From positions 19,992,046 through 20,056,045 of the forward strand of contig JACGWO010000007.1 in the NCBI GenBank assembly GCA_034509735.1: a stretch of 64,000 nucleotides of DNA, in the 5' to 3' direction. A model generated the notes under the pieces. That model did not search any database, was not told the origin of the DNA, and worked only from the letters and a program-made list of their open reading frames with translations. This DNA is from Sesamum alatum. Its lineage: Eukaryota > Streptophyta > Magnoliopsida > Lamiales > Pedaliaceae. Made by a program: the position numbers and the translations under genes. Shown in pieces: positions 1-64,000 of the stretch (position 1 is the stretch's first letter; each line of letters begins with the position of its first letter).

Positions 1-549
1 ACACTTACACCTACTATTCTCTACAACTCTCATCTCTCAAATTCCCTCTCAAATTCGTCCACTCCTCTTTCTTCTCTCCAAGAATACTACTTTGTTCTTC
101 TTGATTTATTCAAGTTAAGAACATAAGAGACATTGATTGCGTTAATTCATAGCGTCTATCGATGTCTCTTCTCCCCAAATTATTTCTTGCTAGCACAAGG
201 GTTGTTTGCTTTTCGGTGGAGCGAGTGAGATGATTTAGAGGGTCTCTTCTTGAGATCTTGGTGCAAAACGGGGAACAATGCATGTAGCCGAACGAAGACA
301 AAACTACAACCGGGTAGTTTCTTTAATTTCGTTTTTTCGATTTCAATTCTATGGCCTCCATGTTGTGTTTTATTGAACATGAGATACACCGAACGCCCGG
401 GAGAATCAAGGGCACACCCCTTGATTCGTTTATGAATATTATGCATATTTTAAATTCCATTTAATTATGCTTTGTAATTTTTATTACGCACTATTCCGCG
501 CTTCCGCTATACGCGCTCATCTCCCGGGCCGATCCACCGATTTCTTTCA
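1..549 (+). mobile_element. Family B Copia LTR, 3' portion (left end outside window)
   Basis: This stretch matches the last 550 bp of the complete B LTR at 41638-43875: the AC-rich tract, the GAACGCCCGGGAGA block, the U5 hairpin at 403-427 and the terminal TTTCTTTCA. It ends at 549 and is followed directly by family A leader sequence, so it is an insertion in that leader. The target duplication is predicted to be ATAAC (550-554), but its partner lies outside the window. Short ORFs here are not conserved as proteins and are not called. Confidence 0.85.
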
Positions 550-1624
550 ATAACGTGCCACAACTTGTGAGACCACGCTATTAACCTAAAATAGCTTCCT
601 CACTATGCCATGGATTGGAAGGACATGAACAAACTCCTAGAGTTCATGTTCATTTTTGTCTAGGGCCTAATATTTAAACATTGGTCCAACCAATGTGAGA
701 GTAGTAAATGACCAAGATGTCATAATATAAAACATCCACATTCATCCATAATGCGTAAGTAAATCCATTCACAACATTTATATGATAAATAAAGACACCA
801 TTCATCCATCATAATAACCACATGCGAAATTAAAGCCTAGCACGCCCCTGTTGGATGATCATGAGCCCGAATCCTATGCGATCCACTGAGCCCGCAGTGG
901 ATCTATGGTCAATCTAGGGTTGGTCCTCTACTATTACATTAATAGTAACCCAATCATCATTCTGATGGGCCTTGGTCTCTTTTATCTTTCTTCACTTCAT
1001 GGAAACGCCTTGGAACCTCCAGTCTGGGCTCTCCATGTGGACCTTCCTTCTTCTCCATCAATTATATAAAATAAAACCTCACTCCTATTCTACTCTCATT
1101 ACATATTAAAAATAGAAACCGCAGCGAAAATCCGGGGGGAGTACATAAGGAGGGAGATAGAATGCCTTATTATTCCTAGGCAACTAGAAAGAGAAGAGGA
1201 GAAAACAATAAAAAGAGGCACACAGGCCCAACAGAAAATTAAACCATACATTCGGTCTAGGGCTCGTGATCATCCTTTTTCCATTCAACACACATAATCA
1301 CATGATCTAATCACATAATTATAACATACCAATAATTCATGATATCCAATCATAATTATCTATTATAAAAATAAATAACCAAGTGCGTAACGTGTGAAAA
1401 TATAGCATAATTGTTGGTAACAATATATTCTCGTTTTAGGAAATCCCTTCCTTATTATTCCTAAGTAAAATATCCCTGGGGTTCCAAATCCAATATATTT
1501 TACTCCCCAAAATAATGTCTTGGAAATTTAGGCAAAATTGAACCAAAACACGAAATTTCAGAATTAAGTAAAATTAAAAACTGAAAAATAAAATAAAAAA
1601 TAATACTAGGGTTTAAAACCCTAG

Positions 1625-2170
1625 CAGCACCGGTCGCCGGCAGGCGCAAGGCAGCAGGCCCAACCTACCGCCCCTGCGCGCGCAAGCCCCTGCCTGCGTG
1701 CGCGCGCGCCTGGTCGGCAGCGCTCTGCGCGGCCTGGTGTTCCGGCAGCCCGTCGCGCGCGCAGGTTCCCCTGCCTCGCGCGTGCGCTGGCCTGCTGGTC
1801 ACCAGCCGCGCACCTGCGCCTGCGCAGTGCGCGCGCGCTCAGACACCTCTATCTGTGTGCGCGCGCGCCTGGCGGTGCTGCCTGGTGCCCGTCCGTGCGC
1901 GGACTCTCTGCCTGCATCCGTGCGCGTGCGCATGAGCGCGCCTCGCGTAGACACCCTCGTCTACGTGCGCGCGCGCGTCTGCGCGCGGCCACCCTGGCCG
2001 CGCGATCGGCCGCGCAGACTGCCTGCACGCTGGCCGTGGCGTGCGCGCGCGGGCTCCCTTGCCCGTTTGCGCGCGCGCCAGGCCAGCGGCCTGTCTGAGG
2101 CCCGGCCGCGCTGCCTGCCTGGATGGCAACGCGCGGCCCTGCGCGTTCGGCTGGTCGGCTGCGGCGTTTC
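1625..2170 (-). other. GC-rich, CpG-rich island in family A leader
   Basis: About 0.55 kb of strongly GC-rich sequence full of CGCGCG runs inside an otherwise AT-rich element. It contains short hairpins such as CGTAGAC (1946-1952) / GTCTACG (1959-1965) with a 6-nt loop; the equivalent in the A leader at 38435-38454 is CGCAGAC / GTCTGCG, a paired change. Long open frames here (one of 200 codons at 1698-2300) come from lack of stop codons in GC-rich DNA and show no protein family. Confidence 0.7.
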
Positions 2171-2369
2171 AATCGTTTTTTCGTTCAATTTCCACCCTCG
2201 TTTCCCAAGAAAAACAGAAAATACCAAATATGCAAAAAAAGCACACGAATTAAAAGCAATAAAACGACATGCTTCAATAATCAAGAAAATCAAGAATTAA
2301 TTAAAACATGCCAAAACGCGTTTCATGCTTAAAACGCACATAAAACCCTAGGCCTATACACCGAACCGG

Positions 2370-2381
2370 GCTCTGATACCA
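2370..2381 (-). other. Primer binding site (initiator Met tRNA)
   Basis: Reads TGGTATCAGAGC on the minus strand, one base after the LTR end. This is the standard plant iMet-tRNA primer site and fixes the element orientation. Confidence 0.9.
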
Positions 2382-2382
2382 C

Positions 2383-4358
2383 TGAAAGATTATGGATCGT
2401 CCCGGGAAAATAGCGCGAATGCGGAAGCACGGTATAAAATAAAATTGCGGAATTAAAACATGCTTTAATAGAAATTAAAGAACACGCTCAAGGGGTGTGC
2501 CCTTGAGATTCCCGGGTGTTTGGTGTATCTCATGACATAAACAACATATAATAATCATGGAGGCCATAGGATTGAAAAATAAAGAGGGACGAAAATCTTA
2601 AAACGAGACCTACCCGTTGTTGTTTCCGTCTTCAACGGCTACTTGCGTTGTTCCCCGTTTTGCACCAAGACCTCGTTCTTGAGATCCTCCTAATCGTGAC
2701 ACACGATCCACCCACGTATTCTTGCACGTCGTGCTAGCAATGAACAAGTATTAATTTGGAGAGGATAGATCAACCACGCGTTATGAAATAACGGGATCGA
2801 TCTTCCTTAGTTCAATTGTTCCAAGAACAAAAGAACAAGAAAAGTAATATTTTCTTGGTGAGAGAGAGAGAGGGCGGACGAGAGAGGAGAGGAGAGAGTG
2901 TGTGTTGCGTGTGTGTTTTTCAAGAATCATCATCCTCCAATTGTAGGAGGCTAGGGTTTATATAGAGGAGTTTAATCCTCTTCAAACCCCAACTCTAAGA
3001 ACTCTATTTTGACTAGGATTTTGACCTAGTCAAAGTCCTAGTCAAAGTAACATTTGACCAAGTCAAATCAATCGTAGCCATCCATCTCTCCTTTCCATCT
3101 CAACCGTTGATTTTATTTAATGGAATATTTAAAACCTATTTAAATATTCCAAGAGGCCAAATAAATATAAATATTTATTTTAAGCCCATTAAATAAATTA
3201 CCTTAATAAATTTAATTTATTAATTTAATTCACTTTATCAAATAGAAGGAATTAACTCTCCAAGAAAATAAAGGACCCGATTAAATCCAATTTAATCATT
3301 CCTATTCTTCAATATTTAATTCTAAATTAAATACTAAATTTGTGTGTGGATAGTGTGTGACTCTTTAGGTTCACCTTTCAGCTAGACTTGGTCGGATTCC
3401 TAGAATCCATCCGTTACCATGGCTGGCCATCTAGCAACGGTCCATGGCACTAGAAACTAGGTGAAATATTCGGGGATGAACATTTAGGTTCTAACAGTAC
3501 ACTTGTCCTTCTGTCTACGGTCTCACCACTTAGGGTCTAGGGCACGGAAAAAATGCAGGTACCCATTTTGGACCTTAGTGTCGGTCTGTCCTTACTAAAC
3601 GCCGCAAGGGAATCCTTCCCTTCTGTTCAGTTACTGTGGCCACAGATTTTAGGAACAAGACACAGAGCATACGTGAGACTCAACTGTCAATGCCTTTTGA
3701 CAGGAGACAGATCCTTTCTTGGAAACTACTGTCACTCTGTATACCAGAGCTGCACTAGACATGGCTTATGACTACTCAAGTGCTTCTTGGCAATCTCTCA
3801 CCGTATCTAAGATACAGACCTGACATACAGGTAAACTCAGCAGTTCCTCAAGTCAAAGGACTTGACCTGTACCGTTGGAACCGGGAACACACGTCATACC
3901 TTGCTGACGATACTCAAGGTCCTCCGTAAGACGGTTCCCGCGAGTCACCTCAGTCAGCTGCTTCCTAGCAGGCTAACCCACTAACACTGCTTAGACGACC
4001 TTCGTCACCCGTCGATGAAACACGACAGCATATGCTTAGTGCAAGTCTCAAAGGGAATCTCGATACCCATTTTCGAGATTCCTTGACTTGGAGATTTCCG
4101 GACTGATTCAGCAAGACTGATTTCATGGACCTACCTCCAAGCGTAGTCCCAGTCCCCGAAATAGATTCTCAGTCCGTGGGTTTTGTTTGCGTAGCGAAAC
4201 AGATATGTAAAAAGCAAGTAGAAGTGAACGCAAACAAAGTAATGCCATGTGAATTTCACTTCTTTATTCATAAATGATTTATCTAAACACACTGAAATTG
4301 TCTAGACATAGGTTACATTTTCCTGCCAAGATTGGCTACATGGTCACCTATTCTAACA
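2383..4358 (-). mobile_element. Family A Copia LTR, complete (5' LTR of minus-strand element)
   Basis: 1,976 bp from TGTTAGAATAGG (ending at 4358) to CTTTCA (ending at 2383) on the minus strand, next to a PBS. It carries the U5 hairpin (2487-2507), a W-box-rich array (about 3003-3072), the AT-rich hairpin array (about 3095-3345) and the structured U3 block. The next bases (4359 onward) belong to the middle of another A LTR, so this element inserted into that LTR. Confidence 0.9.
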
Positions 4359-5606
4359 TAGGACTATATATAGAGGAGAAGTTTAATCCTCTTCAAACTC
4401 CAACTCTAAAGAAGACTAATTTGACTAGGATTTTGACCTAGTCAAAATCCTAGTCAAAGTAGTAATTTGACATAGTCAAATTAATCCCTAGTGATCCATC
4501 TCTCCTTTTAATCTCAACCATTAATTTAATTTAATGGAAATCCAATTTAATCATTCCATTTCTCCAAATATTTAATTCTAAATTAAATACTTAATGTGTG
4601 CGGATTGTGTGTGACTCTTTAGGTTCACCTTTCAGCTAGACTTGGTCGGATTTGTAGAATCCGCCGGTTACCATGGGTGGCCATCTAGCAACGGTCCATG
4701 GCACTAGAGACTAGGTGAATATTCGGGGATGAACATTTAGGCTCTAACAGTACACTTGTCCTTCCGTCTACGGTCTCACCACTTACGGTCTAGGGCACGG
4801 AAAATACAAGTACCCATTTTGGACCTAAGTGACTGTCTGTCCTTACTAAATGCCGCAAGGGAAGCCTTCCCTTCTGTTCAGTTACTGTGGCCATAGATTT
4901 TAGGGACAAGACACAGAGCATATGTGAGACTCGACTGTCAATACCTTTTGACAGGAGACAGATGCTTTCTTGGAAGCTACTGTCACTCTGTACACCGGAG
5001 CTGCACTAGACATGGCTTATGACTACTCAAGTGCTTCTTGGCAATCTCTCACCATATCTAAGATACAGCCCTGATATACAGGTAAACTCAGCAGTTCCTC
5101 AAGTCAAAGGACTTGACCTGTACTGTTGGAACCGGGAACACACGTCATACCTTGCCAACCCTACTCAAGGTCCTCGGTAACACGGTTCCTACGAGTCACC
5201 TCAGTCAGGTGCTCCCTAGCAGGCTAACCCACTAACACTGCTTAGACAACCTTCGTCACCCTTCGATAAAATACGGCAGCAGATGCTTAGTGCATGTCTC
5301 AAGGGGAATCTCGGTACTCATTTTCGAGATTCCTTGACTTGGAGATTTCAGGACTGATTCGGCAGGACTGATTTCATGGACCTACCTCCAAGTTTAGTCC
5401 CAGTCCTCGAAATACGTTTTTAGTCCGTGGGCGTTGTTTGCGTAGTGATCAGATAAGTATAAAGCAGATAAAGTGAACACAAACAAAGTAATGCAAAATG
5501 AATTTCACTTCTTTATTCGTTAATAATTTATTAAATCCTTGAAATTGTGTAGACATAGGTTACATTTTGCCTGCCAAGATTGGCTACATGGTCACCTATT
5601 CTAACA
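4359..5606 (-). mobile_element. Family A Copia LTR, truncated in window (3' LTR of element Y)
   Basis: Starts in mid-LTR (equivalent to about 2955 in the copy at 2383-4358) and runs to the TGTTAG end at 5606. The polypurine tract and RNase H end of the minus-strand element follow. The missing part should lie left of the window, because the copy ending at 4358 is inserted here. The predicted target duplication is TAGGA (4359-4363). An internal deletion in the AT-rich part makes it shorter than other A copies. Confidence 0.8.
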
Positions 5607-6579
5607 ATCTCCCACTTGACCTTAAAGCCAATCGCCCATATGTCTGATCCCCATCTTCTCAAGATATTGCGTATGAGCGCTCTGCGACATAGGCTTTGTC
5701 AGCGGATCTGCTGAGTTGACTCGGTCCTTCCGAACATCACCTATTCCTATCATTTCTCTTAGAAGATGGTAGCGTCTAAGAATGTGTTCGGAACGGTGAT
5801 GAGATCTCGGTTCCTTTGCTTGCGCTATTGCACTGTTGTTATCACAAAAGATGACAACAGGCTCGACGATGCTAGGCACCACACCCAACTCTTGGATGTA
5901 GTTTCTCATCCAGTCCGCTTCCTTGGCAGCTTCTGAAGCTGCTATGTATTCGACCTCAGTGGTGGAATCAGCAGTGGTTGCTTGCTTGGAACTTTTTCCG
6001 AGCTACTACTCCTTCATTGAGCTTGAATACATAACCCGATTGAGACTTGGCATCATCGTCATCAGACTGGAGGCTAGCGTCGCGAAAAGCCTTCCAGGAT
6101 CAGTTCTCCATTGCCATAGACTAAGAACATTTCCTTAGTCTTCCTCAGGTACTTAAGGATGCCCTTAACAGCATTCCAACGTGCCTCTCCTGCACAAGAC
6201 TGATATCTGCTTGTTACGCTCAAAGTGTAAGCAATGTCAGGCTTAGTGCAGTGGACCGCATATTAGATGCTTCCTGCGGCAGAAGCATAGGGGATGACTT
6301 TCATCCTTTCAAGTTCCTCATCAGTCTGCGGGGACTGTTTCTTGGATAACTTGATCTCATGCCTCATGGGAAGGAATCCTCGTTTGGAGTTGTCCATCCG
6401 ATATTTCTTTAGGACTTTCTCCATATACGAGTAAGCCCTAACATACTTTTAGATCTGTCCCTGACAATCTGGATGCCTAGGATGTAGGAGGCTTCACCCA
6501 AATCCTTCATGGAAAACTGGGTTGATAACCATGCTTTTGTGTCACCCAACATTCTAACATCATTACCTATGAGTAGAAT
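5607..6579 (-). pseudogene. pol: Copia pol 3' end (RNase H and C-terminal RT) of element Y
   Basis: The minus strand encodes the end of a Copia polyprotein. An open 95-codon stretch (5622-5909) carries RNase H features: the CDNNSAI motif with the catalytic Asp, the EHILRRYHLLRE segment, and the usual C-terminal MGDWL just before the polypurine tract (5607-5618) and LTR. Upstream (5910-6579) the RT palm/thumb region is recognisable but broken by stops and indels. The gene stops at 6579 because a Gypsy element is inserted; it resumes at 46357. In a live element these domains copy the RNA genome into DNA and remove the RNA. This copy is dead. Confidence 0.85.
6575..6579. repeat. Target site duplication AGAAT (left copy)
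   Basis: AGAAT here and at 46357-46361 flank the Gypsy element. The related A copy at about 33470-33480 has one AGAAT at the same RT position, which confirms the pre-insertion sequence. Confidence 0.9.
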
Positions 6580-7705
6580 TGTGACACCCCCTACGGCACA
6601 AACACTTTATCGTTACTAATCATTATACTCTTCGAAATTATAAGTTGTCTTATAAGATTTTCCATTTTAAAACTAATAAGATAAATCCTATTTTTCTCGA
6701 TATAATATAAATCTATAAATATATCTTAAATCACAATAGTATCATCAAAAGTTTATATTTATTAGGCCACCGATATACTTATGTACAAAACTCCAAAAGA
6801 TGAAAGTTTCAAACTATAACAGAATCCAAAACGCAAACCCGATGAAAGGCTACAGGTTTAATAATCATATAGACAGAACCCTCGGCTTCAGATGTCACGG
6901 CTGACCCACCTATTAAGATCCATTTCACGACTTCCAATTTAACGTAGCTAGTCAACGTGATCTATCTCCTGAAAAATATTGGCAAGGGATGAGCTGCCTA
7001 CTCAATAAGTATAGCTAATTAACTCATACATATACACGCACTTACATAATAAAATGAGTATCATGCAATACAACAAATATACGAAATGACACATACCAAC
7101 AATCATATATTAAATACACATAATACTCGACTTTATTGTTTATTTCCTTAGGGCCCTGCTTACCCCTGCTGGAGTGTATCACTCAATGGTCTATGCCGGC
7201 TATCATCCCCTCAATCATAATATCTCTTTTTTTTTCTCGGTACCACACAGCACACAGCTCGTATGATACCCCATAATTAATGATACCACACAGCACACAG
7301 CTCGTATGATATCCCATCACTAATCATATCACACAACACACAGCTCGTATGATATCCCATCACTAATCATATCACACAGCACACAGCTCGTATGATATGT
7401 TACATTATCTCCCTTGATCAATGACAGCACACAGCTCGTCATTAATCATATCACCATAAGCCATTGCAGTATGCCCTCCAGTTAGGTAAGCCATTACTTA
7501 TCTCAGTTCACAATATTCTCCTCACTCATTGTCATTTAACCATCAAATCCCCATTTGGTAACTTCAACATTCAATTTCATTTAAGAATCACATATAATAC
7601 ATACTATCATCCTTCTAACTTCTATACAACATAACCACATAATGACAATTTCACAGAATAACAAGTAGTCCAGATAAATTGCCATCGAGTCATAATTTCG
7701 TATAT
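6580..7705 (-). mobile_element. Gypsy G LTR, partial (3' LTR)
   Basis: Closely matches 44026-45155 of the complete G LTR, including the tandem 43-bp repeats. Near 7705 similarity to the LTR stops and integrase-coding sequence begins. A deletion has therefore removed the other half of this LTR together with the polypurine tract and the pol 3' end. Confidence 0.85.
7241..7400 (-). repeat. Four tandem copies of a 43-bp repeat in the Gypsy LTR
   Basis: Units start at 7241, 7284, 7327 and 7370, each around CACACAGCACACAGCTCG followed by TATGATA. A partial fifth unit follows near 7425. The same array is in the other G LTR (44688 onward), so it predates insertion and is a property of the family. 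Confidence 0.9.
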
Positions 7706-8136
7706 ATTCCCTTCCACGGAGATACTTTCAGGAAGACCTTCTCACCAATTTCATATTCCATCTCCCTTCGATGTTTGTCAACATAACTTTTTCTGACGAT
7801 CTTGGGCTGCTTTCAGACATTTCTTAACTGTCTGTACCTTCTCCATCATCTGTTGTACTAGTTTCGGCCCTTCTAGCTGTCGTAATCCCTCAACATCCCA
7901 ACATATTGGACTTCAACATTTTCTTCCATATAAAGCTTCATATCGGGCCATACCAATGCTAGAATGAAAACTGTTGTTATATGGAAACTCCATCAATGGT
8001 AAGTGATCATCCCAATTACCCTTAAACTCCATTACACAAGCCCTCATCATATCTTCCAGAGTCTGAATTGTTCTTTCAGACTGTCCATCTGTCTGAGGAT
8101 GAAATGTGGTACTGAAATGCAATTTTGTGCCTAACG
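7706..8136 (-). pseudogene. pol: Gypsy integrase fragment
   Basis: The minus strand encodes a Ty3/Gypsy integrase core end. The segment [19 protein letters not shown] contains the third catalytic residue (the Glu of GQSER). It continues through a conserved tail with [15 protein letters not shown] and [10 protein letters not shown], then into a decayed C-terminal region. The reading frame is open from 8136 to about 7913. It is cut at 8136 by the A LTR at 8137 (adjacent 5 bp TAACG) and at about 7705 by the junction with the LTR. No catalytic DD part remains, so it cannot be functional. Confidence 0.85.
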
Positions 8137-8464
8137 TGTTAGAATAGGTGACCATGTAAGCCAATTTTGGCGGGTATATGTAACCTATGTCTAGACAATT
8201 ATAGGTGTTTGATAAATCATTAATGAATAAAGAAGTGAATTTCATTTGGCATTACTTTGTTTGTGTTCACTTATATCTGTTTTCTATATCTGTTCACTAC
8301 GCAAACAAAGCCCACGGACTGAGAATCAATTTCGGGGACTGGGACTACGCTTGGAGGTAGGTCCATGGAATCAGTCTTCCCGAATCAGTCCGGAAATCTC
8401 CAAGTCAAGGAATCCCGAAAATGGGTACCGGGATTCCATTTGAGACTTGCACTAAGCACCTGCT

Positions 8465-8884
8465 GTCGTGTTTCATCGACGGGTGACGAGGGTCGTCTAA
8501 GCAGTGTTAGTGGGTTAGCATGCTAGGACGCAGCTGACTGAGGTGACTCGTGGGAACCGTCTTACGGAGGACCTTGAGTATGGTCTGCTAGGTATGACGT
8601 ATATTCCCGGTTCCAACGGTACAGGTCAAGTCCTTTGACTTGAGGAATTGCTGAGTTTACCTGTACATCAGGGCTATATCTTAGATATGGTGAGAGATTG
8701 CCAGAATTCTCTTTGGTAGTCATAAGCCATGTCTAGTGCAGTTCTGGTGTGCAAAGTGACAGTAGTTTCCAAGAAAGGATCTGTCTCCTGTCAATAGGTT
8801 TTGGCAGTTGAGTCTCATGTATACTCTAGGTCTTGTCCCTAAAACTGTGGCCACAGTGACTGAACAGAAGGGAAGGATTCCCTT
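8465..8884 (+). other. Conserved multi-hairpin U3 block, family A version
   Basis: An ordered set of short inverted repeats: H1 GTCG/CGAC around TGTTTCAT (8465-8480); H2 GACGA/TCGTC around GGG (8485-8497); H3 GTTAGC/GCTGAC (8514-8538); H4 GACC/GGTC (8570-8585); the palindrome CTGTGGCCACAG (8845-8856); H6 AAGGGAA/TTCCCTT around GGA (8868-8884). The same order occurs in families B, C and D with different stem bases and pairing kept. It lies upstream of the TATA box, so by position it would be in RNA mainly at the genome 3' end. The function is not known to me. Confidence 0.7.
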
Positions 8885-9152
8885 GCGGCGTTTAGTGAGG
8901 AGAGACCGACACTTAGGTCCAAAATGGATACCTGCATTTTCCGTGCCCTAGACTCTAAGTGATGAGACCAAAGACAGAAGGACAAGTGTACTGTTAGAGC
9001 CTAAATGTTCATCCCTGAATATTTCACCTAGTCTCTAGTGCCATGGACCGTTGCTAGATGGCCACCCATGGTAACGGAAGGATTCTAGGAATCCGACCAA
9101 GTCTAGCTGAAAGGTGAACCTAAAGAGTCACACACTATCCACACACATTTAG

Positions 9153-9368
9153 ATATTTAATTAGGAATTAAATATTGGAGTGAAGGAATGATTAAATTGG
9201 ATTTAATCGGGTCCTTTATTTTTTTCTTGGAGAAATAATTCCTTCTATTAGATATAAGGAACTAAATTGATAAATTAAATTTATCAAAGGGATTTATTTA
9301 ATGGGCTTAAATAATATTTATATTTATTTTAGCCTCTTGGAAATATTTAAATAGGTTTTAAATATTCC
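9153..9368 (+). repeat. Triloop hairpin array in AT-rich U3, family A
   Basis: Consecutive inverted repeats with short loops: ATATTTAATT/AATTAAATAT around AGG (9153-9175); GATTAAAT/ATTTAATC around TGG (9190-9208); TTGATAAAT/ATTTATCAA around TAA (9267-9287); a longer one with a bulge (9339-9368). Stem sequences differ from one another, so this is not a tandem repeat of one unit. Confidence 0.8.
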
Positions 9369-9426
9369 ATTAAATTAAATTAAATCAACGGTTGAGATCA
9401 ATGGGAGAGATGGATGGCTAGGATTG

Positions 9427-9542
9427 TTTTGACTAGGTCAAAACACTACTTTGACTAGGACTTTGACTAGGTCAAAATCCTAGTCAAAATAGAGTTCTTG
9501 AAAGAGGAGTTTAAAGAGGATTAGACTCCTCTTCTATATAAA
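9427..9542 (+). promoter_or_regulatory. LTR core promoter: TTGAC (W-box) array and TATA box
   Basis: TTTTGACTAGGTCAAAA (9427-9443) is a palindromic pair of TTGAC motifs. Further TTTGACTAGG copies follow at 9450 and 9462, the latter again paired as TTTGAC-TAG-GTCAAA. A TATA box TATATAAA lies at 9535-9542, so transcription should start near 9570 and U3/R is set there. TTGACY is the WRKY binding core. The same arrangement is in other A copies (about 3003-3072, 24170-24232, 39444-39508, 52746-52806) and in family B. Confidence 0.65.
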
Positions 9543-9989
9543 CCCCTAGCATCCTACAAGTTGAAGGATGATGAAACTCCAACACACACACTACAACACA
9601 CACACACGGATCTCTCCCTCTCATCTCTCGTCCGCCTCACTCTCTCCAAGAAAACATTCCACTAGTTCTCTTGTTCTTGGAACATTAGAACTTGATGAAT
9701 CAATACCGTTAATTCATAACGTGTTGTTGATTCATCCAGTCCAAAACATAAACTTGTTCGTTGCTAGCACGACATGCAAGATACGTGGGTGGATCATGTG
9801 TCACGATTTAGAGGGTCTCAAAGACGAGATCTTGGTGCAAAATGGGGAACAACGCGTGTAGCCGTTGAAGACGAAAACGACAACGGGTAGGTCTCGTTTA
9901 TGATTTTCGTCCCTTTTAATTTTCTACCCTATGGCCTCCATGATATGTTATATGTGATTTATTCATGAGATACACCGAACACCCGGGAA

Positions 9990-10012
9990 TTTCAAAGGCA
10001 CACCCTTTGAAA
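9990..10012 (+). other. U5 hairpin with NACAC loop, family A version
   Basis: TTTCAAAGG / CACAC / CCTTTGAAA, nine perfect pairs, about 100 bp before the PBS and just after the ACACCGAACACCCGGG block. Other A copies use CTCAAGGG/CCCTTGAG (2487-2507, 23640-23660, 38916-38936, 53312-53332). Confidence 0.75.
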
Positions 10013-10114
10013 CGTGTTCTTTAATTTAAAGCATGTTTAAATTCCGCATTTATTTTTAATTATACCGCGCTTCCGCATTTGCGCTTTTCCCGGGACGATC
10101 CACAATTCCTTTCA

Positions 10115-10403
10115 GTGGTATCAGAGCCCGGTTCGGTGTATAGGCCTAGGGTTTATGTGCGTTTTAAGCATGAAACGTGTTTTGAGCATGTTTTAATTGA
10201 ATCTTGATTTTCTTGATTATTAAAGCATGTTGTTTTATTACTTTTAATTCGTGTGAAATTCTGAATGTTGGTATTTTTCTGTTTTTCTTGGAAACGGGGG
10301 GAAAATTTGAACTGAAAACGAGAAACCCCACAGCCGGCCAGCCGGGAAGGCTGGCCGCGCGCAGCCGAGCGCTGCCGGCAGGGCAGACGCGCGCAGGCAA
10401 GGG
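10115..10403 (+). mobile_element. Family A leader, truncated
   Basis: PBS TGGTATCAGAGC at 10116-10127, then A leader sequence matching 53436 onward and the complement of 38811. It stops in the GC-rich island (10321-10403), where family C pol sequence begins abruptly. The leader remainder, gag, protease and most of integrase are absent. Confidence 0.8.
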
Positions 10404-11773
10404 TATGGCATGGCAAGCCTGTATCTTACAAAGTACTTGAGTATGTAGGATGGTCTTGCATACGTCAAGGGACTAGTGGGAGGCAAACTAGGTCTGCGCA
10501 GGTTCATGTGTTGTCCTAAGGGAAATTGGATTTCAAAGGATAACCGGTGTAAGGAGTAGCTCCTTGAGGAATCAAGTAGAGCGACACCTCAGTATGATAT
10601 AGCAAACATCATTTTGTAATCAAGTTTTCCTACTGACTATATTCCAGTCCTCCTAAGGATGACCAGAATATCCTAGATACCTGAGAGGTACAGGTTTCTG
10701 GGTCAGTCCTGTCAATTGGATTATAATCCAAAAGACATAAGGAGAAGCAATGTTGGACATTGGATTGAATCAATGGCTTGGAGCCATGGAATTCGACATG
10801 GAATTCAAACTAGGTTTGAAACTCTATGTAACTGGAATATTCGTTTTGATGAGTTCATGTGGGGTATGACTCGATCAGTAACGAGCTTTGAGGGTCAGTG
10901 GGAGTTTAGTTGTGTTCCTAGTGTTTAAGTGTGTAACGTCTTATTCCTTTGGAATGAATTTAAGATGTTAGGAAACACTGAAACACAGACGTTGTTCACG
11001 CAATTCTCCATGAAAGGAATTGGATTCCTATATATAGGGTTAAGCTGTCCAAGACTCAGTCAGGTTGACTGATGAGGAAGCTTAGATGTTTGACATCCCC
11101 TACGTCTTTGCCGTAGGCAACATGGGTATGTTGTATGGTGCATTGGACCTGATGTTGTGTATGCTTTCGGCATAACGACAGAAATCGGGTGTGTACCGAG
11201 AGGCAGTAGACTGCTGTTGAGAACAGTCTTTTATACCTGAATAAGGATTAAAGAAGTGTTCTTGATGCAAGTTCAATGGAGAGTTGATTCTGGAAGGCTA
11301 TAGCGATACTAGCTTCCAGGATCATGTGAATAATATCTAGTCTCATTATGAACATATATTCAGGCTTAATGGTAAGGTGGTGGCTTGGAAAGGTTTCAAG
11401 CGGGACACCACGACGGACCATGAAAGTTGAATGTATGGCAACTTTAGAAGTTGCTCCGGAGAGTGGTTTGGATGAAAAACTACATCCAATGGTTGGGTGT
11501 GGTGCCTAGCACGTGCTAGCCAGTAGTTACCTTGGAGGATAACAACATGGCTGTAGCGCAAGCTATAGGACCGAGATCTCATCATGGATCAGGAAAATTC
11601 TTAGACAGTACCATCTGCTTGGAGCAATGGTATGAAGAGGTGACGTGCGGTTGGACCGCATCATCTTGGCAGAAATAAGGTAGACCCGTGAGACCGAGCC
11701 GGATATCGCAGATTACTCATGCTCAGATAAGTCTGAGCAACATGGGTGATTGGCTTTAGGTCAAGTGGGAGAT
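10404..11773 (+). pseudogene. pol: Family C pol relic (integrase end, RT, RNase H), duplicate copy
   Basis: Nearly identical to 17881-19257. The path of Copia pol is visible at DNA level: the GGCATGGCAAGCC region (integrase end), the NWNIRFDE equivalent near 10830, the site of the RT catalytic box near 10925, and the RNase H end with GGGTGATTGGC before the polypurine tract (11762-11773). There is no useful ORF. At the YVDD position it reads TTTAAGTGTGTAACG instead of coding YVDD. Differences from 17881-19257 are mostly 1-2 base indels. The left edge is a junction with A leader; the right edge is the intact start of the C LTR. Confidence 0.8.
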
Positions 11774-12101
11774 TGTTAGAATAGGTGACTAGAAAGCCAA
11801 TTGGATTGGCGGTTTTGGGTACTATTTAGCAATCTTTATTGACTTGATGAATATAGTAAGTATTCATCCGTGGCACTATGTGTTTGTTGTGCTTACTGAT
11901 TACGTTAAACGATGTTTTAAACGTCACAACAAATGCCCACAGACCAATTGTATAACCCATGTAGTTGGGCTGCGCATTGGATGGCAGCTATGAAACCAAC
12001 TTCTGAGGGTTGGTCTGGAATGTTCCAAGTCGAGGACCTCGAGACAGGGCATCGAGGGTCCTACAGAGACTTGCACTAAGGATTGCATTCATTGGATGAG
12101 T

Positions 12102-12525
12102 GCCGTGTTTCATCGGCGACAGACGTTGGACGTCTATGCAATATTAGTGGGTTAGTTGACGTGGGTGTTAGCTGACTGAACTGACTCGCGGGAATCGTCA
12201 TATGGAAGCCTTGGAGGCTTAGTCGGTATGACTGGAATTCTCGGCTCCGATAGTACGAGATTAGTCCTCGGACTTGAGGAATCATGGCAGTCACATGCAT
12301 ATGAAGGTTGTATCTAGGGTCTGGCAAGAGATGCCCGTATCTGGGATACGTTCATCATAAGCCTCATCCAGTGCAGTCGGAATATGTATTGAGGACGGTG
12401 GATTCCAAGATAGGATCCGTCACCTGTCAGTATATGACAGTCGAGTCTCCTATGCGCTCTGAGACGGTTTAAGCTCTTTAAGTCTGTGGCCACAGCGATT
12501 GGTCGAGTAGGGAATGGTTTCCTAC
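12102..12525 (+). other. Conserved multi-hairpin U3 block, family C version
   Basis: H1 GCCG/CGGC around TGTTTCAT (12102-12117); H2 AGACGT/ACGTCT around TGG (12121-12135); H3 GTTAGT/GCTGAC (12151-12176); H4 AAGCCT/AGGCTT around TGG (12206-12220); H5 CTCG/CGAG (12240-12259); palindrome CTGTGGCCACAG (12484-12495); H6 GTAGGGAA/TTTCCTAC around TGG (12507-12525). Order and loops match families A, B and D while many pairs differ. Confidence 0.7.
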
Positions 12526-12870
12526 GTCGATCAATAGAGCAAACGCGTCTCAAGTTATTGAGCATAGTTGTCTAGTCCAGGATGGGAACCGACGCCAAAT
12601 TCCATGCCCTAGACTTAGACCGGGAGACGGATGATGGAAGGACCGTACTCGTATGGTAATCGAGAGCCTAAATTTTCACGCCAACATTCACCTAGTCTCT
12701 AGTGCCATGGACCGTTGCTAGACGGCCACCCATGGTGACGGGCGTTTTCCGATTAATGGTTAATTGGAAAATAGTTAATTAAATTGGATTTAACCAATTG
12801 TGTTGGACACAAGCCCAAGTCTAGCTGAGGGTGAACCTAAAGAGTCACACACAAATCACTATGGAATTGG

Positions 12871-13190
12871 TAGAATTAATTTGGAATTAATTCTAGAAGA
12901 AGCGAATTAATTTAATTGGATTAAATTAATTCAAGGAGAAAAATAAATGATTGGATCATTTATTGGGAAATCCATTTGATGGATGGTCCAAGAATTAATT
13001 AATTGGATTAGTTAATTTTTTGGACTTAGAACCTTTAAATTAATTGGATTAATTTATCGGGTTTTCGATTAATTAATTGATTGGATCAATTAATTAGAGT
13101 TCGGACTTATGTTTATTTAATTGGATTAAATAAACTTATGGGCATCAATTAGATTGAGATTAATTGGATTAATTAATGCCCAATGGACTT
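12871..13190 (+). repeat. Triloop hairpin array in AT-rich U3, family C
   Basis: Perfect inverted repeats around TGG: TAGAATTAATT arms (12871-12895, 11 bp); GAATTAATTTAAT arms (12904-12932, 13 bp); AATAAATGAT arms (12942-12964, 10 bp); GTTTATTTAAT arms (13111-13135, 11 bp). Several similar ones lie between them. The loop is constant while the stems vary. Confidence 0.85.
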
Positions 13191-13901
13191 TGTTTGGACT
13201 TAATTTAATTAGATTAAATAAAAGTCTAAGACTAGTAGTCCTAGTCCATGGAAAAATTCAATTTATAGCAAATGAAGGAAGAATTAAAATCTTCCACATG
13301 TGAGGCACATGTGACCAGCCTTTGTATGATTTTGTGGGTGGTTTTATTTGCTATAATGGTGCATGGTTATGTAGATAATGGTGTGTGTATGTAGGTTACT
13401 TTGGAAGTTGACAAGAGAAGTTGAATTTTGAATTCAACAACTATACTTACACAAAACCATTCACATAACTTGTATGCTATGTCTTGCACGAAATTTTCCA
13501 TCAAGAAACTCTTCAAAAACCTCTGAAAATTTCTCCTTTTTGTGTTCATACCTTTTGGAAAGGTTTGAACTAAAACATTCCAAAAACACTAATCAATAGT
13601 GTTGTTTTGGATTGTTTTTTTCTTCTTCTTTTCTCTACTTCTATCTAGCAATAGATTAGAGATATACATTCCATAGTGTGGTGTGGACAAATTAGAGGGA
13701 TTCTAATTTGGATCCTCAAGTGAACGGAAGGAGAAACGGAAAGGGAACAACGCTAGAAACAAACCGGTTCTACGTGCAACGAACATAAGGTTGGTTTTCT
13801 TTTATGTTTTCATGTATCTTTTGTTTACTTCCTTTAGCCATATGTCCAGCATTCTTCTCCTCTTTATTTTATGCTTTGACAAACACCGAACGCCCGGGAA
13901 C

Positions 13902-13924
13902 TTCAAAGGGAACACCCCTTTGAA
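13902..13924 (+). other. U5 hairpin with NACAC loop, family C version
   Basis: TTCAAAGGG / AACAC / CCCTTTGAA, nine perfect pairs, after ACACCGAACGCCCGGG and about 75 bp before the LTR end. It is the C counterpart of the hairpins at 9990-10012 (A), 43730-43752 (B) and 56053-56073 (D). Confidence 0.75.
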
Positions 13925-14000
13925 CCCGTTTAAATTTATGCTTTAAATTAACGTTTTTTACGCTTCCGTTGCGTTCCCGGGCCGTACCCGATTCTTTCAG

Positions 14001-14012
14001 TGGTATCAGAGC
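14001..14012 (+). other. Primer binding site (initiator Met tRNA)
   Basis: TGGTATCAGAGC one base after the C LTR end. Confidence 0.9.
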
Positions 14013-14277
14013 CCGGTTCGGTGTTGTGGCTATAGGAATTACATGTTATTATGTGTTAAGCATGAAGAACATGTTTAAATTGCTTTTGGAAAGCATGATT
14101 TTATGGCTTTAATGCATGATAATATGTGTAGAAAATATGTGTTAATTTTGCTTTTGAAATTATGGATATCCATGCATTTTTTGAGAATTGGATTTTCTGT
14201 AAATGCATGTTTAATTTCAGTTTTTATAGCAGAAGTTTAAAATAAAAAAAAAAAAAAAAAGAAAAAAGTGAAAAACG

Positions 14278-14510
14278 GTGCCGGCCGCCCGGCAGAGGCA
14301 GCAGGCGCGCGCCCGCGCGCAGGCAGGGGCGCCTGCGCGCGGGCGCGCGCGCGCGGCCGGCAGGCGTGCGCGCGGGCGTCCGCCCGTGCGCGCTGCTGGG
14401 CGTGCGCGCGCGCGCCTGCTGCTGCACGCGGGCGGCCGCGCGGCGCTGCTGAGCGTGCGCGCGCGCGCGCGCACGACCGTCTGGGACGGCCGGCCGGCAG
14501 CACTGTTTTT
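14278..14510 (+). other. GC-rich island in family C leader
   Basis: CCGGCCGCCCGGC followed by CG/GC alternations, set in AT-rich DNA about 270 bp after the PBS. It corresponds in position to islands in families A, B and D. Overlapping Arg/Ala-rich frames in both directions are composition artefacts. Confidence 0.7.
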
Positions 14511-16018
14511 GTGCCGTTTTTGCCGTTTTCCGGAAAAATTGGATTTTCCTGATTTCTGCTAGTTTTCTGAAATTATTAATTTTGGCATATTTTAATTTTG
14601 GTTAAATTGGATTTTCTAAAATTATTTTTTTATGCCTTAAATTATTTTGGAAATGGTTTTCCAAACAAAAAAAAAAAAATTGTACATTGGATGTATAGTT
14701 GATATCCATATTTTTAATTGCATTATTAATATGATATTTTTCTGCATTTTATTATGTTTATTGTTTTAGATATTGGATATCTATTTATAAATGCATGGGA
14801 TGTATTTATTTGTTGGCATGTTTATATTTGATATAAATGTGCTTTATTGTTGTTTATTTGATAAACAATAAGGATGATCACTAGCCCATTGACCTATGTA
14901 TGGTTTATATTTTTGTTGGGTAAGGCCTGCGTGCCTCTTTGTTTTTCTCTTCTCTCTATCTTTTTTTAGCCTTGGAATAATAAGGCTTTCTTCCTCTCTT
15001 TTAATGTACTCCCCCGACTTATGATTGGGGTTTCTTTTAAGTTGTAATGAGAGTAGATTAGACTGTGAGGCTTTATTTTATTAAATGTAAGCTTCCAAGG
15101 AGATGAAGGTCCGGTGGACGGAGCCCACGGTGGAAGGTCAAGAAGAACAAAGAAGGATTTACAAGGCCCCATTAGAATGATAATGGGATGTAAAATTGTA
15201 ATAGTGTAGGCTTACCCTAGATTGACCATAGATCCACTGCGGGCTCAGTGGATCACTTAGGAACGGGCTTGTGATTATCCTAACAGGGGCGTGCTAGGCT
15301 TGTTTTGCATGTGTTTAATGTTTTAATGCTTTGATGTATGATGTGTTTGGAATGCATTATTTACATTAAATGTTTAAAACTTGAGCATGCAAAGTACTAA
15401 TAATGATGAGGTCTCGGTCTTAATAAACAATAACTCTCACTTGGATGGTCCAAGTAAATATTAGGCCTAAAATGGAATTAAAATCAAATGGTTTGATTAT
15501 TCCAAGCCTTCCATCCATAGCAATGTAGTGAGGAAGCTACTTTCACCCATTCGTGGTCTCACGAGTCGTGGCACGTTTGGAATGAAAGAAAGCTGCACTG
15601 TTGTTATGAACGAATGGAATATACTCCTATTTCCCTGTCTCACGAGTCGTGGGGGGCGATAGTTGAGATATTCATTTGGTTGATGGGTCGGGCCTAACGC
15701 TAAGTAACATGATTCGCTTGGAGTCCTTGGGATCATGTGAAGAGGCGAGGCAAAATATCTTGGGGATCTCATTGGATGAGAATGGTATTTGGATACCTCC
15801 CACAAAGCCTTTCCCATGTGAATCGTAAAAGCGGGGCATGGAGAATTGCGTTTGTGGACTCCGAGCCCACTAGGAAATGGTTTCCCGAAAACCCTACTTG
15901 AGAGTGGTGGGCTTTTTGAAGAAATAGTGGGAGGGGTTAATGACTAAAGACCAAGTCTTAACTTGAATTCTATATTATAATAATCTACTAAATTTCTGCT
16001 TTACATTTTTGAATGTAG

Positions 16019-16900
16019 ATGTCTAAGAATCCGCTCGCTGTAATTTTTTGAGACTAATAAATTTGACGGAACAAACTATAACGATTGGCTGCGAAATCTG
16101 AGGATTGTCCTAGATTTTGAAAACTAGGCTTACGTTCTGGATAAGCCACTTCCTCGGGTCTTGCCGGAGGGGTCCTCGTCAGAAGAGTGTTTGACGTTCA
16201 ATGAATGGCAGGAGGACAACCGCAAGGTCCGCAGCATCATACTGGAATCCATGACTAATGAGATCCAGAAACAGTATGATCGGCTGGATGATGTCAGCTC
16301 GATAATGCTCCGCATGAAAGATGTTTATGCGGTACCGGACCAGCATATTAGATATGCTGCGACGAAGGCATTTTTCGGAGCTAAGATGACAGAAGGGTTT
16401 TCTGTACACCAGCATGGAGTGATGATGCTATCCCTAGTGGAGAAGCTCAAAGACCTCCGAGCTGATCTTGAAAAAGAAACGTACATCGACGTGATCCTTC
16501 AGTCTCTTCCTCCCTCTTTTGACCCGTTTATCGTGAACTATAACATGAATGGGTTTGAAAAAGACCTTCATGAGTTGATAAACGTGTTGGTCCAGTACGA
16601 GGCAACGATTTGAAAAGTCTGCGCCGTCGGTATTGGTTGGGGAGGCTTCGACCTCAAGAGCGAAAGGCAAAGGGGCCGGACGCTGGAGGAGGAAGAAGGG
16701 TAAGACAGAATCAGCCGCTGCAAGCGCACAGAGCGCTCCTGTTTGCCATGCTGGGCATGGGCAAAGGAAAGAGGAAGGCGGTTCGGCAGTCAAGGATTGC
16801 AAAAGATATTTGCATAATATTGTCGTGAAAAGGGCATTGGAAGAGGGAGTGTCCTAAACTCCTCTCCAACCAAGGTACATTTGATTTGAGCTTTAACATG
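16019..16900 (+). pseudogene. gag: Copia gag, family C, decayed
   Basis: Begins ATGTCTAAGAAT (MSKNP), the same start as D gag, but a T-run indel near 16050 and stops break the N-terminal part. A clear open stretch follows (16161-16613) with NEWQEDNRKVRSIILESM and ETYIDVILQSLPPSFDPF, typical of the plant Copia gag (UBN2-like) fold. After another frameshift a Lys/Arg-rich linker appears. The CCHC zinc knuckle near 16808-16856 is still visible as KGHWKREC but is out of frame with its first cysteine. Gag would form the virus-like particle in an active element; this copy cannot. Confidence 0.85.
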
Positions 16901-17880
16901 ATTACTATTTCTACTTCTTGGGTATTGGATACCAGTTGTAGAGCTCATATCTGCAAATGGTTTGCAGGAAAATGGGAAGGAGTAGAAGGCTAAGACGGAG
17001 ATGGTTCTAAAGCTAGGCAATGGCTGGGTTGTTGCTGCAATTGCTATGGGACCAATTAGGCTTAGCCAGTGATCATGTTAGGATAGAGTTGATAGGTCAC
17101 AATTATGTAACTAGCATGATCAAATTATGTTTTTTTCTATTGTTGGACAATAAGGATTACATGTTTTTGATCAATTGAAAGCTTCTTTTATTTGACAAAG
17201 AATGAATATTCTTGTCTGCTAGGTTGTTTGCATAATTGTTTCAATACTATCCCATAATTAGATTATGAATGCTCAAAACAAATGATGAAATGGATAATCA
17301 AGATAAACTCACAGATTTGGCATGCAAGCTAGGTCACATTCCTCTAGATAGGATAAGGAGGTTAGTAGATTCAAGGAGTCTAGAAAATAGACAATTTGAG
17401 CCTGCTAGCTTGCAAGTCCTTCCTGAGCAGGAAGATGGCCAAGAAGCTCTTTGTAGGACAAAGTATGCTTGCTAGTGGTCTGTTGGATTGGATCCAGTCA
17501 GACATCTGTGGGTCACTGAGTACACAAGACCAGTAGAGGGTTCACAAGTCTAAGGGCCTTTGGAAGGCTCAGGGAATTAGATTTGAAGTGGGAATCAAAC
17601 TGGTTGCAAAATTAACCTTCGATTTGGATCGAGTGGTGTGTATTTAGTGTGAGCTCTTGATGTATCTAAATGGGAATGGAATTCTCACTCAGTGGAATTC
17701 TTCCTGGAACGCCACAATTGAACGGCGTCTCTGATAAAGGAGGAATCGAACCTTGTTGGACATGGTTCGATCGGTGTTTTCACTGAACTACCTTGGCCCA
17801 TCTGGGCGTGTTCTTAAGACAGTGGCCAAGTTGTAAAACATGGAACTTTCTAAAGATCGTGGCCCAGACGCCATATTGGA
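16901..17880 (+). pseudogene. pol: Copia protease and integrase relic, family C
   Basis: A protease trace is at about 16920-16955, where the usual VLDTGCGAH box reads VLDTSCRAH. The GAG-pre-integrase motif follows near 17310-17360 (LACKLGHIPLDRIRRLVDS). A short open stretch at 17269-17475 carries it. The integrase core down to 17880 can be aligned only in pieces, for example GTPQLNGVS as CGCCACAATTGAACGGCG near 17710. The frame is broken many times. Confidence 0.75.
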
Positions 17881-19257
17881 TATGGCATGGCAAGCCTGTA
17901 TCTTACAAAGTAACTTGAGTATGTAGGATGGTCTTGCATACGTCAAGGGACTAGTGGGAGGCAAACTAGGTCTGCGCAGGTTCATGTGTTGTCCTAAGGG
18001 AAATTGGATTTCAAAGGATAACCGGTGTAAGGAGTAGCTCCTTGAGGAATCAAGTAGAGCGACACCTCAGTATGATATAGCAAACATCATTTGTAATCAA
18101 GTTTTCCTACTGACTATATTCCAGTCCTCCTAAGGATGACCAGAATATCCTAGATACCTGAGAGGTACAGGTTTCTGGGTCAGTCCTGTCAATTGGATTA
18201 TAATCCAAAAGACATAAGGAGAAGCAATGTTGGACATTGGATTGAATCAATGGCTTGGAGCCATGGAATTCGACATGGAATTCAAACTAGGTTTGAAACT
18301 CTATGTAACTGGAATATTCGTTTTGATGAGTTCATGTGGGGTATGACTCGATCAGTAACGAGCTTTGAGGGTCAGTGGGAGTTTTAGTTGTGTTCCTAGT
18401 GTTTAAGTGTGTAACGTCTTATTCCTTTGGAATGAATTTAAGATGTTAGGAAACACTGAAACACAGACGTTGTTCACGCAATTCTCCATGAAAGGAATTG
18501 GATTCCTATATATAGGGTTAAGCTGTCCAAGACTCAGTCAGGTTGACTGATGAGGAAGCTTAGATGTTTGACATCCCCTACGTCTTTTGCCGTAGGCAAC
18601 ATGGGTATGTTGTATGGTGCATTGGACCTGATGTTGTGTATGCTTTCGGCATAACGACAGAAATCGGGTGTGTGTACCGAGGAGGCAGTAGACTGCTGTT
18701 GAGAACAGTCTTTTATACCTGAATAAGGATTAAAGAAGTGTTCTTGATGCAAGTTCAATGGAGAGTTGATTCTGGAAGGCTATAGCGATACTAGCTTCCA
18801 GGATCATGTGAATAATATCTAGTCTCATTATGAACATATATTCAGGCTTAATGGTAAGGTGGTGGCTTGGAAAGGTTTCAAGCGGGACACCACGACGGAC
18901 CATGAAAGTTGAATGTATGGCAACTTTAGAAGTTGCTCCGGAGAGTGGTTTGGATGAAAAACTACATCCAATGGTTGGGTGTGGTGCCTAGCACGTGCTA
19001 GCCAGTAGTTACCTTGGAGGATAACAACATGGCTGTAGCGCAAGCTATAGGACCGAGATCTCATCATGGATCCAGGAAAATTCTTAGACAGTACCATCTG
19101 CTTGGAGCAATGGTATGAAGAGGTGACGTGCGGTTGGACCGCATCATCTTGGCAGAAATAAGGTAGACCCGTGAGACCGAGCCGGATATCGCAGATTACT
19201 CATGCTCAGATAAGTCTGAGCAACATGGGTGATTGGCTTTAGGTCAAGTGGGAGATT
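17881..19257 (+). pseudogene. pol: Family C pol relic (integrase end, RT, RNase H)
   Basis: Near-duplicate of 10404-11773. At the place where coding copies have TTGAAAGTGTGG it reads TTGAGTATGTAG, a stop also present in family B. The RT catalytic box is replaced by TTTAAGTGTGTAACG. It ends in the RNase H tail and the polypurine tract CAAGTGGGAGATT, exactly where the N gap begins; the 3' LTR should start at the first N. Confidence 0.8.
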
Positions 19258-19757
19258 NNNNNNNNNNNNNNNNNNNNNNNNNNNNNNNNNNNNNNNNNNN
19301 NNNNNNNNNNNNNNNNNNNNNNNNNNNNNNNNNNNNNNNNNNNNNNNNNNNNNNNNNNNNNNNNNNNNNNNNNNNNNNNNNNNNNNNNNNNNNNNNNNNN
19401 NNNNNNNNNNNNNNNNNNNNNNNNNNNNNNNNNNNNNNNNNNNNNNNNNNNNNNNNNNNNNNNNNNNNNNNNNNNNNNNNNNNNNNNNNNNNNNNNNNNN
19501 NNNNNNNNNNNNNNNNNNNNNNNNNNNNNNNNNNNNNNNNNNNNNNNNNNNNNNNNNNNNNNNNNNNNNNNNNNNNNNNNNNNNNNNNNNNNNNNNNNNN
19601 NNNNNNNNNNNNNNNNNNNNNNNNNNNNNNNNNNNNNNNNNNNNNNNNNNNNNNNNNNNNNNNNNNNNNNNNNNNNNNNNNNNNNNNNNNNNNNNNNNNN
19701 NNNNNNNNNNNNNNNNNNNNNNNNNNNNNNNNNNNNNNNNNNNNNNNNNNNNNNNNN
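19258..19757. other. Assembly gap (500 N)
   Basis: Exactly 500 N, probably a fixed-size scaffold gap. On its left is the polypurine tract of a C element; on its right is the end of an A-type LTR. At least one LTR boundary is therefore hidden here. Open frames spanning it are meaningless. Confidence 0.95.
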
Positions 19758-19886
19758 GGGAACCTCAAGGGGACACCCCCTTGAGCATGTTCTTTTAAAT
19801 TAAAAGCATGCTTTATTTTTTGTATGTTTAATTTTATCGCGCTTCCGCATTCGCGCATTCCCGGGACGATCCACCGATTTCTTTCA
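19758..19886 (+). mobile_element. Family A LTR, 3' end only
   Basis: Last about 130 bp of an A LTR, including the U5 hairpin (CTCAAGGGG/CCCCTTGAG, 19764-19785) and the terminal TTTCTTTCA. It may be the 3' LTR partner of 8137-10114, but the following bases (CGAGA) do not match that copy's TAACG flank. Confidence 0.75.
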
Positions 19887-20593
19887 CGAGACACAGAGCA
19901 TACATGAGACTCAACTGTCAATACCTTTTGTCAGGAGACAGATCCTTTCTTGGAAACTACTGCGTCACTTTGTACACCCGAGCTGCACTAGACATGGCTT
20001 ATGACTATCTCAAGAGTATTTTTGGCAATCTCTCACCATATCTAAGATACAGACCTGATGCACAGGTAAACTCAGCAGTTCCTCAAGTCAAAGGAGTTGG
20101 CCTGTACCGTTGGAACCGGGAATACACGTCATACCTTGCGTACCATACTCAAGGTCCTCCGTAAGACGGTTCCCACGAGTCACCTCAGTCAGCTGCTTCC
20201 TAGCATGCTGACCCACTAACACTGCTTAAACAACCTTCGTCACCCGTCGATGAAATACGACAGCAGATGCTTAGTGCAAGTCTCAAAGGGAATCCCGGTA
20301 CCCATTTTCGGGATTCCTTGACTTGGAGATTTCCGGACTGATTCGGTAAGACTTATTTCATGGACCTACCTCCAAGCGTAGTCCCAGTCCCCGAAATCGA
20401 TTCTCAGTCCGTGGGCTTTGTTTGCGTAGTGAACAGAAATGTAAATGCAGATATAAGTGAACGTAAACAAAGTATTGCCATATGAATTTTCACTTCTTTA
20501 TTCATAAATATTTTTATCAAATACCAAAAATTGTCTGGACATAGGTTACATATTTCCTGCCAAAATTGGCTTACATGGTCACCTATTCTAACA
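19887..20593 (-). mobile_element. Family A LTR, truncated (3' LTR of minus-strand element)
   Basis: Begins inside the U3 structured block and runs to TGTTAG at 20593, followed by the polypurine tract. It lacks the LTR portion from the palindrome region to the U5 end. It pairs with the 5' LTR at 38812-40806. Confidence 0.8.
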
Positions 20594-21434
20594 ATCTCCC
20601 ACTTGACCTTTAAAGCCAATTGCCCATATGCTTAATCCCCATCTTCTCAAGATGTTGCGTATGAGCGCTCTGCGACATAGGCTTTTGTCATCGGGTCTGC
20701 TGTGTTGTCTGCCGAGTTGACTCGGTCCATCCGAACGTCACCTCTTCCTTACCATTTCTCTAAGAAGATGGTAGCGTCTAAGAATGTGTTTGGAACGGTG
20801 ATGAGATCTCGGTTCCTTTGCTTGCGCTATTGCTCCGTTGTTTATCACAGAAGATGACAACGGGGCTCGCCGATGCTAGGCACCACCACCCAACTCTTGG
20901 ATTGTAGTTTCTCATCTAAACCGCTTCCTTAGCAGCTTTCTGAAGCTGCTAAGTATTCAGCCTCTGTGGTGGAGTCAGCAATGGTTACTTGCTTGGATCT
21001 TTTTCAAGCTACTACCCTCCATTGAGTTTGAATACGTACCCCGATTGAGACTTGGCATCATCACGTCATCAGACTGGAAGGCGTCGCTATAAACCTTCTA
21101 AGAATTAGTTCTCCATATCCATTTTAGACTAGGAACATTTTTCCTTAGACCTCTCTTAGGTACTTAAGGATGCCCTTAACAGCATTACAGTGTGCCTCTC
21201 CTGCGCAGGACTGATATCTTGCTTGTTACGCTCAAATTGCATGCAACATCAGGCCTAGTGCAGTGTGGACCGCATATTGGATGCTACCTACGGCAGAAGC
21301 ATAGGGATGACTTTCATCCTTTCAAGTTCCTCATCAGGTCTGTGGGGACTGTTTCTTGGACAACTTGATCCCATGGCCTCATGGGAAGGAATCCCCGTTT
21401 GGAGTTGTCCATTCGATATCTCTTTAGGACTTTC
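20594..21434 (-). pseudogene. pol: Copia pol 3' end (RNase H/RT), family A, decayed
   Basis: Same region as 5607-6440 but with many indels and no useful ORF. It starts with the polypurine tract ATCTCCCACTTG (plus-strand reading) and includes the RNase H and RT thumb sequence. It is cut at 21434, in the sequence GGACTTTC, by insertion of the B element. The rest of this pol resumes at 33304 (TTCTCCATATACG). The uninterrupted sequence is seen at about 6410-6430. Confidence 0.8.
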
Positions 21435-24400
21435 TGAAAGATTATGTGTGGATCGTCCCGGGAGATTAACGCGAATAGCGGAAGCGCGAAATAGTGCGTA
21501 ATAAAATTACAAAGCATAATTAAATGGAATTTAAAATCATGCATAATATACATAAACGAATCAAGGGGTATGCCCTTCATTCTCCCGGGCGTTCGGTGTA
21601 TCTCATGTTCATAAAAACACAACATGGAGGCCATAGAATTGAAACCGAAAAAAACGAAATTAAAGAAACCTACCCGGTTGTAGTTTTGTCTTTGTTTCGG
21701 CTACATGCATTGTTCCCCATTTTGCACCAAGATCTCAAAGAAGAAGACCCTCTAAATCATCTCACTCGCTGCACCGGAAAGCAATGAACCCTTGTGCTAG
21801 CAAGAAAATCATTGGGGAGAAGAGACATCGGTACACGCTATCAATTAACGCAACCGGCGTCTCTTATGTTCTACCTTGAATAAATCAAGAAGAACAAAAT
21901 AGAAATCTTGGAGAAAAGAAGAGGGGATGGACGAAAATCTTGAGAGTGATGAGAGATGAGAGTTGTAGAGAATACTAGGTGTGAGTGTGTGTTTTTTTGA
22001 GTATTTATAGAAGATGGAATTTCCTATTCCTTCTCAAACTCTTCCAAAGAGACACACTTTGACTAGGATTTTAACCTAGTCAAATCCTAGTCAAATTAGG
22101 CTTTGATTAAGTCAAATTAATCATGGCCCTTCATCTCATCATTCTCTAGATCAAATCTTGTCCATCCATTTTGATGGGATTTATGGAATGGGCCTATTTA
22201 ATTCTAAATTAAATATTCCATGGACTTTATATTAAATCATATTTAATATACTAAGCCCATTAATTAATTAATGGAAAGGACTTATTTAATTCTAAATTAA
22301 ATAGTCCCATGGACTTTATATTAAATCCTATTTAATATATCAAGCCCATTAATTAATTCCATAGAATGGGATTATTTAATTCTAAATTAAATAGTCCCAT
22401 GGACTTTATATTAATCCTATTTAATATACCAAGCCCACTAATTAATTAATTCACCCTTTTAATCCAATTAAAAGGAAAGCCCATGCTTTATAAAAATTCA
22501 TAAATCTAATTTATGAACTCAAGCCCAATTATTCCAAATAATCCATCGAGGCTTGAATCTCCAAGAAGTATAATTTAATTCCATTAAATTAAACCTTCTC
22601 CCGGAATTAATTCCAAATTAATTCCCTTTCATTTGGTGTAGCGGGTGTGACTCTTTAGGTTCACCTTTCAGCTAGACTTGGACCTACTTTTTGTTATTTC
22701 ATAACCAAAGTAGTCCGTTACCATGGGTGGCCATCTAGCAACGGTCCATGGCACTAGAGACTAGGTGAATTTATGGTGTGAACATTTAGGATCCGAGTTA
22801 CCACGCAGGTGCGGTCCTACCGACGCTCGAAACGTACGGGTACGGTCCTACTGTCGCCTGTCTCCCGGCCTTTAGTCTAGGGGTCGGTTCCCATTCTTGA
22901 CTAGGCAACTATGCATAATGCTCGAGATAGGTTTAACTCGACGTAGGAAATCCTTTCCCACTACATCAAGTGCTATGGCCATAGACTTTGTGAGTCTAAA
23001 CCATCTCCGAGCGCATAGGAGCATCTTGCTGTCATATCCTTTGACAGGGGACAGATCCTATCTTGGAATTCACCGTTCTTAACATACTCCGACTACACTG
23101 GACGAGGCTTATGATGACCATGTGATATAATCGGTCAAATTTCACCAGATCCAAGATACAACCTTAGTATGTAGGGGGACTACCGTGATCCTCAAGTCCG
23201 AGAACTTAATCCCGTACTATCGGAACCGGGAATACGAGTCATACCGACCAAGCCTGAGTAGCTTCCATATGACGATTCCCGCGAGTCACCTCAGTCGGCC
23301 GCTCCCCAGCAGGCCGACCCACTAACACTGCTTAGACGATCCTCGTCACCCGTCGATGAAACACGACAGCAGATGCTTAGTGCAAGTCTCAAATGGATGC
23401 TCGATGCCCTGTCTCGAGATTCCTTTGACTTGGAGTATTTCAGACTGATTCGGCGAAACAGATTTCATGAACCTACCTCCAAGCGTAGTTCCAATTTCCA
23501 GAAATGTTATTTCAGTCTGTGGGCGTTTGTTGTGACTGAAAGAAATCTGGTGGATCGTCCCGGGAATTGCGCGAATGCGGAAGCGCGGTAAAAATAAACA
23601 TATTAAAATAAAAGGCATGCTTTTAATTTAAAGAACACGCTCAAGGGGTGTGCCCTTGAGGTTCCCGGGCGTTCGGTGTATCTCATGATCATAAAACAAT
23701 TAAATAAATCATGGAGGCCATAGAGTTGAAAAATAAAGAGGGACAAAAAATCTTAAACGAGACCTACTCGTTGTCGTTTTCATCTTCAACTGCTACTCGC
23801 GTTGTTCCCCGTTTTGCACCAAGACTCGTTCTTGAGACCCTCCAAATCGTGACACACGATCCACCCACGTATCTTGCACGTCGTGCTAGCAACGAACAAG
23901 TATTATTTTTTGGAGTGGACGAATCAATAACTCGTTATCAATTAACGGTATTGGTTCGTCAAAGTTCTTGATGTTCCAAGAACAAAAAGAACTAAGAAAA
24001 ATATTTTCTTGCTAGAGAAAGAGAGAGGGGGCGGACGAGAGGTAGGAGAGGGAGAGTGTGTGTTGTGTGTGTTTTTCAAGAATCATCCATCCTTTAAATG
24101 TTGGAAGCTAGGGGTTTATATAGAGGAAGAGTTTAATCTCTTTAAACTCAAACTCTAAGTAACCTAATTTGACTAGGATTTTGACCTAGTCAAAGTCCTA
24201 GTCAAATTTAGTGTTTGACCTAGTCAAACGAATCCTAGCCTTCCATCTCCCCTTTCCATCTCGACCGTATTTTAAATTTAATGGAATATTTAAACCCTAT
24301 TAAATATTCCAAAAGGCTAAATAAATATAATATAATAAATTAATATTATAATTTATTCTTAAGCCTATTAAATCAACCCTTTTAATAAATCCTATTTATT

Positions 24401-25686
24401 AATTTAATTCCTTTTATCAAATAGAAGGAATTAATTTCTCCAAGAAAATATAGGACCCTATTAAATCTAATTTAATCATTCCTTTACTCCAATATTTAAT
24501 TCCAAATTAAATACTAAGTGTGTGTGGATAGTGTGTGACTCTTTAGGTTCACCATTCAGCTAGACTTGGTCGGATTCCTAGAATCCGTCCGTTACCATGG
24601 GTGGCCATCTAGCAACGGTCCATGGCACTAGAGACTAGGTGAAATATTCGGGGATGAACATTTAGGTTCTAACAGTACACTTGTCCTTCTGTCTTCGGTC
24701 TCATCACTTAGGGTCTAGGGCACGGAATATGCAGGTACCCATTTTGGAACCTAACTGTCGGTCTGTCCTCACTAAACGCCGCAAGGGAAACCTTTTCCCT
24801 TCTGTTCAGTCACTGTGGCCACAGATTTCAGGGACAAGACACAGAGCATATATGAGACTCAACTGTCAACACCTTTTGACAGGAGACAAATCCTTTCTTG
24901 GAAACTACTGTCACTTTGTACACCCGAGCTGCACTAGACATGGCTTATGACTACTCAAGAGTATTTTGGCAATCTCTCACCATATCTAAGATACAGACCT
25001 GATGCACAGGTAAACTCAGCAGTTCCTCAAGTCAAAGGACTTGGCCTGTACCGTTGGAACCGGGAATACACGTCATACCTTGCTGACCATACTCAAGGTC
25101 CTTCGTAAGACGGTTCCCGCGAGTCACCTCAGTCAGCTGTTTCCTAGCATGCTGACCCACTAACACTGCTTAGACGACCTTCGTCACCCGTCGATGAAAT
25201 ACGACAGCAGATGCTTAGTGCAAGTCTCAAAGGGAATCCCGGTACCCATTTTCGGGATTCCTTGACTTGGAGATTTCCGGACTGATTCGGTAAGACTGAT
25301 TTCATGGACCTACCTCCAAGCGTAGTCCCAGTCCCCGAAATCGTTTCTCAGTCCGTGGGCTTTGTTTGCGTAGTGAACAGAAATGTAAATGCAGATAAGT
25401 GAAACGTAACAAAGTATTGCCATATGAATTTTCACTTCTTTATTCATACACATTTTATCAAATACCAAAGAATTGTCTAGACATAGGTTACATATTCCTG
25501 CCAAAAATTGGCTTACATGGTCACCTATTCTAACAGTGACATCGTAACGATGCAAGCAGTAAGTACAACAAACTCATGCCTATGAATCCTTACTACATTC
25601 ATTAACATAATATTACTTGTTCACAGATTGACGAATGGTTCTCAGAACAGCCAATACCATTGACTTTCTGGTCACCTATTCTAACA
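21435..25686 (-). mobile_element. Family B LTR (3' LTR), interrupted
   Basis: 21435-23531 plus 25541-25686 together match 31064-33303. The U5 hairpin (21559-21581) has one mismatch here. The LTR ends CTAACA at 25686, followed by the polypurine tract ATTCTCCCACTTG (plus-strand reading). The interruption is the solo A LTR with its duplicated target GTGAC. Confidence 0.85.
23537..25535 (-). mobile_element. Solo family A LTR with GTGAC target duplication
   Basis: 1,999 bp, TGTTAG end at 25535 and TTTCA end at 23537 on the minus strand. GTGAC is present on both sides (23532-23536, 25536-25540). There is no internal sequence: a solo LTR left by recombination between two LTRs. It interrupts the B LTR at the sequence TTGTTGTGACATCG, which is intact at about 33148. 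Confidence 0.92.
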
Positions 25687-28310
25687 ATTCTCCCACTTGA
25701 CCAATAAGTCAATTACCCACTTTGTTCAGAATCCTCTGAGTATGAGTAATCTACGATACCGACTAAGGTATTATGAGTCCGCTTATATTTCCTTGCGAAG
25801 CAATACGGTCTAACCGTGTTACCTCTATCCACCATTGCCTCTTAGAGATGGTGGTTGTCTAAGAATATTTTCGTGGATCTTGTGATGAGATCTCGTGCCA
25901 ATACTCCCATAGCCAAGTTGCCTGCCATATAGGCGAACATGGTTTGGTCGTGCTAGGCGCCACGTCCATCCCATTGACGCGGTCTTCATCAGTGACCATT
26001 ATTCGATGCACTCGTCATTGGGCCTGACTGTGCATACCTTTGAGACTAACTGGTTTTCACTTATGCTCTGGAAGCTAGTATCGCTTTAGCCTTCCAAAGC
26101 AACTCTCAACAGACGGTGCATCATGAACACATCTTTAGTCCTTATTCAGGTACTAAGGATCGTTCTTGATTGCTGTCTTCAACCCCTCAGTGCATTACCG
26201 ATTTATGTTGAGCCATGCTAGAAGCACTCTCAACATCGGTTCCTATGCACCGAGTAAACATATCATATGTTTTCCTAGGGTTAAAACGTAGGGGATACTC
26301 AACATCCAAGCCTTCTCATTAGTCCACCGTGACTAAGTCTTGAATGGCTTAATGCTTTATTCACAGTATCTAAGTTTTCTCCTCAGTCTTACCATGACTG
26401 AGTTTCGAACAACTTGTCCCTCTACATATTTGAGTTTTTCTCATCAGTCTACCATGACTGAGTCTTTGAAAAGCTCAATTTATGATATGTATGTGGGAAC
26501 CCTTAAAATGTCATGGAGAATTTTCGTGAGTTACAGTTGTGTTTTAGTGATTCCTAATGTCTTGAATTCATCCATGGATCAAGACATTACACACTTAAAC
26601 ACATTGGAACACCATTTCTACTCCCACTGATCACCTACGTCGTTTAAGACCGAGTCATGCTCCGTATGAGCTCGTCAAAACGAATATTCCAATTATGCGG
26701 TGTTTCAAACCTTGTTTTGAATTTCCTAGTGGATTCTATGGCTCCTCTCCATAAATCCTACTACAATGTCCAACATCACGTTCCGCAGGTCATTTGGATT
26801 ACTATCCAAATTTGACCGAACATATCCCGATCACTCGTACCTCTTACGACATTCGGGTTCGTTCTTAAGGGGACTTGGAATATGATCAATTTAAGAAATG
26901 CGATTCTAAGCAACGTTAGTATTATTCTGTCGTAAACTTGTACAAATTAGACACCGAGTCTAATTTGTCTCCCACTAGTCCGTTGACGTATGTAGGATCC
27001 TTCTACATGCTCAAGGACTTTGTCGGGACACAGGCTTGCCAAACCATGGCTCCTTGTGCGTGACTCCTAGCAAAGTGCCACGTTCCTTACGTTGGCAATT
27101 TTAAGTCTGCGTCTACACGGGCTAAGGTAATTAGGCGAAACTTTGATCGATCTTCGTCCAACGAGATTCGATCGTTCCCTTTATCAGAGACCGTCATACT
27201 TGGCCTTTACAGGAAACGTTTCATTGAGAATTCCATTCTCAACTTGGATGCTCAAGAGCTCCCACTAAATACACGGCCTTTTCGATCCTATCGAGACAGG
27301 TTTAATTTTGCAACCATTTATAGTTCACCTCCTTAAGTCTAATTCCCAAACCTCCTATGGGACCTTTAGACTTTTGAACCCTCTTATGGTCTTGTGTATT
27401 AGTAACCTACAGTTGTCTTATTGGATCCCTTCCAATAGACTATTTGGCAAGCCTACTTCGTCCAACAAAGAGCTTTGGGACTTTTTTCTTCATAAAAGAC
27501 TTGTAAATTTAGTTGATTCGAATAATCTATTTTCTAGATTCATCGAACTTTCCAATTTACTTATCCTTTAATAAGAAGAAACGTCCTAGCTATTGTAGAT
27601 GCCAAATTTGTAAGTTGGTCTTGATTAATCCATTTAGATAATTTGAATTTTTGAGTATCCATAAACCTTTTATGGGATGGTGTTCTAGGAATTCACGTGT
27701 AACTACTAGCAAACATGAATCAATATTCAATAATTTTGTTTGATCAAATATGTATGTAATAAAACCTTTGTCCAACAAAGAGACATACTTTTGATCATGC
27801 TAGGTTACGTAATTCCTATATTATCCTAACATGATCACGATTATGGGCCTAACAAGTCTCTAGTCCTTTTCATCAATGGACCTTGCCATTGTTGAATCCT
27901 AAAACTGTTCTTGGCTTTTAAGTCCTTATTCACTTTCTGCAAACCACCCGCAGATAGTGATAGGAATGGTATCAAATACCAAATAGAGCAAAAGTGATCA
28001 TGTCAATACTCAATATCAAATTTTACCTACATTGGAGAAAGGTTCAGGATACTCCCTTTTCCAATGGCCCTCTTTAAGACAGTGAATGCTTACGTTCTTA
28101 GAAATCTATGAACTTGACTGCTTGAACCTTTTGCTCTTTCCTTTACCTCCACCTTGTGTTGTAAAGGAACAACACTTGAAGTTCTTTAATAGTTGATGTT
28201 ACCTTACCCTTCTTCCTCTTTTAGCGTCTGGCACCCTTGCCTTTTGCTATGGAGGTTGAAGCCTCTCCTACTAGTACCGACGACGCAGATTTTGCAATCG
28301 TTGCTTCGTA
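25687..28310 (-). pseudogene. pol: Family B pol relic (RNase H, RT, integrase, protease)
   Basis: Homology to Copia pol can be followed on the minus strand but no ORF of note survives. Landmarks are the RNase H end at 25687, the RT catalytic region near 26570-26590 reading TTTAAGTGTGTAATG in place of YVDD codons, the NWNIRFDE region near 26690, and the integrase end with TTGAGCATGTAG near 27015. The same disabling changes occur in family C (10404-11773, 17881-19257), so they predate the split of B and C. Such a relic cannot supply enzymes. Confidence 0.75.
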
Positions 28311-28829
28311 CTAGACCAACATAATTACCAACCTATGAAGATCTTTTCTAAGCTCATTCATGTTGATAATTAATAGTTTGCAGGAGGGAGGAAGAGACTG
28401 AAGGATCATGTCAATGTACGTCTCCTTTTCAAGACTGACGTGGAGGTCTTTGAGCTTCTCCACTAGGGATTGCATCATCACTCCATGTTCTTTGTACGAC
28501 ATCCCTTCCGTCATCTTAGCTCTAAACATGCCTTCGTTGCATTTTACCCCACATGCTGGTCCAAGACCATATAGACATGATGCAAACGAAGCATAGTTTG
28601 AGCCAACATCATTATATCCTACTTGCAGGTGGTCATCCTTCAACTTTAGAACGCCAAGCGTTGCCTTAGTTTTCGACCCCTCCGGCAAGGGCTGAGGAAC
28701 GTCCTCATCCGGTTATGTGAGTTAAGGTTCCGAAAATCTAAGACCATCTTAAGATTTCGGAGTCAATTCGTGTAATTGGTTCCCTTTTAATGAGCCTCTT
28801 AGTGATGTGTTTGGTGGATTCTTAGACAT
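28311..28829 (-). pseudogene. gag: Copia gag, family B, decayed
   Basis: Starts ATGTCTAAGAATCC (MSKNP) at 28829 on the minus strand. An open stretch (28311-28688) has AKMTEGMSYKEHGVMM and LVEKLKDLHVSLEKETYIDM, clear matches to the gag core of families A, C and D. Part of the N-terminal region is missing or scrambled, and the zinc knuckle (further left) is not intact. In working families this protein is about 350-450 residues with protease fused behind it. Confidence 0.8.
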
Positions 28830-31063
28830 TCACAACATATATGTAAAGCAGAAAATAATAAGCAGAGTGAAGTAATATTTTGGTTAAGTCTCGGTCTTTA
28901 GTCCTTAACCTCTCCCACTATTTCTACGAAAACACGGCACTCTCAAACGTTGTTTTTGGGAAATCCTTTCCTAGTGGGCTCAGGATCCACAGCGATCTCC
29001 CCCCATACCCCGCTTTTACGATTCGCGTGGGAAAAGAACCCGTGGGAGGTATTCCATACCATTCTCGTTCCACGAGATTCCCAAGATAATTGCCTCACCC
29101 TTTCACATGATCCCGAGGACTCCAAGCGAATCACGTTATTCGGGCGTTAGACCCGACCCAATCAACCGATTCATAGACTCACTGCTACCTCCACGACTCG
29201 TGAGACAGGTAACAGCAGTCTACTCATCGTTCATGACAAAGTGCAGCTTCTTTTAAGCACGATAGTCGTGCCACGACTCGTGAGACCACGCTATCGACCT
29301 AAAAGATCTTCCTCACTTTTGCCATGGATGGAAGGCTTGGATAGACTCCCAGAGTCCTAGTCCATTTATTAAGGGTCTATATTTAACTTGGTTCAACCAA
29401 GTGAGAGTTTTGATAGAACGAGACCTCATTACATATATTAAGTATTGCATTGCATGCGTTATGGCAGAAATATTCTAAGCGTGAATGTAACCATACATAA
29501 AGCATATAGAATAATCATAAGCATATAATACGCATCCCATGCAAAATAAAGCCTAGCACGCCCCTGTAGGATGGTCACAAGCCCAAACCTATGCGACCCA
29601 CTGAGCCCGCAGTGGATCTATGGTCAATCTAAGGGTAGGCCCTACACTATTACAAGATTTAATAACCCATTACATGCAATGGGCCTTGTAAGTCCTCTTT
29701 TATCTTCTTGGGCTCTCCATCGTGGGCCTACACCGGGCTTCTTCTCTATGGATCCTCTGTGGGCCATCTGATGGCAACCTCCATGGGCCTCCAACACCTT
29801 GGGCTTGTCTTCTCTTGCATCTTTTATTTACAAAAAGAAATAAAACCTCACCACTAATTTTACTCTCATTACATCATAAAATAAGAAACCCCAATTAAAC
29901 ATTTGGGGGGTACATTAGGAGGGAGAGAGAAAGCCTTATTATTCCAAGGCAACTAGAAGAGAGACAGAGAGGAAAATAAAGAGGCACACAGGCCACAACC
30001 CAACAAACAAATAAATATAAATAAACCATACACGCGGTCTAGGGGCTTTGTGATCATCCTTTGTCAAATCAATTAACACAAATAGCACAAATACATATCC
30101 CACGTAAAATAAGCTATACCAACATCCATGATAATCCATACCATAAAATAAATTTAGAAACTACATGTAAAATATCCACACCAAACATTGGATAATAGTG
30201 CAACCTATGGACAACGATTTTTGTTGGAAAAACATTTTCCATAATTAACAAGGCAATATTAATTCTATGAAATATAAAATCTCAACCAAAATTAAAATGC
30301 CCCAAGTTAATTAATTCAGAAAAATTCCCAGAATTATACAAAAAAATCAAATTTTTTTTTTCTGAAACACAAAAATCAACAATTCAAGAATATGCCCATT
30401 TATTCAAGAATTCCAAAATCCAACAATTGTGCAATATTAATACACGTTAAGATCTACTCATGCTCAAACCATAAAATAACCATGATGTCAAACATCATAA
30501 AACGCAGAAATTATTGCGAAATTTCACATATGAATTTTGATCATTGGTGCAACCATTGCAAAAAATTAAATCTTGTTAGGAAACCCTTTCCTCATCAACC
30601 GAGCAATATTTATTTTAGGAAATTCCAAATCTCAAAAAATAAATATTCTAAGTCAACGGGTTCAGAATAATGCAGAAAACATCATAAAAATAATTCAGTA
30701 AAAATAGTTTTGAAAAACGAGCCAAAACGGGAGAGAAATGGAAAAACGGCACAGCCGGCCGGCCAGGCGCGCGCAGGCCCCTGCCTGCACGCGCGACCAG
30801 CGTGCTGCTGCTGCCGGTTCGCCGTTTTTCACTCCTTTTCGACTTTTCATGCAATTTTTCTGAACCACAAGATAAATTAAACCCTAGAACATGTATATAC
30901 ATATTCAAGAAAACCAAGATCCAAAATCCCATGAAAAATTAAACGCCAATAAATATCTACGATAAACATGCTATAAACGTAAATTAAAACACGTTTATCA
31001 TGCTTAAACGCACATAGCACATAGAATTCTAGGCCTATACACCAAACTGGGCTCTGATACCAC
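28830..31063 (-). mobile_element. Family B 5' leader
   Basis: Untranslated region between the PBS (31051-31062) and gag. It shares blocks with the other leaders: two CACGACTCGTG palindromes (29192-29202, 29272-29282), the CCACTGAGCCCGCAGTGG hairpin near 29599, the GAGGCACACAGGCC block near 29981, and a short GC-rich island (about 30745-30835). Short ORFs are not supported. Confidence 0.8.
31051..31062 (-). other. Primer binding site (initiator Met tRNA)
   Basis: TGGTATCAGAGC on the minus strand, one base from the B LTR end. Confidence 0.9.
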
Positions 31064-33303
31064 TGAAAGATTATGTGTGGATCGTCCCGGGAGATTAACG
31101 CGAATAGCGGAAGCGCGAAATAGTGCGTAATAAAATTACAAAGCATAATTAAATGGAATTTAAATCATGCATAATATACATAAACGAATCAAGAGGTGTG
31201 CCCTTGATTCTCCCGGGCGTTCGGTGTATCTCATGTTCAATAAAACACAACATGGAGGCCATATAATTGAAATCGAAAAAACGAAATTAAAGAACCTACC
31301 CGGTTGTAGTTTTGTTTTCGTTTCGGCTACATGCATTGTTCCCCATTTTGCACCAAGATCTCAAAGAAGAGACCCTCTAAATCATCTCACTCGCTGCACC
31401 GGAAAGCAACGAACCCTTGTGCTAGCAAGAAAATCATTGGGGAGAAGAGACATCGGTACACGCTATCAATTAACGCAACCGGCGTCTCGTATGTTCTACC
31501 TTGAATAAATCAAGAAGAACAAAATAGAAATCTTGGAGAAAAGAAGAGGGGATGGACGAAAATCTTCAGAGTGATGAGAGATGAGAGTTGTAGAGAATAC
31601 TAGGTGTGAGTGTGTGTTTTTTTGAGTATTTATAGAAGATGGAATTTCCTATTCATTCTCAAACTCTTCCAAAGAGACACACTTTGACTAGGATTTTGAC
31701 CTAGTCAAATCCTAGTCAAATTAGGCTTTGATTAAGTCAAATTAATCATGGCCCTTCATCTCATCATTCTCTAGATCAAATCTTGTCCATCCATTTTGAT
31801 GGGCTTTATGGAATGGGCCTATTTAATTCTAAATTAAATATTCCCATGGACTTTATATTAAATCATATTTAATATACTAAGCCCATTAATTAATTAATGG
31901 AAAGGACTTATTTAATTCTAAATTAAATAGTCCCATGGACTTTATATTAAATCCTATTTAATATATCAAGCCCATTAATTAATTCCATAGAATGGGATTA
32001 TTTAATTCTAAATTAAATAGTCCCATGCACTTTATATTAAATCCTATTTAATATACCAAGCCCACTAATTAATTAATTCACCCTTTTAATCTAATTAAAA
32101 GGAAAGCCCATGCTTTATAAAATTCATAAATCTAATTTATGAACTCAAGCCCGATTATTCCAAATAATCCATCGAGGCTTGAATCTCCAAGAAGTATAAT
32201 TTAATTCCACTAAATTAAACCTTCTCCCGGAATTAATTCCAAATTAATTCCCTTTCATTTGGTGTAGCGGGTGTGACTCTTTAGGTTCACCTTTCAGCTA
32301 GACTTGGACCTACTTTTTGTTATTTCATAACCAAAGTAGTCCGTTACCATGGGTGGCCATCTAGCAACGGTCCATGGCACTAGAGACTAGGTGAATTTAT
32401 GGTGTGAACATTTAGGATCCGAGTTACACGCAGGTGCGGTCCTACCGACGCTCGAAACGTACGGGTACGGTCCTACTGTCGCCTGTCTCCCGGCCTTTAG
32501 TCTAGGGGTCGGTTCCCATTCTTGACTAGGCAACTATGCATAATGCTCGAGATAGGTTTAACTCGTCGTAGGAAATCCTTTCCCACTACATCAAGTGCTA
32601 TGGCCATAGACTTTGTGAGTCTAAACCATCTCCGAGCGCATAGGAGATCTTGCTGTCATATCCTTTGACAGGGGACAGATCCTATCTTGGAATTCACCAT
32701 TCTTACATACTCTAACTACACTGGACGAGGCTTATGATGACCATGTGATATAATTGGTCAAATTTCACCAGATCCAAGATCCAGCCTTAGTATGTAGGGG
32801 ACTGCCGTGATCCTCAAGTCCGAGGACTAATCCCGTACTATCGGAACCGGGAATACGAGTCATATCGACCAAGCCTGAGTAGCTTCCATATGACGATTCC
32901 CGCGAGTCACCTCAGTCGGCCGCTCCCCAGCAGGCCGACCCACTAACACTGCTTAGACGATCCTCGTCACCCGTCAATGAAACACGACAGCAGATGCTTA
33001 GTGCAAGTCTCAAATGGATTCTCGATGCCCTGTCTCGAGATTCCTTTGACTTGGAGTATTTCAGACTGATTCGGCGAAACTGATTTCATGAACCTACGTC
33101 CAAGCGTAGTTCCAATTTCCCGAAATGTTATTTCAGTCTGTGGGGTTTTGTTGTGACATCGTAACGATGCAAGCAGTAAGTACAACAAAACTCATGCCTA
33201 TGAATCCTTACTACATTCATTAACATAATATTACTTGTTCACAGATTGACGAATGGTTCTCAGAACAGCCAATACCATTGACTTTCTGGTCACCTATTCT
33301 AAC
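31064..33303 (-). mobile_element. Family B LTR, complete (5' LTR)
   Basis: 2,240 bp. Contains the U5 hairpin (31187-31209, one G-U pair on the minus strand), W-box array (about 31684-31742), AT-rich hairpin array (about 31800-32260) and structured U3 block (about 32580-33020). It is very similar to the interrupted left LTR, with scattered small indels. Confidence 0.9.
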
Positions 33304-34087
33304 ATTCTCCATATACGAGTTTTGGGTGAGTCCTAACACCCTTTTAGATCTGTCCCTGACAATCTGGATGCCTAGGATGTAGGAGGCTTCATCCAAGTCC
33401 TTCATGGAAAAAGTGGGTTGACAACCATGCTTTTGTGTTTCCTAACATTCTAACGTCATTACCAATGAGTAGAATGTTATCCACATAAAGCACTAGGAAC
33501 ACTATTGAGCTCCCACTGACTTTCTTGTATACACAAGGGTTGGATTCGTTTTTTATGAAGTCATAACCCCGTATTACTTCGTCAAAGCGAATGTTCCAAC
33601 TTCAGGAGGCTTGTTTGAGGCCATAGATGGACTTCTGGAGGCGACAGATTTTCTGTTCTTCTCCAGTAACCGTGAAACCCTCCGGCTGATCCATATAGAT
33701 CTCTTCTTCAATGAAACCATTGAGGAAGGCCGTTTTCACGTCCATCTGGCATATCTCATAGTCATACCATGCTGCTATGGCGAGCAGGATCCGAATGGAC
33801 TTATCCATGGCTACTGGCGAGTAGGTATCCTCAAAATCGACCCCGGGTCGTTGAGTGTATCCCTTAGCTACAAGCCTAGCCTTAAAGGTTGTGACTTCTC
33901 CATCAACGCCAAGTTTGCACTTGTAGACCCACTTACAGCCCACTGGCTTAACACCTTTCGGTGGATCTACAAGAGTCCATACTTGGTTCTCGTTCATGGA
34001 GTCCATTTCGGCTTTCAGGGCCTCAAGCCATTTTCCGGAGTCGATGTCAGACATCGCTTCTCCATATGTCTTACGATCATTATCCAA
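33304..34087 (-). pseudogene. pol: Copia reverse transcriptase, family A, decayed
   Basis: The minus-strand ORF 33602-34087 (161 codons) is the RT N-terminal half: [40 protein letters not shown], the MDVKTAFLNG motif with the first catalytic Asp, and KSIYGLKQAS. After a frameshift the catalytic box at 33476-33487 reads YVDN instead of YVDD, a change expected to abolish activity. The thumb region continues to 33304, where the B element interrupts it; the rest is at 20594-21434. Confidence 0.9.
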
Positions 34088-34958
34088 AAAGATCGGTCGC
34101 TCCTAGAAAGCCATATCTCACTGGAGGTCTGGACTCTCTAGTGGACCTACGGAGAACGGGAACGTCAGTGGTGACTGTGGGCGCTGACTGTATCGGAGCC
34201 GGTGGTTCAGGAACCGGGGCTGGCTGTTCCTGAGGCTGTCCTTCATACCTAGCATATTGGATATCTCGAGGTTGGTCAGCCCTTCGGCTGTCTATCCTGA
34301 ATCCTCTAAGTGAGGGTTCCGCGGCTGTATCTGATGGCTGGATTCCATCACTTGATTCCTCAAGGATCAGCTCATCAGGTTGGATATCCTCCGGGAAGCC
34401 TTGCTCCAAGAATACTACATTTCTTGAAACAAACACCTTTTGTTCCAAGGGGTTATAAAAGTAATAACCTGCAGTTTCCTTAGGGTATCCAACGAACCTG
34501 CATAAGCTAGACCTGGATTCTAGCTTATCTCCCACTAACCTCTTGACGTATGCGGGGCTACCTCACACTCTCAAGTAGCTGTAGGACGCAGGCTTGCCGT
34601 GCCATATCTCATATGGCGTTTGGGTCAATGTACTAGTAGGCGCTAAAGTCAACAATTTGGCTGCCGTTTCTAGTGTATAGCCCCAAAAGGATAAGGGCAA
34701 TTTGGTAAAACTCATCATAGACCGAACCATGTCCAACAGGGTTCGATTCCTCCTTTTAGAGACACCATTTAACTGTGGTGTTCCTGGAGGTGTCCATTCT
34801 GATATTATACCATGTTCTTTTAGATAATCTAGGAACTCCGTACTAAGGTATTCACCGCCTCGGTCCGACCGTAGGACTTTAATTTTGCAGTTGGTCTGGT
34901 TCTCTACTTCAAGTCTGAATTCTTTAAACCTCTCAAGAGCTTCAGACTTGTACCTCAT
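34080..34958 (-). pseudogene. pol: Copia integrase core and linker, family A
   Basis: Two open stretches. 34563-34958 holds the integrase core: CKIKVLRSDRGGEYLSTEF with the second catalytic Asp, and TPPGTPQLNGVSKRRNRTLL, where the catalytic Glu of GVSER is Lys. 34080-34535 is the linker between integrase and RT, including CRFVGYPKETAGYYFYNP and VFVSRNVVFLE. A stop or frameshift lies between them (34536-34562). Active integrase joins the DNA copy to the chromosome; here the Lys at the Glu position and the breaks make it inactive. Confidence 0.88.
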
Positions 34959-35590
34959 TAGGTAAACATAACCATACCGTGAATGATCGTCGGTAAAGGT
35001 TATGAAGTTGGAGAACCCACCTCGGGCCTACATCCTTAGTGGTCCACATACGTCTGTATGGACCAAGTCCAACAGACCTGGGCAAGCCTACTTTGTCCTA
35101 CAAAGGGCTTTTTGGTCATTTTCCCTCTTAGACAGGATTCACAAGTTTGTAGATCGCTCAAGTCCCCAACCTATAGGTTCTTTGAGTCTACCAACCTCTT
35201 CATCCTATCTTGGGATATGTGACCTAGCCTAGCGTGCCACAGACGTGCGTTCCCGTTATTATCTAATTTTCGTTTGTGTTGAGTTTTGAGAACGAAATTC
35301 GTTTGTTGCTAGATATGGAACCTGTTACGCAATGTACCAAGTAGATGAGCAATTCCACACCTCATCAAATAAAAGCAATTTTTATTGATTCTAAACTCAT
35401 AACCACTATTGTCCAACAATGGAATGGAAATGATGTTTTTTAATAATACTAGGTACAAAATAAAATTGCTCTAAATCTATGCTAATACTATCACTAATCA
35501 CTAGAGTGGCGGATCCTACTGCTCTGCTGAGATGGCCTTGCCATTCCCAAGCTTCAGGATCATGTCCCCGCTACCCAGTTTTCTGCTTCT
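34959..35590 (-). pseudogene. pol: Copia protease end, GAG-pre-integrase and integrase N-terminus, family A
   Basis: Fills the space between the protease ORF and the integrase core. DNA similarity to 58640-59280 of the D element is visible, including the DHSRYGYVYLMRYKSEA region near 34950-35000 and the KPFVGQS region near 35090, but the frame is interrupted repeatedly. Confidence 0.7.
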
Positions 35591-36553
35591 TTACAACACC
35601 TGCAAGTTATTGCAAATGTGAGCTCCACAGCCGGTATCTAATACCCAAGAGGCAGAATTAGTGACCATATTAACCTCAATCACATAAATACCTTGGTTCG
35701 AGAAGAGTTTGGGGCACTCTCTCTTCCAATGCCCTTTCTCACGGCAGTTGATAAATGTGTCATATGCCTTTGACTGTTGCTTGGAGACAACCTTTCCCTT
35801 TCCTTTGCCTTTCCCCTCTTTGGCAATGGGAACACTCTTAGTGTTCGTAGCTGCTTTGACGGCCTTTCCCTTCCCTTTCTTCTTCTTCCAACGTCCGGCA
35901 CCTTTGCCTTTCGTATTGGAAGTTGAAGCACCTCCAAACAATACCGAAGGCGTGGACTTCTTAGTCGTTGCCTCGTATTGCACCAACATATTGATCAACT
36001 CATAAATGCCCTTCTCAAGTGCGTTCATGTTGTAGTTGACGATAAATTGGTCAAAGGAGGGTGGGAGTGACTGAAGGATCACATCTATGTACGTTTCATT
36101 ATCGAGACCTGGCTTTAGGTCCTCGAGTTTTTCCACCAGGGTAAGCATTTTAACCCCGTGCTCTTGTACAGAGGATCCTTCTGTCATTTTAGTTCCAAAG
36201 AATGCCTGCGTCGCGACATACCTAGTATGCCGGTCCGGGACTGCATAGTAATCCTTAAGGCGAGCCATAATGGAAGGGACATCGTCTAGCCTTTCATATT
36301 ACTTCTGAATCTCATTGGTCATCGAAGCAAGTATGACGCTACGGACCTTCCGGTTATCCTTATGCCAAGTCTCGAACGTCTCACGTTCTTCTGGCGTGGA
36401 TCCTTCCGGCAAGGTCCTAGGGAGAGGCTCGTCCATGACGTAGCCTTGGTTCTCGTAATCTAGGACTATCCTGAGATTGCGCAACCAGTCGTTGTAATTT
36501 GTTCCATTAAATTTGTTTGTCTCAAGAATGGTGAAAAGTGGGTTATTAGACAT
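35591..36553 (-). pseudogene. gag: Copia gag-protease, family A
   Basis: Starts at 36553 with MSNNPLFTILETNKFNGTNY, the standard gag start of these families. A stop codon (TAA at 36296-36298) replaces a codon that is Gln in D gag (QKQYE); beyond it the frame is open to 35591. The zinc knuckle is damaged: TFINCREKGHWKREC has Phe where the first Cys belongs. The protease box VLDTGCGAHICNN follows. Order and spacing match D gag at 57699. With one stop and a few substitutions this is among the better preserved copies, but it is not functional. Confidence 0.9.
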
Positions 36554-38089
36554 TTTAAAATCTACATTTTAGAAAATAGCGCGCGATCAGCAGAAAAATA
36601 AAAGACGGTGGTTTGATAAAATAATTAAATGCATGGACTTTAGTCATTTAATCCTCCCACTATTTATACGAAAACACGGTACTCTCAAACGTGATTTTCG
36701 GGAAATCCTTTCCTAGTGGGCTTGGGATCCACAACGATTTTTTTCATACCCCGCTTTTACGATTCGCATGGAAAAGATCCTGTGGGAGGTATTCCATACC
36801 ATTCTCGTTCCATGAGATTCCCAAGATTATTGCCTCACCCTTTCACATGATCCCGAGGACTCCAAGCGAATCATGTTAATTGGGCGTTAGACCCAACCCA
36901 ATCGACCGAGCCACAGACCCACTGGTATTCCCACGACTCGTAAGATAGGTAACAGCAGCCCATTTTTCGTTCATGATATAGTGCAGCTTCCTTTAAGTAC
37001 AATAACGTGCTACGACTCGTGAGACCACGCTATTGACCTAAAGCAGCTTCCTCACTATGCCGTGGATTGGAAGGCATGGAGAAACTCCTAGAGTTCATGT
37101 CCATTTTGTCTAGGGTCTAATATTTTGACATTGGTCCAATCAATGTGAGAGTAGTAAATGACCGAGATCTCAAATAAATAAACATTCACACATACATCCA
37201 TAATGCGTAAATTAAACCATCCATAGCAGTTATATGATAAATAAAAGCCCATTCACCCATCATAATAACCACATGCAAAATTAAAGCCTAGCACGCCCCT
37301 GTTGGATGATCACGAGCCCAAATCCTATGCGACCCACTGAGCCCGCAGTGGATCTATGGTCAATCTAGGGTTGGTTCTATACTATTACATTAATAGTAAC
37401 CCAATCATCATGCTGATGGGCCTTGGTGTCTTTTCTCTTTCTTCACTTCATGGAAAACTCCAAGGGACCTCCCGTCTGGGCTCTCCATGTGGTCCTTCCT
37501 TCTTCTCCACCAATTACAAAAATAGAAACCTCACTCCTAGTCTACTCTCATTACATATTAAAAAAAAGAGAAACCCCAGCGAAAACCCGGGGGGAGTACA
37601 TAAGGAGGGAGGTAGAATGCCTTATTATTCCAAGGCAACTAGAAAGAGAGAAGGAGAAAGCAGTAAAAGAGGCACACAGGCCCAACAGAAAATAAACCAT
37701 ACATTCGGTCTAAGGCTCGTGATCATCCACTTCCATCCAACACACATAATCAAATGATCTAATCATATAATTACAATATACCAACAACACATGATTGCCA
37801 ATCATAAGTATTCAAAATAATAAAATAAATGAATATGTGCATAACGTGTGAAAAATAAAACACAAATCTTGGTAATAATATTTCCACGTTTTAGGAAAAC
37901 CTTTCCTCATTATTTTAAGTAAAATAACCCCGGGATTCCAAATCCAATTTATTTTACTCCTAAAATAATGTCTTTAGAAAATTAGGCATAATTGAACCCC
38001 AAAAAAGATTTTTCAGAATTAATTCAAAATTCAAACTGAAAATAATTTAAAAAATAAAAAAAATACTACTAGGGCTTTAAAACCCTAGC

Positions 38090-38610
38090 AGTCGCCGCCG
38101 GCAGCGGCCTGCCGGTGCGCGCACAGGCCAGCAGGCTCAGCCTACCGCCCCTGCGCGTGCGCAGGCGCTGCCTGGCTGCGGGCGCGCGCTTGGCCGGCAG
38201 CGTGCTGCGCGGCCTGGCGTTTCGGCAGGCCGTCGCGCGCGCAGGCTCCCTTGCCTCGCGCGCGCGCTGGCCTGCTGGCTGCCGGCCACGCCCTGCGCAG
38301 TGCGTGCGCAGACGTGCACTGGGCACGCCTGCCGGGCGCGCGCGCAGACACCTCCGTCTGCGTGCGCGCGCGCCTGGCGGCGCTGCTCGGTGTCCGTCCG
38401 CGCGCGGACTCTCAGGCGCGCAGCCTTGCGCGCGCGCAGACACCCTCGTCTGCGTGCGCGCGCGCCTGGAGGCGCTGCCCTGCGCGCTGCCTCTGCGCGA
38501 CCGGCTGGGCGGGCGCGCACAGGCTTCCCTTGCCTGCGCGCGTCTGCCTTGGCTGCAGCGCGCGGCTGCGCGCGGCCAGCCCTCCCGGCTGGCCGGCTAC
38601 GGTGTTTCTT
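38090..38610 (-). other. GC-rich, CpG-rich island in family A leader
   Basis: Best copy of the island. It contains two direct repeats, each with a hairpin CGCAGAC / 6-nt loop / GTCTGCG (for example 38435-38454) followed by GTGCGCGCGCGCCTGG. Frames of 130-200 codons on both strands reflect composition. Confidence 0.7.
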
Positions 38611-38798
38611 GTTTTCCGTTCAATTATTCCACACCCATTTCCCAAGAAAAAATACCAATATTAAGAAATTCACACGAATCGAAAGCCATAAAACGACATG
38701 CTTTAAAATCAAGAAAATTAAGATTTAATTAAAAACATGCCAATATCACGTTTCGTGCTTAAAACGCACATAAACCCTAGGCCTATACACCGAACCGG

Positions 38799-38810
38799 CC
38801 TCTGATACCA
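38799..38810 (-). other. Primer binding site (initiator Met tRNA), slightly altered
   Basis: Reads TGGTATCAGAGG on the minus strand; the twelfth base differs from the other Copia copies. Confidence 0.85.
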
Positions 38811-38811
38811 C

Positions 38812-40806
38812 TGAAAGGAAATCGTGGATCGTCCCGGGAAATTGCGAGAATGCGGAAGCGCGATATAAAATAAAATACAGAAATTAAAACATGCTTTAAT
38901 GAATTAAAGAACACGCTCAAGGGGTGTACCCTTGAGATTCCCGGAGTTTGGTGTATCTCATGATTAAAGAACATATATAAAAGATCATGGAGGGCATAGG
39001 GTAGAAAATAATAGGAGGCATAAACGTAAACCAAGACCTACCCGTTGTCGTTTTCGTCTTCAACGGCTACACGCGTTGTTCCCCGTTTTGCACCAAGATC
39101 TCGTTCTTGAGACCCTCCAAATCGGGACACACGATCCACCCACGTATCTTGTACGTCGTGCTAGCAACGGACAAGTGTATATTTTGGAGTGGATGAATCA
39201 ACGACACGTTATCAATTAACGGTATTGATTCATCTAAGTTCTAATGTTCCAAGAACAAGAGAACTAGAAAATAATTTCTTGGAGAGAGTGGAGAGAGAGG
39301 GCGGACGAGAGATATGGGAGAGGGGGCCGAAAATTGTGTGTTGTGTGTGTGTGTTGGAATTTCATCCTTTTGCAATTGTTGGAAGCTAGAGGTTTATATA
39401 GAGGAGGAGTTTAATCCTCTTTAAACTCCAACTCTAAGAACTCTAATTTGACTAGGATTTTGACCTAGTCAAAGTCCTAGTCAAACTAGTGTTTGACCTA
39501 GTCAAACCAATCCTAGCCTTCTATCTCCCCTTTCCATCTCAACCGTTGATTTTAATTTAATGGAATATTTAAATTCCATTAAATATTCCAAAAGGCCAAA
39601 TAAATATAATAAATAAATATTAATATTTATTCTAGGCCCATTAAATCAATTCCCTTAATAAATCCAATTTATTAATTTAATTCCCTTTATCAAATAGAAG
39701 GAATTAATTTCTCCACGAAAATATAGGACCGGATTAAATCTAATTTAATCATTCCTTTACTCCAATATTTAATTCCAAATTAAATACTTAAGTGTGTGTG
39801 GATAGTGTGTGACTCTTTAGGTTCACCTTTCAGCTAGACTTGGTCGGATTCCTAGAATCCGCCCGTAACCATGGGTGGCCATCTAGCAACGGTCCATGGC
39901 ACTAGAGACTAGGTGAAATAATCGAGGATGAACATTTAGGCCCTAACAGAAACACTTGTCCTTCTGTCTTCGGTCTCATCACTTAGAGTCTAGGGCATGG
40001 AAAATGCAGGTACCCATTTTGGACCTAAGTGTCGGTCTGTCCTTACTAAACGCCGCAAGGGAAACGTTCCTTTCTGTTCAGTTACTGTGGCCACAGACTT
40101 TAGGGACAAGACACAGAGCATACATGAGACTCAACTGTCAATACCTTTTGACAGGAGACAGATCCTTTCTTGGAAACTACTGTCACTCTGTACACCCGAG
40201 CTGCACTAGACATGGCTTATGACTACTCAAGAGTATTTTGGCAATCTCTCACCATATCTAAGATACAGACCTGATGCACAGGTAAACTCAGCAGTTCCTC
40301 AAGTCAAAGGACTTGACCTGTACCGTTGGAACCGGGAATACATCATACCTTGCAGACCATACTCAAGGTCCTCCGCAAGACGGTTCCCGCGAGTCACCTC
40401 AGTCAGCTACTTCCTAGCATGCTGACCCACTAACACTGCTTAGACGACCTTCGTCACCCGTCGATGAAATACGACAGCAGATGCTTAGTGCAAGTCTCAA
40501 AGGGAATCCCGGTACCCATTTTCGGGGTTCCTTGACTTGGAGATTTCCGGACTGATTCGGTAAGACTAATTTCATGGACCTACCTCCAAGCGTAGTCCCA
40601 ATCCCCAAAATCGATTCTCAGTCCGTAGGCTTTGTTTGCGTAGTGAACAGATATGTAAAAGCAGATATAAGTGAACGTAAACAAAGTATTGCCATATGAA
40701 CTTTTCACTTCTTTATTCATATATGTTTTATCAAACACCTGAAATTCTCTAGACATAGGTTACATATTCCTGCCAAAATTGGCTTACATGGTCACCTATT
40801 CTAACA
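38812..40806 (-). mobile_element. Family A LTR, complete (5' LTR)
   Basis: 1,995 bp with all A landmarks: U5 hairpin 38916-38936, W-box array about 39444-39508, hairpin array about 39550-39790, U3 block. It is followed at 40807 by Gypsy gag sequence (CGGCC), so the minus-strand A element is inserted in G. The left flank copy is lost with the truncated 3' LTR. Confidence 0.9.
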
Positions 40807-41637
40807 CGGCCGGTACCCCTCTTGGTCAATCTACTGGACTCCCCTATTGTATATGTTGACTTTCTTTTCTCTTCTCCTTTCTTTTTCTCTTCAGTTACTG
40901 CCTCTTCCATCCGAACTGCTGACTCAACGAGAGTTTTGAAGTTCGTAATTCTGACTGCAAGGCCCTTCCTAATCTCAGGTTGTAACCCCTGTTCAAATCG
41001 ATAACATCAGTCCTCTTGTGTGGTTACTGCTTCCGGTGCGTACTTGGCTAATGCGGGAAAACGAATCTCATACTCAGCCACTGTCTGATCATCTCCTTGT
41101 ACAAGGTTCAGAAATTCCATCTTCTTCTTGTCTTGGTACATCTTAGGTCTATATTTATCATGAAACTCTTTCTGAAATTCAGCCCAAGTTATCTCTCGTG
41201 GCTCATATGCCCTCTTTACTGACCTCCACCAAATCAGCGCATTCCCCGTGAATAAAGAAACAGCGTACTTAAGTCGATTTTCTGGAGTACAGTTCACCAA
41301 GTTCATCACATCTTCGGTCTTTTCCCACCATTTTTCAGCAATCTCTGGGTCTAGGGTACCCTCAAATTTTGTAGCTCCCATCTTTCTAATCCTCTCATAA
41401 TTACGGTCAACTGTAGGAACGACTTGTGCTGGCACTAGGGTTGGTACATGTGCCTGTGCAAGAAACTTTTCTTGAGCTTGAGCTTGGGCCTCCAAGGCCA
41501 TCCGGAGGATCTGTGCATACTCTGGTGGTAACCCTACTGCTGGAGCACCACCAGGAGGAATTGGAACATCAACACCAATACCCTCTCGACCTACCCCAAC
41601 TCCACCTACACTTGCAGGTGCAACGGAGCCCTCTGCG
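40807..41637 (-). pseudogene. gag: Ty3/Gypsy gag (main part), element G
   Basis: The minus-strand ORF 41007-41501 and its extension to 41637 match the plant Gypsy gag domain: KFEGTLDPEIAEKWWEKTED, NALIWWRSVKRAYE and WAEFQKEFHDKYRP. An in-frame stop follows QED (about 41007), after which the frame continues with RFEQGLQPEIRKGLAV into a Glu/Lys-rich tail and is cut at 40807 by the A element. At 41637 the gene is split by the solo B LTR; its first codons lie at 43876-43939. The reading frame is the same on both sides of that insertion. Confidence 0.9.
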
Positions 41638-41952
41638 TGTTAGAATAGGTGACCAGAAAGTCAATGGTATTGGCTGTTCTGAGAACCATTCGTCAATCTG
41701 TGAACAAGTAATATTATGTTAATGAATGTAGTAAGGATTCATAGGCATGAGTTTGTTGTACTTACTGCTTGCATCGATACGATGTCACAACAAACGCCCA
41801 CAGACTGAAATAACATTTCGGGAAATTGGAACTACGCTTGGAGGTAGGTTCATGAAATCAGTTTCACCGAATCAGTCTGAAATACTCCAAGTCAAAGGAA
41901 TCTCGAGACAGGGCATCGAGAATCCATTTGAGACTTGCACTAAGCATCTGCT

Positions 41953-42372
41953 GTCGTGTTTCATCGACGGGTGACGAGGATCGTCTAAGCAGTGTTAGTG
42001 GGTCGGCCTGCTGGGGAGCGGCCGACTGAGGTGACTCGCGGGAACGTCATATAGAAGCTACTCGGGCTTGGTCGGTATGACTCGTATTCCCGGTTCCGAT
42101 AGTACGGGATTAGTCCTCGGACTTGAGGATCACGGCAGTCCCCTACATACTAAGGCTGTATCTTGGATCTGGTGAAATTTGACCGATTATATCACATGGT
42201 CATCATAAGCCTCGTCCAGTGCAGTCGGAGTATGTAAGAACGGTGAATTCCAAGATAGGATCTGTCCCCTGTCAAAGGATATGACAGCAAGATCTCCTAT
42301 GCGCTCGGAGATGGTTTAGACTCACAAAGTCTATGGCCATAGCACTTGATGTAGTGGGAAAGGATTTCCTAC
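41953..42372 (+). other. Conserved multi-hairpin U3 block, family B version
   Basis: H1 GTCG/CGAC around TGTTTCAT (41953-41968); H2 GACGA/TCGTC around GGA (41973-41985); H3 GTCGGCC/GGCCGAC (42002-42026); H4 AAGC/GCTT (42055-42069); H5 CCCG/CGGG (42089-42108); palindrome CTATGGCCATAG (42331-42342); H6 GTGGGAAA/TTTCCTAC around GGA (42354-42372). H3 and the palindrome differ from other families by paired changes. Confidence 0.7.
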
Positions 42373-42688
42373 GTCGAGTTAAACCTATCTCGAGCATTAT
42401 GCATAGTTGCCTAGTCAACGATGGGAACCGACCCCTAGACTAAAGGCCGGGAGACAGGCGACAGTAGGACCGTACCCGTACGTATCGAGCGTCGGTAGGA
42501 CCACACCTGCGTATAACTCGGAGCCTAAATGTTCACACCATAAATTCACCTAGTCTCTAGTGCCATGGACCGTTGCTAGATGGCCACCCATGGTAACGGA
42601 CTACTTTAGTTATGAAATAATGAAAAGTAGGTCCAAGTCTAGCTGAAAGGTGAACCTAAAGAGTCACACCCGCTACACCAAATGAAAG

Positions 42689-42946
42689 GGAATTAATTTG
42701 GAATTAATTCCGGGAGAAGGTTTAATTTAATGGAATTAAATTATACTTCTTGGAGATACAAGCCTCGATGTATTATTTGGAATAATCGGGCTTGAGTTCA
42801 TAAATTAGATTTATGAATTTTACAAAGCATGGGCTTTCCTTTTAATTAGATTAAAAGGGTGAATTAATTAATTAATGGGCTTAGTATATTAAATAGGATT
42901 TAATATAAAGTCCATGGGACTATTTAATTTAGAATTAAATAATCCC
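42689..42946 (+). repeat. Triloop hairpin array in AT-rich U3, family B
   Basis: GGAATTAATT arms around TGG (42689-42711); TTCATAAAT arms around TAG (42797-42817); CCTTTTAAT arms around TAG (42838-42858); TATATTAAAT arms around AGG (42885-42907); a 14-bp stem with one mismatch around TAG (42916-42946). Similar repeats continue to about 43100. Confidence 0.85.
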
Positions 42947-43193
42947 ATTCCATGGAATTAATTAATGGGCTTGGTATTAAATAGGATTTAATATAAAGTC
43001 CATGGACTATTTAATTTGGAATTAAATAAAGTCCATTCCATTAATTAATGGGCTTAGTATATTAAATAGGATTTTAATATAAAGTCCATGGGAATATTTA
43101 ATTTAGAATTAAATAGGCCCATTCCATAAAGCCCATCAAAATGGATGGACAAGATTTGATCTAGAGAATGATGAGATGAAGGGCCATGATTAA

Positions 43194-43307
43194 TTTGACT
43201 TAATCAAAGCCTAATTTGACTAGGATTTGACTAGGTCAAAATCCTAGTCAAAGTGTGTCTCTTTGGAAGAGTTTGAGAAGGAATAGGAATTCCATCTTCT
43301 ATAAATA
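43194..43307 (+). promoter_or_regulatory. LTR core promoter: TTGAC array and TATA box, family B
   Basis: TTTGACTTAATCAAA, TTTGACTAGG and TTTGACTAGGTCAAA lie between 43194 and 43254, with a TATA box TATAAATA at 43300-43307. Spacing to the TATA box is about 45 bp, as in family A (9427-9542). TTGACY is the WRKY core; its use here is inferred. Confidence 0.6.
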
Positions 43308-43729
43308 CTTAAAAAAAAAAAACACACACTTACACCTACTATTCTCTACAACTCTCATCTCTCATCTCTCTCTCAAATTCGTCCATCCCCTTTTCTTAAT
43401 CTCCAAGAATTATACTTTGTTCTTCTTGATTTTATTCAAGTTAAGAACATAAGAGACATTGATTGCGTTAATTCATAGCGTGTATCGATGTCTCTTCTCC
43501 CCAAATTATTTCTTGCTAGCACAAGGGTTGTTTGCTTTTCGGTGGAGCGAGTGAGATGATTTAGAGGGTCTCTTCTTGAGATCTTGGTGCAAAACGGGGA
43601 ACAATGCATGTAGCCGAACGAAGACAAAACTACAACCGGGTAGGTTCTTTAATTTCGTTTTTTCGATTTCAATTCTATGGCCTCCATGTTGTGTTTTATT
43701 GAACATGAGATACACCGAACGCCCGGGAG

Positions 43730-43752
43730 AATCAAGGGCACACCCCTTGATT
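43730..43752 (+). other. U5 hairpin with NACAC loop, family B version
   Basis: AATCAAGGG / CACAC / CCCTTGATT, nine perfect pairs, extended by an outer G-C pair. The same hairpin is at 403-427. Minus-strand copies at 31187-31209 and 21559-21581 carry one wobble and one mismatch. Confidence 0.8.
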
Positions 43753-43875
43753 CGTTTATGAATATTATGCATATTTTAAATTCCATTTAATTATGCTTTG
43801 TAATTTTTATTACGCACTATTCCGCGCTTCCGCTATACGCGCTCATCTCCCGGGCCGATCCACCGATTTCTTTCA

Positions 43876-43939
43876 CTGCGGACTCCACTGACTCTTCTCT
43901 ACTGGCTACTGGGTCAGCACGTTCACCTTGAGAAGCCAT
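43876..43939 (-). pseudogene. gag: Ty3/Gypsy gag, first codons (element G)
   Basis: The minus strand starts ATGGCTTCTCAAGGTGAAC (MASQGE) at 43939 and runs about 20 codons to the solo B LTR. One CTGCG copy (43876-43880) is the target duplication. The gene continues in the same frame at 41637. Confidence 0.75.
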
Positions 43940-44025
43940 CCTACATTAAGCAATTTAATTAATAAACACATCCCATAGTCAACTTATCACCCTAGGAACG
44001 TAGACCTGCCTCTGATACCACCCAA
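43940..44025 (-). other. Gypsy G leader and primer binding site
   Basis: Short region between the G LTR and gag. It contains TGGTATCAGAGG (44009-44020, minus strand), an iMet-tRNA primer site separated from the LTR by TTGGG. Confidence 0.85.
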
Positions 44026-46356
44026 TGTGACACCCCCTACGGCACAACACTTTATCGTTACTAATCATTATACTCTTCGAAATTATAAGTTGTCTTATAA
44101 GATTTTCCATTTTAAACTAATAAGATAAATCCTATTTTTTCTTGATATAATATAAATCTATAAATATATCTTAAATCACGATAGTATCATCAAAAGTTTA
44201 TATTTATTAGGCCACCGATATACTTATGTACAAAACTCCAAAAGATGAAAGTTTCAAACTATAACAGAATCTAAAACACAAACCCGACGAAAGGCTAGAG
44301 GTTTAATAATCATATAGACAGAACCCTCGGCTTCAGATGTCACGGCTGACCCACCTATCAAGATCCATTTCACGACTTCCAATTTAACGTAGCTAGTCAA
44401 CGTGATCTATCTCCTGAAAAATATTGGCAAGGGATGAGCTGCCTACTCAATAAGTATAGCTAATTAACTCATACATATACACGCACTTACATAATAAAAT
44501 GAGTATCATAGAATACAACAAATATACGAAATGACACATACCAACAATCATATATCAAATACACATAATACTCGACTTTATTGTTTATTTCCTTAGGGCC
44601 CCTGCTTACCCTTGCTGTAGTGCATCACTCAATGGTCTATGCCGGCTATCATCCCCTCAATCATAATATCTCTTTTTTTTTTCTCGGTAGCACACAGCAC
44701 ACAGCTCGTATGATACCCCATAATAAATGGTACCACACAGCACACAGCTCGTATGATATCCCATCATTAATCATATCACACAGCACACAGCTCGTATGAT
44801 ATCCCATCATTAATCATATCACACAGCACACAGCTCGTATGATATGTTATATCATCTCCCTCGATCAATGACAACACACAGCTCGTCATTAATCATATCA
44901 CCATAAACCATTCAAGTATGCCCTCCAGTTAGGTAAGCCATTACTTATCTCAGTTCACAATATTCTCCTCACTCATTATCATTTAACCATCAAATCCCAT
45001 TGGTACCTTCAACATTCAATTTCATTTAAGAATCACATATAATACATACCATCATCCTTCTAACTTCTATACACCATAACCACATATAACCACATAATGA
45101 CAATTTCACAGTATAACAAGTAGTCCAGATAAATAGCCATCGAGTCATAATTTCGTATACATCACCAGAATATATATATCCATACACATAAACATATCAT
45201 AACACACACACACACACATATATGTATAAATTCAATTAACTATACTTACCTCCAACTCAAAAGATCTCGTTAATAGGAGAAACTGCTCAGCCCTCTACTC
45301 TATCTTCATGTCCTATAGTAGGATATATATATATATATTATTAATATATCAAAACTGTTGTAAATTCTGAATAAAATCACTAAATAATATTCATACTTTT
45401 TCTACCAATACTTTAATATTCCATTCATATTGAAATTCTAACCTCCGCTCCTTTCTCATCTAAATATTAGATGCTATAAACTCCCCCGGTATATATTTAA
45501 TTTATCTATTAACTCATAAAAGCTTATTCTATCAAACCCCTCATGTTTTTATAACTATCGTTCTCAATAACATCCCTAAATGAAATTATTACAAATATCC
45601 CATATTTCTTTTTAATAAATACCATATTTCTGAAATATAATTTCCTAACATTTCTCAAATATAATTCCCTACTATCCCTATTAATTCCTACCAATTCTTC
45701 ACTATAATGATAATTATTTAAACACTGGTACATACAATTATGTATTTGGTTAATAAACCAATCAATTTGAATAGTCCATTATAACAACTACTAAATCTAG
45801 TAGGTTATATAATTTCATATCATTAGCTATAATATTCCAGTCCAATTAAATATATACCCGAACACTAATTTGTATAAATACTCAAATTCAATAAATTTTC
45901 CGGTTAAATAGTAAATCAAAAGGTATAAAGCATATTTAATAAATGTACTAACTAAATAATATTAATCTGATAATTAATACAAAATTAAATTTAAACTTAC
46001 CTATTTTCTGCTCTGAGAAGAAGCTTGAATGTTTTGATTAACAAATTTGTATTGTTAAATGGCTTCCTTAAGTATGAAGCACACCTACATATATATATAT
46101 ATAATATGTAAGAATTAGGAGACAGCCACATGCTGCTCCTTTCTCAATTCTCTTTTTTTTTTTTTTTAAATTGTAATTTAGTCCCTCAACTTCTATATAT
46201 ATATATAATTACCACAAATATTTTATCAAACTTCAATTTAATCCCTTCAAGTTTTAATATATTTATAATTTCAACCTATACTTATAATTAAATTAAGTTT
46301 TCTTAATAACTACTAATTAGTCCCTCGATTATGAATAAAATTATATGGACGTCACA
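44026..46356 (-). mobile_element. Gypsy G LTR, complete (5' LTR)
   Basis: 2,331 bp beginning TGTGACGTCCATAT and ending GGGGGTGTCACA on the minus strand, bounded by the PBS on one side and the AGAAT duplication on the other. It contains the tandem 43-bp repeats and several AT/CA microsatellites (for example 45170-45230, 45325-45345). It has none of the U3 or U5 hairpins of the Copia families. Confidence 0.9.
44688..44860 (-). repeat. Four tandem copies of a 43-bp repeat in the Gypsy LTR
   Basis: Units start at 44688, 44731, 44774 and 44817, matching the array at 7241-7400. Confidence 0.9.
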
Positions 46357-46650
46357 AGAATGTCATCCACAAAAGCACTAGGAACACTATAGAGCTCCCA
46401 CTGACCTTCTTGAACACAAAAGGGTTGGATTTGTTTTTGATGAAATCATAACCCCGTATTACTTCATCAAAGCGAATGTTCCAGCTTTGGGATGCTTGTT
46501 TGAGGCCATAGATGGACTTCTGGAGACGACAGACCTTCTGTTCTTCTCCAGTGACCGTGAAACCCTCCGACTGATCCATGTAGATCTCTTCCTCAACAAA
46601 ACCATTGAGGAAGGCCGTTTTCACATTCATTTGCCATATCTCATTGTCAT
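46357..46650 (-). pseudogene. pol: Copia RT (middle part) of element Y
   Basis: Resumes the Y pol split by G. 46357-46361 is the second AGAAT. The codons for the VDD catalytic residues are at 46362-46370, so the Gypsy insertion sits immediately after them. One base is missing just before the box, which shifts the frame. Further on are SWNIRFDEVIRGYDF, KSIYGLKQAS, MDQSEGFTVTGEE and [11 protein letters not shown]. The gene is cut at 46650 (GTCAT) by the plus-strand A LTR. The upstream domains of Y are not seen again in the window. Confidence 0.88.
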
Positions 46651-47125
46651 TGTTAGAATAGGTGACCATGTAAGCCAATTTTGGCAGGAATATGTAACCT
46701 ATGTCTAGACAATTTTTGGTATTTGATAAAAAACATTTATGAATAAAGAAGTGAAAATTCATATGGCAATACTTTGTTTACGTTCACTTATATCTGCATT
46801 TACATTTCTTTTCACTACGCAAACAAAGCCCACGGACTGAGAATCGATTTCGGGGACTAGGACTACGCTTGGAGGTAGGTCCATGAAATCAGTCTTACCG
46901 AATCAGTCCGGAAATCTCCAAGTCAAGGAATCCCGAAAATGGGTACCGGGATTCCTTTGAGACTTGCACTAAGCATCTGCTGTCGTATTTCATCGACGGG
47001 TGACGAACGTCGTCTAAGCAGTGTTAGTGGGTCAGCATGCTAGGAAGCAGCTGACTGAGGTGACTCGCGGGAACCGTCTTACGGAGGACCTTGAGTATGG
47101 TCAGGAAGGTATGACGTGTATTCCC
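46651..47125 (+). mobile_element. Family A LTR, first part (5' LTR of plus-strand element W)
   Basis: Starts TGTTAGAATAGG after GTCAT (46646-46650) in Y RT. It runs through the beginning of U3 and stops at ATTCCC (47125), where a D LTR begins. The LTR continues at 52003 with about 17 bp missing at the junction. Confidence 0.88.
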
Positions 47126-48345
47126 TGTTGGAATAGGTGACCAGAAAGCCAATAGGTTTGGCAATTTGTAACCTATCCGACAACTTGATGTGAATGTAAT
47201 ATTATTATGTGATGAATAAGATGAGTGTTCGTCACCAATGGTACCTTCTTTGTTGCGCTCATCTTACATTTGTTAAAATGGTGTTTAACTTATATCGCAA
47301 CAAAGCCCACAGACCATGGATAACAACTCGTGCAGTTGGGCCACGCATTGGATGGTGGTCATGAAACCAACTGATTAAGAGTTGGGTCTGAAACGTTCCA
47401 AGTCGAGGACCTCGAGACAGGGCATCGAGAGTCCTATTGAGACTTGCGTCAAGAGTCGTGTTCATTGGATGAGTGCCGTGTTTCATCGGCGACAGGCATG
47501 GGACGCCTACACGATCTTGATGGGTTGGTCGACTGGGGTCGAGCCGACTGGACTGACTCGCGGGATCATCATATGGAAGCCTTGGAGGCTTGGTCGGTAT
47601 GATTGGTTTTCCCCGGTTCCGATAGTACGGGAGTAATCCTCAGACTTGAGGGATCATGGCAGTCGCGTGCACAGGACGGCTGTATCTTGGATCTGGCGAG
47701 AGGTAATCATTCTGTAAGATGATTATCATAAGCCTTGTCCAGTGCAGTCGGAATGTGTAGCGAGGACGGTGGATTCCAAGAAGAGGATCCGTCCCCTGTC
47801 AGTATGTGACAGAGGTATCTCCTATGCACTCGGAGACACGTTCATGCTATTTAAAGCTGTGGCCACAGTGGTTGGTCGAACAGGGAATGGTTTCCTGTGT
47901 CGACGCAATGAAGCATACGTGGTCTCGAGTATTAAGCATAGATGCCTAGTCAAGGATGGGAACCGACGCCCAATTCCATACCCTAGACTAAGGCCGGGAG
48001 ACGGTAGACGGAAGGATCGTACCCGTGCGGAATCGGCGCCTAAATGTTCACGCCAATTCACCTAGTCTCTAGTGCCATGGACCGTTGCTAGACGGCCACC
48101 CATGGTAACGGGCCCTTGTGGGACACGGGCCCAAGTCCAGCTGAGGGTGAACCTAAAGAGTCACACACAAATCACCGAGGAGGTTGAGAGATCGACTTGG
48201 AGTCAATCTCGAAGGATAAAATAAGTAATTGGATTACTTAAGGAAAGTCCATTGGATGGACGGGCCGATATTGTATCGGGCTTTCATTTAATCGGTAAAT
48301 TGGATTTTCGATTAAATATGGAAAGTTGAGATGTTGAGACGTTGG
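47126..48345 (+). mobile_element. Family D LTR, first about 1.2 kb
   Basis: Starts TGTTGGAATAGGTGACC. It has the U3 block (H1-H4 near 47475-47600, palindrome CTGTGGCCACAG at 47857-47868, H6 47880-47898) and the start of the hairpin array, then breaks near 48345 into D leader sequence. The bases before it (TTCCC, 47121-47125) may be a target copy; no matching copy is found at 52003. Confidence 0.85.
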
Positions 48346-48794
48346 CACACTTGGACAAGGGGAAAGCTGCACTATTGTTGTGAACAAAAAGACTGCGCTC
48401 GCTGTTTCCCTGTCTCACGAGTCGTGGGGGGCGACAGTTTGAGGCATGATTTGGTTGATGGGTCGGGTCCAACACTGAGTAACATGGTTCGCTTGGAGTC
48501 CTCGGGACCATGTGAATAGGTGAGGCAAAATATCTTGGGAATCTCATTGGATGAGAATGATATTGGATATCTCCCACAAGGTCTTCTTCATGTGAATCGT
48601 AAAAGCGGGGCATGGAGATTACGCTTGTGGATCCAAAGCCCACTAGGAAATGGTTTCCCGAAACTCCGCTTGAGAGTGGCGGACTTTCGTATAAATAGTA
48701 GGAGGGTTAAAGACTAAAAGACCAAGTCTTCAACTTGAACAATAATATTACCATCATCTGCTAATTTCTGCTTTACATTTTCATTAATGTAGAT
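48346..48794 (+). mobile_element. Family D leader, 3' part
   Basis: Leader sequence just upstream of gag, with the palindrome CACGAGTCGTG at 48416-48426 and the hairpin GGAAA-TGG-TTTCC near 48644. It matches 57290-57698. The preceding part of the leader and the LTR end are deleted at the 48345 junction. Confidence 0.8.
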
Positions 48795-49976
48795 ATGTCT
48801 AAGAACCCGTTAATCATGATTCTTGAGACTAACAAATTCAACGGAACGAACTACTCGGACTGGCTGAGAAACCTGAGGATTGTCCTCGGTTTCGAGAACC
48901 AAGGCTATGTCTTGGACGAGCCGCCACCGAGCGACTTACCGGAGGGGTCCACGCCTGAAGAACGTTTGACGTTCGAGAAATGGCATGAGGACAACCAAAA
49001 AGTACGCAGTATCATACTGGCTTCGATGTCTAACGACATCCAGAAGCAGTATGAGAGGCTGCACAACGTCTCCGCCATAATGCTCCGCATGAACGAGGTT
49101 TATGCGGTTCCGGATAGGCATATTAGATATGCCGCCACAAAAGCATTCTTTGGCACCAAGCTTGCTGAAGGAGCGTCTGTACAAAGTCATGGGGTCAAGA
49201 TGCTCTCCCTAGTAGAGAAACACGAGGACCTTAAAGCTGGGCTTAACAATGACACGTACATTGACGTGATCCTCCAGTCGCTTCCTCCATCCTATGACCC
49301 GTTTGTTGTAAACTATAACATGAACGGACTTGAGAAGTCTATTCATGAGTTGATCAACATGCTGGTCCAATACGAGGCAACGACCCACAAGTCGGTGCCG
49401 GCGGTATTGATAGGAGAGGCTTCGACCTCCAAGGCGAATGGCAAGAGGGTCGGACACTGGAAGAGGAAGAAGGGCAAAGGGAAGACGGTTGTGGCCCCTG
49501 CTCACGCTCCGGGCGTCCCTGTTGCTCCGGTTGGACCGAGCAAAGGGAAAGGGAAGGCCCGTGGTTCTCAGCGGTCCAAGACAAATGATGTCTGCATGCA
49601 TTGCCAAGGGAAAGGGCATTGGAAGAGGGAGTGCCCACAACTCCTCTCCAACCCAGGTGTGTTTGTGGTTGAAGTTAATATGACTACTAATTCTGCTTCA
49701 TGGGTATTGGATACCGGGTGTGGTGCTCACATGTGCAGTGATCTGCAGGCACTGCAAAGAAGTAGAAGGCTAACCAAGGATGAGATGATCCTGAGGCTAG
49801 GCGATGGCAAGGCCGTTGCTGCGGAGGCCGTAGGATCACTAGAGTTAGCCATTAGTAGTCATGTTAGGATTGTACTGAACGACTGTTTCAATGTACCTAG
49901 CATGATTAAAAACATTGTTTCCATCCCGGTCCTTGGAGGCTTGGTCGGTATGATTGATTTTCCCCGGTTCCGATAG
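48795..49976 (+). CDS. gag: Copia gag-protease ORF, family D, truncated and fused to LTR sequence
   Basis: 393 codons from ATG at 48795 (MSKNPLIM). The gag core is uninterrupted (NKFNGTNYSDWLRNLRIVL, DTYIDVILQSLPPSYDPF). A basic Gly/Lys linker follows, then the CCHC zinc knuckle CMHCQGKGHWKREC, and the protease box VLDTGCGAHMCS. At about 49934, after SIPVL, coding sequence stops at a junction with the middle of a D LTR, and the ORF ends with about 12 codons read from LTR DNA. The full D gag-protease at 57699 continues past this point with DKEGYEF. Gag would bind RNA and form particles and protease would process it. This truncated form may still be translated, but there is no pol behind it. 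Confidence 0.85.
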   Translation: MSKNPLIMILETNKFNGTNYSDWLRNLRIVLGFENQGYVLDEPPPSDLPEGSTPEERLTFEKWHEDNQKVRSIILASMSNDIQKQYERLHNVSAIMLRMNEVYAVPDRHIRYAATKAFFGTKLAEGASVQSHGVKMLSLVEKHEDLKAGLNNDTYIDVILQSLPPSYDPFVVNYNMNGLEKSIHELINMLVQYEATTHKSVPAVLIGEASTSKANGKRVGHWKRKKGKGKTVVAPAHAPGVPVAPVGPSKGKGKARGSQRSKTNDVCMHCQGKGHWKRECPQLLSNPGVFVVEVNMTTNSASWVLDTGCGAHMCSDLQALQRSRRLTKDEMILRLGDGKAVAAEAVGSLELAISSHVRIVLNDCFNVPSMIKNIVSIPVLGGLVGMIDFPRFR

Positions 49977-51704
49977 TACGGGAGTAATCCTCAGACTTGA
50001 GGGATCATGACAGTCGCGTGCACAGGACGGCTGTATCTTGGATCTAGCGAGAGGTAATCATTCTGTAAGATGATTATCATAAGCCTTGTCCAGTGCAGTC
50101 GGAATGTGTAGCGAGGACGGTGGATTCCAAGAAGAGGATCCGTCCCCTGTCAGTATGTGACAGAGGTATCTCCTATGCACTCGGAGACACGTTCATGCTA
50201 TTTAAAGCTGTGGCCATAGTGGTTGGTCGAACAGGGAATGGTTTCCTGTGTCGACGCAATGAAGCATACGTGGTCTCGAGTATTAAGCATAGATGCCTAG
50301 TCAAGGATGGGAACCGACGCCCAATTCCATACCCTAGACTAAGGCCGGGAGACGGTAGACGGAAGGATCGTACCCGTGCGGAATCGGCGCCTAAATGTTC
50401 AGGCCAATTCACCTAGTCTCTAGTGCCATGGACCATTGCTAGACGGCCACCCATGGTAACGGGCCCTTGTGGGACACGGGCCCAAGTCTAGCTGAGGGTG
50501 AACCTAAAGGGTCACACACAAATCACCGAGGAGGTTGAGAGATAGACTTGGAGTCAATCTCGAAGGATAAAATAAGTAATTGGATTACTTAAGGGAAAGT
50601 CCATTAGATGGACGGGCCGATATTGTATCGGGCTTTCATTTAATCGGTAAATTGGATTTTCGATTAAATATGGAAAGTTGAGATGTTGAGACGTTGGATC
50701 TTTTAATTGGATTAAAAGATCAACGGGAATAATTTAAGTGGACATTAAATTGGATTTAATATTGGGTTCGTCGTAATTGGATTACGATAAAACCCTGTCC
50801 GTTAAATTATACCCGAGAGGAGAAATAATTCCTAATTTGGAATAGGAAGAAGTTGGACTTCTTCCCTTAATTAAACATAGCCGACATGCTCCCTTGGAGG
50901 AAGCAAAATCAGCCATGTTGCATGGTAGGTGGTATGTTGACTTATCTCTTTTGGAAAGAGACAAATCAACTCCAATCAAGCTCTTCCCTTTTGGTATGAT
51001 TTGATCATACCATAAATTTTGGTAAGCTTGATTGAAGAATTGATGGTGATTGATTGGAATGAATCTAGACATCCTTGGATGAACCTAGACACATTCCAAT
51101 AATCACATTAATTATGTATATATATTAGAATATACAACACCTAGCATAAGTGATTCATTATTCATCTTTTTCTAGGAAAAAGAGAAGACAAAAAATCCTC
51201 TCCTCTCTCTCAAAATTTCGTGCTCCCTCCCTCTCTTACACTTATGTTCTTCACTTGATTTTGAATCACGAAGAAGAACAAAGTAAGTTTAAGAGAACAC
51301 TGATTCATAGTATTCTTCTCTTAAATCGATTCCTTCCTAAACCCGTTCTTTTCTAGCAAGAAGAACGTGTGTTTCTTCCGGTGTGGTGTGGATCACCTTT
51401 GGAGAATCCATACGTTTGGATTTCGTGAGCATTCTGGAGAAGGAACAACGCTAGTAGCCGGGAGCATACGCTAAACAATCAAAGGTAACGGTTTATTACG
51501 CTTTGATTGATTTCATTTGTATATCTATGCCCTATGTGTTTAAATATATGTTTTAATATTTACACATCCTACATCGAACGCCCGGTTGAGCACCCAAGGG
51601 TACACCCCTTGGGATTCGCGTATTTTGAATTTGATTTAAATTTACGCACTTTCTCGCTTTTCTCGCTTCCGCTCGCGCTCCCGGGCGGATCCGCTTGTCC
51701 TTCA
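49930..51704 (+). mobile_element. Family D LTR, 3' about 1.77 kb
   Basis: Joined to gag at CCTTG, a short stretch common to both parents. It runs through H4 onward of the U3 block, the hairpin array and the U5 hairpin (51593-51613) to TGTCCTTCA. 49935-50690 is almost identical to 47575-48345, so this part of the LTR is present twice around the gag fragment. Confidence 0.88.
50573..50800 (+). repeat. Triloop hairpin array in AT-rich U3, family D
   Basis: TAAGTAAT arms around TGG (50573-50591); GTCCAT arms around TAG (50599-50613); GATCTTTTAAT arms around TGG (50697-50721, 11 bp); TCGTAAT arms around TGG (50771-50787). Corresponding arrays are at about 48220-48330, 55035-55260 and 62700-62930. 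Confidence 0.85.
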
Positions 51705-52002
51705 AGTGGTATCAGAGCCCGGTTCGATGTAAGGGGCATAGATCTATGTGTTTGGCATGATTTACTTGCTTTTAAATGGCTTTATTGGCATGTTAGATAA
51801 CATAAATATATGAGTAATATGATGATTCAATTGTTTGGATTTAATGGACTTTTGGCATGCTTAATTTTGTTAGATTGGATCTAAAATTGCATGCTTATTT
51901 TCAGAATAATATTAATGTTATTGTGCTGAAACAGTTTTGAAAAACACAAAAAAAAAAAAAATAAATAAAAATTGGTCGGGCCGGCAGTGGCCGCGCGCAG
52001 AC
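51705..52002 (+). mobile_element. Family D leader, 5' part, truncated
   Basis: PBS TGGTATCAGAGC at 51707-51718 (two bases after the LTR), then D leader matching 56165 onward. It stops at the GC-rich island (GGCCGCGCGCAG) where A LTR sequence resumes. Confidence 0.82.
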
Positions 52003-53435
52003 CAAGTCCTTTGACTTGAGGAACTGCTGAGTTTACCTGTGCATCAGGTCTGTATCTTAGATATGGTGAGAGATTGCCAAAATACTCTTGAGTAGTCATA
52101 AGCCATGTCTAGTGCAGCTCGGGTGCACAGAGTGACAGTAGTTTACAAGAAAGGATCTGTCTCCTGTCAAAAGGTATTGACAGTTGAGTCTCATGTATGC
52201 TCTGTGTCTTGTCCCTGAAATCTGTGGCCACAGTAACTGAACAGAAGGGAAAGGTTTCCATTGCGGCGTTTAGTAAGGACAGACCGACACTTAGGTCCAA
52301 ATGGGTACCTGCTTTTTCCGTGCCCTAGACTCTAAGTGATGAGAACGAAGACAGAAGGATAAGTGTACTGTTAGAGCCTAAATGTTCATCCCCAATTATT
52401 TCACCTAGTCTGTTGTGCCATGGACCGTTGCTAGATGGCCACCCATGGTAACGGGCGAATTCTAGGAATCCGACCAAGTCTAGCTGAAAGGTGAACCTAA
52501 AGAGTCACACATTATCCACACACACTTAGTATTTAATTTGGAATTAAATATTGGAGTAAAGGAATGATTAAATTCGATTTAATGGGGTCCTATATTTTCT
52601 TGGAGAAATTAATTCCTTTTATTTGAAAAAGGGAAAAAAATTAATAAATAGGATTTATTAAAGGGTTGATTTAATGGGATTTAAATATTTCATTAAATTA
52701 AAATCAACGGTTGAGATGGAAAGGGTAGATGGAAGGCTAGGATTTGTTTGACTAGGTCAAACACTAGTTTGACTAGGACTTTGACTAGGTCAAAATCCTA
52801 GACAAATTAGAGTTCTTAGAGTAGGAGTTTTAAGAGGATTAAACTCCTCCTCTCTAAATACCCCTAGCTTCCAACTTTTTGAAGGATGATGAAATTCCAA
52901 CACACACACAACACACACTCAACTCTCTCCCCTTGCCTCTCGTCCGCCCCCTCTCTCTCTACAAGAAAATATTTTTTCTAGTTCTTTTGTTCTTGGAACA
53001 TTAGAACTTAGATGAATCAATACCGTTAATTGATAACGTGTTGTTGATTCATCCACTCCAAAAATATACACTTGTTTGTTGCTAGCACGACATGCAAGAT
53101 ACGTGGGTGGATCGTGTGTCACAATTTGGAGGGTCTCAAGAACGAGATCTCGGTGCAAAACGGGGAACAACGCGTGTAGCCGTTGAAGACGAAAACGACA
53201 ACGGGTAGGTCTCGTTTTATTTTTTCGTCTCTCTCTTTATTTTCAACTCTATGGCCTCCATGATTTCTTTGCATGTTGTTTGATCATGGGATACACCGAA
53301 CACCCGGGAATCTCAAGGGTACACCCCTTGAGCGGGTTATTTTATTATTAAAAGCATGCTTTAATTTTTGTATGTTATTTTATATCGCGCTTCTGCAATC
53401 GCGCAATTCCCGGGACTATCCACCGATTTCTTTCA
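52003..53435 (+). mobile_element. Family A LTR, second part (5' LTR of element W)
   Basis: Continues the LTR begun at 46651: the rest of U3 (hairpins, TTGAC array at 52746-52806), R and U5 with hairpin 53312-53332, ending TTTCTTTCA. PBS follows at 53437-53448. Confidence 0.88.
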
Positions 53436-53950
53436 GTGGTATCAGAGCCCGGTTCGGTGCATAGGCCTAGGGTTTATGTGCGTATAAGCATGAAACGTGA
53501 AATTAGCATGTTTTTTATTAAATCTTGATTTTCTTAATTTTAAAGCATGTCGGTTTTATTGCTTTTGATTCGTGTGTATTTTCTGAATATTGGTGTTTTT
53601 TCTGTTTTCCTTGGGAAACGGGGTGGAAAAATTGAACGGAAAACGAGAAACGACGCAGTCAGCCAGCCGGGAGGGCTGGCCGCACGCAGCCGCGCACTGC
53701 CGGCAGGACAGACGCGCGCAGGCAAGGGAAGCCTGTGCGCGGCCGCCCAGCCGGTCACGCAGCCCTGGCTGCGCGCAGGCGCACGTGCACGCAGACGAGG
53801 GTGTCTGCGCGCGCGCGCGCAAGGCTGCGCGCCTGAGAGTCCGCGCGCGGGACGGACTCTAGGCAGCGCCGCCAGGCGCGCGCGCACGCAGACGGAGGAG
53901 TCTGTGCGCGCGCGCCCGACAGGCGTGCCCAGTGCACGTCTGCGCGCCTA
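53436..53950 (+). mobile_element. Family A leader of element W, 5' part
   Basis: PBS, leader and the GC-rich island (about 53650-53945) with the hairpin CGCAGAC / GTCTGCG (53790-53809). It is cut at 53950 by the D element. The leader resumes at 63149 with several hundred bases missing in between. Confidence 0.82.
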
Positions 53951-54285
53951 ACCAGAAAGCCAATAGGTTTGGCGATTTGTAACCTATCAGACAACTTGAT
54001 GTAAATGTAATATTATTATGTGATGAATAAGATGAGTGTTCGTCACCAATGGTACCTTCTTTGTTGCGCTCATCTTACACTAGTTCACACAGTGTTTAAC
54101 TTATATCGCAACAAAGCCCATAGACCATAGATAACAACTCGTGCAGTTGGGCCACGCATTGGATGGTGGTCATGAAACCAATTGATTAAGAGTTGGGTCT
54201 TAAACATTCCAAGTCGAGGACCTCGAGACAGCGTATCGATAGTCCTATTGAGACTTGCATCCTGAGTCGTGTTCATTAGATGAGT

Positions 54286-54710
54286 GCCGTGTTTCATCGG
54301 CGACAGGCGTGGGACGCCTACACGATCTTGATGGGTTGGTCGACTTGGGTCGAGCCGACTGGACTGACTCGCGGGGATCATCATATGGAAGCCTAGGAGG
54401 CTTGGTCGGTATGATTGGATTTCCCCGGTTCCGATAGTACGGGAGTAATCCTCAGACTTGAGGAATCATGGCAGTCACGTGCACAGCACGGCTGTATCTT
54501 GGATCTAGCAAGAGGTGATCATTCTGTAAGATGATCATTGTAAGCCTTGTCCAGTGCAGTCGGAATGTGTAGCGAGGACGGTGGATTCCAAGAAGAGGAT
54601 CCGTCCCCTGTCAGTATGTGATAGAGGTATCTCCTATGCACTCGAAGACATGTTCATGCTATTTGAAGCTGTGACCACAGTGGTTGGTCGAACAGGGAAT
54701 GGTTTCCTGT
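54286..54710 (+). other. Conserved multi-hairpin U3 block, family D version
   Basis: H1 GCCG/CGGC around TGTTTCAT (54286-54301); H2 AGGCGT/ACGCCT around GGG (54305-54319); H3 GTTGGT/GCCGAC with G-U pairs (54335-54359); H4 AAGCCT/AGGCTT around AGG (54389-54403); H6 ACAGGGAA/TTTCCTGT around TGG (54692-54710), extended by TCGA/TCGA outside. The palindrome is mutated here but intact at 47857-47868. Confidence 0.7.
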
Positions 54711-56052
54711 GTCGACGCAATGAAGCATACGTGGTCTCGAGTATTAAGCATAGATGCCTAGTCGAGGATGGGAACCGACGCCCAATTTCATACCCTAGAC
54801 TAAGGCCGGGAGACGGTAGACGGAAGGATCGTACCCGTACGGAATCGGCGCCTAAATGTTGACGCCAATTCACCTAGCCTCTAGTGCGATGGACCGTTGC
54901 TAGACGGCCACCCATGGTAACGGGCCCTTGTGGGATACGGGCCCAAGTCTAGCTGAGGCTGAACCTAAAGGGACACACACAAATCACTGAGGAGGTTGAG
55001 AGATCGACTTGGAGTCAATCTCGAAGGATAAAATAAGTAATTGAATTACTTAAGGGAAAGTCCATTGGATGGACGGGCCGATATTGTATCGGGCTTTCAT
55101 TTAATCGGTAAATTGGATTTTCGATTAAATATAAAAAGTTGAGAAATTGAGACATTAGATCTTTTAATTGGATTAAAAGATCAACGGGAATAATTTAAAT
55201 GGACATTAAATTGGATTTAATGTTGGATTCGTCGTAATTGGATTACGATAAAACCCGGTCCGCTAAATTATACCCGAGAGGAGAAATAATTCCTAATTTT
55301 GGAATAGGAAGAAGTTGGACTTCTTTCTTTAATTAAACATGGCCGACATGCTCCCTTGGAGGAAGCAAAATCAGCCATGTTTCATGCTAGGTGGTATGTT
55401 GACTTATCTCTTTTGGAAAGAGACAAATCAACTCCAATCAAGCTCTTCCCTTTTGGTATGATTTGATCATACCATAAATTTTGGTAGGCTTGATTGAAGA
55501 ATTGATGGTGATTGATTGGAATGAATCTAGACATCATTGGATGAACCTAGACACATTCCAATAATCACATTAATTATGTATATATATTAGAATATACAAC
55601 ACCAAGCATAAGTGATTCATTATTCAACTTTTTCTAGGAAAAAGAGAAGACAAAAATCCTCTCATCTCTCTCAATTTTCGTGGTCCCTCCCTCTCTTACA
55701 CTTATGTTCTTCACTTGATTTTGAATCAAGAAGAAGAACAAAGTAAGTTTAAGAGAACACTAATTCATAGTGTTCTTCTCTTAAACCCATTCCTTCCTAA
55801 ACCCGTTCTTTTCTAGCAAGAAGAACGTGTGTTTCTTCCGGTGTGGTGTGGATCACCTTTGGAGAATCTATACGTTTGGATTTCATGAGCATTCCGGAGA
55901 AGGAACAACGCTAGTAGCTGGGAGCATACGCTAAACAATCAAAGGTAACAGTTTATTACGCTTTGATTGATTTCATTTATATATCTATGCCCTATGTGTT
56001 TAAATATATGTTTTAATATTTACACATCCTACATCGAACGCCCGGTTGAGCA

Positions 56053-56073
56053 CCCAAGGGTACACCCCTTGGG
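56053..56073 (+). other. U5 hairpin with NACAC loop, family D version
   Basis: CCCAAGGG / TACAC / CCCTTGGG, eight perfect pairs, following ATCGAACGCCCGG. The identical hairpin is at 51593-51613. Confidence 0.75.
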
Positions 56074-56164
56074 ATTCGTGTATTTTGAATTTGATTTAAA
56101 TTTACACACTTTCTACGCTTTCTCGTTTCCGCTCGCGCTCCCGGGCGGATCCGCTTGTCCTTCA

Positions 56165-57698
56165 AGTGGTATCAGAGCCCGGTTCGATGTAAGGGGCATA
56201 GATCTATGTGTTTGGCATGATCTACTTGCTTTTAAATGGCTTTATTGGCATGTTAGATTACATATATATATAAATAATATGATGATTCAATTGTTTGGAT
56301 TTAATGGACTTTTGGCGTGCTTAATTTTGTTAGATTGGATCTAAAATTGCATGCTTATTTTCAGAATAATATTACTGTTATTGTGCTGAAATAGTTTTGA
56401 AAAACAAAAAAAAAAATAAAATTTTGATCGTGCCGGCAGTGGCCGCGCGCAGCCCTGTGCGCGCGGCCGGCCAGCCAGCACAACGGCGGGGCCGTTTTGT
56501 GCCGTTTTTTCGACTTTTTCTGAAAAATTTGATTTTCTGTATTTTCTGCACAATATTCTGAAAATACATTAATTTTGCATTTTTGATTTTGGAATAATTG
56601 GATTATTCCTTGGATTAAATTTGCTTAATTAATTTGGGATTAATACATGCATTGGATGCATTGTTTAAAATGTCCATTAAATTTAAAATTTGAATTTTGC
56701 ATATTATTTATATATTTATGCTTTTGTGATGTTGGACATCATTTGGGTATTTGGAATATCCATTGGTTATTTATGCATGATTATTTGGAATAATTATGTT
56801 ATGTGAGTTGATGGAATCAACATGGGATGATCACAAGAGCCCTAGACCTTATGTATGGATGAATGTATGATCATTTATTTTCTGTTGGGTGGGGCCTGCG
56901 TGCCTCTTGTTTTTGGGACTATCATCTCCCGTATTATCAGCCTCATGATGTTAAGGCTTGTTTTCTTTATTACCAATGTATTACTTTCAATTGTAATGAG
57001 AGTAGATAGGATTTGTGAGGGTTTTATATTTTAACAAGCAATTGGAGTCGGAGACCCCAAGGAGGAGCATCAAGGCGTGAAACAAGAGCACTACAAGGCC
57101 CATTGGAATGACAATGGGTATATTACTATTGTAATAATTTAGGACCACCCTAGACAGACCATAGACTCAGTGCGGGCTTAGTGGGTCCCATAGGTTGGGC
57201 TTGTGATCATCCTAACAGGGGTATGCTATGTTTTATGCATGCGGCATTTTTTTTTATTTATCGCTTTAAATATTGGATATTTATGCATGCTAAAAGACTG
57301 CGCTCGTTGTTTCCCTGTCTCACGAGTCGTGGGGGCGACAGTTTGAGGTATGATTTGGTTGATGGGTCGGGCCTAACACTTAGTAACATGGTTCGCTTGG
57401 AGTCCTCGGAACCATGCGAGTAGGTGAGGCAAAATATCTTGGGAATCACATTGGATGAGAATGATATTGGATATGTCCAACGAGGTCTTCTTCATGTGAA
57501 TCGTAAAAGCGGGGCATGGAGATTACGCTTGTGGATCCCAAGCCCACTAGGAAATGCTTTCCCGAAACTCCGCTTGAGAGTGGCAGACTTTCGTATAAAT
57601 AGTGGGAGGGTTAAAGACTAAAAGACCAAGTCTTCAACTTGAACAATAATATTACCATCATCTGCTAATTTTTGCTTTACATTTTCATTAATGTAGAT
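56165..57698 (+). mobile_element. Family D 5' leader
   Basis: From PBS (56167-56178) to the gag ATG. It has a small GC-rich island (about 56430-56515), the GGGCCTGCGTGCCTC block near 56900, a GGGCTTGTGATCATCC block near 57200, one palindrome CACGAGTCGTG (57321-57331) and GAATCGTAAAAGCGGGGCATGG-type sequence near 57500. Compared with family C it seems to lack the first palindrome copy, near 57290. No supported protein. Confidence 0.82.
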
Positions 57699-59012
57699 AT
57701 GTCTAAGAACCCGTTAACCATAATTCTTGAGACTAACAAATTCAACGGAACGAACTACTCGGACTGGCTGAGAAACCTGAGGATTGTCCTCAGTTTTGAG
57801 AACCAAGGCTATGTCTTGGACGAGCCGCCACCGAGCGACTTACCGGAGGGGTCCACGCCTGAAGAACGTTTGACGTTCGAGAAATGGCATGAGGACAACC
57901 GGAAAGTACGTAGTATCATACTGGCTTCGATGTCTAACGACATCCAGAAGCAGTATGAGTGGCTGGACAACGTCTCCGCCATAATGCTCCGCATGAACGA
58001 GGTTTATGGGGTTCCGGATATGCATATTAGATATGTCGCCACAAAAGCATTCTTTGACACCAAGCTCGCTGAAGGAGCGTCTATACAAAGTCATGGGGTC
58101 AAGATGCTCTCCCTAGTGGAGAAACTCGAGGACCTTAAAGCTGGGCTTAATAATGACACGTACATTGACGTGATCCTCCAGTCGCTTCCTCCATCCTATG
58201 ACCCGTTTGTTGTAAACTACAACATGAACGGACTTGAGAAGTCTATTCATGAGTTGATCAACATGCTGGTCCAATACGAGGCAACGACCCACAAGTCGGC
58301 GCCGGCGGTATTGATAGGAGAGGCTTCGACCTCCAAGGCGAATGGCAAGAGGGCCGGACGCTGGAAGAGGAAGAAGGGCAAAGGAAAGACGGTTGTAGCC
58401 CTTGCTCATGCTCCGGGAGTCCCTGTTGCTCCGGTTGGACCGAGCAAAGGGAAAGGGAAGGCTCGTGGTTCTCAGCGGTCCAAGGCAAATGATGTCTGCA
58501 TACATTGCCAAGGGAAAGGGCATTGGATGAGGGAGTGCCCACAACTCCTCTCCAACCCAGGTGTGTTTGTGATTGAAGTTAATATGATTACTAATTCTGC
58601 TTCACGGGTATTGGATACTGGGTGTGGTTCTGACATCTGCAATGATTTGCAGGCACTGCAAAGAAGCAGAAGGCTAACCAAGGATGAAATGATCCTGAGG
58701 CTAGGCGATGGCAAGGCCGTTGCTGCGGAGGCCGTAGGATCACTAGAGTTAGCCATTAGTAGTCATGTTAGGATTGTACTGAACGACTGTTTCTATGTAC
58801 CTAGCATGATTAAAAACATTGTTTCCATCCCGGTCCTTGATAAGGAGGGATATGAATTTACCATTAATAAAAATGATTTTTTCATTATCAAAGATGGTAT
58901 TTCTCATCTGGTTGGTACATTGGTCAACGGTCTGTACATACTTCAACAGTCTAATTGGATTATGACTGCAGAACACACAGATATGGCATGCGAGGTCAGG
59001 TCATATCTCTAA
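57699..59012 (+). CDS. gag: Copia gag-protease ORF, family D, best preserved in window
   Basis: 437 codons from ATG at 57699 (MSKNPLT); this ATG is chosen because it matches the start in the other copies, although the frame is open 9 codons further up. The gag core includes NKFNGTNYSDWLRNLRIVL and TYIDVILQSLPPSYDPF. A basic linker follows, then the CCHC zinc knuckle CIHCQGKGHWMREC at residues 267-280, then the protease box VLDTGCGSDICN with DTG at 306-308, and about 100 residues more into the GAG-pre-integrase region. It ends at 59012 because of a frameshift near 58990; the integrase continues in another frame. Probably one gag-pol frame originally. The CpG-rich codons and intact frame suggest recent activity. 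Confidence 0.9.
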   Translation: MSKNPLTIILETNKFNGTNYSDWLRNLRIVLSFENQGYVLDEPPPSDLPEGSTPEERLTFEKWHEDNRKVRSIILASMSNDIQKQYEWLDNVSAIMLRMNEVYGVPDMHIRYVATKAFFDTKLAEGASIQSHGVKMLSLVEKLEDLKAGLNNDTYIDVILQSLPPSYDPFVVNYNMNGLEKSIHELINMLVQYEATTHKSAPAVLIGEASTSKANGKRAGRWKRKKGKGKTVVALAHAPGVPVAPVGPSKGKGKARGSQRSKANDVCIHCQGKGHWMRECPQLLSNPGVFVIEVNMITNSASRVLDTGCGSDICNDLQALQRSRRLTKDEMILRLGDGKAVAAEAVGSLELAISSHVRIVLNDCFYVPSMIKNIVSIPVLDKEGYEFTINKNDFFIIKDGISHLVGTLVNGLYILQQSNWIMTAEHTDMACEVRSYL

Positions 59013-59784
59013 AGATAGGATAAGAAGGTTGGTGGACTCAAAGAGTCTAGAAATAGACGATTTGGACAACCTACCAACCTGCGAATCCTGTCTAAAGGGA
59101 AAGATGACCAAGAAACCCTTTGTTGGACAAAGTACGCTAGCTAGTGGTCTGTTGGATTTGATCCATACAGATGTCTGTGGTCCAGTAAATACTCAGGCTA
59201 GAGGTGGGTACTCGTACTTCATAACCTTTACCGATGATCACTCACGGTATGGTTATGTTTACCTGATGAGGTACAAGTCTGAAGCCTTTGGAAGGTTTAA
59301 GGAATACAGACTTGAAGTAGAGAACCAAACCGATCGAAAGATCAAAGCCCTTCGATCGGACCGAGGTGGAGAGTATTTGAGTGGTGAGTTTACTGATTAT
59401 CTAAAAGAGAATGGGATTCTCTCTCAGTGGACCCCTCCTGGAACACCGCAGCTTAATGGTGTGTCTGAAAGGAGGAATCGGACCTTGTTGGACATGGTCC
59501 GATCCATGATGAGTTTTATCGAACTACCCCTTTCCTTCTGGGGATACGCTCTTGAGACGACGGCCAAAGTTTTGAACTTGGCGCCATCTAAAAAGGTATC
59601 CCAGACGCCATATGAGATATGGCATGGCAAGCCTGCCTCCTACAAATACTTGAAAGTGTGGGGTTGCCCCGCATATGTCAAGAGATTAGTGGGAGATAAA
59701 CTGGACTCGAGGTCTAGTTTATGCAGGTTCACCGGCTATCCGAAAGAAACTGCGGGGTATTATTTCCATGATCCCTCCGAGTAA
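59013..59784 (+). pseudogene. pol: Copia integrase, family D
   Basis: Open from about 59013 to the stop at 59782-59784. In order: the GAG-pre-integrase part with RLVDSKSLEIDDLDNLPTC and ESCLKGKMTKKPF; the integrase core with HTDVCGPVNT (first Asp), IKALRSDRGGEYLSGEF (second Asp) and PGTPQLNGVSERRNRTLLD (Glu); then SLCRFTGYPKETAGYYFHDP. All three catalytic residues are present. It is separated from gag-protease by a frameshift and from the RT by a TAA stop in the linker, so it is not part of an intact polyprotein. Confidence 0.9.
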
Positions 59785-61014
59785 AAGGTTTTTGTCTCGC
59801 GAAACACAGTGTTCTTGCAAAAAGCTTTTCCATTGGATAGTCGACGCGATGAGGTACTCCTTGAGGAATCAAGTGAGGTACCCCATGTGGCGGCAGTGAC
59901 ATCTGAGCCAGTAGTTTCCACTGATATTGTTCCAATCCTCCGTAGGTCGGCCAGAGTATCCCAGGCACCTGATAGGTATGGATTTCTGGGCCTGACCGGT
60001 CAGTTGGATAATGATCCAAAGACATACGGAGAAGCGATGTCGGACATCGATTCGGATAAGTGGCTTGAGGCCATGAAATCCGAGATGGACTCGATGGGTA
60101 CAAACCAGGTTTGGACCCTAGTAGACCCACCCAAAGGGGTAAACCCGTAGGGTGTAAATGGGTCTACAAACGTAAGCTTGGAGCTGACGGGGAGGTTACA
60201 ACCTTCAAGGCCAGGCTTGTGGCGAAAGGTTACACTGAACGACCCGGGGTCGATTTTGAGGAAACCTACTCGCCCGTAGCAATGGCCAAGTCCATTCGGA
60301 TACTGCTTGCCATAGCAGCATGCTATGACTATGAAATGTGGCAGATGGACGTGAAACGGCTTTCCTCAACGGTTTCGTAGAGGAAGAGATCTATAAGGAT
60401 CAGCCGGAGGGTTTCACAACTGTTGGAGAAGAGCAGAAGGTCTGCCGTCTCCAAGGTCCATCTATGGCCTCAAACAAGCTTCCCGAAGCTGGAACATACG
60501 TTTTGATGAAGTCATACGGGGATATGATTTGACCAAGAACGAGTCCGATCCTTGTGTATACAAGAAGATCAGTGGGACCTCAGTTGCGTTTCTGGTGCTT
60601 TACGTGGATGACATCTTGCTCATTGGGAATGACGATAAGATGTTGGGTACCACTAAAGCTTGGTTGTCAACGCAATTCTCCATGAAGGATATGGGCGAGG
60701 CATCCTACATCCTTGGCATCAAGATCTACAGGGATAGGTCTAGAAGGATGTTAGGAATGGCCCAGTCCTCATACATTGAGAAAGTCTTGAAGAGATTCAA
60801 GATGGAGAACTCAAAACGAGAATTCCTTCCAATGAGGCATGGAATTAAGTTATCCAAGAAGCGGTCTCCTAAGACTGATGAGGAGCTTAAAAGGATGTTG
60901 GACATCCCCTATGCTTCAGCCGTAGGCAGCATACAGTATGCTGTTCAATGCACTAGACCTGATGTGGCTTTTGCTTTGAGCGTAACAAGTCGATATCAGT
61001 CGTGTGCCGGGTAG
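59785..61014 (+). pseudogene. pol: Copia reverse transcriptase, family D, frameshifted
   Basis: Four overlapping open stretches (59809-60150, 60111-60380, 60338-60532, 60529-61014) cover the RT. Visible motifs are VCKWVYK-type sequence as [40 protein letters not shown], the MDVK/TAFLNGF region broken by an indel near 60355, and FLVLYVDDILLIGND with an intact YVDD at 60601-60612. The thumb region with MDIPYASAVGSIQY-like sequence follows. At least three frameshifts and one stop, all small indels. The catalytic residues themselves are unchanged. Confidence 0.9.
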
Positions 61015-61598
61015 GCACACTGGAGTGCAGTCAAGACTATCCTGAAGTACCTGAAAAAGGACTAAGGACATGTTCTTGATCTACGGCGGTGGAGAGTTGA
61101 TACTGGAAGGCTATAGCGACGCTAGCTTCCAGTCGGATGACGATGATGCCAAGTCTCAGTCAGGTTATGTGTTCAGACTTAATGGTGGCGTGGTTGCTTG
61201 GAAGAGTTTCAAGCAGGCTACCACGGCGGACTCCACCATACAGTTTTGAATACATAGCGACTTTGGAAGCTGCTAAGGAGTGGTTTTGTTGATGAGCTAC
61301 ATCCAAGGGTTGGATGTAGTACCTAGCATTGCTAAGCCTGTAATTATCTTTTATGATAACAAACGGGGCGATAGCGTTAGCAAAGGAACCGAGATCTCAT
61401 CACGATCCAAGCATATTCTTAGACGCTACCATCTCTTAGAGAGAGAGATAGCAGGAGTGACGTTCGGTTGGACCGAGTCAGCTCCGTAGAAAACATAGCA
61501 GATCCACTTGCTAAGCCCATGTCGCAATTGCCCATACTCACCATCTGAATAAGAGGTTCGAGGACAATGGGCGATTGGCTTTAGGTCAAGTGAGAGAT
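61015..61598 (+). pseudogene. pol: Copia RNase H and polypurine tract, family D
   Basis: Continues pol after a stop at 61012-61014. RNase H traces are the SQSGYVF-type region near 61160, VIIFYDNKRGDSVSKGTE and SRSKHILRRYHLL in an open stretch (61280-61489), and the MGDWL end at about 61567-61581. The frame is broken by several indels. It ends in the polypurine tract CAAGTGAGAGAT (61587-61598) directly before the 3' LTR. Confidence 0.85.
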
Positions 61599-63148
61599 TG
61601 TTAGAATAGGTGACCAGAAAGCCAATAGGTTTGGCGATTTGTAACCTATCTGACAACTTGATGTAAATATAATATTATTTATGTGATGAATAAGATGAGT
61701 GTTTCGTCACCAATGGTACCTTCTTTGTTGCGCTCATCTTACATTTGTTAAAACAGTGTTTAACTTATATCGCAACAAAGCCCACAGACCATAGATAACA
61801 ACTCGTGCAGTTGGGGGCATTGGATGGTGGTCATGAAACAACTGATTAAGAGTTGGGTCTGAAACGTTCCAAGTCGAGGACCTCGAGACAGGGCATCGAG
61901 AGTCCTATTGAGATTTGCATCATGAGTCGTGTTCATTAGATGAGTGCCGTGTTTCATCGGCGACAGGCGTGGACGCCTACACGATCTTGATGGGTTTGGT
62001 CGACTGGGGTCGAGCCGACTGGACTGACTCGCGGGGATCATCATATGGAAGCCTTGGAGGCTTGGTCGGTATGATTGGATTTTTCCCGGTTCTGATAGTA
62101 CGGGAGTAATCCTCAGACTTGAGGAATCATGGCAGTCACGTGCACAGGACGGCTGTATCATGGATCTGGCAAGAGGTGATCATTATGGTAAGTGATCATT
62201 ATAAGCCTTGTCCAGTGCAGTCGGAATGTGTAGCGAGGATGGTGGATTCCAAGAAGAGAGGATCCGTCCCCTGTCAGTATGTGACAGAGGTATCTCCTAT
62301 GCACTCGAAGACACATTCATGCTGTTCGAAGCTGTGGCCACAGTGGTTGGTCGAACAGGGAATGGTTTCCTGTGTCGACGCAATGAAGCATACGTGGTCT
62401 CGAGTATTAAGCATAGATGCCTAGTCAAGGATGGGAACCGACGCCCAATTCCATACCCTAGACTAAGGCCGGGAGACGGTAGACGGAAGGATCGTACCCG
62501 TACAGAATCGGCGCCTAAATGTTCACGCCAATTCACCTAGTCTCTAGTACCATGGACCGTTGCGAGACGGCCACCCATGGTAACAGGCCCTTGTGGGACA
62601 CGAGCCCAAGTCTAGCTGAGGGTGAACCTAAAGGGTCACACACAAATCACCGAGGAGGTTGAGAGATCGACTTGGAGTCAATCTCGAAGGATAAAATAAG
62701 TAATTGGATTACTTAAGGGAAAGTCCATTGGAATAGACGGGCCGATATTGTATCGGGCTTTCATTTAATCGGTAAATTGGATTTTCGATTAAATATGGAA
62801 AATTGAGAAGTTGAGACGTTGGATCTTTTAATTGGATTAAAAGATCATCGGGAATAATTTAAATGGACATTAAATTGGATTTAATGTTGGATTCGTCGTA
62901 ATTGGATTACGATAAAACCCGGTCCGCTAAATTATACCCGAGAGGAGAAATAATTCCTAATTTTGGAATAGGAAGAAGTTGGACTTCTTCCCTTAATTAA
63001 ACATGCCGACATGCTCCCTTTGGAGGAAGCAAAATCAGCCATGTTTCATGCTAGGTGGTAATGTTGACTTATCTCTTTTGGAAAGAGATAAATCAACTCC
63101 AATCAAGCTCTTCCCTTTTGTTATGATTTGATCATACCATAAATTTTG
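61599..63148 (+). mobile_element. Family D LTR, truncated (3' LTR)
   Basis: Starts TGTTAGAATAGGTGACCAG after the polypurine tract and matches 53951-55485. At about 63148 it switches to family A leader, so the R/U5 part is missing. H2 here has a 2-nt loop (AGGCGT GG ACGCCT, 61968-61981). Confidence 0.88.
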
Positions 63149-64000
63149 TGTGATTATGTGTGTTAGATGGAAATAGATGATCGCGAGCCCTAGACCGAAT
63201 GTATGGTTTATTTTCTGTTGGGCCTGTGTGCCTCTTTTTACTGCTTTCTCCTTCTCTCTTTCTAGTTGCCTTGGAATAATAAGGCATTTTACCTCCCTCC
63301 TTATGTACTCTCCCTGGGTTTTCGCTGGGGTTTCTTTTTATATATGTAATGAGAGTAGAATAGGAGTGAGGTTTCTAATTTTTTAATTGGTGGAGAAAGA
63401 AGGAAGGACTACATGGAGAGCCCAGGCGGGAGGTCCCTTGGAGTTTTCCATGAAGTGAAGAAAGAGAAAAGAGACCAAGGCCCATCATCATGATGATTGG
63501 GTTACTATAAATGTAATAGTATAGGACCAACCCTAGATTGACCATAGATCCACTGCGGCTCAGTGGTCGAATAGGATTCGGGCTCGTGATCATCCAACAG
63601 GGCGTGCTAGGCTTTAATTTTGCATGTGGTTATGATGATGGATGAATGGGTTATTTATTTATCATATAACTGCTATGGATGGTTTGTTTACGCATTATGG
63701 TTGTATATGTGTGAATGTATATTTATGAGATCTCGGTCATTTACTACTCTCACATTGGTTGGGACCAATGTCAAAATATTAGACCCTAGACAAAGTGGAT
63801 TTGAACTCTAGGAGTTGTCCATGCCTTCCAATCCATGCATTACTGAGGAAGTTGCTTTGGGTCAATAGCGTGGTCTCACGAGTCGTGGCACGTTATTGTA
63901 CTTAAAGGAAGCTGCACTATGTCATGAACGAAAAATGGGCTGCTGTTACCTGTCTCACGAGTCGTGGGGGTACCAGTGGGTCTGTGCTGCTCGGTCGATT
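63149..64000 (+). mobile_element. Family A leader of element W, 3' part
   Basis: Matches the complement of 36900-37760: the GAGCCCTAGACCGAATG block, TGTTGGGCCTGTGTGCCTC, GCCTTGGAATAATAAGGC, a hairpin around 63550 and two CACGAGTCGTG palindromes (63877-63887, 63956-63966). The gag of this element should begin a few hundred bases beyond the window. Confidence 0.85.

Follow-up and report, generated by a model that had tools for sequence, protein, structure and literature searches.

LTRs are usually read as a promoter plus integration ends, and U3 has been described as their less conserved part (PMC3601003, sections covered). The stretch of plant DNA analysed here, 64 kb from Sesamum alatum (the window), contains a long plant U3 that is instead conserved more as an RNA shape than as a sequence, which raises the question of what such a shape would do. 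The original prediction had placed a block of ordered hairpins, with stems changing as pairs, in the U3 of four LTR families at 8465-8884, 41953-42372, 12102-12525 and 54286-54710. The blocks lie at these positions and can be aligned with one another, and the four families are as claimed, but collecting copies by blastn within the window (E up to 1e-3) yields 16 of them rather than four places: eight in family A, three in B, one in C and four in D, with 4 of the 16 partial. Block identity between families ranges from 66 to 81% in the blastn alignments. A covariance model of the central hairpin (R1, 8639-8773 and its homologues) matches 15 of the 16 copies with E < 1e-28, 13 of these 15 having gone into building the model; the unmatched copy, A8, lacks the central hairpin part.

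Ty1/copia LTR retrotransposons, nested in one another, make up the window. The copia-type gag domain Retrotran_gag_2 is found in three of seven ORFs scanned, the integrase core rve in one and a zinc knuckle in one. Gag and integrase core place the elements in Ty1/copia, as do TG...CA LTR ends, a 5-bp target duplication and a tRNA-Met-type primer site. The family D gag has 804 relatives; the best 120 of the 804 share 54-80% identity with it and come from Sesamum wherever a name is shown, and many among the relatives listed are annotated as gag-pol, RE2 or TNT 1-94 polyprotein. The LTRs are ~2.0-2.25 kb long and start with TGTTAGAATAGGTGACC, from which some copies deviate by one or a few letters. 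In families A, B and C the ends read TGTTAGAATAGG...TTTCA, and the terminal TTTCA is followed by one base and then TGGTATCAGAG. The primer-site sequence TGGTATCAGAGC occurs in the window at seven exact places and two with one mismatch, one of the latter (44020) away from any LTR end; TATCAGAGC matches tRNA-Met (PMC2829016, in part). B1 and A2 are solo LTRs, each between 5-bp direct repeats (CTGCG and GTCAC, respectively).

We rejected a Sirevirus identity on three counts: the polypurine-tract octamer, the primer junction and the number of palindromic motifs. The octamer AGGGGGAG is absent from the 500-700 nt before five 3′ LTRs, a span in which one AGTG(A/G)GAG precedes each of them. The CA/ATTGG junction before TATCAGAGC is not present at the primer sites, which read CA-G-TGGTATCAGAG in A, B and C and CAAG-TGG in D. 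The four U3s hold 0, 2, 1 and 2 copies of CGG-N(0-6)-CCG, fewer than the eight or more palindromic motifs with a CGG-CCG core that the sections covered of PMC2829016 give for 13 of its elements.

Other features of these elements were recorded alongside. Closer to the promoter, the U3s of family B contain an AT-rich unit of 87-90 bp, repeated in tandem about three times (22179-22450, 31808-32077 and 42867-43127). In A1, three near-repeats of TTTGACTAGG(A/T)C lie just upstream of the TATA box (9427-9478), each with a TTGAC core as in W-boxes. The leader of element C contains a GC-rich low-complexity stretch shortly after the primer site (14305-14472), and family A leaders contain a GC-rich inverted repeat at a similar position. 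The 3′ part of the C internal region is present twice (10401-11774 and 17878-19257, 99.3% identity), flanking one LTR and primer site, and a 500-base run of N starts at 19258, after the second copy; the doubling is either a tandem LTR-internal form produced by recombination or an assembly effect.

Table 1 Positions of the U3 copies, the parts of the fold and related features in the window
Feature	Positions	Strand	Basis
Named block, copy A1	8465-8884	+	blastn, alignment
A1, structured 5′ part of U3 as tested	8137-8900	+	LTR start, PBS, covariation, TATA position
Copy A2, LTR between GTCAC direct repeats (solo LTR)	24770-25535	-	blastn
Copy A3	40045-40806	-	blastn
Copy A4	3594-4358	-	blastn
Copy A5, 3′ LTR with polypurine tract	4845-5606	-	blastn, junction reading
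Copy A6, partial, 3′ LTR with polypurine tract	19886-20593	-	blastn, junction reading
Copy A7, partial	52003-52262	+	blastn, covariance model
Copy A8, interrupted by D element insertion	46651-47129	+	blastn
Copy B1, LTR between CTGCG direct repeats (solo LTR)	41638-42385	+	blastn
Copy B2	32556-33304	-	blastn
Copy B3 (rest of U3 start at 25536-25686, split by nested A2)	22931-23536	-	blastn
Copy C1	11774-12540	+	blastn
Copy D1	53951-54725	+	blastn
Copy D2	47126-47912	+	blastn
Copy D3	61599-62388	+	blastn
Copy D4, partial	49931-50249	+	blastn, covariance model
Helices 8-11, 8315-8322 with 8385-8392 and inner helices; two-sided change in 7 of 19 pairs	8315-8392	+	consensus fold
Multi-branch domain, closed by 8397-8400 with 8540-8543	8397-8543	+	consensus fold
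Multi-branch domain, contents	8401-8449; 8450-8512 (H1 and H2 inside); 8513-8539 (H3)	+	consensus fold
Central domain: helices 8619-8624/8781-8785, 8630-8635/8775-8780, 8639-8653/8760-8773	8619-8785	+	consensus fold
Palindrome CTGTGGCCACAG; CTATGGCCATAG in family B	8845-8856	+	alignment, consensus fold
Further conserved U3 stretch with hairpins, 84-90% between-family identity	9015-9110	+	moderate double-change support, not from every reference
Family C polypurine-tract hairpin: arms 11749-11757 (ATTGGCTTT) and 11793-11801 (AAAGCCAAT); tract AGTGGGAG at 11764-11771 in loop; LTR start 11774	11749-11801	+	
Family D polypurine-tract hairpin: arms ATTGGCTTT/AAAGCCAAT across junction 61599; tract AGTGAGAG	61574-61626	+	
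Leader fold directly upstream of gag	57280-57660 (D); 15588-15983 (C); 36989-36606 minus (A); 29249-28862 minus (B)		

Paired changes were counted on the minimum-energy fold of one copy, a structure source independent of the other families, in copies aligned by MAFFT. In the null, whole alignment columns are swapped among stem columns with the same reference base and the same local bin, so that the family history and local rate of every column survive and only the partnership is lost. Local bins, adopted because stems sit in patches of similar rate, replaced a whole-window permutation without them, and the outcome stayed. Seven references were used (A1, A2, A4, B1, C1, D2 and D3) with bins of 30 columns, and bins of 60 behaved alike. 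The references share data, which makes sums over them non-independent tests, and all come from one window with four families and one copy of C.

Within the block (A1 8465-8900), pair-keeping double changes number 243 against 143.4 expected over the seven references, a ratio of ~1.7, and pair-breaking double changes 131 against 139.7. The pair-keeping z runs from 1.7 to 4.8, with the family A references low (1.7-2.6). The limits first drawn around the block prove arbitrary: the LTR start outside it, 8137-8464, carries this signal too, with 208 pair-keeping double changes against 129.3 expected (z 1.2-4.0) and 131 pair-breaking ones against 131.9. In 100 structure-free simulations of like divergence, evaluated with four references, the ratio was 1.02 +- 0.15 (maximum 1.33) and the mean z over the references 0.04 +- 0.56 (maximum 1.27), and a single simulated reference reached a z of 3.6. 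The real block gives 142 against 78.5, a ratio of 1.81 and a mean z of 3.8, with references A4, B1, C1 and D2, and 130 against 73.2, a ratio of 1.78 and a mean z of 3.6, with A1 replacing A4. The paired changes in the block exceed chance, and this excess of pair-keeping changes, with pair-breaking ones at expectation and with calibration by simulation, supports the selection on a folded nucleic acid that had been proposed.

Recent exchange of the block between families, leaving few independent events, had been named in advance as what would undo that proposal. There are 51 pairs at which two or more of the family majorities differ from each other in each arm and are nonetheless paired (a third family may be unpaired); these pairs spread over 11 family splits, among them A against the rest (12), AB against CD (6) and D alone (5). 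A comparison of private with fixed changes was set aside as uninformative: changed cells are still paired in 69 of 154 cases within families and 607 of 1,232 between them.

An earlier, cruder test without local bins gave a mean double-change z of 2.45 in 35 U3 tests, compared with 1.62 in 41 internal tests and 1.29 in 33 tests of the rest of the LTR. LTR columns 1200-1600, where the cruder test reached a z of up to 5.0 (one of six at -0.6), were not counted because the family B tandem repeats fall there and the alignment of this AT-rich, gappy stretch is poor. RNAalifold energy compared with column shuffling was discarded as evidence because column shuffling destroys too much: it gave z values of about -2 to -7 in the internal region and -12 in gapped stretches.

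A consensus fold of 8137-8900 from 14 copies contains 212 pairs in 32 helices. Since it was itself derived with covariation, its statistics alone are circular, which the single-copy-fold, strand and arm-distance tests are not: 92.2% of 2,795 cells are paired compared with 86.4% when the 3′ letters are dealt anew and only 34-41% when the partner is slid, and 52 of the 212 pairs change on both sides, in 191 such cells against 73.5 when shuffled. One of the five measures goes in the opposite direction, with 129 further pair types against 141.0 when shuffled. The helix 8639-8653/8760-8773 has 12 pairs and zero broken cells. It encloses a long central hairpin, 8657-8756, with 38 pairs, 12 of them with two-sided change; this largest helix had been overlooked in the original prediction. 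The stems listed there can be read in the four named copies with two reservations, namely that H3 needs G·T pairs in A and D and that H5 is missing in A. H5 is CCCG/CGGG in families B and D, with CTCG/CGAG taking its place in C, but family A offers no CGGG partner, and the consensus fold pairs its CCC elsewhere (helix 20). The H1 loop, said never to change, reads TGTTTCAT in only 9 of the 14 copies that reach it, with TATTTCAT in A2, A3, A6 and A8 and TATTTTAT in A5. Its complement, ATGAAACA, occurs 12 times in the window, for the most part as the opposite strand of the loop itself, and no partner was found there.

Covariation spans 8137-8900, the ~0.75 kb tested, and past 8900 it is patchy, perhaps with patches further on. 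By the cruder test, the window starting at 8877 shows no covariation (double-change z -1.9 to 0.9), the one from 9015 gives z values of 2.5, 2.9, 0.0 and 2.3, and LTR windows from 1600 on are mostly near chance, though hardly alignable. In the stretch from 9015 further hairpins can be traced, and by eye the next stem differs in sequence among A, B and D. Beyond the U3 fold the LTR is poorly alignable, and A1 LTR positions 1001-1400 are AT-rich (20-36% G+C). Rfam returned zero matches in the window at gathering score and zero in 41638-42500 at E up to 5. Among public viral contigs, one pattern for the block had zero matches and a second occurred in 35 contigs, in which an nhmmer profile of the block found no match at E up to 1; a protein query returned four stretches, none of them confirmed.

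The position of the fold suggests where it would act. As had been noted, it lies upstream of the TATA box, which in A1 stands at LTR position 1399 (whole LTR, 8137-10114), so an RNA copy is expected only at the 3′ end. We infer that only the 3′ copy of the LTR contributes the fold to the transcript, where it would form the untranslated 3′ end of the element RNA. The reading we prefer, with moderate confidence, is that the 5′ part of U3, ~0.75 kb as tested, forms a multi-domain sense RNA maintained by selection and acting in cis on the genomic RNA in export or packaging, with the hairpin at its base helping to define the plus-strand primer. The fold would mark unspliced genomic RNA for export and for packaging into particles, and an arm near the U3 start would pair just outside the LTR and place the polypurine tract in a loop. 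We chose export and packaging by analogy with HTLV-1, where an export element, RxRE, is known in the 3′ LTR (PMC7551171, in part), and because a second sense-strand fold stands just before gag. The U3 fold resembles LTR export elements of the RxRE or CTE type in being a structured RNA in the 3′ LTR, a placement deduced from the TATA position; promoting export of unspliced RNA via Rex, NXF1 or a like factor is accordingly only a candidate role by analogy.

The second fold lies in the leader, and it is strongly covarying. In leader columns 0-400, pair-keeping double changes number 93 against 40.9 (ratio 2.27; four references, bin 30) and pair-breaking ones 56 against 45.4. Thirty-five pairs are common to the four families on the + strand and 13 on the - strand. 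The internal regions were attributed to families A and B, provisionally, by the primer sites adjoining their LTRs. With its sense-strand signal directly upstream of gag, this fold lends itself to one branch of the preferred reading taken alone: a packaging and dimerisation signal in which the 12-nt U3 palindrome and the hairpin loops would, together with this second fold, serve pairing of two genomic RNAs and Gag binding. The palindrome survives a two-sided change, from CTGTGGCCACAG to CTATGGCCATAG, but a single changed pair is little to go by, and D1 breaks the palindrome (CTGTGACCACAG). Known packaging signals of retroelements mostly lie in the 5′ leader, which counts against a packaging signal in U3. 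We regard this narrower account as on the unlikely side.

At the base of the fold, the arms of an inverted repeat spanning the polypurine tract and the 3′ LTR start were read at five of five junctions, covering all four families. The left arm lies outside the LTR beside the polypurine tract, the right arm ~20 nt inside, and the tract in the loop. Family B pairs ATTGACTT with AAGTCAAT, a G-C to A-T swap relative to C and D, and the arms in two A copies are 7 and 9 bases long. The hairpin is part of the minimum-energy fold at one of the five junctions; it is mostly outside that fold because the U3 arm can also pair within U3. With one arm outside the LTR and one inside, the two can pair only within a molecule that crosses from the internal region into the 3′ LTR, namely element RNA, its cDNA or an inserted element, and not in a solo LTR. 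A junction hairpin has been described for Sireviruses and almost half of classic copia elements, and it is thought to aid primer formation and has been proposed to guide RNase H (PMC2829016, sections covered). The whole fold might then be a reverse-transcription element, its U3 start serving plus-strand priming at the polypurine tract, or else strand transfer, with everything beyond it as scaffold. In favour of this, a hairpin enclosing the tract can be traced in each of the four families, and RNase H guidance has been proposed for such hairpins (PMC2829016, in part), but the account covers ~60 nt and not the 700 nt of covarying helices downstream, and we think it rather unlikely.

Whether the selected structure is RNA or DNA had been left open by the original prediction, and the evidence favours sense-strand RNA. 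On the + strand block fold, Watson-Crick swaps stand at 1.71 times expectation (mean z 3.36) and rise to 2.00 times (4.70) once G·U is allowed; on the - strand fold the values are 1.63 (2.98) and 1.61 (2.88). In 8137-8464, allowing G·U likewise moves the + strand from 1.58 to 1.74 and the - strand from 1.61 to 1.49. Counting as shared the pairs with a pair probability over 0.3 in all four families, the block has 28 on the + strand and 15 on the - strand, and the LTR start 17 and 11. Folding energy z values from 60 shuffles, for five of the 16 copies, are -4.83 (A1), -3.81 (A4), -3.55 (B1), -1.73 (C1) and -3.29 (D2) on the + strand, compared with -1.07, -1.32, -2.17, -2.00 and -1.92 on the - strand; the order is reversed in C1. 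In block folds made without G·U, G·U appears at 0.83 and A·C at 0.71 of expectation (+ fold; 0.85 and 0.71 in the - fold), no more than a weak lean. The swap excess is 1.71, 1.82, 2.11 and 1.60 for arms less than 30, 30-60, 60-110 and more than 110 nt apart (in the last class single-reference z values are only -1.0 to 1.8), and pair-breaking double changes stay at 0.98-1.12 of expectation in all classes. An excess undiminished with arm distance is as expected for a folded RNA. G·U tolerance, long-range helices and the junction arm together favour sense RNA over DNA, with a strand preference that is moderate.

These results bear on a function at the DNA level, in which the inverted repeats would be transcription-factor sites or cruciform-forming promoter sequence, as proposed for the palindromic motifs of Sirevirus LTRs. 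A cis-regulatory role has been suggested for the palindromic repeats of copia LTRs (PMC2829016 and PMC10760457, each in part), and the minus strand too has a swap excess, 1.63, as any inverted repeat would. G·U tolerance, however, helps the + strand only; covariation is equally strong for arms 60-110 nt apart and for close arms; one helix links the LTR with sequence outside it; and the hairpins are by eye mutually different rather than copies of one motif, with 0 to 2 CGG-N-CCG per U3. A DNA-level function therefore appears improbable.

The gag controls speak to how far U3 is special. Columns 400-800 give 56 pair-keeping double changes against 41.5 (ratio 1.35, mean z 1.25) and columns 800-1200 give 71 against 54.1 (1.31, 1.45), so that columns 400-1200 are at or just above the simulation limit. 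The 3′ part of gag, columns 1200-1600, reaches 120 against 75.8 (1.58, mean z 2.9), near the block's 1.69, and columns 1600-2000 reach 122 against 91.0 (1.34). In four successive gag stretches the shared pairs on the + and - strands number 0 and 0, 6 and 13, 20 and 3, and 34 and 10. The 3′ gag part and beyond, 58441-59174 in D with its A, B and C equivalents, shows + strand shared pairs in a gappy alignment. Compared with most of gag, U3 is conspicuous; compared with the leader or 3′ gag, it is not. The paired changes claimed for the block are thus confirmed but are not special to U3: the leader outscores the block and part of gag comes close to it. One could accordingly suppose that the element RNA as a whole is selected to be compact or structured, with U3 one part without a task of its own. 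Leader and gag columns 1200-1600 above the simulations, columns 400-1200 at their upper limit, and shared pairs as numerous in the leader (35) and 3′ gag (20 and 34) as in U3 all fit this supposition. Against it, the signal is uneven, with 0 and 6 shared pairs within gag columns 400-1200 and with the hardly alignable LTR windows from 1600 on mostly near chance, and we hold it to be quite improbable.

Reverse-transcribing elements often switch templates, and arms could in principle be kept alike by arm-to-arm copying during reverse transcription or replication, with no selection at all. The U3 of B1 (41638-42500) is a mosaic, A-like (82-89%) in the equivalent of 8317-8500 and nearest to C or D on both flanks, so the families did trade U3 pieces in the distant past, though the paired swaps are not made few by it. 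Copying between arms should favour short, close arms, and the excess is undiminished with distance; it has no strand preference, unlike the G·U folding result; and single pairs swap within otherwise unchanged stems. We judge it very unlikely. An RNA triple-helix stability element (ENE) such as that near the RNA 3′ end of the Arabidopsis copia element Evade, where it raises mobility (PMC12501189, in part), is hardly credible here, since an ENE requires repeated U-rich tracts, no run of five T occurs in the first 1000 nt of five of six LTRs (one is present in A2, at position 29), and the region matches no Rfam family; of the spacer that precedes the LTR, the last 90 nt were covered.

The preferred reading, a cis-acting sense RNA in U3, gains interest from what such a structure costs and offers. 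Copia LTR hairpins attract small RNAs in maize, and the authors of that work suspect that their loss is costly (PMC10760457, in part). A fold kept regardless of such attraction must pay its way, which would tie the U3 structure to silencing. Outside BARE, little is known of how plant retrotransposon RNA is selected to be translated or packaged (PMC3735527, sections covered), and a covarying element offers exact helices to break and restore.

The claim that no LTR element like this had been described stands in part. In the literature searched, mostly outside subscription journals, we found no report of covarying RNA structure in U3 for any LTR retrotransposon from plants, but copia LTR hairpins and the polypurine-tract junction hairpin are already known (PMC10760457 and PMC2829016, each in part). 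The Sirevirus and copia junction repeat is alike in having arms that flank the polypurine tract and LTR start with the tract in the loop; the sections covered of PMC2829016 (2010) describe this inverted repeat and repeated palindromic motifs but not a deeper multi-domain U3 fold with paired changes, which is seen here. The hairpin-rich maize Copia LTRs (Genome Research 2023, PMC10760457) share with our families many stable hairpins, but there single-sequence folding was tied to small RNAs, with 'covari' absent from the main text, and here the test runs across families and by strand. LARD and TRIM elements and Cassandra are likewise said to specify conserved RNA secondary structures; they are non-coding and fold over the whole element or its 5S part (PMC7215508, in part), whereas the fold here lies in the U3 of gag-pol elements. 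The Evade ENE is a 3′ structured RNA element in a plant copia element with a role in mobility shown for Evade, yet it needs U-rich tracts, which were not found in the tested part of U3, and sits in the spacer before the LTR (PMC12501189, in part). The Rex-responsive element of HTLV-1 and the constitutive transport elements of simple retroviruses belong to animal retroviruses and have Rex or NXF1 as partner (PMC7551171, in part); the likeness of this plant element lies in structured RNA of the 3′ LTR. Tentatively, and with less confidence than we place in the preferred reading, plant copia U3 may carry a large modular control element of genomic RNA, at least ~0.75 kb long, whose architecture is kept while its stems are rewritten and which would work with the second fold, the one preceding gag. 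It would be a plant equivalent of the export or packaging elements in retroviral 3′ LTRs, selected as RNA though its DNA is also part of a promoter.
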